DNA from: Candidatus Bathyarchaeota archaeon
GTDB lineage: Archaea > Thermoproteota > Bathyarchaeia > JAPDIZ01
Assembly (NCBI GenBank): GCA_029259355.1
Contig: JAPDIZ010000002.1
Coordinates: 1-64,000 of the forward strand
Reading direction: 5' to 3'
Length of the DNA: 64,000 bases
Shown here: piece by piece, positions 1 to 64,000 of the stretch
Numbering within the stretch: position 1 is the first letter of the stretch
Layout of the letters: every line of letters starts with the position of its first letter
Notes under the pieces: generated by a model
Told to the model about the DNA's origin: nothing
The model's input: the letters and a program-made list of their open reading frames with translations, nothing else
Database searches by the model: none
Made by a program: the position numbers and the translations under genes

Positions 1-1
1 T

Positions 2-361
2 AGGGAGAGCGTGGAAACGCTTTTAAGGCTTAAGAGGGCGGGCTACAGAATCGTGAATACGGGAAGCTATTTGGAGGATCTTTTAAGACCTCTTGGAAGC
101 AAGCCTAACTTTTACTGTAAGGGTGGGGAGACCACGGTTTACATCGACTGGCATGGAGACCTTTACCCCTGCTTCCTCAAGCCTAAAATGTTCAATATCC
201 TCGAGGAGGGAAACCACAGGCTTAAGGAGAACGTGGAGTGTGATGAGTGCTATATAAACTGTTTTAGGGAGCCTTCCATCCTATCCCAGGCTCCAAGGTC
301 TCCAAGCCTCCTCCTCAAGGAGGCAGTCTACGCCCTCCCAACGAGAGGCCTCATATTTTAA
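2..361 (+). CDS. Radical SAM/SPASM-type protein, C-terminal part (cut by window edge)
   Basis: The reading frame is open from the first bases of the window, so only the C-terminus is present. Numbered from the GTG at 11, it shows Cys36, then Gly49-x4-Cys54, then Cys77-xx-Cys80-xxx-Cys84. The G-x4-C and CxxCxxxC pattern is that of SPASM/twitch domains, which bind auxiliary [4Fe-4S] clusters at the C-terminus of radical SAM enzymes that modify peptides or other substrates. The radical SAM core (CxxxCxxC) would lie upstream, outside the window, so the substrate cannot be guessed. The cysteine spacing is seen; the family assignment is inferred from it. Confidence 0.6.
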   Translation, partial: RESVETLLRLKRAGYRIVNTGSYLEDLLRPLGSKPNFYCKGGETTVYIDWHGDLYPCFLKPKMFNILEEGNHRLKENVECDECYINCFREPSILSQAPRSPSLLLKEAVYALPTRGLIF

Positions 362-408
362 ACCTTTTTCTTTCCCCGGGCCCCTAAATTTCTCAGGAGG
401 GCTTCTCC

Positions 409-1554
409 TTGGCCTCTGCGCCCAAGTATATTATGAAGCGGGATGGAAGGCTTGAGGAGTGGAAGCCTGGCGGTAAGGCTGCCCTCCTATACGGCCCCCC
501 AGGCAATGGTAAAACCTGCACGGTTGAGGCTTTAGCAGAGGAGAAGGGCTTAGACCTCCTCCAAACTAATGCCTCCGATGTGAGGTCTGAGGAGAAAATT
601 GAAAGGTTTCTTGGTAGAAGCGTTAAGGAGGCTTCGCTACTTGGAACTCGGGGGAAGCTCATCCTCATCGATGAGGTTGACGGGTTAGAGGCTTCAGCCG
701 ACAGGGGGGGTGTTAGAGCCATCCTACGAATCATTAGGGAGTCAGCCTTCCCCGTAATCCTAACGTCGAACGACCCCTGGGATCGGAGGCTCTACGAGGT
801 TATAGGCCTATGCGAGCTCATAGAGTTCAAGAAGGTTCCCATCCGAGACATGGTTAAGAGGCTTGAATACATCTGCAGGAGCGAGGGTGTCAAGGCCGAC
901 CCCAAACTGCTCCACGCCATAGCTGAAAAGAATAGGGGGGACCTTAGGGGAGCCATCCTCGACCTTGAAACCATAGCTCAGGGGAGGAAGCAGCTAACGC
1001 CTGAGGATCTTGAAGCTTTGGGTAAGAGGGAGCAGGAAACAGATATCTTTGAGGCTTTAAGAACAGTTTTTAAGGCTCGCTCAGCCCTCTCAGCCAAGCT
1101 CTCCATCAGCAATGTGGACATGGATCCAGGTGAAATCTTCTGGTGGATAGCTGAGAACGTGGCTAACGAGTATGAGAGGCCGGAGGATTTGGCTAGAGCC
1201 TACGAGGCCCTGGCGAGGGCAGACCTCTTCCGAAGCAGGATTATTCATAGGCAGAACTGGAGGATGCAGGCCTACATGGTGGACCTAATGACGGCTGGGG
1301 TTTCCCAGGCCAAGAAGGAGCCCTACCGTAAGTTTACAAGGTATCAGAGGCCTGAAAGGCTTAGGTTTTACTCGAAAACCATGGTGGAAAGGGAAAAGTT
1401 AAACCAGGCTCTAAGACGAATAGCCTCCAGGCTGCACTGCTCCACGAGGAAGGTGAAAACCGAATTCTTACCCTACCTCCTCTACCAGGCTAAAAAGCAG
1501 AAGGATTTCGCGGAGAAACTTGCCTCAGCCTTCAACCAACCAGGGAGGAAATAA
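409..1554 (+). CDS. rfcL: Replication factor C large subunit, N-terminally short
   Basis: AAA+ clamp-loader subunit that with the small RFC subunit loads PCNA. Walker A GPPGNGKT is at residues 29-36, Walker B LILIDEVD at 84-91, a sensor-1-like LTSND near 118 and a sensor-2-like RGDLRGAI near 177. A C-terminal collar-like region follows. The protein is 381 residues, while archaeal large subunits are usually nearer 480-500. The usual N-terminal block with a WVEKYRP-type motif, about 40 residues before Walker A, is absent. The frame is closed by TAA at 385, so it cannot be extended far. TTG at 409 is chosen because GGAGG lies at 396-400, eight bases upstream. The truncation is real in this sequence; whether it is functional is unknown. 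Confidence 0.82.
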   Translation: MASAPKYIMKRDGRLEEWKPGGKAALLYGPPGNGKTCTVEALAEEKGLDLLQTNASDVRSEEKIERFLGRSVKEASLLGTRGKLILIDEVDGLEASADRGGVRAILRIIRESAFPVILTSNDPWDRRLYEVIGLCELIEFKKVPIRDMVKRLEYICRSEGVKADPKLLHAIAEKNRGDLRGAILDLETIAQGRKQLTPEDLEALGKREQETDIFEALRTVFKARSALSAKLSISNVDMDPGEIFWWIAENVANEYERPEDLARAYEALARADLFRSRIIHRQNWRMQAYMVDLMTAGVSQAKKEPYRKFTRYQRPERLRFYSKTMVEREKLNQALRRIASRLHCSTRKVKTEFLPYLLYQAKKQKDFAEKLASAFNQPGRK

Positions 1555-1682
1555 ACCTGATAAGCTCCTTCTACAAGTAGCCAGAAAAGGGGAAGCCGTT
1601 TTAGCTGGACAATAAAGGTTTTCTTTTAGGCCCTAGGAAGCTTTAAGGCTTAAAACCTATTAGGGAGCCTTGGGGGCAAAGC

Positions 1683-2879
1683 TTGGATTTTGAGAGGGTT
1701 AGAAGGTTTGCTGAAATCCGCCGTGAGTATGGTTCAGGCTATATTAATTTGAACCCCATTCAGAGGGGTGGAATCCTATCTGAGGCTGCGAGGAGAGCTC
1801 TCCTAGAGTTTGGAGACGGCTACTCCGTTTGCGACTGGTGCCCCCCGAAAACCCCTAGGTTAGACATGATTAAGCGTCCTCCCATCGCCGATCTATATCA
1901 GGACATAGCCGAGTTCCTTGGCATGGACGTGGTTCGCGTGGTAACGAGGTGTAGAGAGGCTAAGTTCATCGCTTTTCGCATGCTTGGAAAGCCCGGAGAC
2001 TACGTAGTCGTTGATGCCAACGCCCACTACAGCACCTATCTAGCTGCTGAGCTAGCTGGGCTTAGGGTGAAGGAGATTCCCCACAGCGGCTACCCAGACT
2101 ATAGGGTCCTGGTGGAGCTTTACGAAGACAAGATTAAGGAAGTTATTAGGGAGACGGGGAAGCCCCCTGCAGCCGCGCTCCTCACCCACGTAGACCACAA
2201 CTACGGAAACCTCTCCGACGCAAAAGCGGTTTCAGACATCTGCCACCGATTCGGCGTACCCTTCGTGCTAAACGCAGCCTACACCGCGGGCGTTATGCCG
2301 GTAAACGGCCGCGAGCTTGGGGTAGATGTCCTCGTTAGCAGCGGGCACAAGAGCTGGGCAGCGAGCGCTCCAACGGGGATTTTGGCGCTGACGGAGGAGA
2401 TAGCTAAGGTCGTGTTGGCGAGGTCTAGCATAGTGGGCGACTGGAGCGGCAAGTCCTTCCCCGAAAAAGAGCTTGCGCTCTTGGGGTGTACGGTTATGGG
2501 AGCTCCTCTCGCATCGCTCATGGCCTCCTTCCCCTACGTGGTGGAGCGTGTTCAGAGGTGGGGAGAGGAGGTGGAGAAGGCTCGATACCTATGCCAGCAG
2601 CTCGAGAGAATAGAGGAAACTAGGGTGCTTGGAGAAAAGCCCAAGAGGCATACGCTAATGCAGGTTGAGTCGCTTGGGCTGTACGAGGTCTCTAAGAAGC
2701 ACAAGAGGCGTGGATACTTCCTGTACGACGAGCTTAAGGCTAGGAAGATCACTGGGATACAGCCGGGGCTGACCAAACACTTCAAGCTAAACACCTACGG
2801 CCTCTCTTGGGAGGAGGTGAGGTACGTAGCTGCGTCTTTTATCGAGATCGCTGAGAAGTATGGGCTGGGGGTTTCCTAA
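1683..2879 (+). CDS. pscS: O-phospho-L-seryl-tRNA:Cys-tRNA synthase (SepCysS)
   Basis: PLP enzyme of the indirect Cys-tRNA pathway: it converts phosphoseryl-tRNA(Cys), made by SepRS, to Cys-tRNA(Cys). The protein has 398 residues, typical of the family. The PLP-binding lysine is in SSGHKSW (Lys223). Cys50-x-x-Cys53 and Cys269 match the three conserved cysteines known to be needed in the methanogen enzyme. Start TTG 1683 follows a G-rich Shine-Dalgarno. The MBL gene begins five bases after the stop, so the two are probably co-transcribed. The pathway is best known from methanogens and Archaeoglobus and also occurs in some uncultured archaeal lineages. SepRS is not in this window. Confidence 0.88.
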   Translation: MDFERVRRFAEIRREYGSGYINLNPIQRGGILSEAARRALLEFGDGYSVCDWCPPKTPRLDMIKRPPIADLYQDIAEFLGMDVVRVVTRCREAKFIAFRMLGKPGDYVVVDANAHYSTYLAAELAGLRVKEIPHSGYPDYRVLVELYEDKIKEVIRETGKPPAAALLTHVDHNYGNLSDAKAVSDICHRFGVPFVLNAAYTAGVMPVNGRELGVDVLVSSGHKSWAASAPTGILALTEEIAKVVLARSSIVGDWSGKSFPEKELALLGCTVMGAPLASLMASFPYVVERVQRWGEEVEKARYLCQQLERIEETRVLGEKPKRHTLMQVESLGLYEVSKKHKRRGYFLYDELKARKITGIQPGLTKHFKLNTYGLSWEEVRYVAASFIEIAEKYGLGVS

Positions 2880-2884
2880 CGGGT

Positions 2885-3508
2885 TTGCCAGCTGCTAAGG
2901 TCTCGAAGTCGGTGTACCTCGTCAAGCCGGGGGAGGCGGTGTACAGAGACAACCGCGTCGTCTTCGCATCTTCCTCCGTAGTCTTGGTAGAGGACGACGA
3001 CAAGCTGCTCTTGGTGGACACGGGGCTCTGGACAGACTGCGACAAGCTCCTTCAGGGCTTGGAGGAGCTTGGGCTCAGCCCAAGCGAAATAGACGCTGTT
3101 GTGCTCACGCACCTACACGGCGACCACTGCGGGTGCTTAGACCTCTTCAACTGCCCAAAGTACGCGCATCCAAGCGAGATAGCTAGAGCGCTCTCCCTCG
3201 GCTACGACCTCGGCTGCAGACCGGTTCCGAGGAGGTTCTCCGACAAGCTCTGGATTCTCGATACCCCTGGTCATGTCTACGGCCACGTCTCGGTGGTTTT
3301 TGAGGGAGAAGAGGTGGTTGTGGCTGCTGGAGACGCTATTCCCATAGCCGACAACCTGCTGAAGCGCATCCCCCCGCTGATAAGAGTGGACGCTGAGATG
3401 GCTCTCAAGAGCATGGAGAGGATAGCTGAGGTGGCGGACGTGGTGGTTCCCGGCCACGACAAACCCTTCAGAATTCGCGGCTTGAAGCGAAAGCCTAAAA
3501 TTCGTTGA
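2885..3508 (+). CDS. Metallo-beta-lactamase-fold hydrolase
   Basis: A 207-residue soluble protein with the MBL signature THLHGDH at residues 75-81, plus the downstream histidines and aspartate (PGH near 129, GDA near 150, PGHD near 194) that complete a dinuclear metal site. It lies five bases after SepCysS and overlaps the start of the next gene, implying one transcript. MBL-fold proteins of this size include glyoxalase II-like thioesterases and MBLAC1-like hydrolases. Nothing in the sequence fixes the substrate. Linkage to tRNA-dependent cysteine synthesis is suggestive only. Confidence 0.85.
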   Translation: MPAAKVSKSVYLVKPGEAVYRDNRVVFASSSVVLVEDDDKLLLVDTGLWTDCDKLLQGLEELGLSPSEIDAVVLTHLHGDHCGCLDLFNCPKYAHPSEIARALSLGYDLGCRPVPRRFSDKLWILDTPGHVYGHVSVVFEGEEVVVAAGDAIPIADNLLKRIPPLIRVDAEMALKSMERIAEVADVVVPGHDKPFRIRGLKRKPKIR

Positions 3509-5019
3509 TGTTAAAACCCATGAGAAAACAGTTAAGTGAGACCATGTCCAAACCACTCGCCGCGTTCGCAGCGCTGGCGGTGGTGCTCCTTCTCAGCACC
3601 CCTCCTTGCGCTTACGCAAGTATGCTTCTATACGGGGAGAAGCCTCTAGTCTCCGTCAAGCACCTCGTCTACACCATAGGCTCCACAACGTACCACGTCT
3701 ACGTTTCTCCAAACCCAAAGATGCAGGTGCTCAAAACCCCTGCAGCTGAGCCGTGGATCGAGGACTTCATAGACAGGCTAGACAAGGCTTCGAGGAAAGC
3801 GGCCGTGATCTTTGGAGCAAGTCCGTTCACCGAGGTCTACGTCGTAGACCCATCCCTAGACCGGTCTTGGGTCGAGATCCCAGCCAACGCCGTAGTCGTA
3901 AAGCTGGTGCCAAACTTCAGGATGCACGAAGCAATAGAGGATTTAATGAGGGCTTACGCCAGGAGGTACGTGGCCGTAGATGATGGCATAAGCTGGTTCA
4001 TCGAGGGAGCTTGCTCGTACGGAGCGAAGCGCATAGCTTCGGAGGAGCTCGACAACATCTTCGGCCTGGCTAAGCTCTACGAAGACTACCTAATTCTAGA
4101 AAGAGCTTATCGGAAGCAGGGCAAAGAGGCTTTGAAGAGGCTTGGAGGACTTAGAAGCGAAGTGCTCGTGGCTACTCTGGATATGAAGCTTCGCGAAAGC
4201 ACAGCAAGCTACGTCACCTACGAAGACTTGCTCAACGAGGTTGCTTCCAAGAGCCAAGAGGGTGTGTTGGTCGATAGAGGAGTCTTTGAGGATATGCTGA
4301 AGGATCTTGCGGGCTTGAGCTACCCCCAGTTCTTCTCCAAGTACATAGACGGCGCAGAAATCCCGCCCAAAGACGCTTGCGTGTATCGCTACGAGCTAAT
4401 CCACGAGGAATACTTCGATAGCTTGTGCAACGAGTTCTTCGACGAATCCCGCATAAGCTATTTAGTGACTCTCGAATACCTTTCGCTGACCTCGCAAGAC
4501 CCTAATCAAGACCTCGCAACCATGTTCGATCAAGGAGACGAGACTAGATACGTTCGCACGCTATTTGCTGGCGAGAAGGAGCTTAGCCAGCAAAAGGTTG
4601 TGAGCGTCCTCACCGAAGCTACTGGCGTGGACTGCAGCGACTTCTTCCAGCACTATAGCAAGCTACTCCAAGGGTCTTCGCCATCTGAGCTGGCCAAGGT
4701 ATCGGAGGGCGTGGTTGTTAGGCACCCATCCATCATCGAAAGCCCGGTGACCAAGATCGGCGAAGAACGCCTCAACGTGTGGTTCGAGATACTCGACGAA
4801 GGCTTTGGCGTAGACAAGGCATACCTCCATTACAGGGGAGCGAGCGGCTCTTGGGAAACCGCTGAACTCCTCGAGTGCGGTGAGAAGTACACAGCTTCTG
4901 TTTACGTAGGCGCTCAGAGCACTGTGGAGTTCTTCGCATCTGCTGTAGACCACGCTGGAAGAAGCTACTTCACGAGGAGATACTTCGCAACCACAACGCC
5001 CATAGTGATCGTCTTCTAG
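3505..5019 (+). CDS. Secreted/membrane-anchored protein resembling a catalytically dead peptidase MA
   Basis: Residues about 18-33 form a hydrophobic signal/anchor. Three starts are possible: TTG 3505 overlapping the MBL stop, ATG 3508, or ATG 3544, which gives the most standard signal peptide. The mature part has no recognised repeats. Residues 141-146 read HEAIED, and WFIEGACSYGA follows at 164-174. That layout resembles gluzincins of the peptidase-MA type, in which HExxH precedes a WxxEGxxxY motif, but the second histidine is missing here, so activity is unlikely. The C-terminal ~90 residues look like a beta-rich extracellular module. The family link is my inference; the coding frame itself is clear. 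Confidence 0.7.
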   Translation: MMLKPMRKQLSETMSKPLAAFAALAVVLLLSTPPCAYASMLLYGEKPLVSVKHLVYTIGSTTYHVYVSPNPKMQVLKTPAAEPWIEDFIDRLDKASRKAAVIFGASPFTEVYVVDPSLDRSWVEIPANAVVVKLVPNFRMHEAIEDLMRAYARRYVAVDDGISWFIEGACSYGAKRIASEELDNIFGLAKLYEDYLILERAYRKQGKEALKRLGGLRSEVLVATLDMKLRESTASYVTYEDLLNEVASKSQEGVLVDRGVFEDMLKDLAGLSYPQFFSKYIDGAEIPPKDACVYRYELIHEEYFDSLCNEFFDESRISYLVTLEYLSLTSQDPNQDLATMFDQGDETRYVRTLFAGEKELSQQKVVSVLTEATGVDCSDFFQHYSKLLQGSSPSELAKVSEGVVVRHPSIIESPVTKIGEERLNVWFEILDEGFGVDKAYLHYRGASGSWETAELLECGEKYTASVYVGAQSTVEFFASAVDHAGRSYFTRRYFATTTPIVIVF

Positions 5020-5021
5020 AG

Positions 5022-5939
5022 CTACTTGTAGGCAACGACTGCGTAGAGTTCTCTCACCAGCTTAGCCTCAAACCCAGCTCTCCTCAAGCGCTCGGCAACG
5101 CCTCTCGCCACGTCTTTTCCCCTGCGCCTACCCGGTGCGCCCGTGTAGTGGACGAGGAGGCCTCCGCTGGCTAAAACCCTGTATAGGCCTTGGTAGAACT
5201 CGATTCCGTAGAGCTCGCCCGCTATGGAGAGCCTAGGCGGGTCGTGGATGATGCGGGTGAAGGACTCTTCAGGCAGCTTCCAAATCACCTCAGCCGCATC
5301 TCCCAACACAATGCCAATTTTGTCGCTCTCGAGCCACCTGCTCCAAGGGTTGTATTCCGCCAACTCCAAAACTACATCATCTTTCTCCACCGTGAGGATG
5401 TACCGGGCTCTCCTAGCTGCGAGCTCAGCGGTGTACCCAAGGCCAGTGCACACGTCTAGAACAACGTCTCCCCTACCAACTCTAGCGAGCTTGACCTTCT
5501 GAAGCGAATCCCTCCAGGGTGTGATGCCAGAGATTCTGTGCATGTGGATTCCGTCTATCTCCAGCGTCGGCGCGGTGTAGGCTCCGGCGTTGACGAGCTT
5601 GTACAGGTGCCCTCCTCTCTCAGCCCAAAGCTTCGCTAAACCCCCATCCACCACTGCGTAGAGGCTTCGCTTATCCTCGGCTACCTCGCGCAGCTCCTCG
5701 ACAGCCACTTCATCTCTCCCAAAAACCACCACATCGCCCCTAAGCAAAACCTCGCCCCTAGATATCCCTAGGTCTAGGGAAGCCTCCACCCTCTCCTGCT
5801 TCCCAAAAGCCTCCAAGATGTGCCTCGCAGCTTCGCAGCCGATCACGGGCACTCTGCGGTGCTTGAAGTCGAAGCGGTTAAGGAGGAGAACGGCTTCTCG
5901 AATACTGCTCATCAAGAAGATATACGCAGCCTCAGACAA
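5022..5939 (-). CDS. Predicted SAM-dependent methyltransferase (COG2521-like)
   Basis: A 305-residue protein with a class I methyltransferase motif I, VVLDVCTGLGYT, at 159-170, an acidic post-I residue in TVEKDD, and a motif IV-like HDPPR near 215. The DPP(R) form is found in N-methyltransferases acting on RNA or protein. The N-terminal ~150 residues form a separate, less conserved domain as in archaeal COG2521 proteins. Start is TTG 5939; ATG 5912 is an alternative. It faces the end of the preceding plus-strand gene, leaving two bases between stops, and lies just downstream of the Opp operon on the same strand, so it may share that transcript. Confidence 0.75.
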   Translation of the reverse strand: MSEAAYIFLMSSIREAVLLLNRFDFKHRRVPVIGCEAARHILEAFGKQERVEASLDLGISRGEVLLRGDVVVFGRDEVAVEELREVAEDKRSLYAVVDGGLAKLWAERGGHLYKLVNAGAYTAPTLEIDGIHMHRISGITPWRDSLQKVKLARVGRGDVVLDVCTGLGYTAELAARRARYILTVEKDDVVLELAEYNPWSRWLESDKIGIVLGDAAEVIWKLPEESFTRIIHDPPRLSIAGELYGIEFYQGLYRVLASGGLLVHYTGAPGRRRGKDVARGVAERLRRAGFEAKLVRELYAVVAYK

Positions 5940-5948
5940 GGGCTTTTC

Positions 5949-6857
5949 TCATGTCAACACCGCGTGGCAAGCCACCATCCGTCCATCAACTTCAGAAAGC
6001 GTGGGCTCAATCTCTTCGCAGATTCTGAGGGCGTGGGGGCACCTAGGCCTATACCTACACCCCCTCTCAACCACCTCACTCTCTGCAGCGGGTTCACAGA
6101 CCCCCTTTGCCGAGTTGATGAGCTCGTTTGTGTAGGGGTGTAGGGGTTTTTCGAAAAGCTCCTCTGTTTCGCAGACCTCAACCAGCTTTCCCCTGTACAT
6201 CACCGCTATTCGGCTGCACAAAGCTCTAGCCAAGATGAGGTCGTGGGTTATGAACAGCAGAGTAACCCCCCTCTCCCTCCTGAGGTCATCGATCAGCGAG
6301 AGGAGCTGCGCACGCATAACCGAGTCGAGGTTTGAGACGGGTTCGTCCGCAACCAAGAACTCTGGGTTTGTCGAGAGAGCTCTGGCAATGGCCACCCGTT
6401 GCCGCTCCCCTCCGCTTAGCTGGTGAGGGTACTTCGACAAGTACTCGTCGCTGAGGCCAACAGACTCGAGGAGCTCTACCACTCTATCCCGAATCTCCTC
6501 CTTGTGTACTAGCTTGTGAACCCTCATGGGCTCAGAGATGAGCTGCTCAACGCTCATCCAAGGGTTCAGCGAAGAGTAGGGGTCTTGAAAGACTATCTGC
6601 ATACGCTTCCTCAGACGTCTGAGCCTCCTCCCAGAAAGCTTGGTCAGCTCCACCCCGTCGAAGAACACAGAGCCCTTCGTCGGCTTAACGAGCTTGAGCA
6701 AAAGTAGCGCGAGGGTGGTTTTGCCGCAGCCGCTTTCGCCAACGAGCCCCAAGCACTCCCCCCTAGCTATCCCCAAGTCTACTCCATCGACTGCGCGGAC
6801 AACGCCTCCTCCACCGAGGCGATACCACTTGGTTAAGCCCCTAGCCTCTACGAGCAA
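5949..6857 (-). CDS. oppF: Oligopeptide/dipeptide ABC transporter ATP-binding protein
   Basis: Cytoplasmic ATPase subunit of a peptide-type importer. It has Walker A GESGCGKTT, signature LSGGERQRV, Walker B LVADEPVSNLD and the H-loop FITHD. The C-terminal extension, with CRYRPRCPHA and CHA cysteines, is typical of OppD/OppF family ATPases and matches the Fe-S or oligopeptide_C region of the family. TTG 6857 is preceded by AGGTGAG, which overlaps the oppD stop, so translation is coupled. It is the last Opp gene of the operon. Confidence 0.9.
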   Translation of the reverse strand: MLVEARGLTKWYRLGGGGVVRAVDGVDLGIARGECLGLVGESGCGKTTLALLLLKLVKPTKGSVFFDGVELTKLSGRRLRRLRKRMQIVFQDPYSSLNPWMSVEQLISEPMRVHKLVHKEEIRDRVVELLESVGLSDEYLSKYPHQLSGGERQRVAIARALSTNPEFLVADEPVSNLDSVMRAQLLSLIDDLRRERGVTLLFITHDLILARALCSRIAVMYRGKLVEVCETEELFEKPLHPYTNELINSAKGVCEPAAESEVVERGCRYRPRCPHALRICEEIEPTLSEVDGRMVACHAVLT

Positions 6858-6863
6858 GCGCGC

Positions 6864-7811
6864 TCACCTAGCGTATGCGAAGCACCTGACAGCTCCGCAG
6901 CCTGCTTCGAAGAGCGGTGGAGAAGCTTCTCTACACACGTCTAGCGGGTGCGGGCAGCTTTCCAGAAAGACGCATCCGCCTCTGTTGCTTGGCAACCCAT
7001 TGCGTATAACCACACCCCTCCAAAAAACGTCTCTGTAGGCGCTTACGAGGAGCTTTGTGTAGGGGTGTAGAGGCCTCTTCAAGAGCCTATCGGCTGGTGC
7101 GCGCTCAACCACCTGCCCAAAGAGCATGACCACTACCTCATCGACCAGCCCCAGTACGGTGCGCAGGTCGTGTGACACCATTACGAGAGACATCCCGCGC
7201 CTATCGCAGAGCTTTTTGAGTAAGCTCGTTATCCGCGAAGTGGCTACAGCGTCGAGAGCAGATGTAGGCTCGTCGGCTATGAGCACCTCTGGGCTCTGAG
7301 CTATGGCCAGCGCGATCAAAACCCTCTGAGCGAGCCCCCCGCTCAGCTGGTGTGGGTACTTGCTGAGCACGTCTTGCGGGTGGTCTATGCCCGCTTCCCT
7401 CAAAACCTCCCTCGCGCTCTGCCTAGCCTCTCCCGCACCCATGCCGAGCTTCAGCTCGTAGACTTCAAGTAAGTGCTGTTCCACGGTCGCCGTTGGGTTT
7501 AGCGAGGTGTGCGGGTTTTGGAAGATCATTGACACCCGCTTTCCCCTTACGCTGCGCATCTCCTCCTCACTAAGCGAAAGCAAGTCTACGCCATCTAGCA
7601 GTATGCGTCCGCTCTCTACAACCGCGTTTTTGGGGAGAAGCCTCATTACCGAGAGGCAGAGAGTAGTCTTACCGCTTCCGGATCCCCCAACCACACCCAG
7701 CGACGAGCCTCTCTCAAGCCCAATGGAAACATCTCTCAGCGCGTGGATCTCGCGCGGATTAGCTCGATACTTAACCGAGAGGCTCTCTACGCTTAGGATG
7801 CGGCTTCCCAT
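6864..7811 (-). CDS. oppD: Oligopeptide/dipeptide ABC transporter ATP-binding protein
   Basis: Second ATPase of the peptide importer: Walker A GGSGSGKTT, signature LSGGLAQRV, Walker B LIADEPTSALD, H-loop MVSHD, and a C-terminal cysteine-containing oligopeptide extension (FLESCPHPLDVCR). The frame stays open upstream, but ATG 7811 has a GGTGAT Shine-Dalgarno and gives the standard family N-terminus, so it is chosen. It overlaps the end of oppC by 19 bases. Confidence 0.9.
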   Translation of the reverse strand: MGSRILSVESLSVKYRANPREIHALRDVSIGLERGSSLGVVGGSGSGKTTLCLSVMRLLPKNAVVESGRILLDGVDLLSLSEEEMRSVRGKRVSMIFQNPHTSLNPTATVEQHLLEVYELKLGMGAGEARQSAREVLREAGIDHPQDVLSKYPHQLSGGLAQRVLIALAIAQSPEVLIADEPTSALDAVATSRITSLLKKLCDRRGMSLVMVSHDLRTVLGLVDEVVVMLFGQVVERAPADRLLKRPLHPYTKLLVSAYRDVFWRGVVIRNGLPSNRGGCVFLESCPHPLDVCREASPPLFEAGCGAVRCFAYAR

Positions 7812-8671
7812 GTTTGAATCACCTCCCTTAGGCGGGGGTCTATGTACTCGCGCAAAACCTCCCCCAAGAAGTTGAAGCCGAGGATAGCGAACGCTATGGC
7901 CAATCCCGGGAAGAGCGGGTACCAAGGAGCTGCGAGCAAGTAGCTCCTAGACTCTTGGAGTATGCTTCCCCAGCTTGGGGTAGGTGGTGGAACGCCTAAT
8001 CCCAAGAAGCTTAGACCAGCTTCAGCAAGTATCGCGCTAGCTACGTTGACGGTGGCCTGCGCAAGCACTGAGGGTAGGCAGAAGGGAGCTATGTGAAATG
8101 CGAGGATGCGGAGGTCTCCGCACCCAACGGCTCTAGCCGAGAGCACGTGGGTGGATTCCTTGACTACGAGGGTGTTTGCTCTGAAGAGCCTCGCGTATAT
8201 CGGGGAGTAGGCGACGCCAAGCACCAACACGAGGTTGGTAATGGAGGGGCCGAGCATAGCCATAGCAGCGAGTGCGATCACTATGGCGGGAAACGAGAAG
8301 AGCGCGTCAGAGAATCTCATCAGGACCTCGTCGACTACTCCCCCGACGTACCCAGAGACTGCTCCGAGCGGGACACCTAAGAGCACGGCGAGCAACACCG
8401 ACAACACGCCGACGTATAGGGATATGCGAGCGCCATACGCGATCCTAGCCAGCAGATCTCTGCCATACATATCAGTTCCGAAGGGGTGTTGGGGAGATGG
8501 GGGAAGCAGCCTCTCGCTCAGCCTAACCTCGTAGGCGTTTAGCGGGAGCACTGGAGCTACGAGAGCTAGCGCAAGCGTAGCGCAGAGTATGACTACTCCC
8601 AGCGCTCCGCGCTTGTCGTGGACCATGCGCCAGATGAGGGGAAGGATCATCCTAGCTGGAGCCACGTTCAT
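7793..8671 (-). CDS. oppC: Oligopeptide/dipeptide ABC transporter permease
   Basis: Integral membrane subunit with an N-terminal transmembrane helix and a BPD_transp_1 core. The EAA loop, which contacts the ATPase, is visible as LAEAGLSFLGLG near residue 220. The LPPSPQHPFGTDMYGRDL segment after the first helix is diagnostic for DppC/OppC. ATG 8671 shares its A with the oppB TGA stop and follows GGTGAGG, so the pair is translationally coupled. Confidence 0.92.
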   Translation of the reverse strand: MNVAPARMILPLIWRMVHDKRGALGVVILCATLALALVAPVLPLNAYEVRLSERLLPPSPQHPFGTDMYGRDLLARIAYGARISLYVGVLSVLLAVLLGVPLGAVSGYVGGVVDEVLMRFSDALFSFPAIVIALAAMAMLGPSITNLVLVLGVAYSPIYARLFRANTLVVKESTHVLSARAVGCGDLRILAFHIAPFCLPSVLAQATVNVASAILAEAGLSFLGLGVPPPTPSWGSILQESRSYLLAAPWYPLFPGLAIAFAILGFNFLGEVLREYIDPRLREVIQTWEAAS

Positions 8672-9621
8672 CAGCCATACCTCACCTTCGGGTTTAGCCA
8701 CGTGTAGAGCAGGTCGGAGGCGAAGTTGGAGAGTGCAAAAAGCAGCGCGTACACTAGCACAAAGCCCTGTACGACGTAGTAGTCTCTGCTTAGCGCGGAC
8801 TTCAGCAGCATAGTCCCCATGCCTGGGATGGCGAAGACAGTTTCTATGAGGATGGAGCCTCCCAGAAAGTACCCCACCAAGATAGCGGCCATGGTTACGG
8901 CCGGGATCAAAGCATTTCTAAGCACGTACCTCACCAACACCACCCGCTCCGGGAGGCCTCGAGACCTTGCTGCAACGACGAAGTCTTGTGAAAGCGCCTC
9001 CAACACGCTTGAGTAAACCTGCCTAGTTAACACCCCTATTGCGTAAGACGCAAGAGCTAGCGCTGGCAAAAACAAGCTCGCCAAGCAGCGAAGCGGGTTT
9101 TCGAGAGGGGATACGAAGCCGTAAGCGGGGAAAAGCCTCAGCAAAACCGAAAACACCATGATGAGCACGATCCCAAGCCAGAAGTTGGGTATGGAGACGC
9201 CAATGAGTGAGATGCTGCTTAGAGCTACGGCAAGCCAAGTTCCGCGCCTAATCGCTATGAGCGTTCCCAGCGGAATGGAGATTGCTATAGCTAGCGCCAT
9301 TGCGTAGATGGTGAGGAGAGCGGTAAGCGGAAGCCTTGTGGCCAAGAGCTCGATAACGGGCTTACCCGTAAACACCGACTTACCGAGATCCCCCCTCACC
9401 AAGCTGCGCAGCCAGTCTACATACTGCTGCATGAGGGGTTTGTCAACCCCAAGCTTCTTTCTCCAAGCAGCTAGCTCTTGGGGGGAGGCGTCTTCGCCTA
9501 GAAGCGCTACCGCAGGGTCTCCGGGGAGGACTCTGACTACGAAAAAGGCTATGAGAGTTATGAAGAACACGGTAAGGGCTATGCTACCTAACCTCTTCGC
9601 CAAATACCTCGCAGAAACCAC
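8671..9621 (-). CDS. oppB: Oligopeptide/dipeptide ABC transporter permease
   Basis: First permease of the importer, 316 residues. It has an N-terminal helix followed by VRVLPGDPAVALLG, which is diagnostic for DppB/OppB, and about six membrane segments. The EAA-type loop is LIETVFAIPGMGTMLL. It overlaps the end of the binding-protein gene by 34 bases and is coupled to oppC, consistent with one operon in the order binding protein, B, C, D, F. Confidence 0.92.
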   Translation of the reverse strand: MVSARYLAKRLGSIALTVFFITLIAFFVVRVLPGDPAVALLGEDASPQELAAWRKKLGVDKPLMQQYVDWLRSLVRGDLGKSVFTGKPVIELLATRLPLTALLTIYAMALAIAISIPLGTLIAIRRGTWLAVALSSISLIGVSIPNFWLGIVLIMVFSVLLRLFPAYGFVSPLENPLRCLASLFLPALALASYAIGVLTRQVYSSVLEALSQDFVVAARSRGLPERVVLVRYVLRNALIPAVTMAAILVGYFLGGSILIETVFAIPGMGTMLLKSALSRDYYVVQGFVLVYALLFALSNFASDLLYTWLNPKVRYG

Positions 9622-11198
9622 CTACCAACCTCCTCCAAATCCGAAGCACTCCCCAGATCAGCGGCGAAAATAGCCCAAAGCGATGAACTCGTTTCGGAAG
9701 CTTTCTCCACGGTTTTCAGATCTAGCACGTCTATAGGGTAGGGCTTTAGCCCGGTAACGCACTCCTTAGCTCCATACAGCTTGTAGGGTATGAAGAGCGG
9801 AAGCGAAGCAACCTCTTCAGCCATTATGCGAAGCGCTTGCCTATAGAGCTCGTTTCTCTTCTGCTCGTCTAGGCAGTACTCAGCTTCTTCAAGAAGCTTG
9901 TCCACTTCTGGGTTGCTGTAGTTCATGTAGTTCTTGGGGTGGTAGGACTTGAACCTGTTAAGCAAGTCAGAGGGGTCGATCCTTCCAGTGTGGCCTATCT
10001 GGGTGACGTCGTAGTCTCTGCCGTTGTAAACTCTGTTGAGCCAAGTGGTCCAGTCCACCATCTCGATCTTTGCCTTTATCCCCACCTTCTCAAGCTGTGA
10101 GGCGATGACGGTGCCTACTTGGACGTGGTATTCGTAGTCTGCTGGGAGGGTGTAGATGAATTCGAAGCCGTTGGGGTATCCAGCTTCAGCCAAGAGCTGC
10201 TTAGCTCTCTCGGGATCGTATGGGAAGAGCTCCTCAGAGGACTTGTCGTAGCACGGAGAGCTGGGCGTCATCCAGCACCCAACGACCTCCCCCTCTCCGT
10301 TGAACACCGTCTGCAGAATCTCTTGCTTGTTTATGGCGTAGGCGAGGGCTTGCCTAACCCTTACGTCGTTGAACGGCGGGCGCTTGTTGTTGATTATGGT
10401 TGCGAAGATTATCGTGCCTGGGTGTCGAATGACCTTGAGCCCAGGAGTGCTCTCCACCTCGGGGACGTGGGATGAGTCGAGCGCCATCACCAAGTCGAAG
10501 TCTCCAGCCTTAAGCCCAGCTAGCCTCGTAGAAGCTTCTGGAGCTACCTTGAAGATTACTTCGTCTACCTTGGGGTATCCAAGCTCCCAGTACTTGTCGA
10601 ACCTCTCAAGGGTTACGTGGTCTCCCTCAACCCATTCAACGAACTTGAAGGGCCCCGTCCCCACGGGGTGGGTTTTTAGGTCGCCGTACTGCTCAACGAC
10701 TTCGCGAGGCTCAATAGCTGCCCAAGGAAGCGCAAGCTTGGCTAGAAACGCGTTGCCCATAGGCTCCTTAAGCACGAACTTCACGGTGTGGTTGTCCACA
10801 GCCTCTACGCGCTCGATGAAGCCGTAGTCGCTTGCCCTAACGTGTATGTCTGGGTTTCTTATCATGTCGAAGGACCAAACCACATCATCCGCCGTAAGCT
10901 TTCGGCCGTTGTGAAAGTATACGTTATCCCTTAGGTGAAACGTCCAAGTTTCGTAGTCGCTCGAAACCTCCCAGCTCTTGGCTATGCCAGGCTCGATAGT
11001 CCAAGTGTCGGGATTTACCCTAACCAAGGTGTCGTATATATTGCAGGTGATGTAGAAGGTGCAGGCGGCTGGGGTCTTCCAGGGGTCGAGCCCCTGCGGA
11101 TCGAGCAAGACGGCTACGGTTAGCGTGGTTTTGGGCTTACCCACCTGCTGCGTGTAGTAGATCAAAACCGCTCCAATGAGCGCGGCAGCTACAAGCAA
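9588..11198 (-). CDS. Peptide ABC transporter substrate-binding protein (SBP_bac_5)
   Basis: Extracytoplasmic ligand-binding protein of the Opp/Dpp class: LDPQGLDPWKTP near the N-terminus, SWEVSSDYETWTFHLRDNV, HNGRKLTADDVVWSF and VRQALAYAINK are classic family landmarks. A hydrophobic N-terminal segment (residues 2-15) serves as signal or anchor. No lipobox cysteine is evident. The annotated TTG 11198 has no Shine-Dalgarno; in-frame CTG at 11234 follows a G-run and would add a basic n-region (LPRKK), making a better signal sequence. The last ~35 residues extend past the usual end and overlap oppB. Specificity cannot be read from the sequence. Confidence 0.9.
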   Translation of the reverse strand: MLVAAALIGAVLIYYTQQVGKPKTTLTVAVLLDPQGLDPWKTPAACTFYITCNIYDTLVRVNPDTWTIEPGIAKSWEVSSDYETWTFHLRDNVYFHNGRKLTADDVVWSFDMIRNPDIHVRASDYGFIERVEAVDNHTVKFVLKEPMGNAFLAKLALPWAAIEPREVVEQYGDLKTHPVGTGPFKFVEWVEGDHVTLERFDKYWELGYPKVDEVIFKVAPEASTRLAGLKAGDFDLVMALDSSHVPEVESTPGLKVIRHPGTIIFATIINNKRPPFNDVRVRQALAYAINKQEILQTVFNGEGEVVGCWMTPSSPCYDKSSEELFPYDPERAKQLLAEAGYPNGFEFIYTLPADYEYHVQVGTVIASQLEKVGIKAKIEMVDWTTWLNRVYNGRDYDVTQIGHTGRIDPSDLLNRFKSYHPKNYMNYSNPEVDKLLEEAEYCLDEQKRNELYRQALRIMAEEVASLPLFIPYKLYGAKECVTGLKPYPIDVLDLKTVEKASETSSSLWAIFAADLGSASDLEEVGRWFLRGIWRRG

Positions 11199-11284
11199 GG
11201 TTACTAGAGTGAGCGTGAGCTTTTTGCGAGGCAGAAACCCTACCCCCAGAAGTTTTGGATTAAAACGTCTGTATAGGCTTATGA

Positions 11285-11335
11285 AGTTTATCCATATACT
11301 ATGCGAAAAATATAGATGAAACCATATATATCGAA
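11285..11335 (-). promoter_or_regulatory. Probable promoter region of the Opp operon
   Basis: AT-rich stretch upstream of the binding-protein gene, with several TATA-like elements on the minus strand (GATATATATGG and ATAGTATATGG). No operator palindrome was found. The exact start site is not determinable from sequence. Confidence 0.4.
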
Positions 11336-11369
11336 AGAAGTATGGTTGACCGATCCCAGCCTACGGCTG

Positions 11370-11729
11370 CTACTCCAACCTTCGCTTACGAGCTTTTTCC
11401 TCAAGCCTCATCGACATGTGTATCTCGGGGAACTGGATGAGCCTAACCATGTCTAGGTTTTCCTCAGCATATCGGAGAATGGTGTCAACATCCTCTGGGC
11501 TGTTGAAGAACTCGATGGTTGCTCTAAGGAGCTCGTGCTCAAGACCAGCTGATATCGCTCCATTAGACCTCAGCTTGGTGATGTGGTTGCGAAGCTCATC
11601 CACCCCCTTCTCAGCCAAGATTTCGCGGAGGTTGGTGAAGAACTCCTTCTTCAAGCGCTCCACAGCAGCTAACTCAGTGATCACCATGCTGAGGTAGTCT
11701 CTCCTCTCTTCCTCCATGCTAAACCCCAA
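11370..11729 (-). CDS. Hypothetical helical protein
   Basis: A 119-residue charged, probably all-helical protein with no transmembrane segment and no motif I recognise. Codon use matches its neighbours and the frame is clean, which supports it being real. ATG 11717 (MEEERRDYL) is an alternative start to TTG 11729. It lies between the Opp operon promoter and the HD-domain gene, all on the minus strand, but is separated from the HD gene by about 145 bases without a gene. Confidence 0.55.
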   Translation of the reverse strand: MGFSMEEERRDYLSMVITELAAVERLKKEFFTNLREILAEKGVDELRNHITKLRSNGAISAGLEHELLRATIEFFNSPEDVDTILRYAEENLDMVRLIQFPEIHMSMRLEEKARKRRLE

Positions 11730-11874
11730 AACTCCTACTTCACAGAGGCTTTAATACGTGTTTCCAAAACCCTTTTCTGCGCTATCTCGTCAAAGATTTT
11801 CACCAGTGGATGATTGGGCTTGAAAGGGAGGACCCTTTAAGGGGATGGCTGCAAGACCGGGGCTGACACACAAG

Positions 11875-12507
11875 CTATAGGCCAAGTTGGCTTGCGATGG
11901 GCTTGAGGGCTTCTAGAGAGATCTCGAAGAAGCGCTCCAGTGGTATGCCTATTTGCTCGCAGAACAGGATACGCTCCCTGCTCACTCCTCGTGCAAAGTC
12001 TTTTTGCTTAAACTTCTTTCTGAGAGAGCTTACCTTAACCTCTTCCAGCTTCTTCGAAGGCATGACTAGCGCAGTAGCAACCAGCAAGCCCGAAACCGCG
12101 TCGCTAGCTACTAGCGCCTTCTCCATCTCGGTCTGAGGCTCGATGCCAGTGTGCTCGAAGTTATGAGCCAATATGGCTCGAATACCCTCTTCGCTCAGCT
12201 TACCCCTCAGCATCTCAGCCGTTACGAAGCCATGCCTCTCAGGCGAGTTAGCGGTTTTGTCGTAATCTAGGTCGTGGAGAAGCCCTACAAGCCCCCAAAG
12301 CTCCTCATCCTTCCCTAGCTCTCTGGCTAGCGCCCTCATTATGGCCTCAACCGCTAGCATGTGGTTTCTCCAAGTAGCTTTGCTCACGTTCTCCTCAACA
12401 AGCTTGATGGCTTCTTCTCTCGTAATCAAGCCCCACAACACCTCCGCCGACAGCCCTTGTTTTATCCACATCTCCGTTTTTAAGCGAAGTGGGTGGGAAA
12501 AACCCAT
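11875..12507 (-). CDS. HD-domain phosphohydrolase (HDIG-like)
   Basis: A 210-residue soluble protein with the metal-binding H...HD...D pattern: RNHMLAVEAI (first His), GLLHDLDYD (HD), then NFEHTG and ASDAVSG (last Asp). This is the layout of small stand-alone HDIG proteins (COG2316-like), which act on nucleotides or related phosphates. ATG 12507 begins the protein. It is transcribed divergently from sufC, 56 bases away. Substrate unknown. Confidence 0.8.
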   Translation of the reverse strand: MGFSHPLRLKTEMWIKQGLSAEVLWGLITREEAIKLVEENVSKATWRNHMLAVEAIMRALARELGKDEELWGLVGLLHDLDYDKTANSPERHGFVTAEMLRGKLSEEGIRAILAHNFEHTGIEPQTEMEKALVASDAVSGLLVATALVMPSKKLEEVKVSSLRKKFKQKDFARGVSRERILFCEQIGIPLERFFEISLEALKPIASQLGL

Positions 12508-12563
12508 AAAGACCTCTTCACTGTGGTTTGGTGAAGGCTTGCGCCGACAGCGAGGGATTCTAG

Positions 12564-13307
12564 TTGCTCGAGATCAGGCAAGTCTCAGTAAGCGTCGAGG
12601 GAAAGCCTATTCTGAGAGGGGTAAACGCCTACGTAGGCGATAGAGAAGTCTTCGTAGTCTTTGGGCCCAATGGAAGCGGAAAGACATCGCTACTCATGGC
12701 AATCGCTGGAGTACCAGGCTACGAGATCACCGAGGGGGAGATCGTCTTCAACGAGACGAGGCTCAACGGCCTCCCACCAAACGAGCGAGCAAAGCTGGGC
12801 ATAGCGCTCGCACATCAAACACCTCCCGAGGTTCCGGGGCTTAGGCTTAGAGACTTGCTGAAGATTTGCGCAGGCAAATCCCCCAACGAAGAGCTTGGGG
12901 AAGAGGAGCTGGAGCTCGCGAAGAGGCTTAAGGTTGCGGAGCTGCTAGACAGAGAGGTTAACGTGGGGTTTTCGGGGGGCGAGAGGAAGAGAGCTGAGCT
13001 GCTTCAGGTTCTGGCTATGAAGCCAAAGCTCCTCCTCTTAGACGAGCCAGACTCTGGGGTCGATGTTGAGAGCTTGAAGCTAATCGCTGGCGAGATCCAG
13101 AGATATCTTGAGGAAAGCGGCGCTTCAGCGCTCCTAGTTACGCACCAAGGAGAAATCATCAACTACATCGAAGCTGAGTACGGCTGTGTGCTCGTAAACG
13201 GCGTAGCCTTCTGCTACCAAAACCCCAAGGAAGTGCTCAAAACCATAAAGCAGATGGGCTACGACGCTTGCGTAAAGTGCATGAGCCCGGTGAGCTGGAG
13301 GAAATGA
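12564..13307 (+). CDS. sufC: SUF/SMS Fe-S cluster assembly ATPase
   Basis: ABC-type ATPase of iron-sulfur cluster assembly: Walker A GPNGSGKTS, Q-loop AHQTPPEVPG, signature FSGGERKRAE, Walker B LLLLDEPDSGVD, H-loop VTHQG. The DSGVD version of the D-loop is typical of SufC. The stop overlaps the start of the scaffold gene (ATGA), so the two are translationally coupled. No SufS, SufD or SufE is adjacent, matching the two-gene archaeal minimal SUF-like system (SMS). Confidence 0.92.
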   Translation: MLEIRQVSVSVEGKPILRGVNAYVGDREVFVVFGPNGSGKTSLLMAIAGVPGYEITEGEIVFNETRLNGLPPNERAKLGIALAHQTPPEVPGLRLRDLLKICAGKSPNEELGEEELELAKRLKVAELLDREVNVGFSGGERKRAELLQVLAMKPKLLLLDEPDSGVDVESLKLIAGEIQRYLEESGASALLVTHQGEIINYIEAEYGCVLVNGVAFCYQNPKEVLKTIKQMGYDACVKCMSPVSWRK

Positions 13308-14425
13308 AGGAACGCTCTATTCTGCAGTCGATACCACACGAGATACTCAAAGCTGCTCAGCGAGTGGGGTTGGAGGACGAGTCGAAGAGAGCAGCGACTT
13401 ACGTTGCGATAGACCACGAAGCCATTGCTGAAGCCGTCAGCGAGTTCTACAGGGGGCAAGTGGAGATCATGGACATTAGGAAGGCTTTGGACAAGCACAG
13501 CTGGGTTAGGAAGCTTAGGTGGAAGCTCATAAGCCCCGACAAAGACGAGCATACCAAGAGCGTTGAGGAGGAGCTTGGCGGAGGATACTTCATAAGGATA
13601 GCTCCGGGCGCTAAGCTAATCCTTCCGCTGCAGACGTGTCTCCTCATCTCTACCAGCGGCTTTGAGCAGAAGCTGCACAACATCATCATTGCGGAGGAGG
13701 GATGCGAAGCCACCGTGGTTACGGGGTGCACCGTCCACCCACGCATCCACAGCGGAAAGCACGTAGGAGTTTCAGAGTTCTACGTCAAGCAAGGGGCTAA
13801 GCTCCACTTCGCCATGCTACATGCATGGGCTAGGGAGGTTTCAGTTCACCCAAGGAGCGCAGCGCTTGTAGAGGATGGAGCGATCTTTGTATCGAGCTAC
13901 GCCTCGCTCAACCCATTACACACCATAGACATGCACCCTCTAATCCTGTGCGAGGGCAGGGAGGCAACTGCTCAGTCAAACATACTGATACACGCCGTGG
14001 GCAGCGCAGAGATGGAGCTGGGAGAGGAAGCGGTTTTGAGGGGAGAGGGTGCTAGAGCTCAGCTGATTTCGCGAATAGTGGCTAGAGACGAGGCGAAGGT
14101 ATCCACACAGCCCATGCTGATTGGCGAGGGAGATAGGGCAAAGGGGCACGTAGAGTGTAAGGGGATTGTACTGGGCGATGGAGCGCAGATCCATGCCGTA
14201 CCCGGTCTCTGGGCAAAGAGGAAAAACGTAGAGCTTTCACATGAAGCAGCTGTCGGCAGGCTTGAGGAAAAAGCCATCACATACCTGATGACGAGAGGGT
14301 TGGACGAGGAAGAAGCCGTCTCGGTTCTGATTAGGGGCTTTTTGAACCCAAGGCTTTTGCAGCTACCCAGCGAGATAGAGGCTGAGGTAAACGAACTCAT
14401 CAAAGCGGTGGCGAAGGGGCTTTAA
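13304..14425 (+). CDS. sufB: SufB/SufD-family Fe-S cluster scaffold
   Basis: Partner of SufC, forming the complex on which Fe-S clusters are built. The protein has about 373 residues. The C-terminal beta-helix core carries LSHEAAVGRLEEKAITYLMTRG in the conserved C-terminal region, with SHEAAVGRL being the standard SufB/SufD signature. ATG 13304 overlaps the sufC stop. It is shorter than bacterial SufB and has no SufD partner nearby, so the scaffold is probably homodimeric, as described for archaeal SMS. The stop overlaps the convergent cbiO stop by four bases. Confidence 0.9.
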   Translation: MKERSILQSIPHEILKAAQRVGLEDESKRAATYVAIDHEAIAEAVSEFYRGQVEIMDIRKALDKHSWVRKLRWKLISPDKDEHTKSVEEELGGGYFIRIAPGAKLILPLQTCLLISTSGFEQKLHNIIIAEEGCEATVVTGCTVHPRIHSGKHVGVSEFYVKQGAKLHFAMLHAWAREVSVHPRSAALVEDGAIFVSSYASLNPLHTIDMHPLILCEGREATAQSNILIHAVGSAEMELGEEAVLRGEGARAQLISRIVARDEAKVSTQPMLIGEGDRAKGHVECKGIVLGDGAQIHAVPGLWAKRKNVELSHEAAVGRLEEKAITYLMTRGLDEEEAVSVLIRGFLNPRLLQLPSEIEAEVNELIKAVAKGL

Positions 14426-15297
14426 ACACAGCATCCCCGCTTTTTCGCCAGCTGATCGCTATTGGATAACGCTCTAGCCACCCAGCTGATGAGCTCTTGA
14501 GTGGTTAGAGGCGCGCAGCCAGCGTCTCCGATCAGCTCCTTCAACGCCATATATGCCTGAACGGAAGGAGGTGGCTCAAGCTTAGCGCTGCGCAGAAGCT
14601 CTAGATCTAGGAATATACGATTCGGTGCGCCCTCTCTCAAAATCCTCCCCGATTGGAGCACGTAGACCTTGTCAGAAATCTGAGGAACGATGCTTACGTC
14701 GTGAGTTGCGGTAATGACCGCAATGCATTCTTCTCGATTTAGCCTGTTTATCAGCTCGACAAACTCTGTTCTGCTAGCTGGTTCGAGGTTTGCGGTAGGC
14801 TCGTCGAGAAGCAGTATCTGCGGCTTCATAGCCAAAGCAGTTGCTAGCGCAGCTTTCTTCTTTTCTCCAACGCTTAGGCGGTAGGGAGGGCGGTGCTCCA
14901 ATCCAGCTAACCCAACGTATTCGAGAGATTCCCCTACTCGCTTCTCAACTTCTTCTGCGGAGAGCCCCATGTTCTGCGGACCATAGGCTACGTCTTCCCA
15001 TAGAGTTGGCGAAAAAAGCTGGTCATCGGGTTGCTGAAACACCAACCCAATCCTTAGCCTAACCCTCTCAAAGTCCTTGCTACTCGTTGGTACCCCCAAC
15101 ACCCTAACCTCTCCCCTGAGCGGCTGAAGCAAACCACTCATAACCATTAGAAGCGTCGATTTGCCAGCTCCGTTTGGCCCCAAAATCGCTACACGCTCAC
15201 CTACCTCGACGCTTATGCTAACTCCATCCAGCGCTAGCCTACCATCTGGGTAAGAGTAGCTAACATCCACCACCTCAATAGCCTTCACACACACCAC
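14422..15297 (-). CDS. cbiO: Cobalt/nickel ECF transporter ATPase
   Basis: ATPase of the energy-coupling module: Walker A GPNGAGKST, Q-loop VFQQPDDQLFSPTLWEDV (ECF-type), signature LSVGEKKKAA, Walker B LLLDEPTANLEP, H-loop ATHD. The protein ends in a Cys-Cys-Val tail (KKRGCCV), unusual for CbiO and possibly metal-responsive; that role is speculation. It overlaps cbiQ by 13 bases. The operon order is cbiM, cbiN-like, cbiQ, cbiO. Confidence 0.9.
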   Translation of the reverse strand: MVCVKAIEVVDVSYSYPDGRLALDGVSISVEVGERVAILGPNGAGKSTLLMVMSGLLQPLRGEVRVLGVPTSSKDFERVRLRIGLVFQQPDDQLFSPTLWEDVAYGPQNMGLSAEEVEKRVGESLEYVGLAGLEHRPPYRLSVGEKKKAALATALAMKPQILLLDEPTANLEPASRTEFVELINRLNREECIAVITATHDVSIVPQISDKVYVLQSGRILREGAPNRIFLDLELLRSAKLEPPPSVQAYMALKELIGDAGCAPLTTQELISWVARALSNSDQLAKKRGCCV

Positions 15298-16136
15298 CCA
15301 ATCGCTAGAAACTCAAAGAAGTCTAGGAGGAGAGATGCTGCGCACGTGCACAGCACAGCCGCGAAGAGGAGCCAATCCCTCTTGGGTATGGGAGCGAGGT
15401 TAGCGTGGAATCCAGCGCTGGAGTACCCTCTAGCCTTCATGGCTAGGTAGACGCGCTCGCCTCGCTCATAGGACCTTATGAACAGAGCTGCGAGGATTCC
15501 ACCGAGGTCTTTGAGATATCTCTTGCTGATTCTACGAGGCTTAGTCGGAGACCTCGCTTCTCTAGCTAACGCCATCCTCCGCGCCTCATCCAGTAGCAAA
15601 AATATGTATCTGTATGTTACTGCGGTCATGGATACAAAAGCTTTGGGCAAGCCAAGCCAGTATAGAGCGCGTGTAATATCTGCGAAGCGTGTGGTGAGGG
15701 TTAGGAGAACGAGAGCGTAGACACAGACCCACACCCGTAAGATGAAAGCTGTTGCTCGGCAAACACCCTCCTTCGTCGCTTCAAGCACTCCCCAAGGCGT
15801 TGGGAGCGAAGCCGCTGGAGAGCCAGGGGTTGTGAACGCTATGGGAAGTGCGATGATCGCGGCGAAGAAGGGTATGAAGAACGTAGTCCTCCAGGCAAGC
15901 ACCCTTATAGGGATTTTTGAGAGAGCCGAAAGCAATAGGAGAGTAGCGAGTATTGGGATAAGCGCCCAAGGAGTTTGAGCTAAAACGGCAGTAACCACTA
16001 AAGCAGCAGACGCGAGGAGCTTTGGCCTAGCATCGACCCTCTGCAGGAGTCCAGGCTTATCGCAGTAGCTTTCTTGGTAAAAGAAGTCTCGCATAGCCTC
16101 AAACAGTCCGCTCAGCGATGACACCCTCCTCCTCAT
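15285..16136 (-). CDS. cbiQ: Cobalt/nickel ECF transporter T component
   Basis: Integral membrane coupling protein with about five helices. The cytoplasmic motifs that bind the ATPase are present as ALAREARS and YLAMKARGY; the second is the Ala-Arg-Gly form of the T-component signature. The frame stays open upstream into the cbiN-like gene, but ATG 16136 gives the family-standard N-terminus (FEAMRDFFYQESY followed by RVDARPKL), so the longer reading is rejected. Confidence 0.88.
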   Translation of the reverse strand: MRRRVSSLSGLFEAMRDFFYQESYCDKPGLLQRVDARPKLLASAALVVTAVLAQTPWALIPILATLLLLSALSKIPIRVLAWRTTFFIPFFAAIIALPIAFTTPGSPAASLPTPWGVLEATKEGVCRATAFILRVWVCVYALVLLTLTTRFADITRALYWLGLPKAFVSMTAVTYRYIFLLLDEARRMALAREARSPTKPRRISKRYLKDLGGILAALFIRSYERGERVYLAMKARGYSSAGFHANLAPIPKRDWLLFAAVLCTCAASLLLDFFEFLAIGWCV

Positions 16137-16156
16137 AAAAAGGGAGGGTTTTTGGC

Positions 16157-16438
16157 TCAAGATCTCTTCCTTAGGACAGCCCCTACTCCCCATGCAGCTG
16201 CTAGCGTAAGCAGCGTAAAGGCTACTCCAATTATGATGTTTACGGCTACGTTGCCCTCTAAGCCAGGGACTTCGTAATCGGGAAGTGGAGCGCTCCAAAT
16301 CGACGCTTCCTCCGCGCCAAACTCCTCGGCGACGACATCGAAGGTTTCGTTTGACTCTGCTAGCCACACACAGCCGATAACCACGAAGAGCACCGAGAGC
16401 AGCAGCCCCGTATACAGTAGCTTCTTGTCGACGACCAC
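16157..16438 (-). CDS. cbiN: CbiN-like PDGLE-domain subunit
   Basis: A small protein with two transmembrane helices flanking an extracytoplasmic loop that contains LPDYEVPGLEGN, the PDGLE-type motif found next to or fused with CbiM in Co/Ni ECF transporters. GTG 16438 is chosen because it gives a short basic N-terminus before the first helix and sits four bases from the cbiM stop. CbiN-type subunits help load metal into CbiM. Confidence 0.82.
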   Translation of the reverse strand: MVVDKKLLYTGLLLSVLFVVIGCVWLAESNETFDVVAEEFGAEEASIWSAPLPDYEVPGLEGNVAVNIIIGVAFTLLTLAAAWGVGAVLRKRS

Positions 16439-16442
16439 TTCA

Positions 16443-17138
16443 CTACCCCCCGCTCGCAAGCACATCGGAGATGGGTAGGTCGCCCAGCCAGCTCGGCGAA
16501 ACCTTTGGAAGTTGCAGCAGATCTGGTCTAGACCTCATGAGCGCATAAAGGATAGCTGCTGTTACTACGCCTTCACCGACTCCAATAACCGAGTGGTGAG
16601 TAGCCATAGCAGTGACAGCGATTTGCACGCTGTAGGGAAACGTAACCGATAGCCCAAGCTCTAGCCCCGCAAATACAGCGGCGAGTACATCGCCGAAGAA
16701 AGCGCCGAGGAAGGCCCCTGCCAAGAGCCCCTCCTTGGTTCTCCACGCCCTCGTAATCGCTAGGCACACAATGTAGGGAACGAAGACGCCTACGACGCCC
16801 ATGTTCCACACGTTAGCGCCGAAGGTGGTTATTCCTCCATCGCCAAAGAACAGCGCTTGTATCAGCAGGATCACTGTCATCGAGATCAAGCCAGCGTATG
16901 GTCCTAGCGTTATGCCGAGGATGGGACCTCCAAGCAGATGCGCTGTGGTGCCGCCGACTATTGGGTAGTTCATCATTTGAGCAGCAAAGAACATTGCCGT
17001 CAAAACTCCCATCAATGGAACCAGCTGTTCATTAAGAGCTTCTCTAGCCTTTCTGAAGCCGAAGAACCAGAAGATGGCTGTTGCAGCAAAGCAGATAGCG
17101 CATATCGCTGGCGAAAGAAAGCCGTCTGGGATATGCAA
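16443..17138 (-). CDS. cbiM: Cobalt/nickel ECF transporter substrate-binding component
   Basis: Integral membrane metal-binding subunit. TTG 17138 gives MHIPDGFLSP, the invariant N-terminus of CbiM/NikM in which His2 ligates Co2+ or Ni2+. The upstream in-frame residues are therefore not part of the protein, and GGAGGAG precedes this TTG. Further landmarks are NYPIVGGTTAHLLGG and THHSVIGVGEGVVT. Whether cobalt or nickel is imported cannot be decided; no B12 or hydrogenase gene is in the window. Confidence 0.93.
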   Translation of the reverse strand: MHIPDGFLSPAICAICFAATAIFWFFGFRKAREALNEQLVPLMGVLTAMFFAAQMMNYPIVGGTTAHLLGGPILGITLGPYAGLISMTVILLIQALFFGDGGITTFGANVWNMGVVGVFVPYIVCLAITRAWRTKEGLLAGAFLGAFFGDVLAAVFAGLELGLSVTFPYSVQIAVTAMATHHSVIGVGEGVVTAAILYALMRSRPDLLQLPKVSPSWLGDLPISDVLASGG

Positions 17139-17194
17139 CCTCTTCTCCTCCGTAGCACTTTTTTCTAATTTAGTAACACTGAAAAGAGTGCAGT

Positions 17195-17207
17195 AGCTTA
17201 TAAAGCT
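17195..17207 (-). promoter_or_regulatory. TATA element of the cbi operon
   Basis: AGCTTTATAAGCT on the minus strand (AGCTTATAAAGCT on the plus strand) is a TATA box inside a short AGCTT inverted repeat, about 57 bases before the cbiM TTG. Confidence 0.45.
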
Positions 17208-17527
17208 TTGCGCTACAACCCTCCTACACAAAAGGTTGAGAAGCCTCGATAGTCAGCAGAGTAGCTTTTTAGTCGTTGCTATAAGTCACTTGCTGTTGAA
17301 AGCCAGAAGAGCCAACTGAAGCATATTTACAATGCCCGTCAACTCGCTAGCTTGGGGGAAAGTGCTTTGTGTCGCATATAGGCGAAGGCAGAAACATCGC
17401 TGGTAATGAAAATGTTAACCGAGATATTCAACAGCGAGTTTTGAGATCCCATCTACTCTTCCTCAGATGCCATAGGCAATCTCGCAACCAATTACAGAGC
17501 TCTTTATTACATCTTCTTATTGCTATT

Positions 17528-17549
17528 CCCACAATTCTTATTTTGTGGG
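17528..17549 (+). promoter_or_regulatory. Candidate operator of the AbrB/PIN locus
   Basis: Perfect 7-base inverted repeat CCCACAA / TTGTGGG with an 8-base spacer, about 27 bases before the antitoxin ATG. The related GTGGGAAA occurs again at 17568-17575, immediately before the ATG. The same word is repeated three times upstream of the second AbrB/PIN locus at 56137-56184. Confidence 0.5.
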
Positions 17550-17575
17550 TGAAGAAGGGGGTATCTCGTGGGAAA

Positions 17576-17817
17576 ATGCCTGTAGTGGGCGTGGACTCTA
17601 AGGGTAGGGTGCTGATACCCAAAGAGCTTTAGGGAGAGAGTTAAAGCTGAAGCCAGGGGATCGCGTAGAGATTGTGGTTAAAGAAGCGGAGCTTGTGCTT
17701 AAGCCTATTCGAAGCAACCCATCTCAAGAACTCGCTGCTCTGCTTAGGGGCTTCGAGTTTTCAAGGGAGGATCGTAGAAGAGCTGAGAAGCTCCTCTTTG
17801 AGGAGGCTTCTGAGTGA
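17576..17817 (+). pseudogene. AbrB/SpoVT-type antitoxin, frameshifted
   Basis: From ATG 17576 the product reads MPVVGVDSKGRVLIPKEL, the swapped-hairpin DNA-binding start of AbrB-family antitoxins, then meets TAG at 17630-17632. The remainder continues in another frame from 17632 (GRELKLKPGDRVE...) to TGA 17817, exactly where the PIN toxin begins. One missing base in the T-run at 17628-17630 would restore a complete ~80-residue antitoxin with the conserved LKPGDRVE loop. It is therefore a single-base frameshift: a real lesion, a sequencing error, or a slippage site. Confidence 0.7.
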
Positions 17818-18251
17818 AGCAGTTTCTAGTCGAAAACGACTTCCTATTTGGTTTGAGCGAGGATAGCTGGCTCCACTCAACTGTTATGGAGGTTCTGCGC
17901 CTGAACCAAGTGGGGGCAATAAAGGTTTATGTGTCCTCAGCTTCGCCCATGGAGGTGTTCTTAGTTTTAGCATCTAGAGGCTTTGAGCTAGAGGCTGTGG
18001 CAAAGGCTTTGAAGTTGATGAGGCTAAAGCTAGAGGAGTACGAAGCCAACAGGTACTGCGCTACATCGCTCAAATCCCTGCAGTTCGCTGCAGAACTCAG
18101 GATGCGCTACCCAAAGCTAACTTTTTTCGACTCTATTCACACATCCCTAGCTCTGACTATGGGCTACCCACTCCTCACTAGCGAAGAAGTACTTAGGAGG
18201 ATTGTAGCTTCGGAGGGAGGGGTGGCTAGAGACGTTAACGAGGTTCTATAG
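17814..18251 (+). CDS. PIN-domain toxin (VapC-like ribonuclease)
   Basis: A 145-residue PIN-domain protein: first acidic region FLVENDFLF, conserved Glu in SPMEVFLVL, Asp in LTFFDSIHTS, and LLTSEE in place of the usual SxD. GTG 17814 overlaps the antitoxin stop (GTGA), the coupling normal for VapBC-type pairs. The toxin frame is intact while the antitoxin frame is broken, which would normally be harmful to the cell. That makes the antitoxin lesion suspicious, or means the toxin is silent. Confidence 0.78.
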   Translation: MKQFLVENDFLFGLSEDSWLHSTVMEVLRLNQVGAIKVYVSSASPMEVFLVLASRGFELEAVAKALKLMRLKLEEYEANRYCATSLKSLQFAAELRMRYPKLTFFDSIHTSLALTMGYPLLTSEEVLRRIVASEGGVARDVNEVL

Positions 18252-18332
18252 AGGCAGCTCCTTGAGGCTAAGGTACGTGTTTAGCGATTAGTGGTAAATA
18301 ATAAATCAAAATTTGGTCGATATAGTTGGTCG

Positions 18333-19067
18333 ATGGACAGGGGTTTGGGCTTGAAGTATAAGATAGTTGGCGATAACCTTCAGATGGTGGTCATAGAGCT
18401 TCAGCCTGGGGAGAAAGTGATCGCCGAAGCTGGTGCGCTAAACCACATGTCTGGCAACGTGGAGATGGAGACCAAGGCTAGGGGAGGGTTTTTCAAAGGG
18501 TTTAAGCGGCTGCTAGCTGGTGAATCGCTGTTTCTCACCGAGTTCTACGCTAGAGGCGGACCGGGTATCGTAGCATTTACGGGAAATGTCCCCGGAAAGA
18601 TAGTTCCCATAGAGATAAGGCCTGGCTACGAGTTCTTAGCTCAAAAGGATGCTTTTCTCGTCGCTCAAGAAGGGGTAGACCTCGACATCGCCTTCACCAA
18701 AAGGTTTGGAGCGGGGCTCTTTGGAGGAGAAGGCTTCATCTTAGAGAGGTTCTACGGAAGCGGACTCCTCTTCGTCCATGCCTGCGGCGACATGATAGAG
18801 TATGACCTCAAGCCTGGGCAATTGCTCAAAGTCGATACTGGCCAGATTGTGGGCTTCGAGTCAACCGTAGACTACGACATAACCCTCGTAAAAGGTATCA
18901 AGTCCATGTTGTTCGGCGGAGAAGGGCTTTTCCTAGCAATGCTCAAAGGCCCCGGTAAAGTAATCCTCCAATCCATGAACATATCCAACCTAGCAGCTGC
19001 GCTAACCCCCTACCTGCCGAGGGGTACTTCGGGAGAAGGTGGTGGGCTGCAGATAAAGCTGTTCTAG
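18333..19067 (+). CDS. AIM24/TIGR00266-family protein
   Basis: About 244 residues of beta-rich sequence with the family landmarks LKPGEK-like turn, EAGALNHMSGNVEMETKARG, GGFFKGFKRLLAGES, and a C-terminal KGIKSMLFGGEGLFLAMLKGPGK repeat of the same motif. AIM24-like proteins are widespread and of unclear function; in yeast the relative acts in mitochondrial membrane organisation. ATG 18333 is preferred over GTG 18291 because it starts at the family-typical position. The next gene, a small membrane protein, follows within 11 bases. Confidence 0.82.
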   Translation: MDRGLGLKYKIVGDNLQMVVIELQPGEKVIAEAGALNHMSGNVEMETKARGGFFKGFKRLLAGESLFLTEFYARGGPGIVAFTGNVPGKIVPIEIRPGYEFLAQKDAFLVAQEGVDLDIAFTKRFGAGLFGGEGFILERFYGSGLLFVHACGDMIEYDLKPGQLLKVDTGQIVGFESTVDYDITLVKGIKSMLFGGEGLFLAMLKGPGKVILQSMNISNLAAALTPYLPRGTSGEGGGLQIKLF

Positions 19068-19077
19068 GTGGGCTCGG

Positions 19078-19353
19078 TTGAGCAGGTGGCTAATTGGGCT
19101 AGCCATAGTCGCGTTGGCGGCAGTTCTGTTCATATTGGGCTGGCCATACTTTGTCCTAATCCTAGCCGCGCTGGGGTTCTTTGGGATGCTCATCGTAGGC
19201 GCGCTGATCGCGCTGGCTGCTGCCACCTTCTTGGTTTCGCTGATCCTAGCGCCATACTACATAATCAAGAAGAGGGGTGAAGAGGCTTCGTCGATGCTCA
19301 TGACGCTTGAGCAGGTTAAGGAAGCGGGCGAGAAGAAGGAAGAGGAGAAGTAG
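19078..19353 (+). CDS. Small membrane protein
   Basis: A 91-residue protein with two to three long hydrophobic helices (residues 4-24, 26-45, 46-63) and a charged, lysine/glutamate-rich C-terminal tail. No family recognised. It starts with TTG 11 bases after the AIM24-like gene and is probably co-transcribed with it, so a membrane-associated role for the pair is plausible. Confidence 0.65.
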   Translation: MSRWLIGLAIVALAAVLFILGWPYFVLILAALGFFGMLIVGALIALAAATFLVSLILAPYYIIKKRGEEASSMLMTLEQVKEAGEKKEEEK

Positions 19354-19358
19354 CTCGC

Positions 19359-19709
19359 TCACCTACCGCCCCTTTTGCGTTTGAAGAACTCGTCTTCTAA
19401 GAGCTCGAGGTCTTCGCCTACGACGTAGAAAGACCATCCACCGCCTTTGTTGGAAGCTACCGCGGGGGAGATCCCCAATTCTCTGCAGAACTCAACCAAC
19501 TGCTTAAGCTCTTTTTTGGGAGGAAACCTCCCCATCTTCACCTGAACACCAAAACACTTGCCACCCTTCCCCGCTATGAGGTCTATTGGCGTGTGGCTTC
19601 CCGCGCTTCTCACCACCAAGAAGCCCATCTTCTCCAAAACATCTCTGACGTAGTGCTCCGCCCTAATGCCTCTTACGCTCCACCTAGGCAACACCCAGAC
19701 ACTCTCCAA
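19359..19709 (-). CDS. Hjc-type Holliday junction resolvase-like nuclease
   Basis: A 116-residue PD-(D/E)XK protein: Glu in GIRAEHYVRDVLEK, then VRSAGSHTPIDLIAG and FGVQVKMGRF, matching the E...D...xVK active-site pattern of archaeal Hjc/Hje resolvases. The usual EVK triad residue is Gln (QVK) here, a conservative change seen in some relatives. It may be the housekeeping resolvase of recombination or a paralogue. Convergent with the small membrane protein gene. Confidence 0.75.
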   Translation of the reverse strand: MESVWVLPRWSVRGIRAEHYVRDVLEKMGFLVVRSAGSHTPIDLIAGKGGKCFGVQVKMGRFPPKKELKQLVEFCRELGISPAVASNKGGGWSFYVVGEDLELLEDEFFKRKRGGR

Positions 19710-19794
19710 AACAATACTTCACGAAACGCCTTAAATAGGTAATAAGCTCACTCGGTTTCCGCAGCCACAGAGCCGCTTCTTTGAGGATGGTTGC

Positions 19795-19989
19795 TTGCCA
19801 AAAGCCGTCATCGACGTAAAGAAGTGCTTGAGGTGCAACCCCTGTAGCGCAGCTGAGGCCTACCCAGTCAAAGCCATAGAGAAGATAGAACCTGATGAGC
19901 CACCAGCCATAGACATCAGCGCTTGCTTCGGCTGCGGAGAGTGCGTAGAAGATTGTAAGGAAGGGGCTATCTGGATAGAGAAAAACTAG
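19795..19989 (+). CDS. Small ferredoxin with an incomplete first cluster motif
   Basis: A 64-residue protein with two ferredoxin motifs. The second, CFGCGECVEDC, has all four cysteines. The first, CLRCNPCSAAEAYP, has three; the fourth position is Glu or Ala in place of Cys. In 2[4Fe-4S] ferredoxins the fourth cysteine of motif 1 ligates the cluster built by motif 2, so that cluster may be [3Fe-4S] or use another ligand. TTG 19795 follows GAGGATGG. The stop overlaps the convergent aminotransferase gene by four bases. Confidence 0.8.
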   Translation: MPKAVIDVKKCLRCNPCSAAEAYPVKAIEKIEPDEPPAIDISACFGCGECVEDCKEGAIWIEKN

Positions 19990-20966
19990 CCACCAGCCAA
20001 AACCTCTTCTAGAGCTGATAAGAAGGCATCATTCTGCTCCCTCGTCGACACCGCTACTCGAAAATACCCTGGAGCAATCATTTCCGACAAGTCAAATACC
20101 AAGACCCCTCTCTTCCTAAGCTCACCTGTGGTGGAGGGCTTGCCCCTAACCATGACGAAGTTTGTCGGACCTTCGTGAACCTCTAGCCCCATTCTTCTAA
20201 GCCTAGACGAAACCCTCTTCCTCTCCTCAGAAATCCTCGAAGCGATTTCACGCGCATAAGACGGGTTTCTAAGAGCTTCCTTGGCTGCGCGAAGCGATGG
20301 AGTAGATATCAACCACTCCAGCCAAAGCTCCTCCAAAAAGCTGAGCGCAAGCTCACCGGATGCGGCATACCCAACCCTCATCCCCGCTAAGGCGAAGGCT
20401 TTGCTCATCGTCCTCGCCACCACCAAATTCCTCAAGCTATGAGCTAAGTGGGCAAAGGATGTCCCGCAGAACTCGTAGTAGGCTTCGTCTACGATCACCA
20501 CACCCCTACACGCTTTCGCTAAGCGCACTACATCGTCTTCGCTCAGCAAAACACCACCAGTTGGGTTGTTGGGAACATCTACGTACACCGCCGAAGCTTT
20601 TTGCGCATACGCAAGCAGCTTTTCCCTATCTAGCTCAAACGAGGGTGGAGAAAGCTCAACTTCGTAGACCTTGCCAGATAAGAAGCGGGTCATCTCCACT
20701 ACGTGGAAGAACGATGGCTTGACCACAACAACCCTTTCGCCAAACTCCCTCAAGAGAAGCTCAACCAAAACCTCTGATCCAGGGCTCAGCACAACCAAGT
20801 CTTCCTCAACGCCCATGTACCGAGCTACAAGCTCCCTAAGCTCATCGAGCTCCTCCTCTTCTTGGTAGCGATTAACCTCCTCCAGCGCCCTCTTCGCTAC
20901 CTCCAAAACGTTGGGCGGTGGTGGGTAGGGGATTTCGTTTCGGTCAAGCTTTATCAGATTCGGCAA
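19986..20966 (-). CDS. HisC-like class I/II aminotransferase
   Basis: A 326-residue PLP enzyme of the histidinol-phosphate aminotransferase group: LDRNEIPYPPPPNV at the N-terminus, VVLSPGSEVLVELL, DVPNNPTGG, VIVDEAYYEF, and the PLP lysine in ARTMSKAFALAGMRVGY. HisC and the cobalamin enzyme CobD (threonine-phosphate decarboxylase) look alike; no other his or cob gene is nearby to decide. The nearby cobalt-type transporter makes CobD worth considering but does not prove it. Confidence 0.78.
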   Translation of the reverse strand: MPNLIKLDRNEIPYPPPPNVLEVAKRALEEVNRYQEEEELDELRELVARYMGVEEDLVVLSPGSEVLVELLLREFGERVVVVKPSFFHVVEMTRFLSGKVYEVELSPPSFELDREKLLAYAQKASAVYVDVPNNPTGGVLLSEDDVVRLAKACRGVVIVDEAYYEFCGTSFAHLAHSLRNLVVARTMSKAFALAGMRVGYAASGELALSFLEELWLEWLISTPSLRAAKEALRNPSYAREIASRISEERKRVSSRLRRMGLEVHEGPTNFVMVRGKPSTTGELRKRGVLVFDLSEMIAPGYFRVAVSTREQNDAFLSALEEVLAGG

Positions 20967-20999
20967 GAAAAACCCCCAAGTAGTTCACAACTCAAGCGC

Positions 21000-21809
21000 T
21001 TGCTTGAAAGCTTTGCCCGGTGCGGCGAGTTGGGCAAGGAGTGGGCGAGAGTTAGAAGGGTTGTGCAAGAAGCCGACGTTGTAGTGGAGGTGGTTGACGC
21101 CAGAGACCCCTATGCAACTCGCTCAATAAGGGTTGAGCGGTTGGCTAAAGTCTTGGGAAAGCCCCTTCTAATAGTGATAAACAAAGCAGACCTCGTCCCC
21201 AAGCAGGTGCTAGATGAGTGGAAGAGCGTTTTGGAGAAGGAGCACCCAACGATCTACCTTAGCGTAACCAAAAGGTTGGGGACGAGGAGGCTCTGGAAAG
21301 CCATAAAGAAGCTGTCGAGCAGCAGAGATTACGTCACCGTCGCTGTCGTCGGCTTACCCAACGTTGGGAAATCAGCTGTGATCAATCTGTTGAAGGGCAG
21401 GCACTCAGCAACTACCAGCCCCCTCCCAGGGTATACGAAGCACCCACTTACTGTGAAGGCAGCTACTTGGCTGAAGGTTATCGACACTCCGGGAGTGATC
21501 CCTATGGGGTCGGAGGAGGAGCTGATCGTAAGAGGAGCGCTTAGGCCAGAAAGCCTCGAGGACCCGGTGCCCGCAGCTATGAAGCTGGTCGAGGTAGCTC
21601 TCTCAAGAGATCGAGGGGTTTTTGAGAAAACCTATGGAATAACCTCGAAAGACCCCTATAGAGTGTTAGAGGAGCTCGCCTCGAGAAGGGGGTTCTTGCT
21701 CAAGGGTGGGGAGCTAAACGTTGAGGAAGCTGCTAGAGCGCTCATAAGGGATTGGCAATCCGGCAAGCTCGTTTTCTACTCCAAGCCAAGCGACTACAGC
21801 TTGAGCTAG
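21000..21809 (+). CDS. Circularly permuted GTPase (YlqF/RbgA/NOG2-like)
   Basis: Motif order is G4 (VINKADL), then G1 (GLPNVGKSAV), then G3 (DTPGV), which is the circular permutation of the YlqF/YawG GTPases acting in ribosome assembly. The N-terminal DARDPYATRS segment is also typical. The frame is open into the divergent hisC-like gene, so the start is uncertain; TTG 21000 is the first start codon after that gene's start. The C-terminal region is the helical domain that contacts the ribosomal subunit. Confidence 0.82.
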   Translation: MLESFARCGELGKEWARVRRVVQEADVVVEVVDARDPYATRSIRVERLAKVLGKPLLIVINKADLVPKQVLDEWKSVLEKEHPTIYLSVTKRLGTRRLWKAIKKLSSSRDYVTVAVVGLPNVGKSAVINLLKGRHSATTSPLPGYTKHPLTVKAATWLKVIDTPGVIPMGSEEELIVRGALRPESLEDPVPAAMKLVEVALSRDRGVFEKTYGITSKDPYRVLEELASRRGFLLKGGELNVEEAARALIRDWQSGKLVFYSKPSDYSLS

Positions 21810-21811
21810 CG

Positions 21812-22980
21812 GTGGTGTGGGTGACCGAGCCCTACCCCGTAGTAGATGAGCGTGGAGAAGTTAGAAAATACGTCGGCAGCTAGACAGAGTTCACCCTCTT
21901 GAGATCAGCGGGGAAGCGAGGAGCTCTTTCTGTGGACTAGGTCTAGAGCCTACCGCGTGGACTACTTGGTTAGCGAGGGGTTTTTGCGGTTTGGAGAGGC
22001 AGAAGGTGCCGCTGGAGAAGTGGGTTGAGAAAGTCCTAATAGCCCACGGCTACGTAGCTCCAAGCCTAGAGGATTACGCTTATGAGCTGGCGAAGCGGGT
22101 TTGGGAGAAGCTTTTGGGGAAGAAAGTGCTTCTCTCCTTCAGCGGGGGAGGGGATAGCACCGCCTGCCTCTTACTCCTCCTCAAGCTCTCCGAGATGGTA
22201 GGCTTTGAAGTGAGGGTTTGCTACGTCCACATACCCTACCTCGAATCCGACGACAATCCACGCTTCGTCGAGTAGATCTCGCAAAGGCTTAGCGTAGAGA
22301 TCGACGTGATTTCACCGCCCAAGAAGTTGGTTAGAAGGTACTTGCTCAAGTATGGGCTTCCCTATAGGAGGATACGCTGATGCACCTACCTTAAGGTCAA
22401 GCCCCTTCGCTTGATGGCTAAGGAGCTTGGCGCTAACTACGAGGTAGCTGGCGACAGAGTTTGGGAAGCGACTAAGAGGATGAGGGGGTTTGCGGCATAC
22501 GCTGCTAAGGAGAGCTTGCTCGAGGGGAAGAGGTTTGGGCCCATCTACGCCCTTACCATGCTGGACGTAGTCAGGGCTTGTAGAGAAGCTGGCGTAGTTC
22601 ACCTGCACTACTTGCGTGGGCTCAGCAGAGTAGCCTGCGCCTACTGCCCCTACAAGTCGTCCTACGAGCTTTCACTCGGCCTTCAACCCGAAGACCCAGG
22701 CTTCGTCGAGGAAGTGTTGAAGAAAAGCTATAGCCGCTGATATTCTCGGCACATCAGCTATGAAGACTTCGTAGAGCACCACCTTTGGAGGTATGTCCCA
22801 TCGGTTGCCAAGATGTTTGCGAGGGTGAAGCGCTCCGCAGCCGATGCTTTAGGCGAAATCCCCTGCTTAAGCATTAAGGAGGTTTCTGAGATGTACAGAA
22901 GCTCGTGGACTATGCTAACCCCCAAAGCCCCCATGTACTCGCTCAAAGAGATCATGAACCTCTCGAAGGAGAAGGAGTAG
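21812..22980 (+). pseudogene. PP-loop / PAPS-reductase-like gene with several frameshifts and nonsense codons
   Basis: From GTG 21812 protein-like sequence can be followed to TAG 22980 only by changing frame near 21880, 21912 and 21995 and reading through TAG 22273, TGA 22378 and TGA 22738. Recognisable pieces are LFLWTRSRAYRVDYLVSEGF (N-terminal), the PP-loop SFSGGGDSTA (ATP-pyrophosphate binding), a CTYLKVKPLRL segment as in adenylyl-sulfate/PAPS reductase-like proteins, and CAYCPYKSSYEL. The 22378 TGA stands where relatives carry Trp before Cys-Thr (RWCT). Six lesions in ~1.17 kb point to true decay. The 3' end overlaps the convergent ATPase gene by 29 bases. Confidence 0.78.
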
Positions 22981-25726
22981 GTGCTTGAGAACCAAGCCTA
23001 CTTGCCAAAACCTTTCCCAAGTCGATAAGCGCTAAGCTCGTCAAAGCAATGGGTACGCAGATCACGAGGTCTTGTAGGCTTAGGGACGTGGTGTGACAAA
23101 GCATCTGCGCAATAGGGTGGTATATGATGAGTAAGGCTAGAGCTATCGAAGAGGCTATACCGAGGACAAGGTACTTGTTTTTGAAGAAACCCACCGCATA
23201 AGAGGGATATCTCTCAGACCTGCAGGTAAAGGCTCTGCCCATCTCTTCAACGGCTAGCCACCAGAAAAGAACGGTTTGCGCATAGATCAGCTCAGCCCCC
23301 GCACTTAAGTAGCTGCTAAAGAGCAGGACACCGACTAGAGCCATCCAGAAGCCACCAAAGGCTATGATGGCATTGACTCGCTTAGTGAAAACTCCCTCCC
23401 TGGGGTCTCTCGGAGGCCTCTCCATTATGTCCGGGTCTGGCGGGTCTACGCTTAAAGCGATTGCTGGCAATCCGTCAGTTAGGAGGTTTATGAGGAGTAT
23501 CTGTATCGCAACGAGCGGAAGCGGTAGGCCTGCGAAGGCAGCTGCAGCCATAAGCGAAACTTCTCCAACGTTGCACGAAAGCAGAAACATAAGGTACTTT
23601 TTTATGTTGTCGAATATCCCCCTACCCTCCTCTACCGCAGCCACGATGGAGGCGAAGTTGTCATCCGTCAACACGATCTCCGAAGCCTCCTTGGTGACAT
23701 CAGTTCCCCTAATGCCCATCGCAACCCCCACGTCAGCTCTCTTCACCACTGGAGCGTCGTTTACGCCATCTCCCGTCATCGCAACCACGTGTCCCCGCTT
23801 CTTCAAAGCATCCACTATCCTCACCTTATGCTCTGGAGAAACCCTTGCGTATACTATCACATCGTCCACAACCTTCAGCAGCTCTTCGTCACTCATCTCG
23901 TCGAGCTCTGCTCCCGTCAAAACGCGCTTTTCATCGTCTGAACTTAAGATGCCCACTTCCTTAGCGACTGCGACAGCGGTGAGCTTGTGGTCTCCAGTAA
24001 TCATGACCACCTTTATCCCTGCTCTCTTACACCTCTCCACAGCTTCGTAGACCTCTTTCCTAGGGGGATCGATCATGCCCTGCAACCCGACGAACACCAA
24101 GTCCTTTTCGAGATCTTCGGGGGACGAAGCCTCCCAACCGCTTCCCAGCTCCTTGTAGGCTACCGCAAGCACCCTAAGCGCTCTAGAAGCCATGTCGTAG
24201 ACAACCTCCAGTATGCTCCTACGCTCCTCATCGCTTAGCTCCTTGACTACGCCACCCACCTGCACATACCTACACAGCTCTAAGACGACTTCGGGAGCTC
24301 CCTTGACGTAAGCGAAGAAGCTTTCGCCTACTCGGTGAACGGTGCACATGCGCTTCCTTTCGGAGCTGAAGGGCATCTCCCGCACCCTAGGGTATTTCTC
24401 AGCAAGCGCTTGCTGAGAAATACCAGCCTTTATCGCTGGAAAGATGAGCGCAACCTCTGTGGGGTCTCCGAAAACCGACACATTCCCGTTGCTCAACACC
24501 ACTTGAGCGTCGTTGCAGAGAACCCCTATCTCGAGCGCTTTCCTGAGGTCTGGATCTTCTAGCGGGCGAACCTCTTGCCCATCCAGCGAAAAGCTGCCTC
24601 TCGTTTCGTAGCCCGTTCCCGAAACCCTGTAGAGCTTGTTGCCTGCATAGATTTCCCTAACAGTCATCACGTTTTCGGTTATGGTCCCCGTCTTGTCTGA
24701 GCAGATGACGGTCACACTTCCGAGAGTCTCCACCGCGTGTAGCCTGCGCACGATAGCGTTTCTCTTAACCATTCTATGGACTCCGACGGCTAGTGAGATG
24801 GTGACTACGGCGGGAAGCGCTTCGGGAACAGCCGCTACAGCTAGGCTGACGCCCCAGACGAAGCGCTCAACCAAGACCTCCCGCGTTATCTGTTCAACCC
24901 TCAGCAGCCCCAGCACCGTAACCAAGGCGGTGATGGCTACGCAAAGCAGGATCAGCCACTTGCCAACAGACTCAAGCCTTTTCTGAAGAGGGGTTTTCTC
25001 CTCTTCAACCTCCTTCAGCATCTCAGCTATCTTCCCAAACTCTGTCCTCATCCCGGTAGCTACGACTACGGCTTTTCCGCGCCCATAGGTGCAGTGAGTG
25101 CCAGCAAACACTATGTTGGCTCTGTCAGCTACTGGCGTATCCCTCGGAAGGGGGTCGATGGATTTGGGCACTGGGGTTGACTCGCCCGTAAGCACAGATT
25201 CGTCCATCCTCACCTCGTGACACTCGATGAGGCGAGCGTCGGCAGCAACCCTCGTCCCAGCTTCGATTAGCAGAATGTCTCCAGGAACTACTTCACGAGC
25301 TGGGATTTCCCTAACAACCCCTCTCCGCACAACTTGCGCGGTTGGAGCGGATAGCTTCTTTAGCATCTGAAGAGCTCTCTCTGCGCGATACTCTTGGAAA
25401 AACCCGAGAAGCGCTATCATGAAGACGATAGCGAGTATCATGGACGCGTCCAAAACCTCGCCAATAGCCAGAGAAATCAGCGAAGCAGCAATCAGCAAAA
25501 GAACGAGCGGCTCAGCAAACTGCCTAGCTAGGAAGAGGAGGGGGGATTTGGGCTTTTCTACCTCTATCTCGTTTGGGCCAAATTCCTCAAGCCTCTTCTT
25601 CGCTTCCTCGTCAGCGAGTCCCTCCTCTGACGTCTTTAGAAGCTTCAGCACCTCCTCAGCTCTGAGAGCGTGTGCTTCTATCATCACACAACTTCCTAGC
25701 TTAGGGGTGCCTCCCCGCTGCGCCAT
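22952..25726 (-). CDS. P-type Ca2+-transporting ATPase (P2A)
   Basis: A 924-residue cation pump, exporting Ca2+ across the membrane at the cost of ATP. The phosphorylation motif SDKTGT, the A-domain VLTGES, nucleotide-domain KGAPE, MITGDH and hinge TGDGVNDAP are all present. Transport-site residues fit Ca2+ pumps: PEALP in M4, SCNVGEV in M5 and NLLTDGLPA in M6. The start may be ATG 25726 or ATG 25684 ([12 protein letters not shown]), the latter matching the usual N-terminus better. It is monocistronic and convergent with the PP-loop pseudogene. Confidence 0.92.
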
Positions 25727-25796
25727 TATTCAAAAACAAAGCCCCATATATGACCATTGCAGAGCAAGGCTTTGCAAAAATGGGTTGGGGTTTGGC

Positions 25797-26291
25797 TTAG
25801 CTCCTCGTATCGATTCTCTTTACGAACTTAGCCTTGGACAGCACCAAGGGCTTTGGTATGGTCTTCGGAACCTCAACTACTTCGCAGTTGACGATGGTCA
25901 GCACTTTTTCCCTGAAGAGCTCCTCGGATACGTCGTCCTCGAATACTAGGTGGCCGATTCGCGAAAAAGCCACTGGTCCCTCGAAGCTCTTGAGGTCTGA
26001 TGCACTTAGCGAAAGCTCGCCGATGTTGCTCACCATCCTCGGAGACGTCTTCTTGAGGCCTTCTGCAGCTGCTTCACCGATCTCCTTCAACGCGTTGCTG
26101 GCTGTTCTAAGCGCTTTCTCACCTGCTGAAGCCATAGCTAGGTAGAGCCTAAACGCTTCAGAAGCTATTTTGCCAACATTTTCTCCCGTCGACTTTGCAA
26201 GTTCTACGATGCCTTTGTAGGCGTCTTCGTCTAACCCCCTTATGGATATGGGGCGCTTAACCTTCTCTTCCTTCTCCTCCACACGCATCAC
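25797..26291 (-). CDS. Ribbon-helix-helix-like regulator, probably autoregulated
   Basis: A 164-residue soluble protein. The N-terminal KRPISIRGLDEDAYKGIVE... region fits a ribbon-helix-helix (CopG/Arc-type) DNA-binding fold: a short beta strand and two helices. A helical linker and a beta-rich C-terminal half with no recognised family follow (residues ~95-160). Starts GTG 26291 and ATG 26288 follow GAGGTG. Upstream there is a TATA box and a 17-base perfect palindrome, strongly suggesting that it represses itself. Its other targets are unknown. Confidence 0.65.
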   Translation of the reverse strand: MMRVEEKEEKVKRPISIRGLDEDAYKGIVELAKSTGENVGKIASEAFRLYLAMASAGEKALRTASNALKEIGEAAAEGLKKTSPRMVSNIGELSLSASDLKSFEGPVAFSRIGHLVFEDDVSEELFREKVLTIVNCEVVEVPKTIPKPLVLSKAKFVKRIDTRS

Positions 26292-26307
26292 CTCGCAATA
26301 CTTGCAC

Positions 26308-26324
26308 TACTTGTATTACAAGTA
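26308..26324. promoter_or_regulatory. 17-bp perfect palindrome, candidate operator of the RHH gene
   Basis: TACTTGTATTACAAGTA is a perfect inverted repeat around a central T, 16 bases before the GTG start. A second AATACTTG at 26297-26304 pairs with CAAGTATT at 26319-26326, so two overlapping half-site pairs exist. It lies between the TATA box and the start codon, ideal for repression. Confidence 0.65.
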
Positions 26325-26330
26325 TTTCAC

Positions 26331-26340
26331 CTTTATAACC
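26331..26340 (-). promoter_or_regulatory. TATA box of the RHH gene
   Basis: Minus strand GGTTATAAAG, about 25 bases upstream of the palindrome, placing the transcription start within or next to the operator. Confidence 0.5.
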
Positions 26341-26397
26341 TTTACTACTCTAAGCTACGCGAAAAAATCTAAGAAAAGAAGGAGTAGATTGGGAAAA

Positions 26398-27615
26398 CTA
26401 GCCTTTGTGTGCACCTAATATGCTTATGCCGATGGTCGCTCTAAATGGGAATCCGCCAAGATTATGGGTGAGCCCCAATTCACACCTTCCCTGCTTCTGC
26501 CTCTCCCCAGCCTTGCCCTGAAGCTGCTTGTAGATCTCGTACATCATCCTGATGCCGCTTGCGCCGATTGGGTGTCCAAAGCACTTGAGACCGCCGTCGG
26601 GTTGGCAGGGCATCTCGCCCTTTAGGTCGAAGAACCCAGACATCACGTCTTCGGGAGCTCGTCCCCTTGGCGAAACCCCGATGTCTTCGTAGGTCACCAG
26701 CTCGGTTATTGAGAAGCAGTCGTGTAGCTCGAGTAGGTCGAGCTCCTTCCTCGGGTTCTCTATACCCGCCTCCTTGTAGGCTCTTTGAGCTGCGCGGACG
26801 GTGGGCTCTACGTGGACACCATCCCAGTTGTACATCAGCTCTTCGCCAGAGCTTATAGCGACTTGCAGAGCCTTGATGTAGATTGGGTCATCTCTATACT
26901 CCTTAGCCTTTTCAGCTGGCACCAAGATGGCTGCAGCTGCTCCATCGCTTACTCCGCAGCAGTCGTATAGGCCGAGAGGCCAAGCCACTATCGGAGCCTT
27001 AACCGCCTCCTCTACGGTGATCCTCCTCCTAAGGTGGGCCTTGGGGTTTAGCGCGCCGGCTTCGTGGCTCTTAACCGATATCCTCGCAAGAATCTCCTTT
27101 CCCTTGTCTGGAGGTATCTCGTACTTAGCAAAGTACCTAGTAGCCATTTGAGCGAATGCGCCTGGAGCGCTCACCGTTGAGAAGAAGAACCTCCCAGCAC
27201 CCTCTACAGCAGGCATGTTTCTCTCGGGAAGCCCTCCAAAGCCTATGTCCTTAAGCTTCTCGACTCCTACCGCTAGGGCTACGTCGCATACTCCAGCAGC
27301 CACCGCGTACGCAGCTCCCCTAACAGCCTCTGTCCCCGAGGCACATGCGTTTTCAACTCTCGTAACGGGTATAAAGGGTAGCTTTAGTGTGGTGGAAAGA
27401 GGCATTCCTTGTGGTCCTAGGGATATGTGCGGGTAGAAGAGCCCCATCCACGCAGCCTCTACGTCCTTTAGCTCGATGTTGGCATCCTCAAGAGCTTCCT
27501 TAACAGCTTCTACGATGAGGTCTTCTCCGCTCGCATCCCATCTCTCTCCGAACTTGGTGCATCCCATACCGATTATAGCTACCTTATCCCTTATGCTTCC
27601 CAAACCATCCACCAC
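26398..27615 (-). CDS. Thiolase family protein (acetyl-CoA acetyltransferase-like)
   Basis: A 405-residue thiolase-fold enzyme: nucleophile Cys in RVENACASGTEAV, HDCFSITEL with the His of the NEAF/HDCF motif, and the C-terminal KCFGHPIGASG carrying catalytic His. This is the SCP-x/archaeal type that condenses acetyl-CoA to acetoacetyl-CoA or cleaves 3-ketoacyl-CoA. It lies 51 bases downstream of the HMG-CoA-synthase-like gene on the same strand. In many archaea thiolase, HMG-CoA synthase and a DUF35 protein form one complex in the mevalonate pathway; here DUF35 is fused to the synthase-like protein. Confidence 0.88.
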   Translation of the reverse strand: MVDGLGSIRDKVAIIGMGCTKFGERWDASGEDLIVEAVKEALEDANIELKDVEAAWMGLFYPHISLGPQGMPLSTTLKLPFIPVTRVENACASGTEAVRGAAYAVAAGVCDVALAVGVEKLKDIGFGGLPERNMPAVEGAGRFFFSTVSAPGAFAQMATRYFAKYEIPPDKGKEILARISVKSHEAGALNPKAHLRRRITVEEAVKAPIVAWPLGLYDCCGVSDGAAAAILVPAEKAKEYRDDPIYIKALQVAISSGEELMYNWDGVHVEPTVRAAQRAYKEAGIENPRKELDLLELHDCFSITELVTYEDIGVSPRGRAPEDVMSGFFDLKGEMPCQPDGGLKCFGHPIGASGIRMMYEIYKQLQGKAGERQKQGRCELGLTHNLGGFPFRATIGISILGAHKG

Positions 27616-27666
27616 CTACCTCACTTAACCCTTAGATTTTTGACGAGATAAAGGTTCTCCAACCCC

Positions 27667-29115
27667 TTACTCGGCAAGCCTAGGAGTAGCTTTCCAGAAG
27701 TAGGTAATGACTCCACGCTCCTTGTCCACCATCTTCCTTCGGAAGGTCATGACCACCGTCATTCCCACCTTGCACATCCCTGGCTCGACATCAGCGAAGT
27801 CGAAGATCCACCTACCCCCTCCCTCAAAGTCTATGATTCCGTAGATAGCTGGAGGCACTCTGTGGAAGGCTAGGTGGTCTTCGGTGAAGGAGAAGATCAC
27901 TCCCTTCTTGTCGGAGAAGCGGTAGGGCTCCATCTCATCCCAAGCGTTGCACTCTGGGTTTACGCATATTCTCTGAGGCGGGAACTGGGGCAATCCACAG
28001 CGCTTGCACCTCGTGCCCACAAGGGCGAAGAGAGCTCTCCTCTTCCTCCACTGCTCCGTAAGCGGCGTTATCCCGGTGTCCTGCGCTCGAATACCATACT
28101 CAACTGGCGTTAGCTCTCGGAACACGAGGTACTTCTCGTAGTTGGTGAGCTCCTTCTTGGACTCTAAGTGCTTCTTAACACCTTTTATTCTGCTCTGCAC
28201 ATCAGTCACCGCATCAGTTACCTCGAAGACAAAGGCATCGCTTCCATTTCCGTAGCTAGCCATGAGTATTCTATCACCTGGCTTTGCTTCCTCCAGCGCA
28301 GCTACGAGGATTAGAAGAGGCCACGCAGCCCCCGCGTTCCCCACAGTGTCTAGCATATGTGGCTGAAGCTGGTTAGGCTCAAAGCCCATCCTCCGGGCGA
28401 TGGCCATGTACTCTCTTGCGAAAAGAGCTGGGTAGCAGACCTTGGCGATGTCCTTGGGCTCAAGCCCAGCCTTCTTCAGCGCAGCAGACATGGCCTCAGG
28501 AACGAATTTAGCGTAGGCTTCTTCTCTGATGAACCTGTCCTCCCAAGAGCGCTCGTAGTCATCCCAGTAAGTCCTCCAGAAGTCTGGGAAGTCGTGCGAG
28601 ATTGTGTGAAACGCTTTTATCTCCGCAGCCACATCCTTCTCGCCAACCAAGACAGCGGCTGCAGCGTCTCCGAACTGAGCTTCGTAGGGGCTTCCAGCTT
28701 TGCCCAGCCGACAATCGGCAGCACAGACCAGCACATTTCTGGCCGTACCAGCCTTTACCGCGTTGTAGGCTGAGATCAGCGCAGCTGTTCCTGCCTTCAT
28801 AGTGCTGGCAAAATCCGCTGTGTGTATCTCTGGTCTTAGGTCGAGCGCTGTGGCCACTATCTCCGCATTCTCCCTCTCCTTAAATGGGGGGGAGGTTGTA
28901 GCTAAGTACACGCCGTCTATAGCTTCTCTATCGATTCCAGTTATGCAGTCTACGCCAGCGCTCACGGCCATGGTGACGCTGTCTTCGTCGTAGTTAGCTA
29001 CCGCTTTTTCTCCGGGAACTCCTGGGGGGCTTAGCCATCCCCACGCTTGCGCTAGCAGCTTTCGGCTTATTCGGTACCAAGGAATGTAGGCGCCAAAGGA
29101 AACTATGCCTACCAA
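27667..29115 (-). CDS. HMG-CoA synthase-like protein fused to a DUF35 zinc-ribbon/OB-fold domain
   Basis: Residues ~1-330 are a thiolase-fold domain of the archaeal HMG-CoA synthase group (PWYRISRK, QFGDAAAAVLVG, MLDTVGNAGAAWPL, ASYGNGSDAFVF). Residues ~355-480 hold a DUF35 domain with zinc ribbon CKRCGLPQFPPQRIC...C followed by an OB fold. In archaeal HMG-CoA synthases the acyl-carrying Cys lies in a FACKAGT context; here the matching stretch is DFASTMKAGT (residues 101-110), so the nucleophile seems absent. Domain content is well supported. The reaction may be a different CoA condensation or a structural role with the thiolase. Confidence 0.82.
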   Translation of the reverse strand: MVGIVSFGAYIPWYRISRKLLAQAWGWLSPPGVPGEKAVANYDEDSVTMAVSAGVDCITGIDREAIDGVYLATTSPPFKERENAEIVATALDLRPEIHTADFASTMKAGTAALISAYNAVKAGTARNVLVCAADCRLGKAGSPYEAQFGDAAAAVLVGEKDVAAEIKAFHTISHDFPDFWRTYWDDYERSWEDRFIREEAYAKFVPEAMSAALKKAGLEPKDIAKVCYPALFAREYMAIARRMGFEPNQLQPHMLDTVGNAGAAWPLLILVAALEEAKPGDRILMASYGNGSDAFVFEVTDAVTDVQSRIKGVKKHLESKKELTNYEKYLVFRELTPVEYGIRAQDTGITPLTEQWRKRRALFALVGTRCKRCGLPQFPPQRICVNPECNAWDEMEPYRFSDKKGVIFSFTEDHLAFHRVPPAIYGIIDFEGGGRWIFDFADVEPGMCKVGMTVVMTFRRKMVDKERGVITYFWKATPRLAE

Positions 29116-29200
29116 AGAGAGAAACCCCCTTGACCACCGTTTATGAGATAAGGTCTTGCATGTTCTATACTAATTAAGCTTTTTATGGTTTCGAAGAGTC

Positions 29201-29527
29201 TTAGGCCAAAAACGTCGCCAAGAGCTGATCCTGAGAGTATAGGCTATTTAGCTCGATCAAGATCCTTCCAGTGGGCGGCAGTAGGTCAGCGTCGCTTGGG
29301 TCTAGGTAAACGGGCAGCCCCTCTGCCTCGCCTATTTTTACGCCGTAGCTCCTAGCCTCCTCTTCCTCGCATAGAAATACCAAGGTGTAGCTTATGCACC
29401 TCATGCCGTAGCAAGCAGCTCGCTCGAGATGCCATATGTACACGGCAGGGTTTTTTAGCTTAGAAGCCTCTCTGTGAACAAACTCCCTCGCCTCCTCGGT
29501 TAGCTCAATCCTCATAACTAACCCCAC
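29201..29527 (-). CDS. Small protein with a possible HesB/IscA-like fold
   Basis: A 108-residue soluble protein: MRIELTEEAREFVHREA, a GMRCISYTLVF strand and LPVYLDPSDADLLPPTGRILIEL. The order of elements resembles HesB/IscA (A-type Fe-S carriers), but the C-terminal CGC cysteines are missing, so cluster binding in the usual way is unlikely. Cysteines 39, 44 and 53 are clustered in the middle instead. Assignment is tentative. It stands alone between the HMG-CoA-synthase-like gene and the divergent membrane gene pair. Confidence 0.5.
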   Translation of the reverse strand: MGLVMRIELTEEAREFVHREASKLKNPAVYIWHLERAACYGMRCISYTLVFLCEEEEARSYGVKIGEAEGLPVYLDPSDADLLPPTGRILIELNSLYSQDQLLATFLA

Positions 29528-29633
29528 TCAACTGTATTGACTACTCGCTTTTGAAACCTTTTTCCTGCTCATCGATCTGGATTGCACGCAATTCTCTTTA
29601 AAGCGCTGATCTCAGAGTAGCGGGGGGTCTAAG

Positions 29634-29835
29634 GTGGAGCTGGGGCGAGTAGTACGCCTAGTGCTGGTTTTGGGCATATTCGTCCTAGCCCTCTGGTCTG
29701 TCTCCCAAATACCCATCGTTCGTAGGGGATCTGCTGTACCTAGCGCTAGTGCTTCCACTGATCAGAGTGTTGACGATAGTGGCTGGCATCTGGATGCTCT
29801 ACGTAATCTACTCGACCTTTGCCCCCTACCTCTAG
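29634..29835 (+). pseudogene. Small membrane protein, frameshifted
   Basis: GTG 29634 starts a protein with one helix (LVLVLGIFVLALWSVSQIPI). Near 29715 the frame turns to Ser/Asp/Ala-rich nonsense, while another frame continues as FVGDLLYLALVLPLIRVLTI and a further hydrophobic helix to TAG 29835. Removing one base near 29719 gives a continuous ~66-residue membrane protein. There is no homopolymer at this point. The next gene, also a membrane protein, follows after a GAGGGAGG Shine-Dalgarno. Confidence 0.6.
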
Positions 29836-29857
29836 CTGAGGGAGGCGTTGTATAGCC

Positions 29858-30448
29858 TTGAGCTGGCTGCTCGGCGCTCTGTTGCTGGGAGCTGCGTCCA
29901 TACTCATAGCCATGATACCCAAGCCTAGGCTATTCTGGGGCTCTGCTGCCATAGACCCAACGAGCTTTCCGTGGATAATCTCCTTCATGCTCTATGGACC
30001 ACTCGCCGCTCTCCTATCCTCGCTGATGGGGGCGTTGGCCATAGCCCTCCTGTCGCCAGAGCCTACGCCTAGGCTGGGGGCAGCGCTGAAGTTCGTGGGT
30101 ACGGCGTGTGTTTGGGGGACTTGGTGGGCACTCATGCAAGCAGGAGTTATTGCCTGCTCGGGATCAGCGCTTTCTCCTCCCACAGCCCTACTGGCTCTTG
30201 TTCCCGTAGCTGGCTTGGTTAGGTGTTTGGTGGAGGTGCCCGCCTGCTACGTAGCCATCCCTTACTACATGAGCAGAACACTCGACAGACCTGTCTTCCC
30301 AAGAGAAGCCTTATCAGAGTTTGGCGGCGTTGGCCGATACGTCCTCATCATGTCGCTGTTCAACCTTTGGCTAACGCTCCTCGACTCTGCCATACCCTGG
30401 GCGCTCGTGTACCCAACTGATGCGTACAAGACGTGGGGTACGTGGTGA
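29858..30448 (+). CDS. Membrane protein resembling an ECF-type S component
   Basis: About 196 residues with five or six transmembrane helices. FPWIISFMLYGPLAALLSSLMG resembles the central helices of vitamin-binding S components of ECF transporters, as does the following PRLGAALKFVGT. No T component or ATPase is adjacent, and the cbi ECF module is 14 kb away; S components may share a common module, but that is speculation. TTG 29858 follows GAGGGAGG. The stop overlaps the ASCH gene start (GTGA). Confidence 0.6.
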   Translation: MSWLLGALLLGAASILIAMIPKPRLFWGSAAIDPTSFPWIISFMLYGPLAALLSSLMGALAIALLSPEPTPRLGAALKFVGTACVWGTWWALMQAGVIACSGSALSPPTALLALVPVAGLVRCLVEVPACYVAIPYYMSRTLDRPVFPREALSEFGGVGRYVLIMSLFNLWLTLLDSAIPWALVYPTDAYKTWGTW

Positions 30449-30888
30449 ACGGCTTCTCCACATACCTCGTGTCCATCAAGCCCCTCTTCACTGAGCAAAT
30501 CCTCAGCGGTCAGAAGAGGTACGAGCTCAGACGAAAAGCTGGCGGCATCTCCGCAGGCTCGCTCGTAGTGCTCTACGCCTCTAACCCGGTCAAAGCCGTC
30601 GTCGGAGAGTTTTGGGTGAAGAGCATTTTCGAAGGATCTTTTGAGGAGGTTTGGTCTGTGGTCACCAGCTTCGAGAACTCAGGCATCGACGAACGCGACA
30701 AGCCCTATGTCGCTGGGGGGAGGAGAGTCCTCACCATAGAAGCGTTGAACCCCAAGAGGTATGCAAAACCCCTTACGCTTCGAGAGATTAGGAAGAGGAT
30801 TCCATCCTTCAAGCCGCCGAGAAGCTACGTGAACCTAGCTGAGGACAGTCAGCTGCTTAGGGTTTTGGCTAGCATCAGGTCCACCTAA
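30445..30888 (+). CDS. ASCH-domain protein
   Basis: About 147 residues. The N-terminal SIKPLFTEQILSGQKRYELR is the hallmark of ASCH (PUA-like beta-barrel) domains, proposed to bind RNA or modified nucleotides, followed by a VVLYASNPVKAVVGEF strand pair. GTG 30445 overlaps the preceding stop, implying coupling. The 3' end overlaps the convergent radical SAM gene by 14 bases. Related archaeal proteins are annotated as predicted regulators; no direct function is known. Confidence 0.8.
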   Translation: MNGFSTYLVSIKPLFTEQILSGQKRYELRRKAGGISAGSLVVLYASNPVKAVVGEFWVKSIFEGSFEEVWSVVTSFENSGIDERDKPYVAGGRRVLTIEALNPKRYAKPLTLREIRKRIPSFKPPRSYVNLAEDSQLLRVLASIRST

Positions 30889-31939
30889 CTGGCTGGTACT
30901 TCTTCAGCGCACAAGCGTGCTTGTTAAAGCAGCTTCCGCAGCTCCTCGGATGCGTTACGCAACCAGCCATCATAGCCAACGCACCAGCCCTAACCGCTCC
31001 CTTGCGAGAGTAGATCTTCGAAGCCTTCTGCTCGTAGGGGGCCAGATCTTCTTCCTTAATTAGTCTTCTTATCCCGGGATGCCCCGACCAGTGAATGTTT
31101 TCGAGCCCACACTTTGCAGCGATTTCGACGCACTTCTCCATCAGGGGGAGAGGAGCTCCCCAGTACTTGTCGAGAGCGAAGTTTGGCCTAAACGCGAGGA
31201 AGCATACGGGCAAAGAGGGGTCTATGCTGGCTATGAACTCGCATATGGCTGAGACCTCCTCTTCATCGACGATGCCTGGGATGACAAGAATTCTGAACTC
31301 CCAAAGCCTATCCCTCGCCTCCCTAGCGACTATCTCAGCGTTCCTCAGCACGGGCTCGACTGGTGCCCCCGTAACCGCTCGGTGAACCTCGTCGCTGTAG
31401 GCTTTTATGTCGAAGGTTATGCTTGTGGCAAAGGAGAGGACGCGCCTAAGCGATTCCTTGGTCATGAAGCCATTGGTGTCGAAGTTTACCTTCGCCTGCG
31501 GGTCGATCTCCCTAGCTCTCCTCACAACCTCCTCGACGTAGGGGAGGTGTATAGTGGGCTCTCCTCCAGAGAAGAAGATGCGGTCTGCTCCGATGAGCCT
31601 CCCCATGGGAGACCTAATCATCATGAGAGACTCTCTCGCGATGAGCTGAGGGTCTAAGAAGCCCTCCAAAACCGCGTACTCTTGGTCTGGGTAGTGGGCT
31701 ATGATGTTGTTTTGGCACCCCAAGCAGCGGAAGTTGCAGCCAGCTAAGAAGATGGTGTAGCTCTGCGGAGGCGCAGGGTGGAGCTGGCAAGAAGCTACCA
31801 GAGGGATGGTCATTCGGCAAACCCCAAGCTCTCCAGCTAGGCGATTGACCCCACACCTCCACTCGCAGAGTTCGCAGCTTTCGAGCTCCTTAAGGTAGGG
31901 AGGAGGGTTCTCCATCTCAGTAGCGATAGAGCAACGCAT
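30875..31939 (-). CDS. Radical SAM protein, PflX/activase-like
   Basis: A 354-residue enzyme with the radical SAM motif CNFRCLGC (CxxxCxxC), an N-terminal cysteine cluster CELCEWRCGVN...C that may bind iron or zinc, the glycine-rich FFSGGEPTIH and the IVPGIVDEEEV strand. This matches the COG1313 group related to pyruvate-formate-lyase activases. C-terminal cysteines (CGSCFNKHAC) may hold an additional cluster. No glycyl-radical partner is nearby, so the target is unknown. It is divergent from the CoA-disulfide reductase gene. Confidence 0.85.
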   Translation of the reverse strand: MRCSIATEMENPPPYLKELESCELCEWRCGVNRLAGELGVCRMTIPLVASCQLHPAPPQSYTIFLAGCNFRCLGCQNNIIAHYPDQEYAVLEGFLDPQLIARESLMMIRSPMGRLIGADRIFFSGGEPTIHLPYVEEVVRRAREIDPQAKVNFDTNGFMTKESLRRVLSFATSITFDIKAYSDEVHRAVTGAPVEPVLRNAEIVAREARDRLWEFRILVIPGIVDEEEVSAICEFIASIDPSLPVCFLAFRPNFALDKYWGAPLPLMEKCVEIAAKCGLENIHWSGHPGIRRLIKEEDLAPYEQKASKIYSRKGAVRAGALAMMAGCVTHPRSCGSCFNKHACALKKYQPVRWT

Positions 31940-32020
31940 CGGCTAAAAAGCGGGTGCTTATCAACGTCAAAAGGCTTACCAATGGCGAGCAGCTAATAGT
32001 AGCTCGTTGGATGAGGTGGT

Positions 32021-33364
32021 TTGGATTTGAGTAAAAAGTACGACGTTGTGATCGTCGGAGGAGGCGTAGCTGGCAACGCAGCAGCGATGACGGCGAGGAG
32101 GTACAACCCCAACGCCAAGATAGCTCTTATCAGGAGAGAGCAGAGAGCTTTGGTGCCCTGTGGAATACCCTACATCTACGGAACTCTTAGAAGCGTAGAC
32201 GACAACCTCATCTCCGATGCTTTTCTGCAGAGGAGAAACGTCGATATCGTGCTCGACCAAGCAACCAAAATCGATAGAGAGAAGAAGACTGTTGCGCTGT
32301 CCTCTGGAGGAGAGCTTGAGTATGATAAGCTGATAATCGCAACCGGGTCTCTCCCCGCTAAACCTCCCATCCCAGGGCTAGACCTCAAGAACTGCTTCTT
32401 TGTCTACAAGGACGCAGAATACCTGAGGGAGTTGATGAACGCGCTGGGGGAGGCGAAGAAAGTAGTCGTTATCGGAGGAGGCTTCATCGGAGTAGAGTTC
32501 GCCGACGAGTTTAGGAAGAGGGGGTTGGACGTAACCATAGTGGAAATCCTCCCCCACTGCCTGCAGATAGCCTTTGACGACGAGTTCTGCGAAATGGCGG
32601 AGAAGAGGCTTAGCGAAAGCGGTGTCAAGCTGATGACTAACTGCAGAGTGGAGGAAGTTGTGGGAACCGATCGAGTAGAGAAGGTAAAGCTGAGCACTGG
32701 GGAAACACTGGAAGCCGACTTAGTTCTGGTCGGAGTGGGAGCGGTTCCGAACACAGAGCTAGCGAGAGATGCTGGGCTAAAGATAGGGGAGCAACGAGGG
32801 ATATGGGTTGATGAGTACATGAGAACCAGCGACGAAGACGTTTTTGCTGCGGGAGATTGCGCGGAGAAGTTCTCCTTCTTCACCAAGAAGCCCATTGGGC
32901 TGAGGCTAGCCTCTATAGCCGCTAGAGAAGCCAGAATCGCTGGGGTAAACGTGTTTGGGTTGAGGAGGAGAAACGAGGGAACGATAGGCTGCTTCTCAAC
33001 GGTCGTCGGAAATCTAGCGCTGGGCGCTGTAGGGCTTATCGAGAGAGCTGCGAAAGAAGCTGGGATAAACTACGTAGTGGGAAGCACTTCAATACCCGAC
33101 AAACACCCCGCCACCATGCCTGGTACTGGAAGGGTTTGGGTTAAGCTGTTGTTTGACAAAAGTTCGAAGGCTTTGATCGGTGGGCAAGTCGCTGGCGGAA
33201 TACCTACGGCTGAGATCGCGAACATGCTTTCGTTTATGGTGGAGAAGAGAGCGACAGCAGAGGAGGTAGCAACCTTCCAGTATGGAACACACCCCATGCT
33301 AACTGGAACACCCGTAGCCTACCAAGTAGCAGACGCCGCTGAGGATGCGCTTACCAAGCTCTAG
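32021..33364 (+). CDS. CoA-disulfide reductase / NAD(P)H oxidase family flavoprotein
   Basis: A 447-residue pyridine nucleotide-disulfide oxidoreductase of the single-cysteine class. FAD-binding VIVGGGVAGNAAAM is at the N-terminus, the redox-active cysteine in LVPCGIPYIYGTL near residue 45, NAD(P)-binding VVIGGGFIGVEFAD near 155, and the second FAD motif VFAAGDCAE near 278. The single Cys in PCGIPY is as in CoADR and NADH oxidase/peroxidases, which use a mixed disulfide or sulfenate. TTG 32021 follows GAGGTGG. Likely redox or oxygen-defence role, possibly sulfur reduction as in thermophilic relatives. Confidence 0.88.
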   Translation: MDLSKKYDVVIVGGGVAGNAAAMTARRYNPNAKIALIRREQRALVPCGIPYIYGTLRSVDDNLISDAFLQRRNVDIVLDQATKIDREKKTVALSSGGELEYDKLIIATGSLPAKPPIPGLDLKNCFFVYKDAEYLRELMNALGEAKKVVVIGGGFIGVEFADEFRKRGLDVTIVEILPHCLQIAFDDEFCEMAEKRLSESGVKLMTNCRVEEVVGTDRVEKVKLSTGETLEADLVLVGVGAVPNTELARDAGLKIGEQRGIWVDEYMRTSDEDVFAAGDCAEKFSFFTKKPIGLRLASIAAREARIAGVNVFGLRRRNEGTIGCFSTVVGNLALGAVGLIERAAKEAGINYVVGSTSIPDKHPATMPGTGRVWVKLLFDKSSKALIGGQVAGGIPTAEIANMLSFMVEKRATAEEVATFQYGTHPMLTGTPVAYQVADAAEDALTKL

Positions 33365-33434
33365 ACCTTCAGCCTCCTTCCCTTTCTATGCCAAGGATAC
33401 TAGCTCCCCAAGACCTCTTGCCATCTACGCAAAG

Positions 33435-33593
33435 CTACTCGAGTAGCTCGCAGAGCCTTTTGGCGTAGACGCTGTCGAGGAGAAAACGGAGCAGGATACA
33501 GTGCAATAGGTCATTAAGAGGCATTTTCCCAGACTCTTCGCAGAGCTTCTCTCCGCATGTGTCAACTATATGAAGCGGTGGAGGATGGTCCAC
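33435..33593 (-). CDS. Possible small ORF downstream of and overlapping the GT39 gene
   Basis: GTG 33593 is preceded by GGGAG at a spacing of six and starts a 52-residue reading frame (MDHPPPLHIVDTCGEKL...) that ends at 33435 and overlaps the GT39 3' end by 28 bases. It contains four cysteines and a leucine-rich helix. I recognise no family, and the region could equally be a gene remnant. The rest of 33365-33565 holds nothing else. Confidence 0.3.
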   Translation of the reverse strand: MDHPPPLHIVDTCGEKLCEESGKMPLNDLLHCILLRFLLDSVYAKRLCELLE

Positions 33594-35308
33594 GGGCTTC
33601 TCCCGTACTTTTGGTCAAACCACTTATCAGCTACTTCAGCTCTGACCATTGCTGGCTGAGCAACCTCTTTTTTGCCATAGATGTATATCGTGGGCTTTTC
33701 GCCTAAGTAGACCACTGCTTCGAGATGAAGCCTTTGGTTAGCATACTCCCACACCCCAGGGTACTTGTCTCTACACCTAGTGGAGAGGACGAAGAACCTA
33801 ACCTGCTGCAGCTCGGGTCTGTTGCTTACTTCAGCGAAGCGTTCTAGGCCTTCGTGGCAGAGGTGTATTCCATCGATCACAGGGTAGTTTCGGTCGAAGT
33901 AGTATCGAGTTACGAAGCCCTCTCCATCGGAGACGTAGAGATCTTCGAGCGACGAGTTTTCTCTTACGTACCAGCCAGCAGCCTTCCAACCCTCTTTGTA
34001 GGGGTAGTAGTAATAACCCATTACTGGGAAGAAGGTGATGAAGGGGTTTTCTGGTGGTGGAGCTCTTCTATAGGGCCTCAAGCATATCGAGTAAAGGTAG
34101 GTGTGTACGCACGCTAGCGCAATCGACGCTACCACCAACGAGATAAACACGTACGCAACCAGCTTGCTCTTCGACAGCTTATGGTAAACCGTAGCCAACC
34201 CTGCTCCCGCACCTACGAGCACAGGCATCATTGTCGTGACCGTATAGTCCAAGCCCGGAAAGCACGCGAGAAACGAGTAGAAGAGTACGTAGGGAGCTGC
34301 CCATAGGGCTATGAAGACTCGTTTATCAGCGTCTGACTTGGTTGAGAGCATGGCTAAAAAACCCAGTGATACAAGCCCTAGGTACGCTGCGGAGCAGTTG
34401 TTGCAAAGCTCGAGGAGGTAGTACGTGATGTAGAGGTTGAGGGCATAGCTTCTCGAGGTGGTGAGGTATCTAATCCCCAGCGTTTCGGGAATGTACTCGG
34501 GGAAAACAAGGGGCGCTGCTGCGTATGCAGCGTAGAACGGAATGGTTAACGCAGCAAACACTGCTACAGCCCTCCAGCTAGTGCGCAGAAACGAAGCCAA
34601 GCCGATGCCTCTAGAAAGCTTGACGATGACGTAGGCGACTGCTGGAGCCATGAAGATAGCGTCGAGCTGGGTTAAGAGGGCTAAACCAAGACACATCGCT
34701 GCTGCAATAAGGAACCCCTGCCGCCTTTGTTGGTTGTTAATTGCTTTTGCAAGCAGAAGCGCTGTGAGCGTTGTCCAAAGCGCTTCAAATATCTGCCACT
34801 GAACAGTTCTGCTGAGCATCACGTTCGGCCCGTAACAAGCCACCAAGAATGCTGTGAAAACCCCAGCTTTCTCGCCGAAAAGCTCTTTCGCCACTAAGTA
34901 CGACGCAACCACGGTGAGCACACCAGCTAGGGCAAACGAAAGCCTCGCAGCAAACTCGTTGACTCCGAGGAGAGCTATGGGGATTATTGGGGCTACGAGC
35001 TCCATTGGGGGGTGGATGTGCACGACCAACACGCCTAGGTTTTTGAAGTTGTCTACAGCCTTTACCAGCAGCACAGACCTAGAGGTTACCTCGGCTTCGT
35101 CTCCCTGAAACTCGCTTCCACCTAGCGAGTAAAACCTTAGAGCGCAAGCGATCACAAGCGCTACTACGAGGAGTGCATACCTTGGTGGCTTACGCAGCTT
35201 AGACCCCCCCGCTGATGCTCCTATACCTTGGGAAAAGGCTATTTTAGAGATGCGTTTCTCAAAGAAAGCAAAAGGCGGGTTGTCGGCGTATGAAGGTTGC
35301 TGCAACAA
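33566..35308 (-). CDS. GT39/PMT-type membrane glycosyltransferase
   Basis: Polytopic membrane protein with about eleven to thirteen helices. Soon after the first helix, GGSEFQGDEAEV provides the acidic pair used by GT-C enzymes to bind a lipid-linked sugar and metal. A C-terminal extracytoplasmic domain of ~150 residues follows (GWYVREN...). Such enzymes move sugars from dolichyl phosphate to proteins or lipids. The frame is open to TTG 35308, overlapping the divergent DegT gene, but CTG 35197, preceded by a 7-G run at spacing six, gives a standard short basic N-terminus (RKPPRYALL) before helix 1. The start is therefore uncertain. Confidence 0.8.
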   Translation of the reverse strand: MLQQPSYADNPPFAFFEKRISKIAFSQGIGASAGGSKLRKPPRYALLVVALVIACALRFYSLGGSEFQGDEAEVTSRSVLLVKAVDNFKNLGVLVVHIHPPMELVAPIIPIALLGVNEFAARLSFALAGVLTVVASYLVAKELFGEKAGVFTAFLVACYGPNVMLSRTVQWQIFEALWTTLTALLLAKAINNQQRRQGFLIAAAMCLGLALLTQLDAIFMAPAVAYVIVKLSRGIGLASFLRTSWRAVAVFAALTIPFYAAYAAAPLVFPEYIPETLGIRYLTTSRSYALNLYITYYLLELCNNCSAAYLGLVSLGFLAMLSTKSDADKRVFIALWAAPYVLFYSFLACFPGLDYTVTTMMPVLVGAGAGLATVYHKLSKSKLVAYVFISLVVASIALACVHTYLYSICLRPYRRAPPPENPFITFFPVMGYYYYPYKEGWKAAGWYVRENSSLEDLYVSDGEGFVTRYYFDRNYPVIDGIHLCHEGLERFAEVSNRPELQQVRFFVLSTRCRDKYPGVWEYANQRLHLEAVVYLGEKPTIYIYGKKEVAQPAMVRAEVADKWFDQKYGRSPWTILHRFI

Positions 35309-36393
35309 AGTACTTCTTTCCTCCAGAAAGCATCGAGCGGGTTTTAAAGCAGTTTAGGGATGTGCTGGAAAGCGGAGCATACCTGACCATGGGCAAGCAC
35401 TGCGAGGAGTTTGAGCGAAAGTTCGCAGAGTACGTAGGCGTTAAGTACGCTTTGTCTATGAACAACGGGACTTCAGCGCTCGAGGCCATATTTAGAGCTA
35501 TAGGAGTCGAGGGTGCTGAGGTGGTGGTGCCTACCAACACCTTTGCAGCAACAGCTTTCGCCGTCATCTATGCAGGCGGTAGGCCTGTGTTCGCTGACAT
35601 AGGCCCCGACCTCACCGTAGACCCCAACGACGTCAGGAAGAGGATAACGGACAAGACCAAGGCTGTGGTGACTGTGCACATTGGTGGGCTTGTCTCCCCA
35701 AACACCTTGGAGCTTATGGAGATATGCGAGGAGAAGGGAATCTACCTAGTCGAGGACGCTGCTCACGCGCATGGAGGTATGCTCAACGGCAAAAAGGCTG
35801 GGTGCTTCGGCGTTGCAGCAGCGTTCTCGTTCTTCACAACCAAGGTCATGACCACCGGAGAAGGTGGGATGATCACCACAAACAATGAGGAAATATACGA
35901 GAAGGCTAAGCTGATGAGGGATCAAGCCAAGATCGAGGGTCGAAACTTCCACAGAGAGCTAGGCAACAACTGGAGGATGACGGAGTTTCAAGCCATCATG
36001 GGGTTGGAGCAGCTACGCCTGCTAGAGAAGATGATCGAGATGAGGACCAAGGTGGCTAGGGCATACGACGACGAGCTAAGCGGCATCCCCAAGCTCTCGC
36101 TCATGGAGATTCCTCCGCGAGTTAGACCAAACTACTATAAGTACATAGCCTTTCTCGAGGGGTACGACCGCGACAAGCTATACGCTGAGATGAAGGAGCT
36201 TGGCGTGAGCATGGGTGGATTGGTCTACGAAATACCTCTTCACAAGCAACCAGTTTTCCAGCGCTACGCGTCTGAGAGCTTGCCCGTTTCGGAGGACTTA
36301 TGCTCTAGGCACATATGCCCACCCATATACCCCCAGCTAACTGAGGAGGAGGTTTCATACGTCGCTAGCTGCTTGCGCAGGTGCTTGAGTTGA
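35290..36393 (+). CDS. DegT/DnrJ/EryC1-type sugar aminotransferase
   Basis: A 367-residue PLP enzyme: NNGTSALEAIFRAIG binding region, VVVPTNTFAATAFAV, VEDAAHAHGG with the PLP-contacting Asp/His, and the PLP lysine in FSFFTTKVMTTGEGG. These enzymes aminate keto-sugar nucleotides used in glycans. The next gene, an epimerase, overlaps its stop (TTGA), so the two form a sugar-nucleotide operon that fits with the neighbouring glycosyltransferase. Confidence 0.9.
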   Translation: MKVAATKYFFPPESIERVLKQFRDVLESGAYLTMGKHCEEFERKFAEYVGVKYALSMNNGTSALEAIFRAIGVEGAEVVVPTNTFAATAFAVIYAGGRPVFADIGPDLTVDPNDVRKRITDKTKAVVTVHIGGLVSPNTLELMEICEEKGIYLVEDAAHAHGGMLNGKKAGCFGVAAAFSFFTTKVMTTGEGGMITTNNEEIYEKAKLMRDQAKIEGRNFHRELGNNWRMTEFQAIMGLEQLRLLEKMIEMRTKVARAYDDELSGIPKLSLMEIPPRVRPNYYKYIAFLEGYDRDKLYAEMKELGVSMGGLVYEIPLHKQPVFQRYASESLPVSEDLCSRHICPPIYPQLTEEEVSYVASCLRRCLS

Positions 36394-37277
36394 GAGTTGC
36401 GATAACTGGTGGATTGGGTTTTATAGGGAAGCAGCTTGCGAAGAAGCTTTTGGAGAAGCACGACGTAACCATTGTTGACATTAGAACCGATGACTACATC
36501 GATGGCGTTGACTTCCAGTTCGCTGATTTGAGGAGGAGCGACCAAGCTGAGCACGCTCTTTCTGAGGTAGACGTAGTCTTTCACCTAGCTGGAACCGTGC
36601 TAAACGTAGCTAGGAAGAACCCGAGGCTCGCTGTTGAGCTGGACATACTGGGCACCCTCAACGTTTTAGAGGCTTGCGTCAAAAACCACGTTGGCAAGAT
36701 CGTCTACGCTAGCAGCTTCTACGTATACGATGGGCTGTCGCCAAGAGCGGAGGTTGATGAGGAAATAATCCCAAACCTCTTTGGCGCAGAGATGTTTGGT
36801 GTGGTAAAGATCGCTGCGGAGCGCTTGGTATACGAATATGAGAGGAAGTATGGGCTTAGGTACGTCATCTTGCGCTATGGACCCATCTACGGCCCCAGCC
36901 GAAGGTGCACCAGCGTCATATGCGACTTCATCAAAATGGGGTTGGAGAAGAAGCCTATAGTGATCTGGGGAAGGGGTGAGCGCAAAAACCAGTACACCTA
37001 CGTAGAGGACGTGGTTGAGGGAAGCGTAAAAGCCATGGGGTACGACAACGAAGTCTTTAACCTCATCTCACCCGAAAGAGTTGCGATAAGAGAAGTTGCA
37101 GAGATTCTATCGAAGAAGTATGGGTTCACCGTAGACTACGACCTAACCAAGCTAGAGGGCCCCTCCATGCCCTACATATCTCCTCAAAAAGCAATTGAGA
37201 AGCTGGGGTGGAAGCCAACTCCACTCGAAGAAGGTATCGAAAAAACCTACAAGGGCTTTAAAAAGAAGCTCCTTTAA
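36390..37277 (+). CDS. NAD-dependent epimerase/dehydratase with Phe at the catalytic Tyr position
   Basis: Extended SDR protein: NAD-binding TGGLGFIGKQLA at the N-terminus, DLRR acidic stretch, VYASSFYVYD with the conserved serines, and RYGPIYGPSR. The YxxxK active-site pair reads F-GVV-K (EMFGVVKIAAERL): the lysine is kept but the tyrosine is Phe. Without Tyr, classical oxidoreduction chemistry should be weak, so it may be inactive, use another base or bind sugars only. TTG 36390 overlaps the DegT stop and follows GGTG. Confidence 0.85.
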   Translation: MRVAITGGLGFIGKQLAKKLLEKHDVTIVDIRTDDYIDGVDFQFADLRRSDQAEHALSEVDVVFHLAGTVLNVARKNPRLAVELDILGTLNVLEACVKNHVGKIVYASSFYVYDGLSPRAEVDEEIIPNLFGAEMFGVVKIAAERLVYEYERKYGLRYVILRYGPIYGPSRRCTSVICDFIKMGLEKKPIVIWGRGERKNQYTYVEDVVEGSVKAMGYDNEVFNLISPERVAIREVAEILSKKYGFTVDYDLTKLEGPSMPYISPQKAIEKLGWKPTPLEEGIEKTYKGFKKKLL

Positions 37278-37341
37278 CACCGCTTAGCAGGCATAGAAAT
37301 CCAAAGTTTTATCTCTTCCTTAGCTTTTTCATAGCTAAGTA

Positions 37342-38130
37342 TTGAGGGGTTGGGCTAAATTGTTTGAAGAGCAGGTGAGCAAGCTATACGAGTATCTAAG
37401 GCTGAGGACCTCCCCCGTTGGGGTTAAGCTATCCAAAGACGCGGAGGAGCTGCTGAAGCACGGAAAGCGACCTCGGCAAAAAGCCACCGTCTGCCAGCTC
37501 ACCAGCCAAGCACGGATATGGGGAAGAGTTTTGGCAGCCACCCTAGATGACCTAATATGCGCAAGGGGCGCAACAGCCATAGGCTTTAGAGACTACCCAG
37601 AGGACATAGCCTCTGGTGAGAGAGACTACAACCGCCACTTTGGCACCGTAGAAGCGGGTAGGCTATCGATATCCAAGGTGCCGAAGATCGAGACGAGGAA
37701 GTACTCAGCGATCTTAGTCGCCCCCCTAACACGGATGCCCGTTGAGCCTGACCTCGTACTGGTCGTAGGCGATTCAGCGCAGATGCTTAGGCTTGTTCAG
37801 GGAATCCTCTGGCGAGACGAGGAGGAAGGAAGACTCTACTTCGGAAGCAACGGAACACAAGGAGTATGCGCCGATGCCATAGCCAACGCCATGATAACGG
37901 GTAGACCATCGATGGGCATACCCTGCTACGGCGCGAGGATGTTTGGAGGCTACAAAGACGACGAGCTCGTCATGGCCATTCCGCTAAAGTTCTTCGACGC
38001 AACCGTCGAGGGGTTGATGGAGTCTCACAAAGTTGGTGGAATGGTGTATCCTATCGTCACCCAAGGAATAGACGTAACCCCATATCACCCAGCAGCGCTC
38101 TACGTTATACAACCAGAGGTCAAGAAATAA
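37342..38130 (+). CDS. DUF169 family protein (copy 1)
   Basis: A 262-residue soluble protein with the DUF169 hallmarks: TSPVGVKLSKDAE near the N-terminus, a conserved Cys in KATVCQLTSQA, VLVVGDSAQMLRLVQ and GIPCYGARMFGGYKDDELVMAIP near the C-terminus. DUF169 proteins are of unknown function, often in anaerobes and near redox or radical enzymes. It is paralogous to the gene at 38546-39310, which lies on the other strand, with a dead gene between them. TTG 37342 is used; TTG 37360 is possible. Confidence 0.82.
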   Translation: MRGWAKLFEEQVSKLYEYLRLRTSPVGVKLSKDAEELLKHGKRPRQKATVCQLTSQARIWGRVLAATLDDLICARGATAIGFRDYPEDIASGERDYNRHFGTVEAGRLSISKVPKIETRKYSAILVAPLTRMPVEPDLVLVVGDSAQMLRLVQGILWRDEEEGRLYFGSNGTQGVCADAIANAMITGRPSMGIPCYGARMFGGYKDDELVMAIPLKFFDATVEGLMESHKVGGMVYPIVTQGIDVTPYHPAALYVIQPEVKK

Positions 38131-38143
38131 TGGGGTTTGTATC

Positions 38144-38520
38144 CTACTCTGGGATTCCAGTGAGTTTCTTAGCGACTTCCATTCTTTTTCTTAAGTCGTA
38201 GTTTCTAAACACCTCTATCTTCTCTGCTTCGGGCGATCCATCGTTGCACATGGCTACCCCCATTAGCCATCCGCTAAATGCCGACGCAGTTATATCCTCA
38301 ATCAGCTTAAACGCCCTAAACCTATACTCTGTGAGGACGCCTCTTCGGCCTCATAGGTACTTTTCGAGGATGCTTACAGTCGAGTTCTATTGGCGCAGCA
38401 GCAAAATCGTGTTCAGCCAAGGCCCTATACCACCTATGTCAACGTATGAGAAGCCTAGATCTATGCGCGAAATTACCAGCCAACTCCGATAAAAGAGGGT
38501 TTTGCTTGCCTTCAAGGCAA
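38144..38520 (-). pseudogene. Remnant of a 4-hydroxybutyryl-CoA dehydratase / 4-hydroxyphenylacetate hydroxylase-family gene
   Basis: The minus strand reads YRFRAFKLIEDITAS, then SGWLMGVAMCNDGSPEAEKI and RNYDLRKRMEVAKKLTGIPE before TAG 38144. This is the C-terminal end of the AbfD/HpaB fold: LIEDLTAS followed by GSPEA and a final AKKL-x-GI-x-E. Upstream, ILEKYL and YVDIGGI also match, but in-frame TGA (38351-38353) and TAG (38387-38389) interrupt it, and everything before ~38520 is missing. Only about 110 of ~500 codons survive, so the gene is dead. Which of the two enzymes it was cannot be decided. Confidence 0.7.
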
Positions 38521-38545
38521 TAGCTGGGTAGAGCTGCCAACGCTC

Positions 38546-39310
38546 TTACTTAAGTTTGCTCACAAACTCTGCGAACATCTTGGGAAATCGCGGCTGGTAT
38601 AGCAGGTATGTCGGAGGTGGATGACGCATACCCATAGCTGCTCCCGCTTTCTCTAGGCCCTGTAGAATCTCATCAGCCATCTCCGGGGGGAATGCAAAGG
38701 ATGCTTCGTGGTCTTGGACACCGCCCATTACTCGTACGCCAGCGCCTGGAACCACTACTTGTGGAGACTTCCTTTTGTATACGCTGATGATCTCCTTTCC
38801 ACAGGCGAATTTTCCGACGAAGTTGCAGGAGAACGCGGGGTTCTTGAGGTAAGTCGCTGCTTGTATCAGCCTAGTTAGCTGAGCTGCGTTGCAATAAATC
38901 ACCACAGAGTCTGGGTCGAAGGAGAATCGCTCCAAAGGTGCTATGTACAAACCCGCACACTCCTCCAAAGTGTCTATGGACTCCCAGAGGCGTCTACCCA
39001 TATCCTCATTTACTACCCAGCCGACTTGGACCATTAGCTTGGCAAAGTCGTCAACGCTCTCGAGCTTTTTCCACCCAAACCCAGCCAATGCTGGTGGACA
39101 AGCTACGTCCTCAGCTGTCAGCCCTATGGACCATCCATACCTGCGTGCAATGGTTTCTGCTTGACACACAGCCATCTTTACGCCAAAGTCTTTTGGTCTC
39201 CTAGTCTTTTCGGGAAAATCCTTCTCATCCATGAACTTAGCTCCTATAGGGCGTGTCTCAGGCTTCAGAAGCTCATCGAGCCGCTTTACAAACTCAACCC
39301 AATTTGTCAT
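38546..39310 (-). CDS. DUF169 family protein (copy 2)
   Basis: A 254-residue paralogue of the 37342-38130 protein: TRPIGAKFMDEKD, the conserved Cys in MAVCQAETIARRYGWS, DSVVIYCNAAQLTRLIQAATYL and GAGVRVMGGVQDHEASFAFPPE. The extra cysteines in this copy (ACPPALAGFG, CNFVGKFACG) are not all shared. Start ATG 39310 with GGTG upstream. It is divergent from the MFS gene through a promoter region with a tandem TATA-containing repeat. Confidence 0.82.
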   Translation of the reverse strand: MTNWVEFVKRLDELLKPETRPIGAKFMDEKDFPEKTRRPKDFGVKMAVCQAETIARRYGWSIGLTAEDVACPPALAGFGWKKLESVDDFAKLMVQVGWVVNEDMGRRLWESIDTLEECAGLYIAPLERFSFDPDSVVIYCNAAQLTRLIQAATYLKNPAFSCNFVGKFACGKEIISVYKRKSPQVVVPGAGVRVMGGVQDHEASFAFPPEMADEILQGLEKAGAAMGMRHPPPTYLLYQPRFPKMFAEFVSKLK

Positions 39311-39340
39311 AAGAACACCTCTTGCGCTATAAAAGCGGTA

Positions 39341-39370
39341 TTAGCTATATAAGGATTAGCTATATAAGGA
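39341..39370. repeat. Perfect 15-bp tandem duplication carrying TATA elements
   Basis: TTAGCTATATAAGGA occurs twice head to tail (39341-39355 and 39356-39370) in the divergent DUF169/MFS intergenic region. Each copy has a TATATAAG element that reads as a TATA box for the MFS gene, and the complement (CCTTATATAG) could serve the DUF169 gene. Confidence 0.75.
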
Positions 39371-39425
39371 GAGCTGCGAATTTGTTCTCCAACTGGCTTT
39401 TCCCTCAACTGCGCGAGGGTTTGTT

Positions 39426-40517
39426 TTGGAAGACACTAGGTGCGCTTACGCCGTATTCTTCCTCTCAAGAACCAGCGAAATGATGGCTCTTCTTTTTATC
39501 CCTCTTCTAGGCCTAGAACTTGGCTTATCGCTTTGGGAAGTAGGAATCATAGTAGCCTCCTACCAGCTCGCAAATCTCATCTCACACACCCTCTTCGGCT
39601 GGGCATCTGACAAAGTTGGGAGGAGAAAACCTTTTGTGGTTGCTGGCTGCTTAGCCTCTTCCGCCATTTTTTGGGCACACCTAGCCATATCAGACTTTTC
39701 GTCGATGCTAGCGATCAGGTTTGGAGCAGGCTTAGCCATTGGAGCGGTTTTCTACCCCCTTATTGCCTATGCTTCTTCTTCACAGAGGTTTGAGAAGCCC
39801 GTTGGCCTACTGAGCTCCATGGGGAGCTTGGGGTGGTTGGCTGGAGACGTAGCAGCAGGAGCGATTGGGCGATATGACCTCATCTTTGAAGCATCGGCAG
39901 CGCTTCTCCTATTGGCTTCCGCGCTCTCACTCTTCATTAAGGAATCACCAGCTCCTAGAAGCCATCGCACAGCGAGGGTGCAGGAGGTCTTTAGAAGAGG
40001 TAGGTGGCTGTACACCAGCTACTTCCTGAGGCACTTAGCCGCTTACAACATATGGGCTGTCTTCCCCATCTACCTCTCGATGCTTGGCGCGTCAAAGCTC
40101 TGGATAGGCATACTCTACGCGCTCAACATGGGGGCGCAGGTGCTGGCTATGAACATAGCTGGCTTCCTCGCCGAGGGCGGAGGGGAGAAACGATTGGTTA
40201 GAGCTGGGATACTGCTCTCCGCAGCAGTGTTCACAACCTACTGGTTGTCACAGAGCTATCTGCAGGTCGCGCCTGCGCAGGTGCTACTAGGGTTTGCTTG
40301 GGGATTCCTCTACGTAGGCTCACTGATCTACCTGATTAGGAGAAGCCCTGAGGAGCGAGCAACAGCTACTGGCATATTGGGATCAACCATCTCAGCCGCA
40401 GCGGTTTTCGGCTCCTTCCTAAGCGGAGCAGTGGCCGAAGTCTTTTCGCCAAGAGAAAACACCCTGCTCGGAGCGTTTATAGCTCTTCTCGCCCTCATCA
40501 CTTCTCTACAGATATAG
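39426..40517 (+). CDS. MFS permease
   Basis: A 363-residue major facilitator with about twelve helices. The loop 2-3 signature GWASDKVGRRKPFVVAG is present and a central charged loop divides two halves; a second copy-like GFLAEGGGEKRLVRAG follows helix 8. TTG 39426 follows GAGGGT. Substrate unknown. It is transcribed from the promoter shared with the divergent DUF169 gene, so the two may be coregulated. Confidence 0.87.
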   Translation: MEDTRCAYAVFFLSRTSEMMALLFIPLLGLELGLSLWEVGIIVASYQLANLISHTLFGWASDKVGRRKPFVVAGCLASSAIFWAHLAISDFSSMLAIRFGAGLAIGAVFYPLIAYASSSQRFEKPVGLLSSMGSLGWLAGDVAAGAIGRYDLIFEASAALLLLASALSLFIKESPAPRSHRTARVQEVFRRGRWLYTSYFLRHLAAYNIWAVFPIYLSMLGASKLWIGILYALNMGAQVLAMNIAGFLAEGGGEKRLVRAGILLSAAVFTTYWLSQSYLQVAPAQVLLGFAWGFLYVGSLIYLIRRSPEERATATGILGSTISAAAVFGSFLSGAVAEVFSPRENTLLGAFIALLALITSLQI

Positions 40518-40947
40518 AGCCAACAACTAGCTTGGAGCACACCACAACCTTCTCAATCAGTTGAGCGCGTGGCTTTTCGGCAAAACTGTTTGCAGCATTA
40601 GACTATTTAGGTTTTCACAGAAAGAGGCATATAGTTGCACAATCCTTCATTTTAGTCCGAGGATTTGCCTTCTCCTCCACCAAACTCTTTTCCATCACTT
40701 ATGGAAATTTTTCGCCTGAAATGGCCTTTTCTCTCGAGTCATGTACATTGTGGAGTATAAAGATGCCAAAAAACCAGCGGGTTAGGTAACAATAGACAAT
40801 ATTTAAAATAATCGAAGAAAATTGAATAATTTTGTGTAGTTCTGTTCAACTACAAATGATTTTCTCGTAATAATTGGAAAACTCGAAAATTGTTATATAC
40901 AACATTTGTTCTTCATTTGTTGTTACAATGCACGCAAGGTGAAGTAG
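40518..40947. other. AT-rich intergenic region upstream of the TackOD1-like gene
   Basis: About 430 bases without an ORF I believe in, becoming strongly AT-rich toward the right. TTATATAC at 40893-40900 is a good TATA box for the gene at 40948, and CATTTGTT is directly repeated between it and the start. Nothing else recognised. Confidence 0.5.
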
Positions 40948-42279
40948 TTGGTTAGGATACCTCGTCCTTCTGAACCCGTTCACTTAAAGGAGCTTTGGCG
41001 AAGCGAGCTTGAGAGAAATCGAGCCGCTGCCATAGCTTCCATCAAGTTCGGAACGTGGTTCACCAAGCCGTATTGGAATAACTACAAAGATCTTCTGGAG
41101 AGGCGGGGCGTTAGCCTACAAGACCTAGTACAGGCATACCAGATGTGCTACCAACGGTTCGTCGACTGGGTTGAGGACAAGGAGAAATGGGACGACGCAA
41201 TTCTAGGCCTCGAAGAGCAGCTTAACGCGTTAATAGAGAACGGTGCTGCAACTATTCTTCCAGTTGAGAAAGAACCTGAGAAGCTTGATGAGCACTCTCT
41301 GCTCAGAAAGGAAGAGGTACAGACTATTCTGAGGGCATTAGAAGCTGGGGAGCTAGAGAGCATACAGCCCGTGCTGGATTTTGAGAAGGGAATGGTCTAC
41401 CCAAGCGTTAAGAAGCTAACAAAGACTTCTGATGAAAACATCGCGCACGCCCTAGATGCCCTAGTTGAGGAGGGTTTTCTCTCCTCTGAGGTCGTTGATA
41501 GCGTCGCTGTCTGCCCTGAGTGTGGGTCGCATAGGCTAATCCTTCAACCGCGCTGCCCATCGTGTGGATCTGGAAAGCTTGTGAAAAAGCCTACGATACA
41601 GCACTTGAGCTGTGGCTACTATGATTTTGAGGAGAATTTCAGAAGAGGAGATAGGCTCATCTGCCCCAAGTGCGAAAACCCCCTCAAGGCTTTGGGAGTA
41701 GACTACATTAGACCAGGTTTGAACTATCGGTGCTTGAGCTGCGGATCCTTTTTCCCCAACCCCAGGATGAGGTATGTTTGCAGCAACAACCACGAGTTCT
41801 TTGACGAGGAGTTCACCCTTAAGGAGGTCAAGGTCTATACGCTCAACCCAGCAAAGAAGCCGCATATCGGGCGGGTTATGCTCGACATAAAGTCTGCGCT
41901 GCAGATCTTGGAGGATGGCGGGTTCTACGTAGAGGTCCCAACGTACCTGCGAGGTATATCAGGAGTACCTCTTGAGTTCTCCTTCGCAGTGTGGTCCAAT
42001 AGAGACGCTAGGGACGGGGGCAGCCCCCCATATCTAGTTGGGGAGGTCTTTACATCGGAAGACGCTGTTGATGTCAATGCCGTCCTCTCATTTTGGGCTA
42101 AGTCAATGGACATAGAAGCAAAGAACAAGATCTTGGTAGCTGTCCCCGGATTTGACGATACAGCGAGAAACTTAGCGAAAAGCTACAACATCTTCCTGCT
42201 CGAGGGCAAGAGCGTAGCTGAGCTAGATCAGAAGATGAGGGATCTGTTCACGAAGCTAGCGTCTGCGCAGAGGAAGTAG
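40948..42279 (+). CDS. Zinc-ribbon regulator resembling the TackOD1 output domain
   Basis: A 443-residue soluble protein in three parts. Residues 1-115 are helical and unknown. Residues ~118-185 look like a winged helix (VYPSVKKLTKTSDENIAHAL then LVEEGFL). Residues 189-290 have five paired or single cysteine sites: 189/192, 203/206, 222, 239/242, 262/265 and 278. The HLSCGYYDFEENF, CPKC and ALGVDYIRPGLNYRC order resembles the TackOD1 output domain of archaeal signal transduction. The last ~140 residues are an alpha/beta domain of unknown type. It lies just upstream of a processive GT2 synthase, a context fitting control of polysaccharide synthesis. Confidence 0.62.
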   Translation: MVRIPRPSEPVHLKELWRSELERNRAAAIASIKFGTWFTKPYWNNYKDLLERRGVSLQDLVQAYQMCYQRFVDWVEDKEKWDDAILGLEEQLNALIENGAATILPVEKEPEKLDEHSLLRKEEVQTILRALEAGELESIQPVLDFEKGMVYPSVKKLTKTSDENIAHALDALVEEGFLSSEVVDSVAVCPECGSHRLILQPRCPSCGSGKLVKKPTIQHLSCGYYDFEENFRRGDRLICPKCENPLKALGVDYIRPGLNYRCLSCGSFFPNPRMRYVCSNNHEFFDEEFTLKEVKVYTLNPAKKPHIGRVMLDIKSALQILEDGGFYVEVPTYLRGISGVPLEFSFAVWSNRDARDGGSPPYLVGEVFTSEDAVDVNAVLSFWAKSMDIEAKNKILVAVPGFDDTARNLAKSYNIFLLEGKSVAELDQKMRDLFTKLASAQRK

Positions 42280-42368
42280 CTTAACAGCTAGGAGGCCTTG
42301 GAAGCCTGAAGACTCCTTACGGAGGCTACTCCATAAAGCTTCTAATTCTTAAGTTCTCCCTAGCGCTT

Positions 42369-43808
42369 TTGCTGATTCTTGCCCTCTCAGTGCTCTTAGT
42401 GCTTCTTATACCAAGCACCATCACCTACGCTTCGCTAGTTGTTAGCGTACTCCTCGTCGCCTACGTCTACCTAAGGATAGCCATCAAGCCCAAGAACGGC
42501 GGTGGTGGGCTAAAGCTCCCATCGCTCTACACGATCGCCATAGTGTTGCTCCCCGTATTCTTCGCTATCTTGGTCGCTATTGAGGGGTATCGAAGCTGGC
42601 AACACCTCTTTCTAACCATGATAGCTGCTGGGCTTACCCTAACCTTTTGGTACAACTTCCTCACAATCCCTCTAGCAGTCTACCACAAGACCAGAGAGGT
42701 GAAGGAAGCGGGTCCAGCGACCGAGTACCCAACAGTCTCCATCATCGTGCCAGCCTACAACGAGGAAAAAGTCATCGCCAAAACCATCGAGTCATTGATC
42801 GAGGCTGACTACCCCAGCAAGGAGATCATAGTGGTCGACGACGGGTCAACAGATAGAACGCTTGAGATCGCTAGGCAATACACAAAGTACGGCGTAAAGG
42901 TCTACCACAAGGAAAACGGTGGAAAATGGTCTGCCATCAACTACGGGCTCAAGTTCGCAAAGGGCGACGTAGTGGTTACGACAGACGCAGACTGCGTAGT
43001 CGGCAGAGACTCTCTGAAGGAGCTCGTCAAGAGGTTTTCAGACCCAAGGGTTGTAGCGGTCGCAGGCAACATCAAGGTTTTGAACAGAGAAAACCTTATC
43101 ACCAAGTGCCAAGCCCTCGAGTACATCCTCAGCATAAGCATCTTCAGGAGAGCCCTTGACCTCACGGGAGCCGTACCCGTAGTCCCCGGTTCGCTGGGAG
43201 CTTTTAGGCGAAGGGCGCTTCAAGGCGTTGGCCTATACGACAAAGACACCTTCGTCGAAGACTTCGACCTAACGACGAAGCTGCTGAAGATGGGCAGCAC
43301 TGTTCAAGCCAGCACCTTCGCCCTAGCCTACACCGAAGCCCCCGCGACGCTTAGAGACCTCTACAGGCAGAGGATGAGGTGGTACCGAGGAAACCTACAA
43401 ACTCTCGTTAAACACAGAGACGCCTTCACCAACCCAAGATACTCCTTCCTACAGAGGCTATCGTTTCCCTTCATCTTAACATGGATGACTCTTCTCCCAA
43501 TAGCTGGGTTAGTGGTGCTGGCAGCTTCCATACTAGCTGTGCTCTCAGGCGCATACATGCAGGTCGCGACGCTCTTTTTAGTCTTCGTAGCTCTTCAGAC
43601 GCTTCAAAGCCTCATCGCCATAGAAATTGACGAAGAGGATCGGAAGCTAGCCATATACGCACCCCTGTTCGTAATCGGCTACAAGCAGCTCATAGACTTC
43701 TTCACGCTGAAAGCCGTCTTCGACTTGCTTACAAAGAGAAAGGGGACGTGGACTAGGGTTCGAAGAATAGGGTATCTCCAGCAGAAGGAGATTTCGAGGA
43801 AGCGCTGA
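42369..43808 (+). CDS. Processive family 2 glycosyltransferase, membrane-bound
   Basis: A cellulose/hyaluronan-synthase-like enzyme: two N-terminal helices, GT-A domain with SIIVPAYNEE, VVDDGSTDRT, TDADC (metal-binding DxD), VEDFDLT (catalytic Asp) and RQRMRWYRGN (QxxRW that holds the growing chain), then three to four C-terminal helices. It probably makes and exports a surface polysaccharide. The listed TTG 42369 has no Shine-Dalgarno; GGAGG at 42321-42325 is seven bases before in-frame ATA 42333, which would give a fuller first helix (KLLILKFSLALLL). Confidence 0.9.
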   Translation: MLILALSVLLVLLIPSTITYASLVVSVLLVAYVYLRIAIKPKNGGGGLKLPSLYTIAIVLLPVFFAILVAIEGYRSWQHLFLTMIAAGLTLTFWYNFLTIPLAVYHKTREVKEAGPATEYPTVSIIVPAYNEEKVIAKTIESLIEADYPSKEIIVVDDGSTDRTLEIARQYTKYGVKVYHKENGGKWSAINYGLKFAKGDVVVTTDADCVVGRDSLKELVKRFSDPRVVAVAGNIKVLNRENLITKCQALEYILSISIFRRALDLTGAVPVVPGSLGAFRRRALQGVGLYDKDTFVEDFDLTTKLLKMGSTVQASTFALAYTEAPATLRDLYRQRMRWYRGNLQTLVKHRDAFTNPRYSFLQRLSFPFILTWMTLLPIAGLVVLAASILAVLSGAYMQVATLFLVFVALQTLQSLIAIEIDEEDRKLAIYAPLFVIGYKQLIDFFTLKAVFDLLTKRKGTWTRVRRIGYLQQKEISRKR

Positions 43809-43931
43809 GGCATAGTTCAAGCCCTCGCCGACGCCAGCGGTGTAGAAAAGATGGCATTGCTTAGGCTTGTTGCTGAAAAACCACGATACCTCTTTATTTA
43901 CAAAAAGCTACTTTGCTAAGGGGATGGCTAC

Positions 43932-44783
43932 ATGACGGTAGAGATCACTTGGCTCGGAACATCATGCTTCAGAATAGTAACCGAAACTGGGATCGAGATA
44001 TATTTCGACCCATATCTCAACAGGAGGCAGGAGTTCAACCCCCCACCCATAAGAGCTGAAGACGTCAAGAAGGCAGATGCCGTAATAGCCACTCACGGAC
44101 ACTTCGAGCACTTCTGGGATGCTCCACAAATCGTCAAACAAACAGGTGCAAAGCTGATCGCGTCGAAAGAAGTGATCGAATATGCCGTAAGCAAGATGGG
44201 CGTACCCGCAGACCAAGCGGTAGCGATAAACGCAGATGAATCCACAACCGTAGGCGAAGTCGAGGTAGTCGCTACCAAAGCAAGGCACAGGCCAACACTC
44301 GAAGTCCTTAGGTTTTGGTTTAGAGACCCTCAGCTAACCATCAAAGACAGAGACCACCTAATCGAGCTTTGGAGAAAAGCGCTGGAGTATGAAGACATCA
44401 TCGAGTTCGGCTTCAACGTGCCCTCTGGCCCACTACAGGGCTACGTGCTAACAACAGAAGATGGTTTTAGAATATGGAACGTAAGCGAAACCTATCCAGT
44501 AGAGGGGTTAGACGTATACAGCAAGAAGTATAGGCCACAGATAACACTGCTTTCGTGTATGAAGGGTATTGAAGACGAAACCATGGAGGTTTTGAGAGCG
44601 GTTAGGCCTAGGCTAACCATCATCTACCAGTTCGACATGTTCCACCCCAAAGCACCATACTACACAAGCCTAGCCGAGCTCTGGCAGAGAATACTCAAAC
44701 AAGCCTATGAGGAAATCCCAGGCATAGAGGTCATCGTCCCAGTACCGGGAAGACCATACAGATTCGACATAACCTGGAAGTAG
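43932..44783 (+). CDS. UlaG-like metallo-beta-lactamase-fold hydrolase with altered metal motif
   Basis: A 283-residue protein: EITWLGTSCFRIVTETGIEIYFDP is the UlaG/RomA-type start, and the metal motif reads THGHFEHF, with Glu where HxHxDH proteins have Asp. KARHRPT and a C-terminal QFDMFHPKAPY may supply other ligands. UlaG relatives are lactonases or phosphodiesterases; substrate unknown. ATG 43932 lies 30 bases after a TTTATTTA element. The following two genes run in the same direction. Confidence 0.8.
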   Translation: MTVEITWLGTSCFRIVTETGIEIYFDPYLNRRQEFNPPPIRAEDVKKADAVIATHGHFEHFWDAPQIVKQTGAKLIASKEVIEYAVSKMGVPADQAVAINADESTTVGEVEVVATKARHRPTLEVLRFWFRDPQLTIKDRDHLIELWRKALEYEDIIEFGFNVPSGPLQGYVLTTEDGFRIWNVSETYPVEGLDVYSKKYRPQITLLSCMKGIEDETMEVLRAVRPRLTIIYQFDMFHPKAPYYTSLAELWQRILKQAYEEIPGIEVIVPVPGRPYRFDITWK

Positions 44784-44909
44784 GCGAGAAACAAGTCCTC
44801 CTCTCCGATGCCTATACTGCGGAATGGAGATAAACCACCTCGTCTCACGCTACCCAGATGCGACGGACCACCCACGACCATAGTAGATGGGTTTCCGTAG
44901 GTGAGGAAA

Positions 44910-45254
44910 ATGCCTCAAATCGAGTACTACAGCTTTGGGCGAATCAGAGTAGATGGAAAAAGCTACACAAGAGACCTCAAGATCTTCCCAGATCGCATCG
45001 TCGAAAACTGGTGGAGAAGAGAAGGTCACAGAGTATCGCTAGAAGACATAGAAGACGTGATCGAAGAAAAGCCGGATGTCTTGGTGCTGGGCACGGGGTA
45101 CCACGGGCTAGTCGAAGTCTCGAAAGAAGTGGTGGAAAAGCTCAGAGAGCTTGGAATAGAGCTGGTAGCAAAACCCACCAAAGAGGCTTGTGAAGAGTAT
45201 AACAAGCTCAGCAAATCCAAGAAAGTCGTGGCAGCACTACACCTAACGTGCTGA
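44910..45254 (+). CDS. Mth938-like (DUF498) protein, copy 1
   Basis: About 114 residues: YYSFGRIRVDGKSYTRDLKIFPD, EKPDVLVLGTGYHGLVEVS and a final KVVAALHLTC. These are landmarks of the Mth938/AAMDC/NDUFAF3 fold (a pyridine-nucleotide-like alpha/beta fold of unclear function; the eukaryotic relative helps assemble complex I). ATG 44910, just after GGTGAGG, is preferred over GTG 44901. A second copy lies at 57778-58146 and both end in the same HLTC peptide. Confidence 0.85.
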   Translation: MPQIEYYSFGRIRVDGKSYTRDLKIFPDRIVENWWRREGHRVSLEDIEDVIEEKPDVLVLGTGYHGLVEVSKEVVEKLRELGIELVAKPTKEACEEYNKLSKSKKVVAALHLTC

Positions 45255-45264
45255 TGAGAACAAC

Positions 45265-45759
45265 ATGTCCCAAACTGACCACGACCTATGCATCCAAGTC
45301 TTGGAGAAGTACGTAAGCGAAGCGCCTCAGCTCAGGCTAATTGAAAAACACTACGGCGGAGAACAAGGCCCGAACTTCCTCGCCGAAGACACTGAAAAGG
45401 GTTGTTTGATCTACGTAGAGGTTGAGCTCGACGCAAAAGACGCTAAAAAAGCCAAGAGACATGCGAAAAAAGCTCTTGAGCTGTTTCGCAAACACCAAAA
45501 ACCCGTCTACGTATGGGTAGTCGCCTCATCCGAAAAATGGGCTTACTCAAGGGACAAAACGGGCATAGGAGACTACATCCAAAAGCTGAAGAAAGACGAA
45601 GAAGTCTACTTCATGGGAAGAATCTCTCCCCTCACCCTAGGTGCCTACGCACCCCACCTAAAAACATGCCACCTACTGACCACAGCTCCAAACCAACAAA
45701 CAAAAACACGCGGTAAGAAGCTTACAACTTCCCACACCGCTTTCAATCGATTTAGATGA
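45265..45759 (+). CDS. Hypothetical protein
   Basis: A 164-residue soluble protein, charged, with IYVEVELDAKDAKKAKRHAKKAL in the middle; the E-x-E followed by a lysine-rich helix is faintly like PD-(D/E)XK nucleases but not convincing. The final ~25 residues are low-complexity and Thr/Lys-rich and may be a decayed tail. It starts ten bases after the Mth938-like gene and is likely in the same transcript. Confidence 0.5.
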   Translation: MSQTDHDLCIQVLEKYVSEAPQLRLIEKHYGGEQGPNFLAEDTEKGCLIYVEVELDAKDAKKAKRHAKKALELFRKHQKPVYVWVVASSEKWAYSRDKTGIGDYIQKLKKDEEVYFMGRISPLTLGAYAPHLKTCHLLTTAPNQQTKTRGKKLTTSHTAFNRFR

Positions 45760-46028
45760 TGGTCGAAGCTTAAGCTCATATCTCCAAACTTGTTTTTCAA
45801 AAGCCTGTAGTAAAAAGCGAGAATCGTCGAATCAAACGCTTACTTTAAACTCTAGCTCGAGATAATTAGAAACGCAATCGTTTGGACAGTTTAACTGAGT
45901 TTCACCCTCTCCACAAAACTGAATCAATGTTACACGCAAATTTTTCTATACATCTTATTTTTGGTCGAATAAAAGTTTTTCATATTTAAATTGATGATTT
46001 CAATTTTTTCAGTTTTGTCGCTTATATC
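45760..46028. other. AT-rich intergenic region
   Basis: About 270 bases between two convergent genes, markedly AT-rich (runs such as TTTTTCATATTTAAATTG). No gene, RNA or repeat recognised. Convergent orientation suggests terminators. Confidence 0.4.
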
Positions 46029-46478
46029 TTAGTAAACTTTTCCTAGTCTGCTTAATTGATCTACCAAGATTGCTTTTTTGCTTAGTGTGGGTGGGAGTTT
46101 AGCTACTAGCTTCTTGTCTGATGTGACTAAGATGCCTTCTCTAGTGGTTGCCATTGCGATGTATACGGAGTCGTATACGCTTAGCCCATGCCTAAAGGAG
46201 ATCTTCAGCGCTTCTCTCCAGCCTCTGCTTCCCAATGAGGTGATTATTCCCAGCTTAGCAAGTGCTTCAACTGCTTTGTAGATGTCGTCTGGGTCTAGGG
46301 TGATGAAGCGGTGGTATCTGAGGGCGTTGGCTACTTCGTATAGGATGAGTGGCGGGGCTTGGAGAAATGCTTCACCGCTTAAGTACTTCTCCAAGAGCTT
46401 TCGCGCAGCTACACTGTGTTCTTCTGGAACAAACCACTTGACAGCTGTTGATGCGTCAACTACGTATAGGCGAAACGC
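46029..46478 (-). CDS. vapC: VapC-type PIN toxin without a canonical start codon
   Basis: The full PIN domain begins with YVVDASTAVKWFVPEE (first Asp, residue-4 type), then LILYEVANAL (Glu), SVYDSVYIAMA (Asp) and LVTSDKKLV (SxD), complete for RNase activity. The frame is open from 46478 (after TAG 46479-46481), but between there and the TTG at 46394, which is inside the domain, there is no ATG, GTG or TTG. GGAGGG at 46488-46483 would place initiation near 46475 (TTT). The vapB stop lies inside this start region, so coupling or frameshifting from vapB is possible. Confidence 0.75.
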   Translation of the reverse strand, partial: AFRLYVVDASTAVKWFVPEEHSVAARKLLEKYLSGEAFLQAPPLILYEVANALRYHRFITLDPDDIYKAVEALAKLGIITSLGSRGWREALKISFRHGLSVYDSVYIAMATTREGILVTSDKKLVAKLPPTLSKKAILVDQLSRLGKVY

Positions 46479-46723
46479 CTATCCCTCCACTCTCTAATGG
46501 CTTGGGCTGAGTCGTATTCGATGTCTCCGTATTCTCTGCGTAGTCGGCTCCAAATCTCGTCAATTACTTCCAAAGACTCTCTTATTCGCTGCCGCTGCTC
46601 CTCTCTTTCGATGGCTTCTTCAAAGGCTTGTCTAGCGACTTCGCTCCAGTTTATGTGTCGATACCTCTTCATCTTTTCGTGAAGCTCTTTGGGCACTCTT
46701 ATCGAGATCAGCTTGGAGCTCAT
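46460..46723 (-). CDS. vapB: VapB-type antitoxin
   Basis: An 87-residue antitoxin: LISIRVPKELHEKMKRYRHINWSEVARQAFEEAI is a ribbon-helix-helix/VapB-type DNA-binding region, and the C-terminal ~40 residues would neutralise the toxin. ATG 46723 is 16 bases from the end of aglB, on the same strand. It overlaps the VapC frame at its 3' end, as usual for such pairs. Confidence 0.8.
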   Translation of the reverse strand: MSSKLISIRVPKELHEKMKRYRHINWSEVARQAFEEAIEREEQRQRIRESLEVIDEIWSRLRREYGDIEYDSAQAIREWRDRRFAYT

Positions 46724-46739
46724 CGCATATACATCGTAT

Positions 46740-48512
46740 TTACTGAAATATAGGTGTTCCGTAGGCTGTTGAGACGCATCTCTCCGCAGCGGTTTGCTCC
46801 CACTCGACTCTGTAAATGGCGACGTGTTGATTCGAGTATACTTTTTTGAAGCAGGTTAGTTCGTGGCTTAGGTCTGGAGCGACTCCTTCGATGCCGGTAA
46901 CCATCTTAGCTAGCAAGCACTTTCTCGTAATCACCCAACCACCTCCTTCCCACTCGAAGGCGTCTTCAGCCTCAGCCATATCGGCTATAGCCCAGCTCTT
47001 GGGGATTTCTAGGAGAGAGACAGCTACATAGGTTGGGCGTCCGCGTAAGCCAAAGGCTTTATCAAGCATCGATAGAGCCTCGTCCTCGTTTTCAGACATA
47101 AAGAACTTAGCTATCTCAGGGCTTCCGTAGGAGGCGTTTACAGGATCGGATATGGTGGCTCTCTTGGCGTAGTACTGTATTATGTAGCCATAGTCCCACC
47201 AAGAAACCACCACCGCATCCTGTGGTGAGTTTTGTCTTAGCCAAACGAGGGCATCCGCCCACCCATCGCTGTATGAGAAATCCTGCGAGTATAGCCGCAG
47301 GTATGAGACGGTAGAGCCAGAGCTCCCTACGTAGACGGGGAGGATGGTGGTGGATAGGACGGGGATCAGCGCTAGAGCGATGGCCGCTCTCTCAACCCCA
47401 GCTAGCTTACTAATTGATACTCCGGATAGGATTGAGCAGATGAGCGAGGGGAACATGAGGAGCCTATATTGCGAAAAGACCAAGGGGAGGGAGGTCGCCA
47501 ACAGAGCAGCTATGAGCAGGTAGCTGGGTGTTGAGGCCATGGGGTAAAGAGCTGGAAGAGAAAGCGGAAGCGCAACGTTTACGCAGTTCCACACATCGAC
47601 AGCAGAGGGAACTCTTGATTCGCTGATTATCGGCGATGGATTGAAGACTCGCCCAAAGACTGCGCGATGGCCTCCGAGGAAAAAGGAGAGCACGGCAAAG
47701 GCGGCAAAAGCAACAACCACCCACTTTCTGCCAAGCCTCGCCGCTGCCAAAGGGATTGCTGCAGCCACAGGTCCCAAGAACGCCACGGATTTGAAGAAGG
47801 AGAAGCCGCCGTAATGCGTTGTTGTGAAAGCTGCAAAAACCGAGGGAATGGCTAGCATGAGGAGGTAGTGGGGAATCACTCTCCACGGATTTTTCAGAAA
47901 AAGCGAAGCTGCTGCAGCATATGCAGCCAGTACGAGGTATCCGTACAAAAAGCCCATCCAACACGTTGCGCACACTCCGAGGCAAAGCCCAGCTGCAACA
48001 GCTGCACGTAGATCGCCTTGTTCAAGCGCAAGCAGCGCAAACGCAAAGAAATACATCAAGAAAGGAACTGCAAAAGCTTCTTTGTCGCAGAAGCCGCAAA
48101 AGCTTCGCAAGACGTAGCCAGGAGCTAAAGCAACGTAGAGAGAAGCTAAGACTCCAGACAACTCGTTGAAGGCTCTTTTCGCCAAAGCATATGCTGGGAA
48201 AGCCGCTAAAGGAGCGAAGAAAGCGGGTAGGTGTGGAGCGAGGGCGTGGGGCGATGTCTCAAAAGCTATGGAAAAAAGTGCTATCCAAATCGAGACAAGC
48301 GGAAGCTCAAAGCGCGGATCAAAGCCTGTGGGAAAACGTCGGAGAACATCGATTTTTGGCAATCCCCCATGCATTAGGTATTCGGCATAGCGTAGGTGTA
48401 TGTATGGATCGTCTGTGAGCAATTCGCAGGTGCAGAGGCTTCTCAGCCAAACACCCAGAGCATAAGCGGAGATTAGGGAGAGGAGGGCTAGAGCAAACCG
48501 CCGCACCATCAA
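46740..48512 (-). CDS. aglB: AglB/STT3 oligosaccharyltransferase
   Basis: Membrane enzyme that transfers a dolichyl-linked glycan to Asn of secreted proteins such as pilins and S-layer. TDDPYIHLRYAEY (34-46) carries the first metal-binding acidic motif, RSFCGFCDKE (136-145) the second DxE motif, and WWDYG at 438-442 is the peptide-recognition WWDxG. With 590 residues it belongs to the short archaeal form. It is divergent from the pilus operon, separated by 80 bases holding a TATA box and palindrome, suggesting functional linkage: glycosylated pili. Confidence 0.9.
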   Translation of the reverse strand: MMVRRFALALLSLISAYALGVWLRSLCTCELLTDDPYIHLRYAEYLMHGGLPKIDVLRRFPTGFDPRFELPLVSIWIALFSIAFETSPHALAPHLPAFFAPLAAFPAYALAKRAFNELSGVLASLYVALAPGYVLRSFCGFCDKEAFAVPFLMYFFAFALLALEQGDLRAAVAAGLCLGVCATCWMGFLYGYLVLAAYAAAASLFLKNPWRVIPHYLLMLAIPSVFAAFTTTHYGGFSFFKSVAFLGPVAAAIPLAAARLGRKWVVVAFAAFAVLSFFLGGHRAVFGRVFNPSPIISESRVPSAVDVWNCVNVALPLSLPALYPMASTPSYLLIAALLATSLPLVFSQYRLLMFPSLICSILSGVSISKLAGVERAAIALALIPVLSTTILPVYVGSSGSTVSYLRLYSQDFSYSDGWADALVWLRQNSPQDAVVVSWWDYGYIIQYYAKRATISDPVNASYGSPEIAKFFMSENEDEALSMLDKAFGLRGRPTYVAVSLLEIPKSWAIADMAEAEDAFEWEGGGWVITRKCLLAKMVTGIEGVAPDLSHELTCFKKVYSNQHVAIYRVEWEQTAAERCVSTAYGTPIFQ

Positions 48513-48539
48513 AACCCCTCGTCATCGTTGAGTAGGACA

Positions 48540-48549
48540 TAATTTAAAT
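48540..48549 (+). promoter_or_regulatory. TATA box of the pilus operon
   Basis: TAATTTAAAT/ATTTAAATAT element about 44 bases before the first pilin ATG, directly followed by a palindrome. Confidence 0.55.
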
Positions 48550-48551
48550 AT

Positions 48552-48572
48552 TTGGATGGATTATCCATCCAA
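48552..48572. promoter_or_regulatory. Palindrome TTGGATGGA-TTA-TCCATCCAA, candidate pilus operator
   Basis: Perfect 9-base arms with a 3-base spacer, starting two bases after the TATA box and ending 20 bases before the pilin ATG. The position, overlapping the expected transcription start, is that of a repressor site, which could also influence divergent aglB. Confidence 0.7.
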
Positions 48573-48592
48573 TACATCGAGGTGGAGATGCC

Positions 48593-49465
48593 ATGCACGT
48601 GAAGGGGAAAAAGTCGAAGAAAGCAGTATCTCCAATGCTTGCTGCAGCGCTTTTGATAGCCATAACGCTCGCCATAGCTGCGGTAGTGGCTTCCACAACC
48701 TCTATGGTTCCGATCCAGAGACCATCTCCCTCAGCTACGTTTAGCACAGAGATAAAGTCGGGAAGCGGCGGATACTTCCTCATCGAGCACCTGTCAGGAG
48801 ACCCTATCCAAACCAAAGACCTCAGAATAGTGCTCGTCACACCAGATGGAACCCAGCACGTAGTCGATCCAAACAGCAACAACACCTTCTACAACGCTTC
48901 GGGGTATCCAACTGAGACGACGGGAGTTTCAGGAAAGGTCCAAGTAGCGCTTTCTGTAAACAAGAAGGATCCGGGGACGCGCATCAGGGTAGAGCTATAC
49001 AATGGAACCGCGTGGAAAGAGGCAGAGGATTCTGGCTTAACTGAGGGAGAAAGCGTGGTCTATCGAATCTTCAACTTCGAACCCTTCGCAGGCAACTACA
49101 CCAAGCTTAAGCTGACCAACCGCAACGGCAATGGCGTTAGCGCTACTTACACCGTTAATTTAGAAAACGGAGACAAGCTTCAGATACTGATGTATGAGTA
49201 CACATCGCCTTGGGAGTTTAAGCCCGGTGAGATGCCCAGCGACTACATAAGCCACCACTTTGGACAATACACGCTTTCGGTTGGTGAAAGAGCTAAGGCA
49301 AACGAGGTCAGGAGCTGGTACACCGTCTTTGGTGGAGTAGACGATGTCAGGGCGTTGTTTGGCGATAGCTGGGATAGCCTCAGCGAAGGCGATGTAGTCG
49401 TTGTGAAGATCGTTCACGTACCGACTGGCAAGGTGATTTGGAACCAGGAGGTGACGGTGCATTGA
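48593..49465 (+). CDS. Archaeal type IV prepilin, large
   Basis: A 290-residue protein with an archaeal prepilin N-terminus: basic KGKKSKK, then AVSPMLAAALLIAITLAIAA, a hydrophobic helix that packs in the filament core; the AVSP form matches the archaeal type IV pilin N-terminal domain. A class III peptidase would cut just before it. The remaining ~250 residues are an extracytoplasmic beta-rich domain with several N-x-S/T sequons (for example NNTF, NGTA, NYTK), possible AglB targets. ATG 48593 follows GAGGTGGAG. First gene of the operon. Confidence 0.85.
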   Translation: MHVKGKKSKKAVSPMLAAALLIAITLAIAAVVASTTSMVPIQRPSPSATFSTEIKSGSGGYFLIEHLSGDPIQTKDLRIVLVTPDGTQHVVDPNSNNTFYNASGYPTETTGVSGKVQVALSVNKKDPGTRIRVELYNGTAWKEAEDSGLTEGESVVYRIFNFEPFAGNYTKLKLTNRNGNGVSATYTVNLENGDKLQILMYEYTSPWEFKPGEMPSDYISHHFGQYTLSVGERAKANEVRSWYTVFGGVDDVRALFGDSWDSLSEGDVVVVKIVHVPTGKVIWNQEVTVH

Positions 49466-49953
49466 GACTGAGTAAGAAAGGGATAACGCCGGTAGTCGCC
49501 GTTGCGATTCTGATAGCAATCACCGTTGCGTTGGTTGCTGCGATAGCAGCTGTTTCCTCCACCGCTCCCACAAATAGGCCAGCGCCCATAGCTACGTTTA
49601 GCGCCGAAGCCTCTGTATCAGAGGGCATCTACATATACCACGAAGGAGGAGACTCCCTTTACGGAGGAGATATCAGGATACAGACGTACATACCGAGCGG
49701 CCTCTACCAAGGAAGCACTTACGAAATCCCCTCTAACAAGATAACTAATTTGAGAACTGGTGCAAGCGCTTACAGCGGAAACATACAGCCTGGAGACACC
49801 TTGAAGGTGTCCAACTTCTACGACGCGTTCTACTACAAATCCGATTGGGGGATATATTACGCTCCAAGCGTTGGTGAGCAGTTCTACATAGAGATCATTC
49901 ACAAGCCAACTGACAAGCTAATCGCTAGAGTCGTGGTTACGGTGGCTCCTTAA
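49462..49953 (+). CDS. Archaeal type IV prepilin, small
   Basis: About 163 residues: MRLSKKGITPVVAVAILIAI start with the GITPVVAVAIL helix of archaeal type IV pilins, a TNRPAPIATFSAEAS hinge shared with the first pilin (QRPSPSATFSTEIK), and a compact C-terminal domain. The shared hinge shows the two are paralogues. TTG 49462 overlaps the preceding stop and follows a perfect GGAGGTGA. A T-rich tract 3' of the gene (49970-49977) may attenuate transcription before the ATPase gene. Confidence 0.85.
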   Translation: MRLSKKGITPVVAVAILIAITVALVAAIAAVSSTAPTNRPAPIATFSAEASVSEGIYIYHEGGDSLYGGDIRIQTYIPSGLYQGSTYEIPSNKITNLRTGASAYSGNIQPGDTLKVSNFYDAFYYKSDWGIYYAPSVGEQFYIEIIHKPTDKLIARVVVTVAP

Positions 49954-50018
49954 GCTAAAAACCCCCTCACCACTTTTTTGTTTGCCAACGGAGGTGCCTA
50001 TGAATACCTAAGCTCTTC

Positions 50019-51527
50019 TTGCGTAGGAGAAAAAGCGCAGAGAGGAGCGTTGAGGTAGATGAGGCTCTATTGGCTAAGCTTTTGGAGCAAAAACTCGATG
50101 AGTTTAGCGACTGCTTGGTCGAGTGGTATTGGATTGAGAAGCCTTGGTATCTCGCTGCCATTATCAGGCGAGGAGATGAGCTAGAGTACAAGTGCGTCAC
50201 GCACGAGCTAACCAGCGTAGAGAAGTCGCTGGAGGTTAGGGTGTACAACAGACTCGTTGATAGGCTCTGCTTCTTAGACCACGACCCTGCCGAAGCTTTT
50301 GCGAGGGAGGCGAGGAAGCTTCTTCGCTACTACTTTCCGAGGCTTAACTCCTTAAGGGAGGCGGTTATTCTCCACCACCTTTGGACGAGGTGCTTCGGCT
50401 ATGAGAGAATGGATCCGCTCATGAAAGACCCCTACATAGAGGATATTTCGTGCAACGGCCCGGGCATACCGCTTTACGTCTACCACATGGGGCATGGTTT
50501 TCTCAGAACCAACATATCCTTCACCGAAGAGGAGATCGACGACTACGTAGCTAGGTTAGCCGAGCTTGCTGGAAAGTTTCTGTCTGCTGGCTCTCCAGTA
50601 GCAGAGGGTGCGCTACCCGATGGTTCTAGGCTAACGGCTTTTTGGAGAAACGACGTCAGCGATAGGGGAAGCGGATTCAGCATCAGAAGGTTTAGGGAGG
50701 AGCCGCTAACCCCCATAGACCTCATCCGCTTGGGAACGCTTTCTCCCGAGCTTGTAGCCTACCTATGGGTTTGCGTAGAGTATGGGCTGAACGCGCTGAT
50801 CTTGGGAGGAACGGCTTCTGGCAAAACCTCTACCCTAAACGCTCTCTGCCTCCTAATCCCCAGCCATCGAAGAATCGTCACAATAGAGGATACGAGAGAG
50901 ATTCGACTACCCCACGAAAACTGGGTTCCCCTCGTCGCGAGGGAAGAGAGGGTGGTCGATGGCTCTAGCGAGCACATAGACTTGATGTTTCTGCTCAAGA
51001 GAGCTTTGAGGATGAGGCCTGAGTATCTCATCGTTGGAGAGGTGAGAGGAGTTGAGGCTAACGTGCTCTTTCAAGCGATGAACGTTGGACACATCGTCTA
51101 CTCGACGATGCACGCAGCCGACCTAGACGAAGCTGTCGCGAGGTTGACCAACCCCCCGATCTCTGTGCCGATGTCGATGCTGATACCACTTGACCTCGTG
51201 CTTGTTCAAGCAGTCACCAAGGTGGGTGGAAGAGAGGCTAGGCGATGCGTTGCGGTGTACGAGGTTGATGGGGTAGACATTGAAGCAAAGCGGTTTAAAA
51301 GCGTTGACAAGCTGTTTGAGTGGCGCGCAGACGGCGACCGCATAGCTCGGATAAGTGAGCCCAAGAAAGCTAGTAGAAAGGTCTCGCTACGCGCTGGATT
51401 CTCGATAAGCGGTTTTTGGGAAGAGCTTGAGAAGAGGACAGAGGTTTTGGAGAAAGCAGCTGCGGAGGGAGTTAGTGGATATAGAGCCTTTATCAATTAC
51501 TTGGGGGCTTGGCTGAAACGAGCATAG
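50019..51527 (+). CDS. Type IV pilus/archaellum-type assembly ATPase (GspE/VirB11 family)
   Basis: A 502-residue hexameric motor: N-terminal domain, then DPYIEDISCNGPG, GSGFSIRRFR (arginine finger region), Walker A GGTASGKTS, Asp box TIEDTREIRLP, Walker B-like YLIVGEVRG, and His box STMHAAD. It powers pilin insertion with the adjacent platform protein. TTG 50019 lacks a Shine-Dalgarno, while GGAGGTG at 49990-49996 is seven bases before in-frame ATA 50004 (IPKLFLRRRK). The nearby ATG 50000 gives only three codons. Confidence 0.9.
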   Translation: MRRRKSAERSVEVDEALLAKLLEQKLDEFSDCLVEWYWIEKPWYLAAIIRRGDELEYKCVTHELTSVEKSLEVRVYNRLVDRLCFLDHDPAEAFAREARKLLRYYFPRLNSLREAVILHHLWTRCFGYERMDPLMKDPYIEDISCNGPGIPLYVYHMGHGFLRTNISFTEEEIDDYVARLAELAGKFLSAGSPVAEGALPDGSRLTAFWRNDVSDRGSGFSIRRFREEPLTPIDLIRLGTLSPELVAYLWVCVEYGLNALILGGTASGKTSTLNALCLLIPSHRRIVTIEDTREIRLPHENWVPLVAREERVVDGSSEHIDLMFLLKRALRMRPEYLIVGEVRGVEANVLFQAMNVGHIVYSTMHAADLDEAVARLTNPPISVPMSMLIPLDLVLVQAVTKVGGREARRCVAVYEVDGVDIEAKRFKSVDKLFEWRADGDRIARISEPKKASRKVSLRAGFSISGFWEELEKRTEVLEKAAAEGVSGYRAFINYLGAWLKRA

Positions 51528-53290
51528 CCTCATCCGCTCTCTACGGCCCAATAGGCTGGCTGCTTAAGGCTAAGCCCGTGAGGAGCTTAGCAGACCACCT
51601 CGACGCACTGCTGCTTAAAGCGAGGAAAGCAGAACCAGGTGATGTCTATCTGTGTAGAGCTTTGTTGATGAGCGCTTTATCAGCTTTTACGGCCTTTGCG
51701 CTCTTCGCAGTGCTTGACCTAGTCGCAGGAGCAGTTCTGCCAGGGATTCTTTCAACCCCCCTCGCTCCTTCAGCCTTAGCTTTTGCTGTGACGCTGTGCA
51801 CGTACTTGGTTTCTCCATACTTGTTGGTGTTTTCGAGGAGGAGCAACATTGACGTAAACCTACACCATGCATGCACCTTTCTCTACGGCGTAACCAAGAG
51901 CGGCGTATCCCTGAAAGAGGCGCTTAAGTCCCTCTACGAGCATAGACACATCTACGGAGCGGTTGCTGAAGAGCTTGGGATAGCGGTGAAGCGATCTGAG
52001 TACTTTGGCGAAAGCATCTACCGATCGCTAGCTTACGTGGCTAAGACTACGTGTTCTCCGAAGCTGAGAGACTTCATCCAAGAAATGATTTCATCAGCGG
52101 AGGAGACCATTGGGGTGGGCGAGTTTTTCAGGAGAAAGTTCGATGAATACTTCGCAGTCGCTGAAGAGACTCAGAAGAGCTTGGTTAGAACGCTGGGGGT
52201 TTTCGGCGAGGTTGCGGTCATCTTCTCAGCGCTAGCCCCAACCGCTGTGCTTACCGCTGGTGTAAGCTTGGGGGTTCTTGCGCCAAGCCTAATCGACTGG
52301 TGTAGGATCTACCTCTTCATCGCCACACCTGTTTTGATTGTTGTGTTGCTGGCTTACATCAAGCTGGCGCACCCATCGGAAAAGATGTGTAGGGTGGAAA
52401 GGGTGGTGAAGCCTCTTCCCACTCCAGCAGCTGAAAGCGCCTTCGAGAAGGAGCTAGACAAAAAGGAGCGGTGGCTGGTGTTTAAAGACGCTCTCAAAAG
52501 CCCCATCAAGCTGTTTTTCCTCTATCCCTGGCTTCCAGCGTTGGCTGGCGTCTCCGCAGTCGCTGCCTTCCTCTTTTTAGCATATCTAAGAGGAGCTTCT
52601 GCCGTTGGATTGATGGCTTTTGGCGCGCTCGGCGTCTGCGCAGTCCTTGCTGTTTGCTACGAGGTGAGGGCTTGGTATGTTTCTTCTATCGAGAAAAGCC
52701 TACCGGGTTTTTTGAGGAATCTTGCAGAGTCTGTGGAGAAGAAAGCAGCTCTCTCCAAGGCGTTTGAAGCCGTGTTGAGGGGCAGGCTTGGGCTCTTGGC
52801 AAAGGAGGTTAGGGCTCTGGAGGCTCATAGGTATGGTCTCCCCCTCAGGAGAGTGCTTTCCATGATCCAGTATACCACAGCATCGCCTGTTCTGAGAAGA
52901 GCGATAAACCTGCTGGTCAAAGCTTCAGAAGCTACGAGAAACCTCAAGGATGTTCTCGCGATGTCTGCGATGGACGCGGAGGCTTACCTAAACCTTAAGC
53001 GAAGCAGGATGCTTACCTCCATAGGCTACGTCGCCTCCATCTACGTAGCCTATGGCGTATTCGTCTACACGCTCTACATCTTGAGGAGCATATCGGCTGC
53101 CCTTTCCAGCCTCTCAGAGTACATCACCATAGTAGCCATTCCCTTGGATCAGCTATACATCTTGGCTGTAGCTATGGCTGTGTTGCTGGGGCTCTTAGCT
53201 GGTGGGATATCCTCTGGAAATGTTTCGAGCGGGTTTAAGCACTCCGTCGTTCTTCTGCTGATCTTCATACTCATGCTGGGGGTTTGGTGA
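51509..53290 (+). CDS. TadC/FlaJ-like pilus platform membrane protein
   Basis: A 593-residue integral membrane protein with two T2SSF (type II secretion F) domains: helices near 55-115, then the cytoplasmic helical domain (VTKSGVSLKEALKSL), helices near 225-290, then a second set from ~340, with a parallel cytoplasmic domain (LAESVEKKAALSKAFEAVL) and three final helices. This is the archaeal FlaJ/TadC duplicated layout, anchoring the ATPase. The start overlaps the ATPase stop by 19 bases and the next gene overlaps its end (GTGA). Confidence 0.88.
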   Translation: MAETSIASSALYGPIGWLLKAKPVRSLADHLDALLLKARKAEPGDVYLCRALLMSALSAFTAFALFAVLDLVAGAVLPGILSTPLAPSALAFAVTLCTYLVSPYLLVFSRRSNIDVNLHHACTFLYGVTKSGVSLKEALKSLYEHRHIYGAVAEELGIAVKRSEYFGESIYRSLAYVAKTTCSPKLRDFIQEMISSAEETIGVGEFFRRKFDEYFAVAEETQKSLVRTLGVFGEVAVIFSALAPTAVLTAGVSLGVLAPSLIDWCRIYLFIATPVLIVVLLAYIKLAHPSEKMCRVERVVKPLPTPAAESAFEKELDKKERWLVFKDALKSPIKLFFLYPWLPALAGVSAVAAFLFLAYLRGASAVGLMAFGALGVCAVLAVCYEVRAWYVSSIEKSLPGFLRNLAESVEKKAALSKAFEAVLRGRLGLLAKEVRALEAHRYGLPLRRVLSMIQYTTASPVLRRAINLLVKASEATRNLKDVLAMSAMDAEAYLNLKRSRMLTSIGYVASIYVAYGVFVYTLYILRSISAALSSLSEYITIVAIPLDQLYILAVAMAVLLGLLAGGISSGNVSSGFKHSVVLLLIFILMLGVW

Positions 53291-53763
53291 AGCTGTCTAA
53301 AAAGGCTCAATCTACTGTTTTGGGCGAGATGGTTATGCTCGTTGTAGCGATTTCGATCGCTACCGTTGTTTCGATTTCGCTCTATAGCGCAGCAACTTCT
53401 TACGCTGAGAGAGAGCAACACGCTACGGTAGCGGTATTCACCGACGTACATGAGTGGTTGGAGCAGGGTCAACCGAAGAAAGAGCTTAGAGTGGTTGTTG
53501 TGCACACTGGAGGCGATGCGGTTAAGCTAAGAGGCACTATAGCGCTAAATGGGTCGGAGCCTCTTCCCTACAACGGAACCCACTACACCGTAGAGGGAGA
53601 TGAGGAGCAACTTGCTGGCAGCGGAAGCTTCGAGCTTTCAAAGCCATTTCGCCATGGAGAGGTTTTGAAGCTTTGGGTTGATTGCACTGAGAAGAGCGGC
53701 GAAGTTGAGATTGTCCTCAGCTCAGAGACTAAGGTGTTGGCCAAGGTTGAGGAAGAACTCTAG
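53287..53763 (+). CDS. Pilin-like minor subunit
   Basis: About 158 residues. MKLSKKAQSTVLGEMVMLVVAISIATV resembles archaellin/pilin class III signals: basic n-region, then a polar AQSTVLGE followed by a hydrophobic helix. The Glu at position five of the mature form is typical of type IV pilins. A small extracytoplasmic beta domain follows with NGSEP and YNGTH sequons. GTG 53287 overlaps the platform-protein stop. Confidence 0.75.
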   Translation: MKLSKKAQSTVLGEMVMLVVAISIATVVSISLYSAATSYAEREQHATVAVFTDVHEWLEQGQPKKELRVVVVHTGGDAVKLRGTIALNGSEPLPYNGTHYTVEGDEEQLAGSGSFELSKPFRHGEVLKLWVDCTEKSGEVEIVLSSETKVLAKVEEEL

Positions 53764-54883
53764 GAGTGGTTGGGGAACTTCTTCTGTGGTGGCAGCAGCC
53801 ATCATCTTGTCAGCGATTATTACCGTCGCCAGCGTGTTCTACGCTGTTGTGTTTCCCGAGCTTATGAGGAGAGCTTCGTTTGAGATGCTTCAAGATGCTG
53901 AGTACGAGCTCCCCCACCTCCTAGAGGGGAGGCCGTGCACCCTTAGGCTTTCGAAGAGCGTTGGCTTACTATCCTTTTCCTCTTCAGTAAGCTCCTCGCT
54001 TTCCTACAGAGACACCGAGGTTTCGAACGTTACACTGGTTGAGGCTTTTGCAGTTGAGCAAAAGGAAGAGCGCTTTGAGGGAAGCGGAAGCATAAGCGAC
54101 GTATCGGGGGTGGAGAGCGCCTACCTGCTTTGCTCAAGCATAAGCGAGGGGGTTGTAGCAAACATCACCTTTTACACAAGCCAAGGATCCCTGGTTTGCC
54201 AGCTCGCCACTGAAGCAGAGACCATAGGCTCTGGCTCATGGATCAGAGCCACGTTATCCTTTTCTCCAGGAGACACCTATCGCTTCACTCTACAAAGCGG
54301 CGACGCTCTATCCATAAACCTCTTCGACCCCCTGTTCAACGCATCCGACTACATATCCAACGCTCACAGCATAGAGTACGATACTAGCGGATGCCAGCTA
54401 TACCTGAGGTACTCTGCTGCTGAAGAGTATAGCCAATCCTTCATCGCATCTGGAGCCCTATCCTACAAGAACAACTACTTGGGCACAGAGTGCGCGATTT
54501 CCCCCATTGGCGTAGTAACGTTTCAAGGAGATAGAAGCAGCCTCGTTTCCCCATCCATTACTTGGGATGACGACGAGCTGGTGGTTGAGCTTTACAACCT
54601 GAGCAACTGCTCGTTCAGCGCGCTTGGAGGCAGCGGATCTGTTACGCTAAAGTCTTACGTGAAGGAAGTTGTTTCGAAAGAGGTCGTAGCAAAGAGAGTA
54701 GAGCTCAGGGTTTTGGATAGCAGATACGAAAATGCCTTCGAAATTCTTGAGCAAGTGTTGGCAGCTAAAGCTCCCGAGGGCGTAGTGGTTTGCTACAATA
54801 ACCAAGTTCTCTCGATATACAGAGAGGACGGTGAAAATGTCTCCCTAAGCCTCCGCGTAAAGGAGGTCTCCATAACATACTAG
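53747..54883 (+). CDS. Pilin-like or tip protein, large
   Basis: About 378 residues. TTG 53747 gives MRKNSRSGWGTSSVVAAAII, with a basic n-region and a hydrophobic helix (SSVVAAAIILSAIITVASVFYAV) as in archaeal pilins; the upstream open frame lacks this logic and is rejected. The long C-terminal region is Ser/Tyr-rich, beta-like and has many sequons (for example NVTL, NITF, NLSN, NVSL), suggesting a glycosylated adhesin or tip subunit. It overlaps the previous gene by 17 bases and ends the operon. Confidence 0.75.
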   Translation: MRKNSRSGWGTSSVVAAAIILSAIITVASVFYAVVFPELMRRASFEMLQDAEYELPHLLEGRPCTLRLSKSVGLLSFSSSVSSSLSYRDTEVSNVTLVEAFAVEQKEERFEGSGSISDVSGVESAYLLCSSISEGVVANITFYTSQGSLVCQLATEAETIGSGSWIRATLSFSPGDTYRFTLQSGDALSINLFDPLFNASDYISNAHSIEYDTSGCQLYLRYSAAEEYSQSFIASGALSYKNNYLGTECAISPIGVVTFQGDRSSLVSPSITWDDDELVVELYNLSNCSFSALGGSGSVTLKSYVKEVVSKEVVAKRVELRVLDSRYENAFEILEQVLAAKAPEGVVVCYNNQVLSIYREDGENVSLSLRVKEVSITY

Positions 54884-54954
54884 CTTGGGGAACTCGCTTT
54901 GAATTGCGATTGCTTCTGTGGAAAAGATAGTAATTGTGTAGGAAAATAAAGTTG

Positions 54955-55182
54955 ATGGTCAAAGCGGACAAGCAGTTTAATCCCTGTTTTCGACTGAAAC
55001 GCTATATCTCACCATTTCTCCAGCATAAGCTAGAGATGGAGAAACCGAAACAGATGGAGAGCTTCTTTGACAAGTTGGTTGAGGAACTCCACCTCCTCCT
55101 ACTTTTTGCCTGCTTAATCCAAATTATAGTAATTATTTTATTTCACCATCTGTTTAAGCAGGAAAATTTCCTCGTCAGTTAA
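54955..55182 (+). CDS. Doubtful small membrane protein
   Basis: ATG 54955 opens a 75-residue frame: a basic N-terminal half and one strongly hydrophobic helix (LLLLFACLIQIIVIILF). No family and no good Shine-Dalgarno. The surrounding DNA is AT-rich and full of gene remnants, so this may be chance or a fragment. Confidence 0.3.
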   Translation: MVKADKQFNPCFRLKRYISPFLQHKLEMEKPKQMESFFDKLVEELHLLLLFACLIQIIVIILFHHLFKQENFLVS

Positions 55183-55559
55183 GTAGGACTCTTCACTTTT
55201 CCAATTGATAATATAATTTTGAGTATACCATTTTCCTTGAACATCAGGACGAAAAATACAAGCAGCTACTTTGACAAATTCCAAAGACCATACAAAACCG
55301 TTGCTAACCTCGCTCTCCTCGGCGTTCCCCAACACATCACGTTTTTGTATTTCCATAGTAGAAAATACGAAGGCTCCATATGGGGTCGTATAAGCATGCA
55401 GTTAGCACCAACTTTTTCTGCAAGGAAATATTCTCCAGTAGCCAAAGCAGAACAGTGAAGATAATCTAGTTCATGAAAAATTAGGAAACTTGGGTTTACA
55501 ACGCTACCATAGTAATCAGCACCCTTAACAACTAAAATACCAAAAAATGTACCCATCAA
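55138..55559 (-). pseudogene. Unknown gene, frameshifted
   Basis: On the minus strand, a first piece starting at ATG 55559 (MMGTFFGILVVKGADYYGSV...EKVGANCMLI) joins, by one base change near 55390, to a second piece in another frame (TTPYGAFVFSTMEIQKRDVL...) that runs to TAA at 55138. The joined product is about 140 residues and looks like a genuine soluble protein of unknown family. The junction lies by a CCCC run. AT content is higher than in neighbouring genes. Confidence 0.55.
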
Positions 55560-55566
55560 ACAAAAG

Positions 55567-56012
55567 TTACCAGTTGGTTTCGTCTACCATAGGTTTTATT
55601 TCTATGGTGTGGTGTTTTGCAAACCATTTCATTCCTGGGTCTTGGTATGGGTTGTAGGCGTAAGCCCATATAGCATAATTTCTTACAGCATCCTTGTTCA
55701 TTGAGGGGTTGGGGAAGGTTATTGGTTCGGAATCGGGTACGTAGGGGTGTCGGTTGTAAGTAATTTCAATTGGGTCAGTTACTCCATCTCCATCGCTGTC
55801 TTTTGGTTTGTATCTTTCGATTTCTATTTTTTCCCATTTACTTCTACAGTCTTTTTCTCATAATCTACAAGCTCTTTTATGATGGTGTCTGCATCTGCTT
55901 TTGCATACTTCTCTATTTCGTTTATCGTTGGGTTTGCTCCTAAGTAGGCTATACTTTGCTTCAACTCCATCTATGTATCCATCTCCGTCGGTGTCTGGGT
56001 TTTGGGTTTTTG
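55567..56012 (-). pseudogene. Remnant of a secreted calcium-binding-repeat protein
   Basis: The minus strand reads NPDTDGDGYIDGVEAKY, then after a frame change YLGANPTINEIEKYAKADAD, and after another IEIERYKPKDSDGDGVTDPI...NW to TAA 55567. The DxDGDGxxD units are thrombospondin type 3/dockerin-like Ca2+-binding loops of secreted surface proteins. At least two frameshifts are needed, and the 5' part is replaced at about 56012 by a toxin fragment. Dead gene. Confidence 0.7.
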
Positions 56013-56130
56013 GTGTAGGCTGAGTCGTATGCGCTTAGCCCATGCCTAAACGAGCTCTCCAAAAGCTTTCGCATAGCTATGCTCTTCTGGGACAAACTGC
56101 TTGACGGCTGTTGAGGCATCGACTGCGTAT
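56012..56130 (-). pseudogene. VapC remnant with internal deletion
   Basis: The minus strand reads YAVDASTAVKQFVPEEHS, nearly identical to the start of the VapC at 46029-46478, then RKLLE joined directly (after a frame change) to SSFRHGLSAYDSAY, which corresponds to residues about 55 further on. The middle and the end of the toxin are missing, and the fragment runs into the calcium-binding remnant. It is a decayed second copy of that toxin. Confidence 0.75.
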
Positions 56131-56136
56131 GGGCGA

Positions 56137-56184
56137 TGTGGGAAAGAGATATATTTGTGGGAAATTCTTTCTTCATGTGGGAAA
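56137..56184 (+). repeat. Three copies of TGTGGGAAA upstream of the AbrB antitoxin
   Basis: TGTGGGAAA occurs at 56137-56145, 56156-56164 and 56176-56184, spaced 19 and 20 bases, about two helical turns, the last directly abutting the antitoxin ATG. Candidate binding sites for the antitoxin on one DNA face. Related words precede the AbrB gene at 17576. Confidence 0.65.
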
Positions 56185-56433
56185 ATGAAGTCGGTAGTTA
56201 GGGTGGATGAGCGGAATAGGGTGGTTATTCCGAGTAGGATAGCTAAGGCTCTGAGGTTGAAGAAGGGGGATGCTCTATGGGTCTGGGTTGAGGAGGGGAG
56301 GGTGGTTATGGAGCCTGCTAAGTCGGTTGCGGATGCTTATTTTGGGAGGTATAGAATCGAGCGGTGGCCAAGCGACTTAGACGCTTTTCTTGTGGAGGTT
56401 GCTAAGAGGTGGTGGATGTCGCGAGATACGTAG
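56185..56433 (+). CDS. AbrB/SpoVT-type antitoxin
   Basis: An 82-residue antitoxin: MKSVVRVDERNRVVIPSRIAKALRLKKGDALWVWVEEGRVV is a swapped-hairpin AbrB domain, followed by a toxin-binding tail with WPSDLDAFLVEVAKRWW. ATG 56185 sits immediately after a TGTGGGAAA repeat. It overlaps the PIN toxin by 25 bases. Intact, unlike its relative at 17576. Confidence 0.85.
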   Translation: MKSVVRVDERNRVVIPSRIAKALRLKKGDALWVWVEEGRVVMEPAKSVADAYFGRYRIERWPSDLDAFLVEVAKRWWMSRDT

Positions 56434-56831
56434 ATGTCAACGTGTTTGTGTATTGGTTGGGAGGGCATCCGGAGCTTGGTGAAAGAGCTCTTGAGTGGGT
56501 GAGGAGGATAGAGGCTGGTGAGAGGGGGAGCTTCGTCACCTCATCCCTAACCATCTACGAAGTGCTCGTGATCTTGGCTGGACTCGCTGGGAAGACGCTG
56601 AGGGACCAGGTGTTTGTTGAAGAAGTTGCTTCAGCTATTGCTAAGCTCTCTGGGCTTAGAGTTGAGCCGCTTAGGGCAGAGGATGTCGAGAGAGCGGTTG
56701 ACCTGATGAAGGCTTATGACATAGACTACGAAGATGCTCTTCACCTAGCTACTGCGCTGAGGGTGGGCGCCAAGGAGATCGTTTCCAACGACAAAGACTT
56801 TGACAAAACTCCTCTCACCAGAGTGCTTTAG
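56409..56831 (+). CDS. PIN-domain toxin (VapC-like)
   Basis: A 140-residue PIN ribonuclease with all catalytic acids: RYVDVNVFVYWL (Asp), SLTIYEVLVIL (Glu), YDIDYEDALHLA (Asp) and IVSNDKDFD (final acidic cluster). GTG 56409 overlaps the antitoxin gene and follows GAGGTGG. It forms a complete toxin-antitoxin pair with the AbrB protein. Confidence 0.86.
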   Translation: MVDVARYVDVNVFVYWLGGHPELGERALEWVRRIEAGERGSFVTSSLTIYEVLVILAGLAGKTLRDQVFVEEVASAIAKLSGLRVEPLRAEDVERAVDLMKAYDIDYEDALHLATALRVGAKEIVSNDKDFDKTPLTRVL

Positions 56832-56874
56832 GGGATGTATTTGAGTCAGCGATTTAAAGCGCTTCAGCAGGTGT

Positions 56875-57771
56875 TTGTTGGAGATGCTTGACCTGATTAG
56901 CTCGGTGGATTTGCGTGAGTTTCGCGGGATAAAGAGCTTGGAAAAGCCTCTTCCGCTAAAGCGCTTCACCGTTCTTTTGGGCGAAAACGCTTGTGGAAAA
57001 ACCTCTGTGCTAGACGCTCTCTCGCTCCTCCCCCATCCAAACGCTCCCACGCCCAAGCCGCTGAACGTGGTAAAGGACTGCGGCCACAGAGCAGAGGTTC
57101 TCAAAACGATTAGGGGTAGGTTTGAGTCGCTAGTCTATGGCTACGAGGGAGAAGCTGTTGTCCATGCCTCTGTTGGTGGGAGAGAAGCTGTTCTGGAGGT
57201 TTCGTCCAAGGGTTTTGGGAGAGCTCGTGGCGATGGCTCGCGCTCGCTCGATGTAGGTGAAGCCTGCACAGCCTTTGGGTTAGACGTAGACGACGTGGTG
57301 TATCTCCCAAGCTCTGGAATCTTCGTAAGAGCTCTTGAGGGCGGGCTATACTCACAGTGGCCTATGGTCGAGAAGCGGGGTGCGCACACCGCTGCCTCAG
57401 AGGTCTTTGGAGACGAGGTTTCTGAGGTGGTTCCACGGTTCAACGAGCTTTTTGTGAGGAGGGTTGTGGGAGGCATATCTAGGTACGTTAGGCTTAGGGA
57501 CGTGGGTGCTTTGGAGAGGACTCTGTTGGCTGTTACGTGGATAGAAGTTTTGAAGCCTAAGGTGGTTCTCTGGGATGATGTAGACGCGGGGCTTCACCAA
57601 ACCGCTGTCAAGGCTTTGGCGAAGTGGCTGAGTGAAGGGGATTTTCAAGTAGTTGCGAGCGCTCACAGCCCTCGCACAGCGGAGCTGTTCAAGGAAGCTT
57701 ATGCTGGAGATGTGCAACAACTGGTTTTGAGAAAAGACTTAAGCGATGTCGTGAGCTTTGAGCAGAGGTGA
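56875..57771 (+). CDS. AAA15/RecF-like ATPase
   Basis: A 298-residue ABC/SMC-type ATPase: FRGIKSLEKPLPLKRFTVLLGENACGKTSVLDAL (Walker A GENACGKTS near residue 42), Walker B VVLWDDVDAGLH near 233 with Asp-Asp in place of the usual DEPE, and ASAHSPRTAEL (H-loop). The coiled-coil arm is very short. OLD-family and AAA15 proteins with this architecture often pair with nucleases in defence, but no nuclease is fused or adjacent other than the PIN toxin upstream. TTG 56875 used; ATG 56884 possible. Confidence 0.78.
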   Translation: MLEMLDLISSVDLREFRGIKSLEKPLPLKRFTVLLGENACGKTSVLDALSLLPHPNAPTPKPLNVVKDCGHRAEVLKTIRGRFESLVYGYEGEAVVHASVGGREAVLEVSSKGFGRARGDGSRSLDVGEACTAFGLDVDDVVYLPSSGIFVRALEGGLYSQWPMVEKRGAHTAASEVFGDEVSEVVPRFNELFVRRVVGGISRYVRLRDVGALERTLLAVTWIEVLKPKVVLWDDVDAGLHQTAVKALAKWLSEGDFQVVASAHSPRTAELFKEAYAGDVQQLVLRKDLSDVVSFEQR

Positions 57772-57777
57772 TGGCTT

Positions 57778-58146
57778 TTGGCTAAGCTTGTGAAGAGAGT
57801 TGGCTTTGGGTTCATAGAGTTTGATGACGGATCTGCTTACGAAGAAGATGTAGTCATCCACGCAGATGGGTCGGTTGATGTGCGCAAAAAGCCTAATCAG
57901 AGGGTTGGTGGACACCGCATCCTAGCTCCTCACGAGGTAAAGGCTCTTGCTTCAGAGAAGCCTGACTACATCGTGATAGGGACGGGGCATCAGGAAGCGC
58001 TTCCCATACCACCCGAAACTCAGCGCGCGATAGAGGAGGTTAGTGCCGAGGTTTGCGTTGAGGCAACGCCAAAAGCGGTTGAAGCCTACAACGAACTTGC
58101 CGCTTCTGGTAAGCGGGTTGCAGCTATTTTTCACCTAACGTGTTAG
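57778..58146 (+). CDS. Mth938-like (DUF498) protein, copy 2
   Basis: A 122-residue paralogue of the 44910-45254 protein: VGFGFIEFDDGSAYEEDVVIHADG, EKPDYIVIGTGHQEALPIPPE, and AAIFHLTC at the end, the same HLTC terminus. TTG 57778 follows the ATPase gene by six bases and the amidohydrolase gene begins directly after its stop, so the four genes from 56875 probably form an operon. Confidence 0.85.
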   Translation: MAKLVKRVGFGFIEFDDGSAYEEDVVIHADGSVDVRKKPNQRVGGHRILAPHEVKALASEKPDYIVIGTGHQEALPIPPETQRAIEEVSAEVCVEATPKAVEAYNELAASGKRVAAIFHLTC

Positions 58147-59004
58147 GTGGTGGTTTTGGTGGCGAGGTTTATCGACATCCACTTCCACCCTTGGCTTCGC
58201 GAAGCTGTTCCGCCTCAGGTTAGGCGAGGAGTTGAGGAGTTTTTCGAGGCTAGGATGAGGAGAAGGGTTTCGTTTTTCTCGGTTGAGGAGCTCTTTAGCG
58301 AGATGGATAGACTTGGTGTGGAGAAATGCGTTCTTCTACCCGTTCGCATTCCCGAGGTTAGGTCCGAAGGTGTTTCTTGGAGCGGGTTCTCCAACCAAGT
58401 AGTGGCTGAGCTCGTTGACAAGTATCCTGATAGGTTTGTGGGCTTCGCCTTTGCAGATCCATTGAGGACTGGGATAAGGGATGCTGTTAAGGAGTTTGAA
58501 CGCAGCGTGGTCGACATGGGGTTGAGGGGGCTTAAGGTAGTTCCGCGGCGAGGGCTTCCGCTGAACAGCCCAAAGCTATACCCCCTATACGCAAAAGCTG
58601 AGGAGCTGGGGGTTCCAGTGCTGGTTCACGCTGGACAGCTGTACGAGCCTCAGATAAGCTTGAAGCTTACGCATCCGCTTGCTGTAGACGAGGTTGCTGG
58701 AGACTTCCCAGACCTCAAGATAGTGATCGCTCACTTCGGCTCGCCTTGGATAATGGAAACCCTAGCCATCGTAAGGAGGCATAAAAACGTCTATGCAGAC
58801 ACCTCCGCTCTACGTCCTCAGCTGCTCAAGATGATTCCTTGGGAAATTGTTGAGGATGTGATGGCTGACAAGGTGCTTTTCGGCTCCGACTACCCGCTGC
58901 TTACTCACGAAATGGCGATAGAGTTTCTGTCGCAAGCAAGTCTTTCGACAACGCTTTTTGAGCGAGTAGCTTACCAAAATGCTAAGCAGCTACTCAACTT
59001 ATAG
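58147..59004 (+). CDS. Amidohydrolase-2 family TIM-barrel protein
   Basis: A 285-residue metal-dependent hydrolase or decarboxylase (PF04909 type): FIDIHFHPW supplies the HxH metal ligands, VLVHAGQLY the next His, IVIAHFGSPW another His, and VLFGSDYPLL the catalytic Asp. Relatives include aminocarboxymuconate-semialdehyde decarboxylase and gamma-resorcylate decarboxylase. The protein uses one of several GTG starts. The broken MBL gene begins about 15 bases after its stop. Confidence 0.85.
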   Translation: MVVLVARFIDIHFHPWLREAVPPQVRRGVEEFFEARMRRRVSFFSVEELFSEMDRLGVEKCVLLPVRIPEVRSEGVSWSGFSNQVVAELVDKYPDRFVGFAFADPLRTGIRDAVKEFERSVVDMGLRGLKVVPRRGLPLNSPKLYPLYAKAEELGVPVLVHAGQLYEPQISLKLTHPLAVDEVAGDFPDLKIVIAHFGSPWIMETLAIVRRHKNVYADTSALRPQLLKMIPWEIVEDVMADKVLFGSDYPLLTHEMAIEFLSQASLSTTLFERVAYQNAKQLLNL

Positions 59005-59019
59005 TGGGAGGACTACGCC

Positions 59020-59940
59020 ATCGTTCACGTCTCCCGAGTTCTCGATCACATCTACTTGATTGAGCTCGACCCACTCATCGAGGGTTTTGAGCACTTTTAG
59101 GGTCTTACGTCGTGTTGGGAGATAGGGTAGCGGTGGTGGACGTAGGCCTTGCCAAGTCAGTTGAGAGCTTGGTGGAGGGGCTTTCCATAGCTGGCGTCAG
59201 CCCAGCAGACGTAGACTACGTTTTGCTAACTCACATAGACCACGCTGGAGGAGTTGGAGCGTTTCTCAAGCACTTGCCTAGAGCAAAAGTCTTGGTGCAC
59301 CCAAGAGGAGTTCCTCACTTAGTAGATCCGTCTAGGCTGTGGGAGAGTAGCCTGAGAACTTTGGGTGAGGTTGCGGAGGGATTCGGCAGGATTAAGCCCG
59401 TTTCCAGCGAGAGAATCGCGATAGCGGAAGATGGCTTAAGCATCTCCCTTAGCGAGAGTATCTCGATTAGAGTATTGCACACACCTAGACACGCATCACA
59501 CCACACGAGCTTCTTCGAAGAGGAATCAAGGACGCTCTTCGCTGGCGAAGCAACTGGGGTGCACCTACTAGGCTCTGGGTTGGTTCGTCCAGCAGCGCCT
59601 CCCCCCTTACCTAAGTAGCGCACTTCACTCCGTAGAAAAGCTCATTGATACAAACTCCTCCATCATTTGCTACGCACACCTCGGTTGCTCAATAGACACT
59701 GTACAGATGCTTAGAAAATACTCTCAGAAGCTTATTGCATGGAGTGATTTGATAGCTCGCTTGCTGAAGGAAGAGAAGGGCGTTGAGGAAATCTGCCAAG
59801 AACTCGCTACGAAAGACGACTATGTATCGTATGTAGAGAATTGTCTAAGTGGAGCGGTGAAGCAGAGGGAGAAGAGGTTTATTACCAACGCAGTACTTGG
59901 CTTCACTCAGTATCTCATTAAGCGGGGAAGCGCCCACTAG
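59020..59940 (+). pseudogene. Metallo-beta-lactamase-fold gene broken by two single-base frameshifts
   Basis: Three pieces make one MBL protein of ~305 residues: VHVSRVLDHIYLIELDPLIEGF (59020-59097), then LGSYVVLGDRVAVVDVGLAK... through LLTHIDHAGGVG to 59610, then SSALHSVEKLIDTNSSIICY... to TAG 59940. The metal motif reads THIDHAGG, with Ile in place of the first downstream His of HxHxDH. One T is missing in the run at 59095-59098 and one C is extra in the run near 59605. GGGAGG at 59006-59011 is eight bases before ATC 59020; no canonical start is in place. Both lesions are in homopolymers, so error and decay are both possible. Confidence 0.72.
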
Positions 59941-60086
59941 GCTTGGTTAAGTGAACAAATGACCAACCTATCTTAAAGACATAAGATAAATCTTTCACAT
60001 CTTTGCGTACTTTTGGCGTAAATCTTTACCGCAACCAATAATTATTTTTCCCAACCAATATACTTTGCTACGAAGGGTGTTCCCCT

Positions 60087-60986
60087 ATGCGAGTAGAGGA
60101 CGTAAAGAAGGTTGTCGTTGTCGGAGCAGGCATAATGGGCCACGGCATAGCAATGGTCACGGCCAGGTCAGGGTTCCCCACATACCTAGTAGACGTAAGC
60201 CAAGAAGTCCTAGACAACGCTATGAAGCTAATCAGAGATGGACCCTTTGGGCTGATGAGGATAGTTGAGAAAGGAAAGATCACTAAGGAGGAGATGGAAG
60301 AGATAATCTCTAGGATAACGCCAACCACCGACCCAGAAGAGGCTGGAAAAGACGCAGATGTCTTGATCGAGGCAGTTCCCGAGAACATAGAGCTCAAGCA
60401 CAAGGTCTACCAGCTTTACGACAAGATCTGCCCCGAGAGAACCATATTCGCAAGCAACACCTCCGGGATTATGATCACCGAGCTAGCAGCCGCAGTTCCC
60501 AACAGAGCGGATAAGTTCATCGGCATGCACTGGTTTAACCCAGCTCAGGTTATGGCGCTCATCGAGGTTGTTAGGGGTGCGCTGACTTCTGACGAAACCT
60601 TTGAGTTTATGATGGAGTTTTGCAGAAAGCTTGGAAAAATCCCCCTAGAAGCAAAGGATGGCCCAGGGTTTTTCACCTCTAGGTTCATATTGCTAATCTT
60701 GACGGAGGCGGTTAGGCTTTTCGAAGAAGGAGTTGCTGGGATAAAGGAGATCGACGAGATGTGCAAGCTGGGCTTCGGCTGGCCCATGGGGCCGTTTGAG
60801 CTCATGGACCTCACGGGAGGAGTAGACATTATGATGGAGGGAGGCGAGTACTACGCGAGTCGGTTGGGAGACCCAAGGTTCATTCCTCCGCTTACTGCGA
60901 GGAAGCTTTGGCTAGCAGGCTATAGAGGGAAGAAGCTCGGAAGCAAGGGAGGGTGGTACGACTTCTTCAAAGTGAAGAAAGAGTAG
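60087..60986 (+). CDS. 3-hydroxyacyl-CoA dehydrogenase
   Basis: A 299-residue NAD-dependent enzyme: KVVVVGAGIMGHGIAMVTA (NAD-binding), LIEAVPENIELK, SNTSGIMITELAAAV, MHWFNPAQVMALIEVV (catalytic His in GMHWFNP) and GPGFFTSR, then the C-terminal dimer domain with GFGWPMGPFELMDLTG. It interconverts 3-hydroxyacyl- and 3-ketoacyl-CoA. With the thiolase at 26398 and the dead 4-hydroxybutyryl-CoA dehydratase-like gene, it may belong to a CoA-based C4 pathway, but the three are unlinked. AT-rich promoter region at 59941-60086 with CAACCAATA twice. Confidence 0.92.
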   Translation: MRVEDVKKVVVVGAGIMGHGIAMVTARSGFPTYLVDVSQEVLDNAMKLIRDGPFGLMRIVEKGKITKEEMEEIISRITPTTDPEEAGKDADVLIEAVPENIELKHKVYQLYDKICPERTIFASNTSGIMITELAAAVPNRADKFIGMHWFNPAQVMALIEVVRGALTSDETFEFMMEFCRKLGKIPLEAKDGPGFFTSRFILLILTEAVRLFEEGVAGIKEIDEMCKLGFGWPMGPFELMDLTGGVDIMMEGGEYYASRLGDPRFIPPLTARKLWLAGYRGKKLGSKGGWYDFFKVKKE

Positions 60987-61021
60987 GATACCCCATACAC
61001 TTTTTTCTGAGCTGGCTTGGT

Positions 61022-62257
61022 TTGAGCGTAAAGGATAAGGTTTCTGAAGCTGTAGAGGCTTTGCGAAAAGAGTTGGTTGAGTTCACTGAGGAGCTTATCC
61101 GTATACCGACGGCGAATCCCCCGGGAGAAAACTACGACAGGTGTGTAGAGCTGATTGCTTCAAGGCTTGAGGAAATCGGGCTAGAGGTCAAACTAATTGA
61201 GGTCCCTGAGGAGAAATTGAGGGAGTATGGGCTAAGCCCTCCCCGAATATGCTTACTCGCCTACCTTAGAGGATCGAGCAAAGGCTCTTCCCTACACTTC
61301 AACGGACACTACGACGTCGTCCCCGCTGGGGAGGGATGGACCAAGAACCCCTTTGAACCTGTGATCGAGGGCGGTAAGCTCTATGGTCGCGGCTCAGCGG
61401 ATATGAAAGGAGCCATAGCCTCGATGGTAGCGGCAGTGGAGGCGTTGGCCACAGCGGACATCGATTTTTCGGGAGAAGCTTCGCTTTCGATGGTTCCCGA
61501 CGAGGAGATAGGGGGATTTAACGGAACGGGGTACTTGGTGGAGCAGGGTTTGGTCAAAGCAGATGCAGCTGTGGTTGGGGAGCCTTCAGGTATTGACAAC
61601 CTCTGTATTGCTCACAAGGGGGCTCTGTGGCTCGAGATAACTACTGTTGGAAAAGCAGCTCACGCCAGCATGCCCCACCTAGGGATAAACGCGGTGGAGA
61701 AGATGGCTAAGGTGGTTTTGGAGCTTGCAAAGCTCAGCGAAAAGCTGAGGGAGAGAAAGACGAAGGCTCCGATGCCCGAAGATGTCAAGACGCCTACCAT
61801 AATGGTTGGTGGAGTGATTAGCGGAGGAGTCAAGGTCAACGTAGTCCCGGAGAGGTGTTCGGTAACTGTGGATAGGAGGCTCATCCCTGAGGAAAGCCTC
61901 GAAGAAGCTGAGGCGGAGATTGTGGAGGTCATCGAGAGGTTGAGGAGAGAAGACCCAGAGCTCGTAGTCGAGGTTAAGCCATTGCTCAAAGCTAGTGCAG
62001 CAATCACCTCTGAAGACGAGGAGATAGTCAAGTCGATGATTAGGGCTGTGGAGGCTGCTACCGGGAAGCCGCCGAAGAAAACGGGGATAGCTGGCTTCAC
62101 CGACATGAGGTTTCTCAACACCTTGATGCCGACGGTGATCTACGGACCAGGGAGGATGGAGATGGCTCACGTAGCAGACGAGTGCGTAGACATAGATGAC
62201 TTGGTTACTGCGGCAAAGGTATACACTCTGTGCGCCATAGACTTCCTTTCGAGGTAG
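61022..62257 (+). CDS. M20-family deacylase/peptidase (ArgE/DapE-like)
   Basis: A di-zinc amidohydrolase of ~411 residues: LIRIPTANPPGENYDRC, LHFNGHYDVVPAGEGW (His/Asp ligands), GRGSADMKGAIASMVAAV (bridging Asp), SMVPDEEIGGFNGT (catalytic Glu), a dimerisation domain, and GPGRMEMAHVADECVDIDDL (final His). Substrates could be acetylornithine, succinyl-diaminopimelate or other N-acyl amino acids. The frame is open further upstream, but TTG 61022 fits the family N-terminus. The nitroreductase gene follows in the next five bases. Confidence 0.9.
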   Translation: MSVKDKVSEAVEALRKELVEFTEELIRIPTANPPGENYDRCVELIASRLEEIGLEVKLIEVPEEKLREYGLSPPRICLLAYLRGSSKGSSLHFNGHYDVVPAGEGWTKNPFEPVIEGGKLYGRGSADMKGAIASMVAAVEALATADIDFSGEASLSMVPDEEIGGFNGTGYLVEQGLVKADAAVVGEPSGIDNLCIAHKGALWLEITTVGKAAHASMPHLGINAVEKMAKVVLELAKLSEKLRERKTKAPMPEDVKTPTIMVGGVISGGVKVNVVPERCSVTVDRRLIPEESLEEAEAEIVEVIERLRREDPELVVEVKPLLKASAAITSEDEEIVKSMIRAVEAATGKPPKKTGIAGFTDMRFLNTLMPTVIYGPGRMEMAHVADECVDIDDLVTAAKVYTLCAIDFLSR

Positions 62258-62262
62258 CTGCG

Positions 62263-62775
62263 GTGGAGGTCTTCGAAGCCATCAAGTCTAGGAGAAGCGT
62301 TAGAAGGTATAGGCGAGAGGATGTGCCAGATGAGCTGGTTTTGAAGGTTTTGGAGGCAGCTCGGTGGGCTCCAAGCTCTAAAAACCGCCAGCCTTGGAGC
62401 TTCGTCGTGGTGAGAAACCCCGTCGTCAAGAAAGAGCTAGCAAAACTAGCTGCTTTCGGTGGGTTTTTGGCAGAAGCTCCAGTGGTTATAGCGGTGGTGA
62501 CTGACCCGAGGGCATCTCCTCGCTTCCACGAAGTCGATGGCTCATGCGCTGTCGAGAACATGATGCTCGCTGCTTGGAGCTTGGGGCTTGGAACCTGCTG
62601 GATCGGAACCATGGACCGCGAAGGAGCTAAGCAGCTGCTGGGGGTTCCCGAGGAGCTAAACCTGCTCACGGTTATTCCTCTAGGATATCCTGCTGAAGAG
62701 TCTCGAGCTCCTTCGAGAAAAAGCCTAGACGAGCTTGTGTATTGGGAGCGGTTTGGTCAGCGCAAAAGCGATTAG
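62263..62775 (+). CDS. Nitroreductase-family flavoprotein
   Basis: About 170 residues: MEVFEAIKSRRSVRRYRRED with the FMN-phosphate binding SRRSVRRY, RWAPSSKNRQPWSFVVV, and AAWSLGLGTCWIGTMDREGAK near the C-terminus, all standard for FMN-dependent nitroreductases. GTG 62263 follows GAGGTAG, starting five bases after the M20 stop. It could reduce nitro compounds, quinones or act in dehalogenation or cofactor metabolism. It overlaps the convergent MFS gene by four bases. Confidence 0.9.
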   Translation: MEVFEAIKSRRSVRRYRREDVPDELVLKVLEAARWAPSSKNRQPWSFVVVRNPVVKKELAKLAAFGGFLAEAPVVIAVVTDPRASPRFHEVDGSCAVENMMLAAWSLGLGTCWIGTMDREGAKQLLGVPEELNLLTVIPLGYPAEESRAPSRKSLDELVYWERFGQRKSD

Positions 62776-64000
62776 GCTTTGAAAACACCTCTTGCGCTCA
62801 TGGTTAGTGCAACCCCTAGCGCCAGCACAGCAGCTGCTAGCGGAAGCGATACAGCATAGCCAAACGCTGTGGCTACGATTCCTCCCGCTACGCTCCCAGC
62901 TACATACCCCAAGTTCCTCATGAAGTTGGAGACTCCCACAGCCTCTTTTGAGATGTTCATAGCCGATAGGTTTAGGAGGATCACTATGTAGGCCCATGTG
63001 TATCCGTCTAGTAGCGAGAAGAAGAGGAGGAGAGCAAGCGCAGCTTCTGCTGAAAGCCAGATCGATGCGACTAGCGCAAAAAACAGCAGCGCTCTAGTGG
63101 CGTAGGAGGTAAACAGCGCTCTTCGGGGGTCTTGAGTCTTGCCTACCCTAGTATAGGTTAGCGCGGCAATTATCGAGCTGGTTAGGCTTATGAGGTACAC
63201 TATCGAGTCTTCAAAGCCCTTCATCTTCATGATGGGCACAAGCTGTGGGTATACCAAGCCAAACGATACAAAGGCGACTACTTGGCTTAGGTAGAAGGCC
63301 AAGTACTCGCGGGGTATCGCGATCTTGAAGTACTGGCTGTATTGGACGACATCACCTGTTAGAACCTCGTGAAAGCCTGTAAGCACCTCCTCTATCGCGA
63401 CCTCTTCAAACCCCACCACTTTCTCCAGTGCGGAGTCGAGGAGGGGCAGTAGCCCAAAGTCTTTCTTCAACCCCTCAATAGCTCTGTGAAGTATTTTTCC
63501 CCCAAGCAGCGAAGAAGCATAGAAGATGGCTAGAAACGACGCTATGGTGAGGACGGCCGAGAAGTCGAAAGGGGAGAGAGCCTTAGCCGCTATCACGCCA
63601 AAGACCAAGCCACCCACCCAAGCCCAGCCACCGATGGACTCAAACCTCCCCACCATCTCGCTGAGCCTATCGCTGAACTCCTCGTTTACCAAGAACAGCG
63701 CTGAGAAGTAGGTGGATGCCGATAGAAGCGGTATGGTTAGGGCTGCGGCGTAAACCCCCTCCATGGTTTCATCGAGGAGCAGCAGACACCCTATGAAGAG
63801 GCCTAGATAGCCGAAGAGGTAGAAGGTTACGTACTTCCTCGTCTGAGCAACCACCTTTGCCCAGATGAGGGAGCCCAAGAGATTTCCTATAGTCATGAGA
63901 GCGATGATTACGCCAACTTCTACTGAAGACGCTCCGAGGTGTATGGCCATGAGCGCGATGAGCGTCGAGATTATGGCCAAAACCGCTTTGTGGGGGACTA
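62772..64000 (-). CDS. MFS permease (5' end beyond the window)
   Basis: At least 409 residues with eleven or more helices. The frame is open to the last base, so the N-terminus is missing. LIWAKVVAQTRKY is the loop 2-3 region. A central loop of ~60 residues (HRAIEGLKKDFGLLPLLD...) divides the halves. The second half has VGKTQDPRRALF as its equivalent loop. Substrate unknown. It is convergent with the nitroreductase. Confidence 0.8.
   Translation of the reverse strand, partial: VPHKAVLAIISTLIALMAIHLGASSVEVGVIIALMTIGNLLGSLIWAKVVAQTRKYVTFYLFGYLGLFIGCLLLLDETMEGVYAAALTIPLLSASTYFSALFLVNEEFSDRLSEMVGRFESIGGWAWVGGLVFGVIAAKALSPFDFSAVLTIASFLAIFYASSLLGGKILHRAIEGLKKDFGLLPLLDSALEKVVGFEEVAIEEVLTGFHEVLTGDVVQYSQYFKIAIPREYLAFYLSQVVAFVSFGLVYPQLVPIMKMKGFEDSIVYLISLTSSIIAALTYTRVGKTQDPRRALFTSYATRALLFFALVASIWLSAEAALALLLFFSLLDGYTWAYIVILLNLSAMNISKEAVGVSNFMRNLGYVAGSVAGGIVATAFGYAVSLPLAAAVLALGVALTMSARGVFKA

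Follow-up and report, generated by a model that had tools for sequence, protein, structure and literature searches.

The stretch of DNA analyzed here (64,000 nucleotides, referred to below as the window) contains a type IV pilus operon with a perfect palindrome in its promoter, which raises the question of what signal reaches the pilus genes through this site. The palindrome TTGGATGGATTATCCATCCAA (48552-48572, no strand assigned) consists of two arms of 10 nt each around one central base (TTGGATGGAT-T-ATCCATCCAA). It is separated by one base from the TATA box of the operon (TTTAAATA, 48543-48550, + strand), and by 20 bases from the ATG of the first pilin gene (48593). The initial annotation was thus right about the presence of the palindrome and its distance to the ATG, but had given its center as TTA and the gap to the TATA box as two bases. 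Its proposal that a repressor at this position would block transcription agrees with the location of the site between the TATA box and the first pilin ATG.

We confirmed the 21-bp palindrome, which exceeds chance expectation in the window by a wide margin. Perfect palindromes with arms of at least 10 nt and a spacer of at most 1 nt occurred twice in the window, compared with 0.05 times per dinucleotide shuffle. Allowing up to 3 mismatches, we found no other match to the operator in the window (shuffled sequences: 0.01 expected), and the window contained no match to the operator core GGATGGATTATCCATCC (48554-48570) with up to 2 mismatches besides the pilus site. The longest palindrome of the window, the perfect 34-bp sequence GGTATTTCTCAGCAAGCGCTTGCTGAGAAATACC at 24391-24424, is located inside the reading frame of a P-type ATPase (22952-25726).

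The genes downstream of the site, all on the + strand, have the composition of an archaeal type IV pilus operon. Pilin 1 (48593-49465) and pilin 2 (49468-49953) match Pilin_N with E-values of 8e-14 and 1.5e-11 and carry the class III signals KKA/VSP and KKG/ITP, respectively (the slash marks the cleavage point). They are followed by the assembly ATPase (50019-51527; T2SSE, E 4.5e-30 in Pfam), the platform protein with two T2SSF stretches according to Pfam (51509-53290), and pilin 3 (53284-53763; Pilin_N, E 3e-6; signal KKA/QST). The last gene (53747-54883) encodes pilin-like protein 4, which has a weak DUF7289 match, is kept in two relatives, and most likely starts at the TTG at 53747 (MRKNSRSGWG/TSSVV). 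Altogether, there are three Pilin_N matches, four cleavage motifs of the KKA/KKG/WG type read from the sequence, a T2SSE-type ATPase and, by Pfam, a TadC-type platform. Four pilin-like genes, a single ATPase and a single platform protein, in which Pfam finds T2SSF twice, make up the operon as first described, and no regulator is encoded among the operon genes, also as first described.

A search of the source genome (1.74 Mb, 9 contigs, class Bathyarchaeia) for further copies of the site, as the initial annotation had recommended, led to a single one at a cobalamin locus, with a gene for a DUF4443 protein in its btu operon. The genome contains exactly two perfect core copies, compared with 0.007 expected. 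The second exact copy (contig C1, 226883-226899) lies 3' of a TATA box and 5' of btuF. On one strand beside it we found two btuF genes, btuC, the gene for a corrinoid ABC ATPase (btuD) and the DUF4443 gene; on the opposite strand are a phosphoglycerate-mutase-like gene, cobD, cobQ and cbiB. Near-matches with two mismatches were as common in this genome as in the control (10 vs. 9 in all), and we did not consider them further.

The association with cobalamin genes extends across the class. With the core motif GGNTGGATNATCCANCC, which the pilus site matches with 0 mismatches, and at most one mismatch, we identified 350 sites across 257 Bathyarchaeia genomes, compared with 24 for the reversed control, and 189 of the 257 genomes had a site. 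A TATA match of at least 7/8 within 30 nt upstream was present for 40 of the 57 unique exact sites, but only for 8 of 57 shuffled ones. The commonest TATA spacing of unique exact sites was 3 nt, and the TATA-to-GG distance at the pilus site equals this modal spacing of the 40 TATA-linked sites. According to HMM searches, the genes behind the sites include hemA, cbiM, cobN, cobD, CbiB, BtuC-type FecCD and Peripla_BP_2 (btuF-type) genes; btuD, a ChlI/D-type chelatase and a weakly matching ECF S component were found there as well. Judging from these genes, the site family is a set of predicted operators of a cobalamin/tetrapyrrole regulon across Bathyarchaeia. One-mismatch sites in family f19 looked like noise, lacked TATA boxes in most of the contexts viewed, and were set aside.

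We also note some features of the wider site collection. The exact core was present in 76 of 397 sampled Thermoproteota genomes, with one control match among the matches listed. Exact sites also occurred in f30, f34 and f38, families of the phylum beyond Bathyarchaeia (genomes G259, G288, G301, G378 and others), and the regulon therefore either predates the class or has been transferred. In several genomes (L151, L158, L166, L190), the cbiM promoter carries TGTTGGATAATCC- or the mirror form, a one-mismatch variant that recurs and is possibly a weaker operator adapted to the uptake of cobalt. In genus g28 (L154, L157, L162, L163, L203), the site is followed by genes for very large proteins (700+ aa), secreted or anchored in the membrane, which have long Ser/Thr/Pro-rich stretches and, in some cases, BtuF-like sequence.

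In order to judge whether the operator belongs to the pilus operon, we turned to its orthologs. Only 3 of the 257 class genomes contain the operon: the source genome, G017 and G170. Close homologs of the platform protein were restricted to G017 (E 2e-140) and G170 (E 5e-128), the next best match among the 257 genomes being at 1e-21, and in a tree of about 80 sequences the three ATPases grouped together as one clade (support 1.0). G170 has all six operon genes in identical order. Its pilins 1, 2 and 3 correspond to those of the source genome (30% identity over 337 columns, E 1e-30; E 3e-9; and E 2e-13, respectively), and pilin-like protein 4 aligns with its homologs in G170 and G017 at 28%. When pilin 1 alone was scanned against GTDB genomes, no relatives were revealed. 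The profile of pilin 1 found nothing in G017, where the contig ends roughly 170 bp upstream of the ATPase gene, short of the pilins, so that upstream DNA is readable in two operons only. G017 has no site with up to one mismatch in its genome, and no other related pilus operon was detected near any site fetched.

In G170, the operator GGGTGGATAATCCAACC has the exact core and is located 3' of a TATA box and before pilin 1. Conservation upstream of orthologous operons, named at the outset as a check, was thus borne out in the sole other ortholog with assembled upstream DNA. Since G170 belongs to a different family than the source genome, the conserved operator represents a real footprint. The G170 pilus operon directly follows btuFCD and a chelatase gene, which has a 2-mismatch site of its own. 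A chance palindrome that happens to match the motif has a negligible probability: control matches to the reversed motif do occur, at about 0.1 per genome at one mismatch, but the pilus site is an exact match where 0.007 are expected per genome, shows the usual TATA spacing, and is kept in another family. Going by these sequence comparisons, the pilus operon very probably belongs to the regulon.

The gene on the other side of the promoter deserves separate consideration. An STT3/AglB-family oligosaccharyltransferase (aglB, 46740-48512, - strand, identified by Pfam) is divergent from the operon at a distance of about 80 bp. The TATA box TTTAAATA is nearly symmetric and therefore might also serve aglB on the opposite strand, and one repressor could cover both starts. 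The operator could then be mainly that of aglB and concern glycosylation, with the pilus as a bystander of a shared divergent promoter. We regard this as very unlikely, given that the exact operator in G170 precedes pilin 1 without aglB, that the TATA box there points toward the pilus operon, and that no oligosaccharyltransferase was found behind a site among the sites with named downstream genes. The idea of aglB as the operator's target was rejected because the G170 operon keeps the operator without this neighbor. The divergent arrangement at about 80 bp was described correctly at the outset, but the pairing of aglB and pilus as one unit did not hold up beside the G170 operon; the top STT3 matches of G170 and G017 are on contigs other than those of the pilus operons.

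Several other features of the window were recorded. Small toxin-antitoxin-like pairs flank the aglB-pilus region, one at 46029-46723 (a PIN domain and a weakly CcdA-like partner) and one at 56101-56831 (an AbrB-like gene and a PIN-like partner, from reading the translations). Further downstream than both the pilus operon and the second PIN pair, an OLD/AAA-type ATPase (56875-57771) gave many weak matches in PADLOC. From the translations alone, we recognized a cobalt or nickel ECF transporter resembling CbiO/CbiQ/CbiM (14422-17231); it has no operator.

The initial annotation had argued that an unlinked factor must read the site, and the candidate that emerged, the DUF4443 gene, is indeed outside the pilus operon: it is the final gene (contig C1, 222049-222669) of the btu operon behind the second operator. 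DUF4443 winged-helix proteins were found in 198 of the 257 genomes, including the source genome. Sites were present in 163 of the 198 genomes with DUF4443, but in 26 of the 59 without it (p = 5e-8 in a Fisher test that ignores shared ancestry and genome completeness), and in 15 of 24 genomes checked, a DUF4443 gene was at most 6 kb from a site. The best solved relative of the protein is PH0730 (PDB 2p8t, E 1.9e-19), a homolog deposited as a hypothetical protein, for which no function was found in the databases searched. Gene context and co-occurrence suggest that the DUF4443 protein is, on balance, the regulator that reads the operator.

A second family of winged-helix proteins, DUF7839, is present in 47 of the 257 genomes, flanked by the site in several of them, and could be the reader instead. 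In lineages other than that of the source genome, DUF7839 genes are found beside the site, and in each of G171, G089 and G134 the gene has its own site, which either precedes it or is the point from which it diverges. However, the source genome has two perfect sites and no DUF7839, and five genomes with DUF7839 but without DUF4443 have no site. For these two reasons we favor DUF4443 and consider a DUF7839 reader improbable. DUF7839 regulators preceded by the same site were seen at L190 (about 8053), L194 (about 7752) and L174 (about 2417), and in L190 and L194 the gene is divergent from btuF. In G134 and G038, a DUF4443 gene is close to DUF7839 as well.

The regulator might also sense a metal (cobalt, iron or nickel) rather than cobamide, and the pilus would then serve metal acquisition or electron transfer. 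The regulon does hold cbiM, for cobalt, as well as FecCD-type transporters, and the N-terminus of the DUF4443 protein has weak similarity to MntR. A cobamide or tetrapyrrole signal fits better, however, with cobD, cbiB, cobQ, cobN and hemA in the regulon, and is also favored by the best NCBIfam matches at the second locus, BtuC and the corrinoid-ABC ATPase. Metal sensing is, in our estimate, unlikely.

We consider it likely that the pilus operon is a member of a cobamide (vitamin B12-type corrinoid) regulon and that the palindrome serves as the regulon's operator. The position of the site points to repression rather than activation, and binding between TATA box and transcription start, which blocks initiation, is common among archaeal repressors. 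A winged-helix dimer, most likely of the DUF4443 protein from the btu operon, would bind the site when cobamide is plentiful. Bound between the TATA box and the transcription start, it would block polymerase recruitment, and a single cobamide-responsive repressor would silence both units, pilus and btu/cob. When cobamide is low, the repressor would leave, and the pilus would be made alongside the transporter and the salvage enzymes. Because the operator family otherwise fronts genes for B12 uptake and synthesis, cells probably make the pilus at times of B12 shortage.

What the pilus might do under these conditions is more tentative. By analogy, it may have a role in corrinoid acquisition, a suggestion that we make with some reserve. 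The filament, or a short pseudopilus, could trap corrinoids or display them close to the S-layer, as has been proposed for the sugar "bindosome"; equally simply, the pilus could attach the cell to B12 producers. We did not see a B12-binding domain by sequence, which counts against a corrinoid role. AlphaFold models of pilins 1 and 4 (pLDDT about 50) were too weak to inform function, and a Foldseek search with the pilin 4 model gave no match below 1e-3, only a loose beta-sandwich resemblance. The most specific version, a cobamide-repressed type IV pilus with pilin ectodomains that bind B12-type corrinoids, or material that carries them, and pass them to BtuF, and with DUF4443 as the cobamide sensor, is put forward as a rather doubtful working model.

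Little is known about the signals that switch archaeal pili on or off, and a specific pilus type would here be tied to B12 supply. The analysis names DUF4443 as a testable regulator, which, if confirmed, is possibly the first archaeal cobamide sensor to be identified. It also delineates a predicted B12 regulon and its operator across Bathyarchaeia, a class that is abundant but mostly uncultured, and offers a direct hypothesis for the way in which an archaeon might collect a cofactor that is both large and scarce.

A palindromic archaeal CBL-box before cobalamin genes, together with a hypothetical B12 regulator, was reportedly proposed by Rodionov et al. in 2003. The present site resembles it in its description, as a palindromic operator before archaeal cobalamin genes with a protein regulator. 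To our knowledge, Bathyarchaeia, the pilus operon and the DUF4443 candidate were not part of that proposal. In the literature searched, neither the control of a pilus by B12, as proposed here, nor the assignment of DUF4443 as a B12 regulator had been described.

The Sulfolobus bindosome (Bas) is a type IV pilus-type assembly that serves nutrient uptake (PMC2910488, PMC4858521). It shares with the present system, as a model of how it might work only, the type IV pilus-type machine, a small pilin set and the tie to nutrient uptake, which for the present pilus is a proposal. In contrast to Bas, the operon described here has no gene for a solute-binding protein; the N-terminus of BtuF from the source genome (MRKKLYLLAAFAIFLLAI) lacks a clear class III signal. 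With archaeal type IV pili in general, as surveyed in the census of Makarova et al., 2016 (PMC4858521), the operon shares pilins with class III signals, one ATPase and one TadC-type platform. The census describes many regulators of type IV pili, and the word cobalamin is absent from it; the difference of the present operon from the pili of the census (PMC4858521) would be its control by a vitamin regulon.
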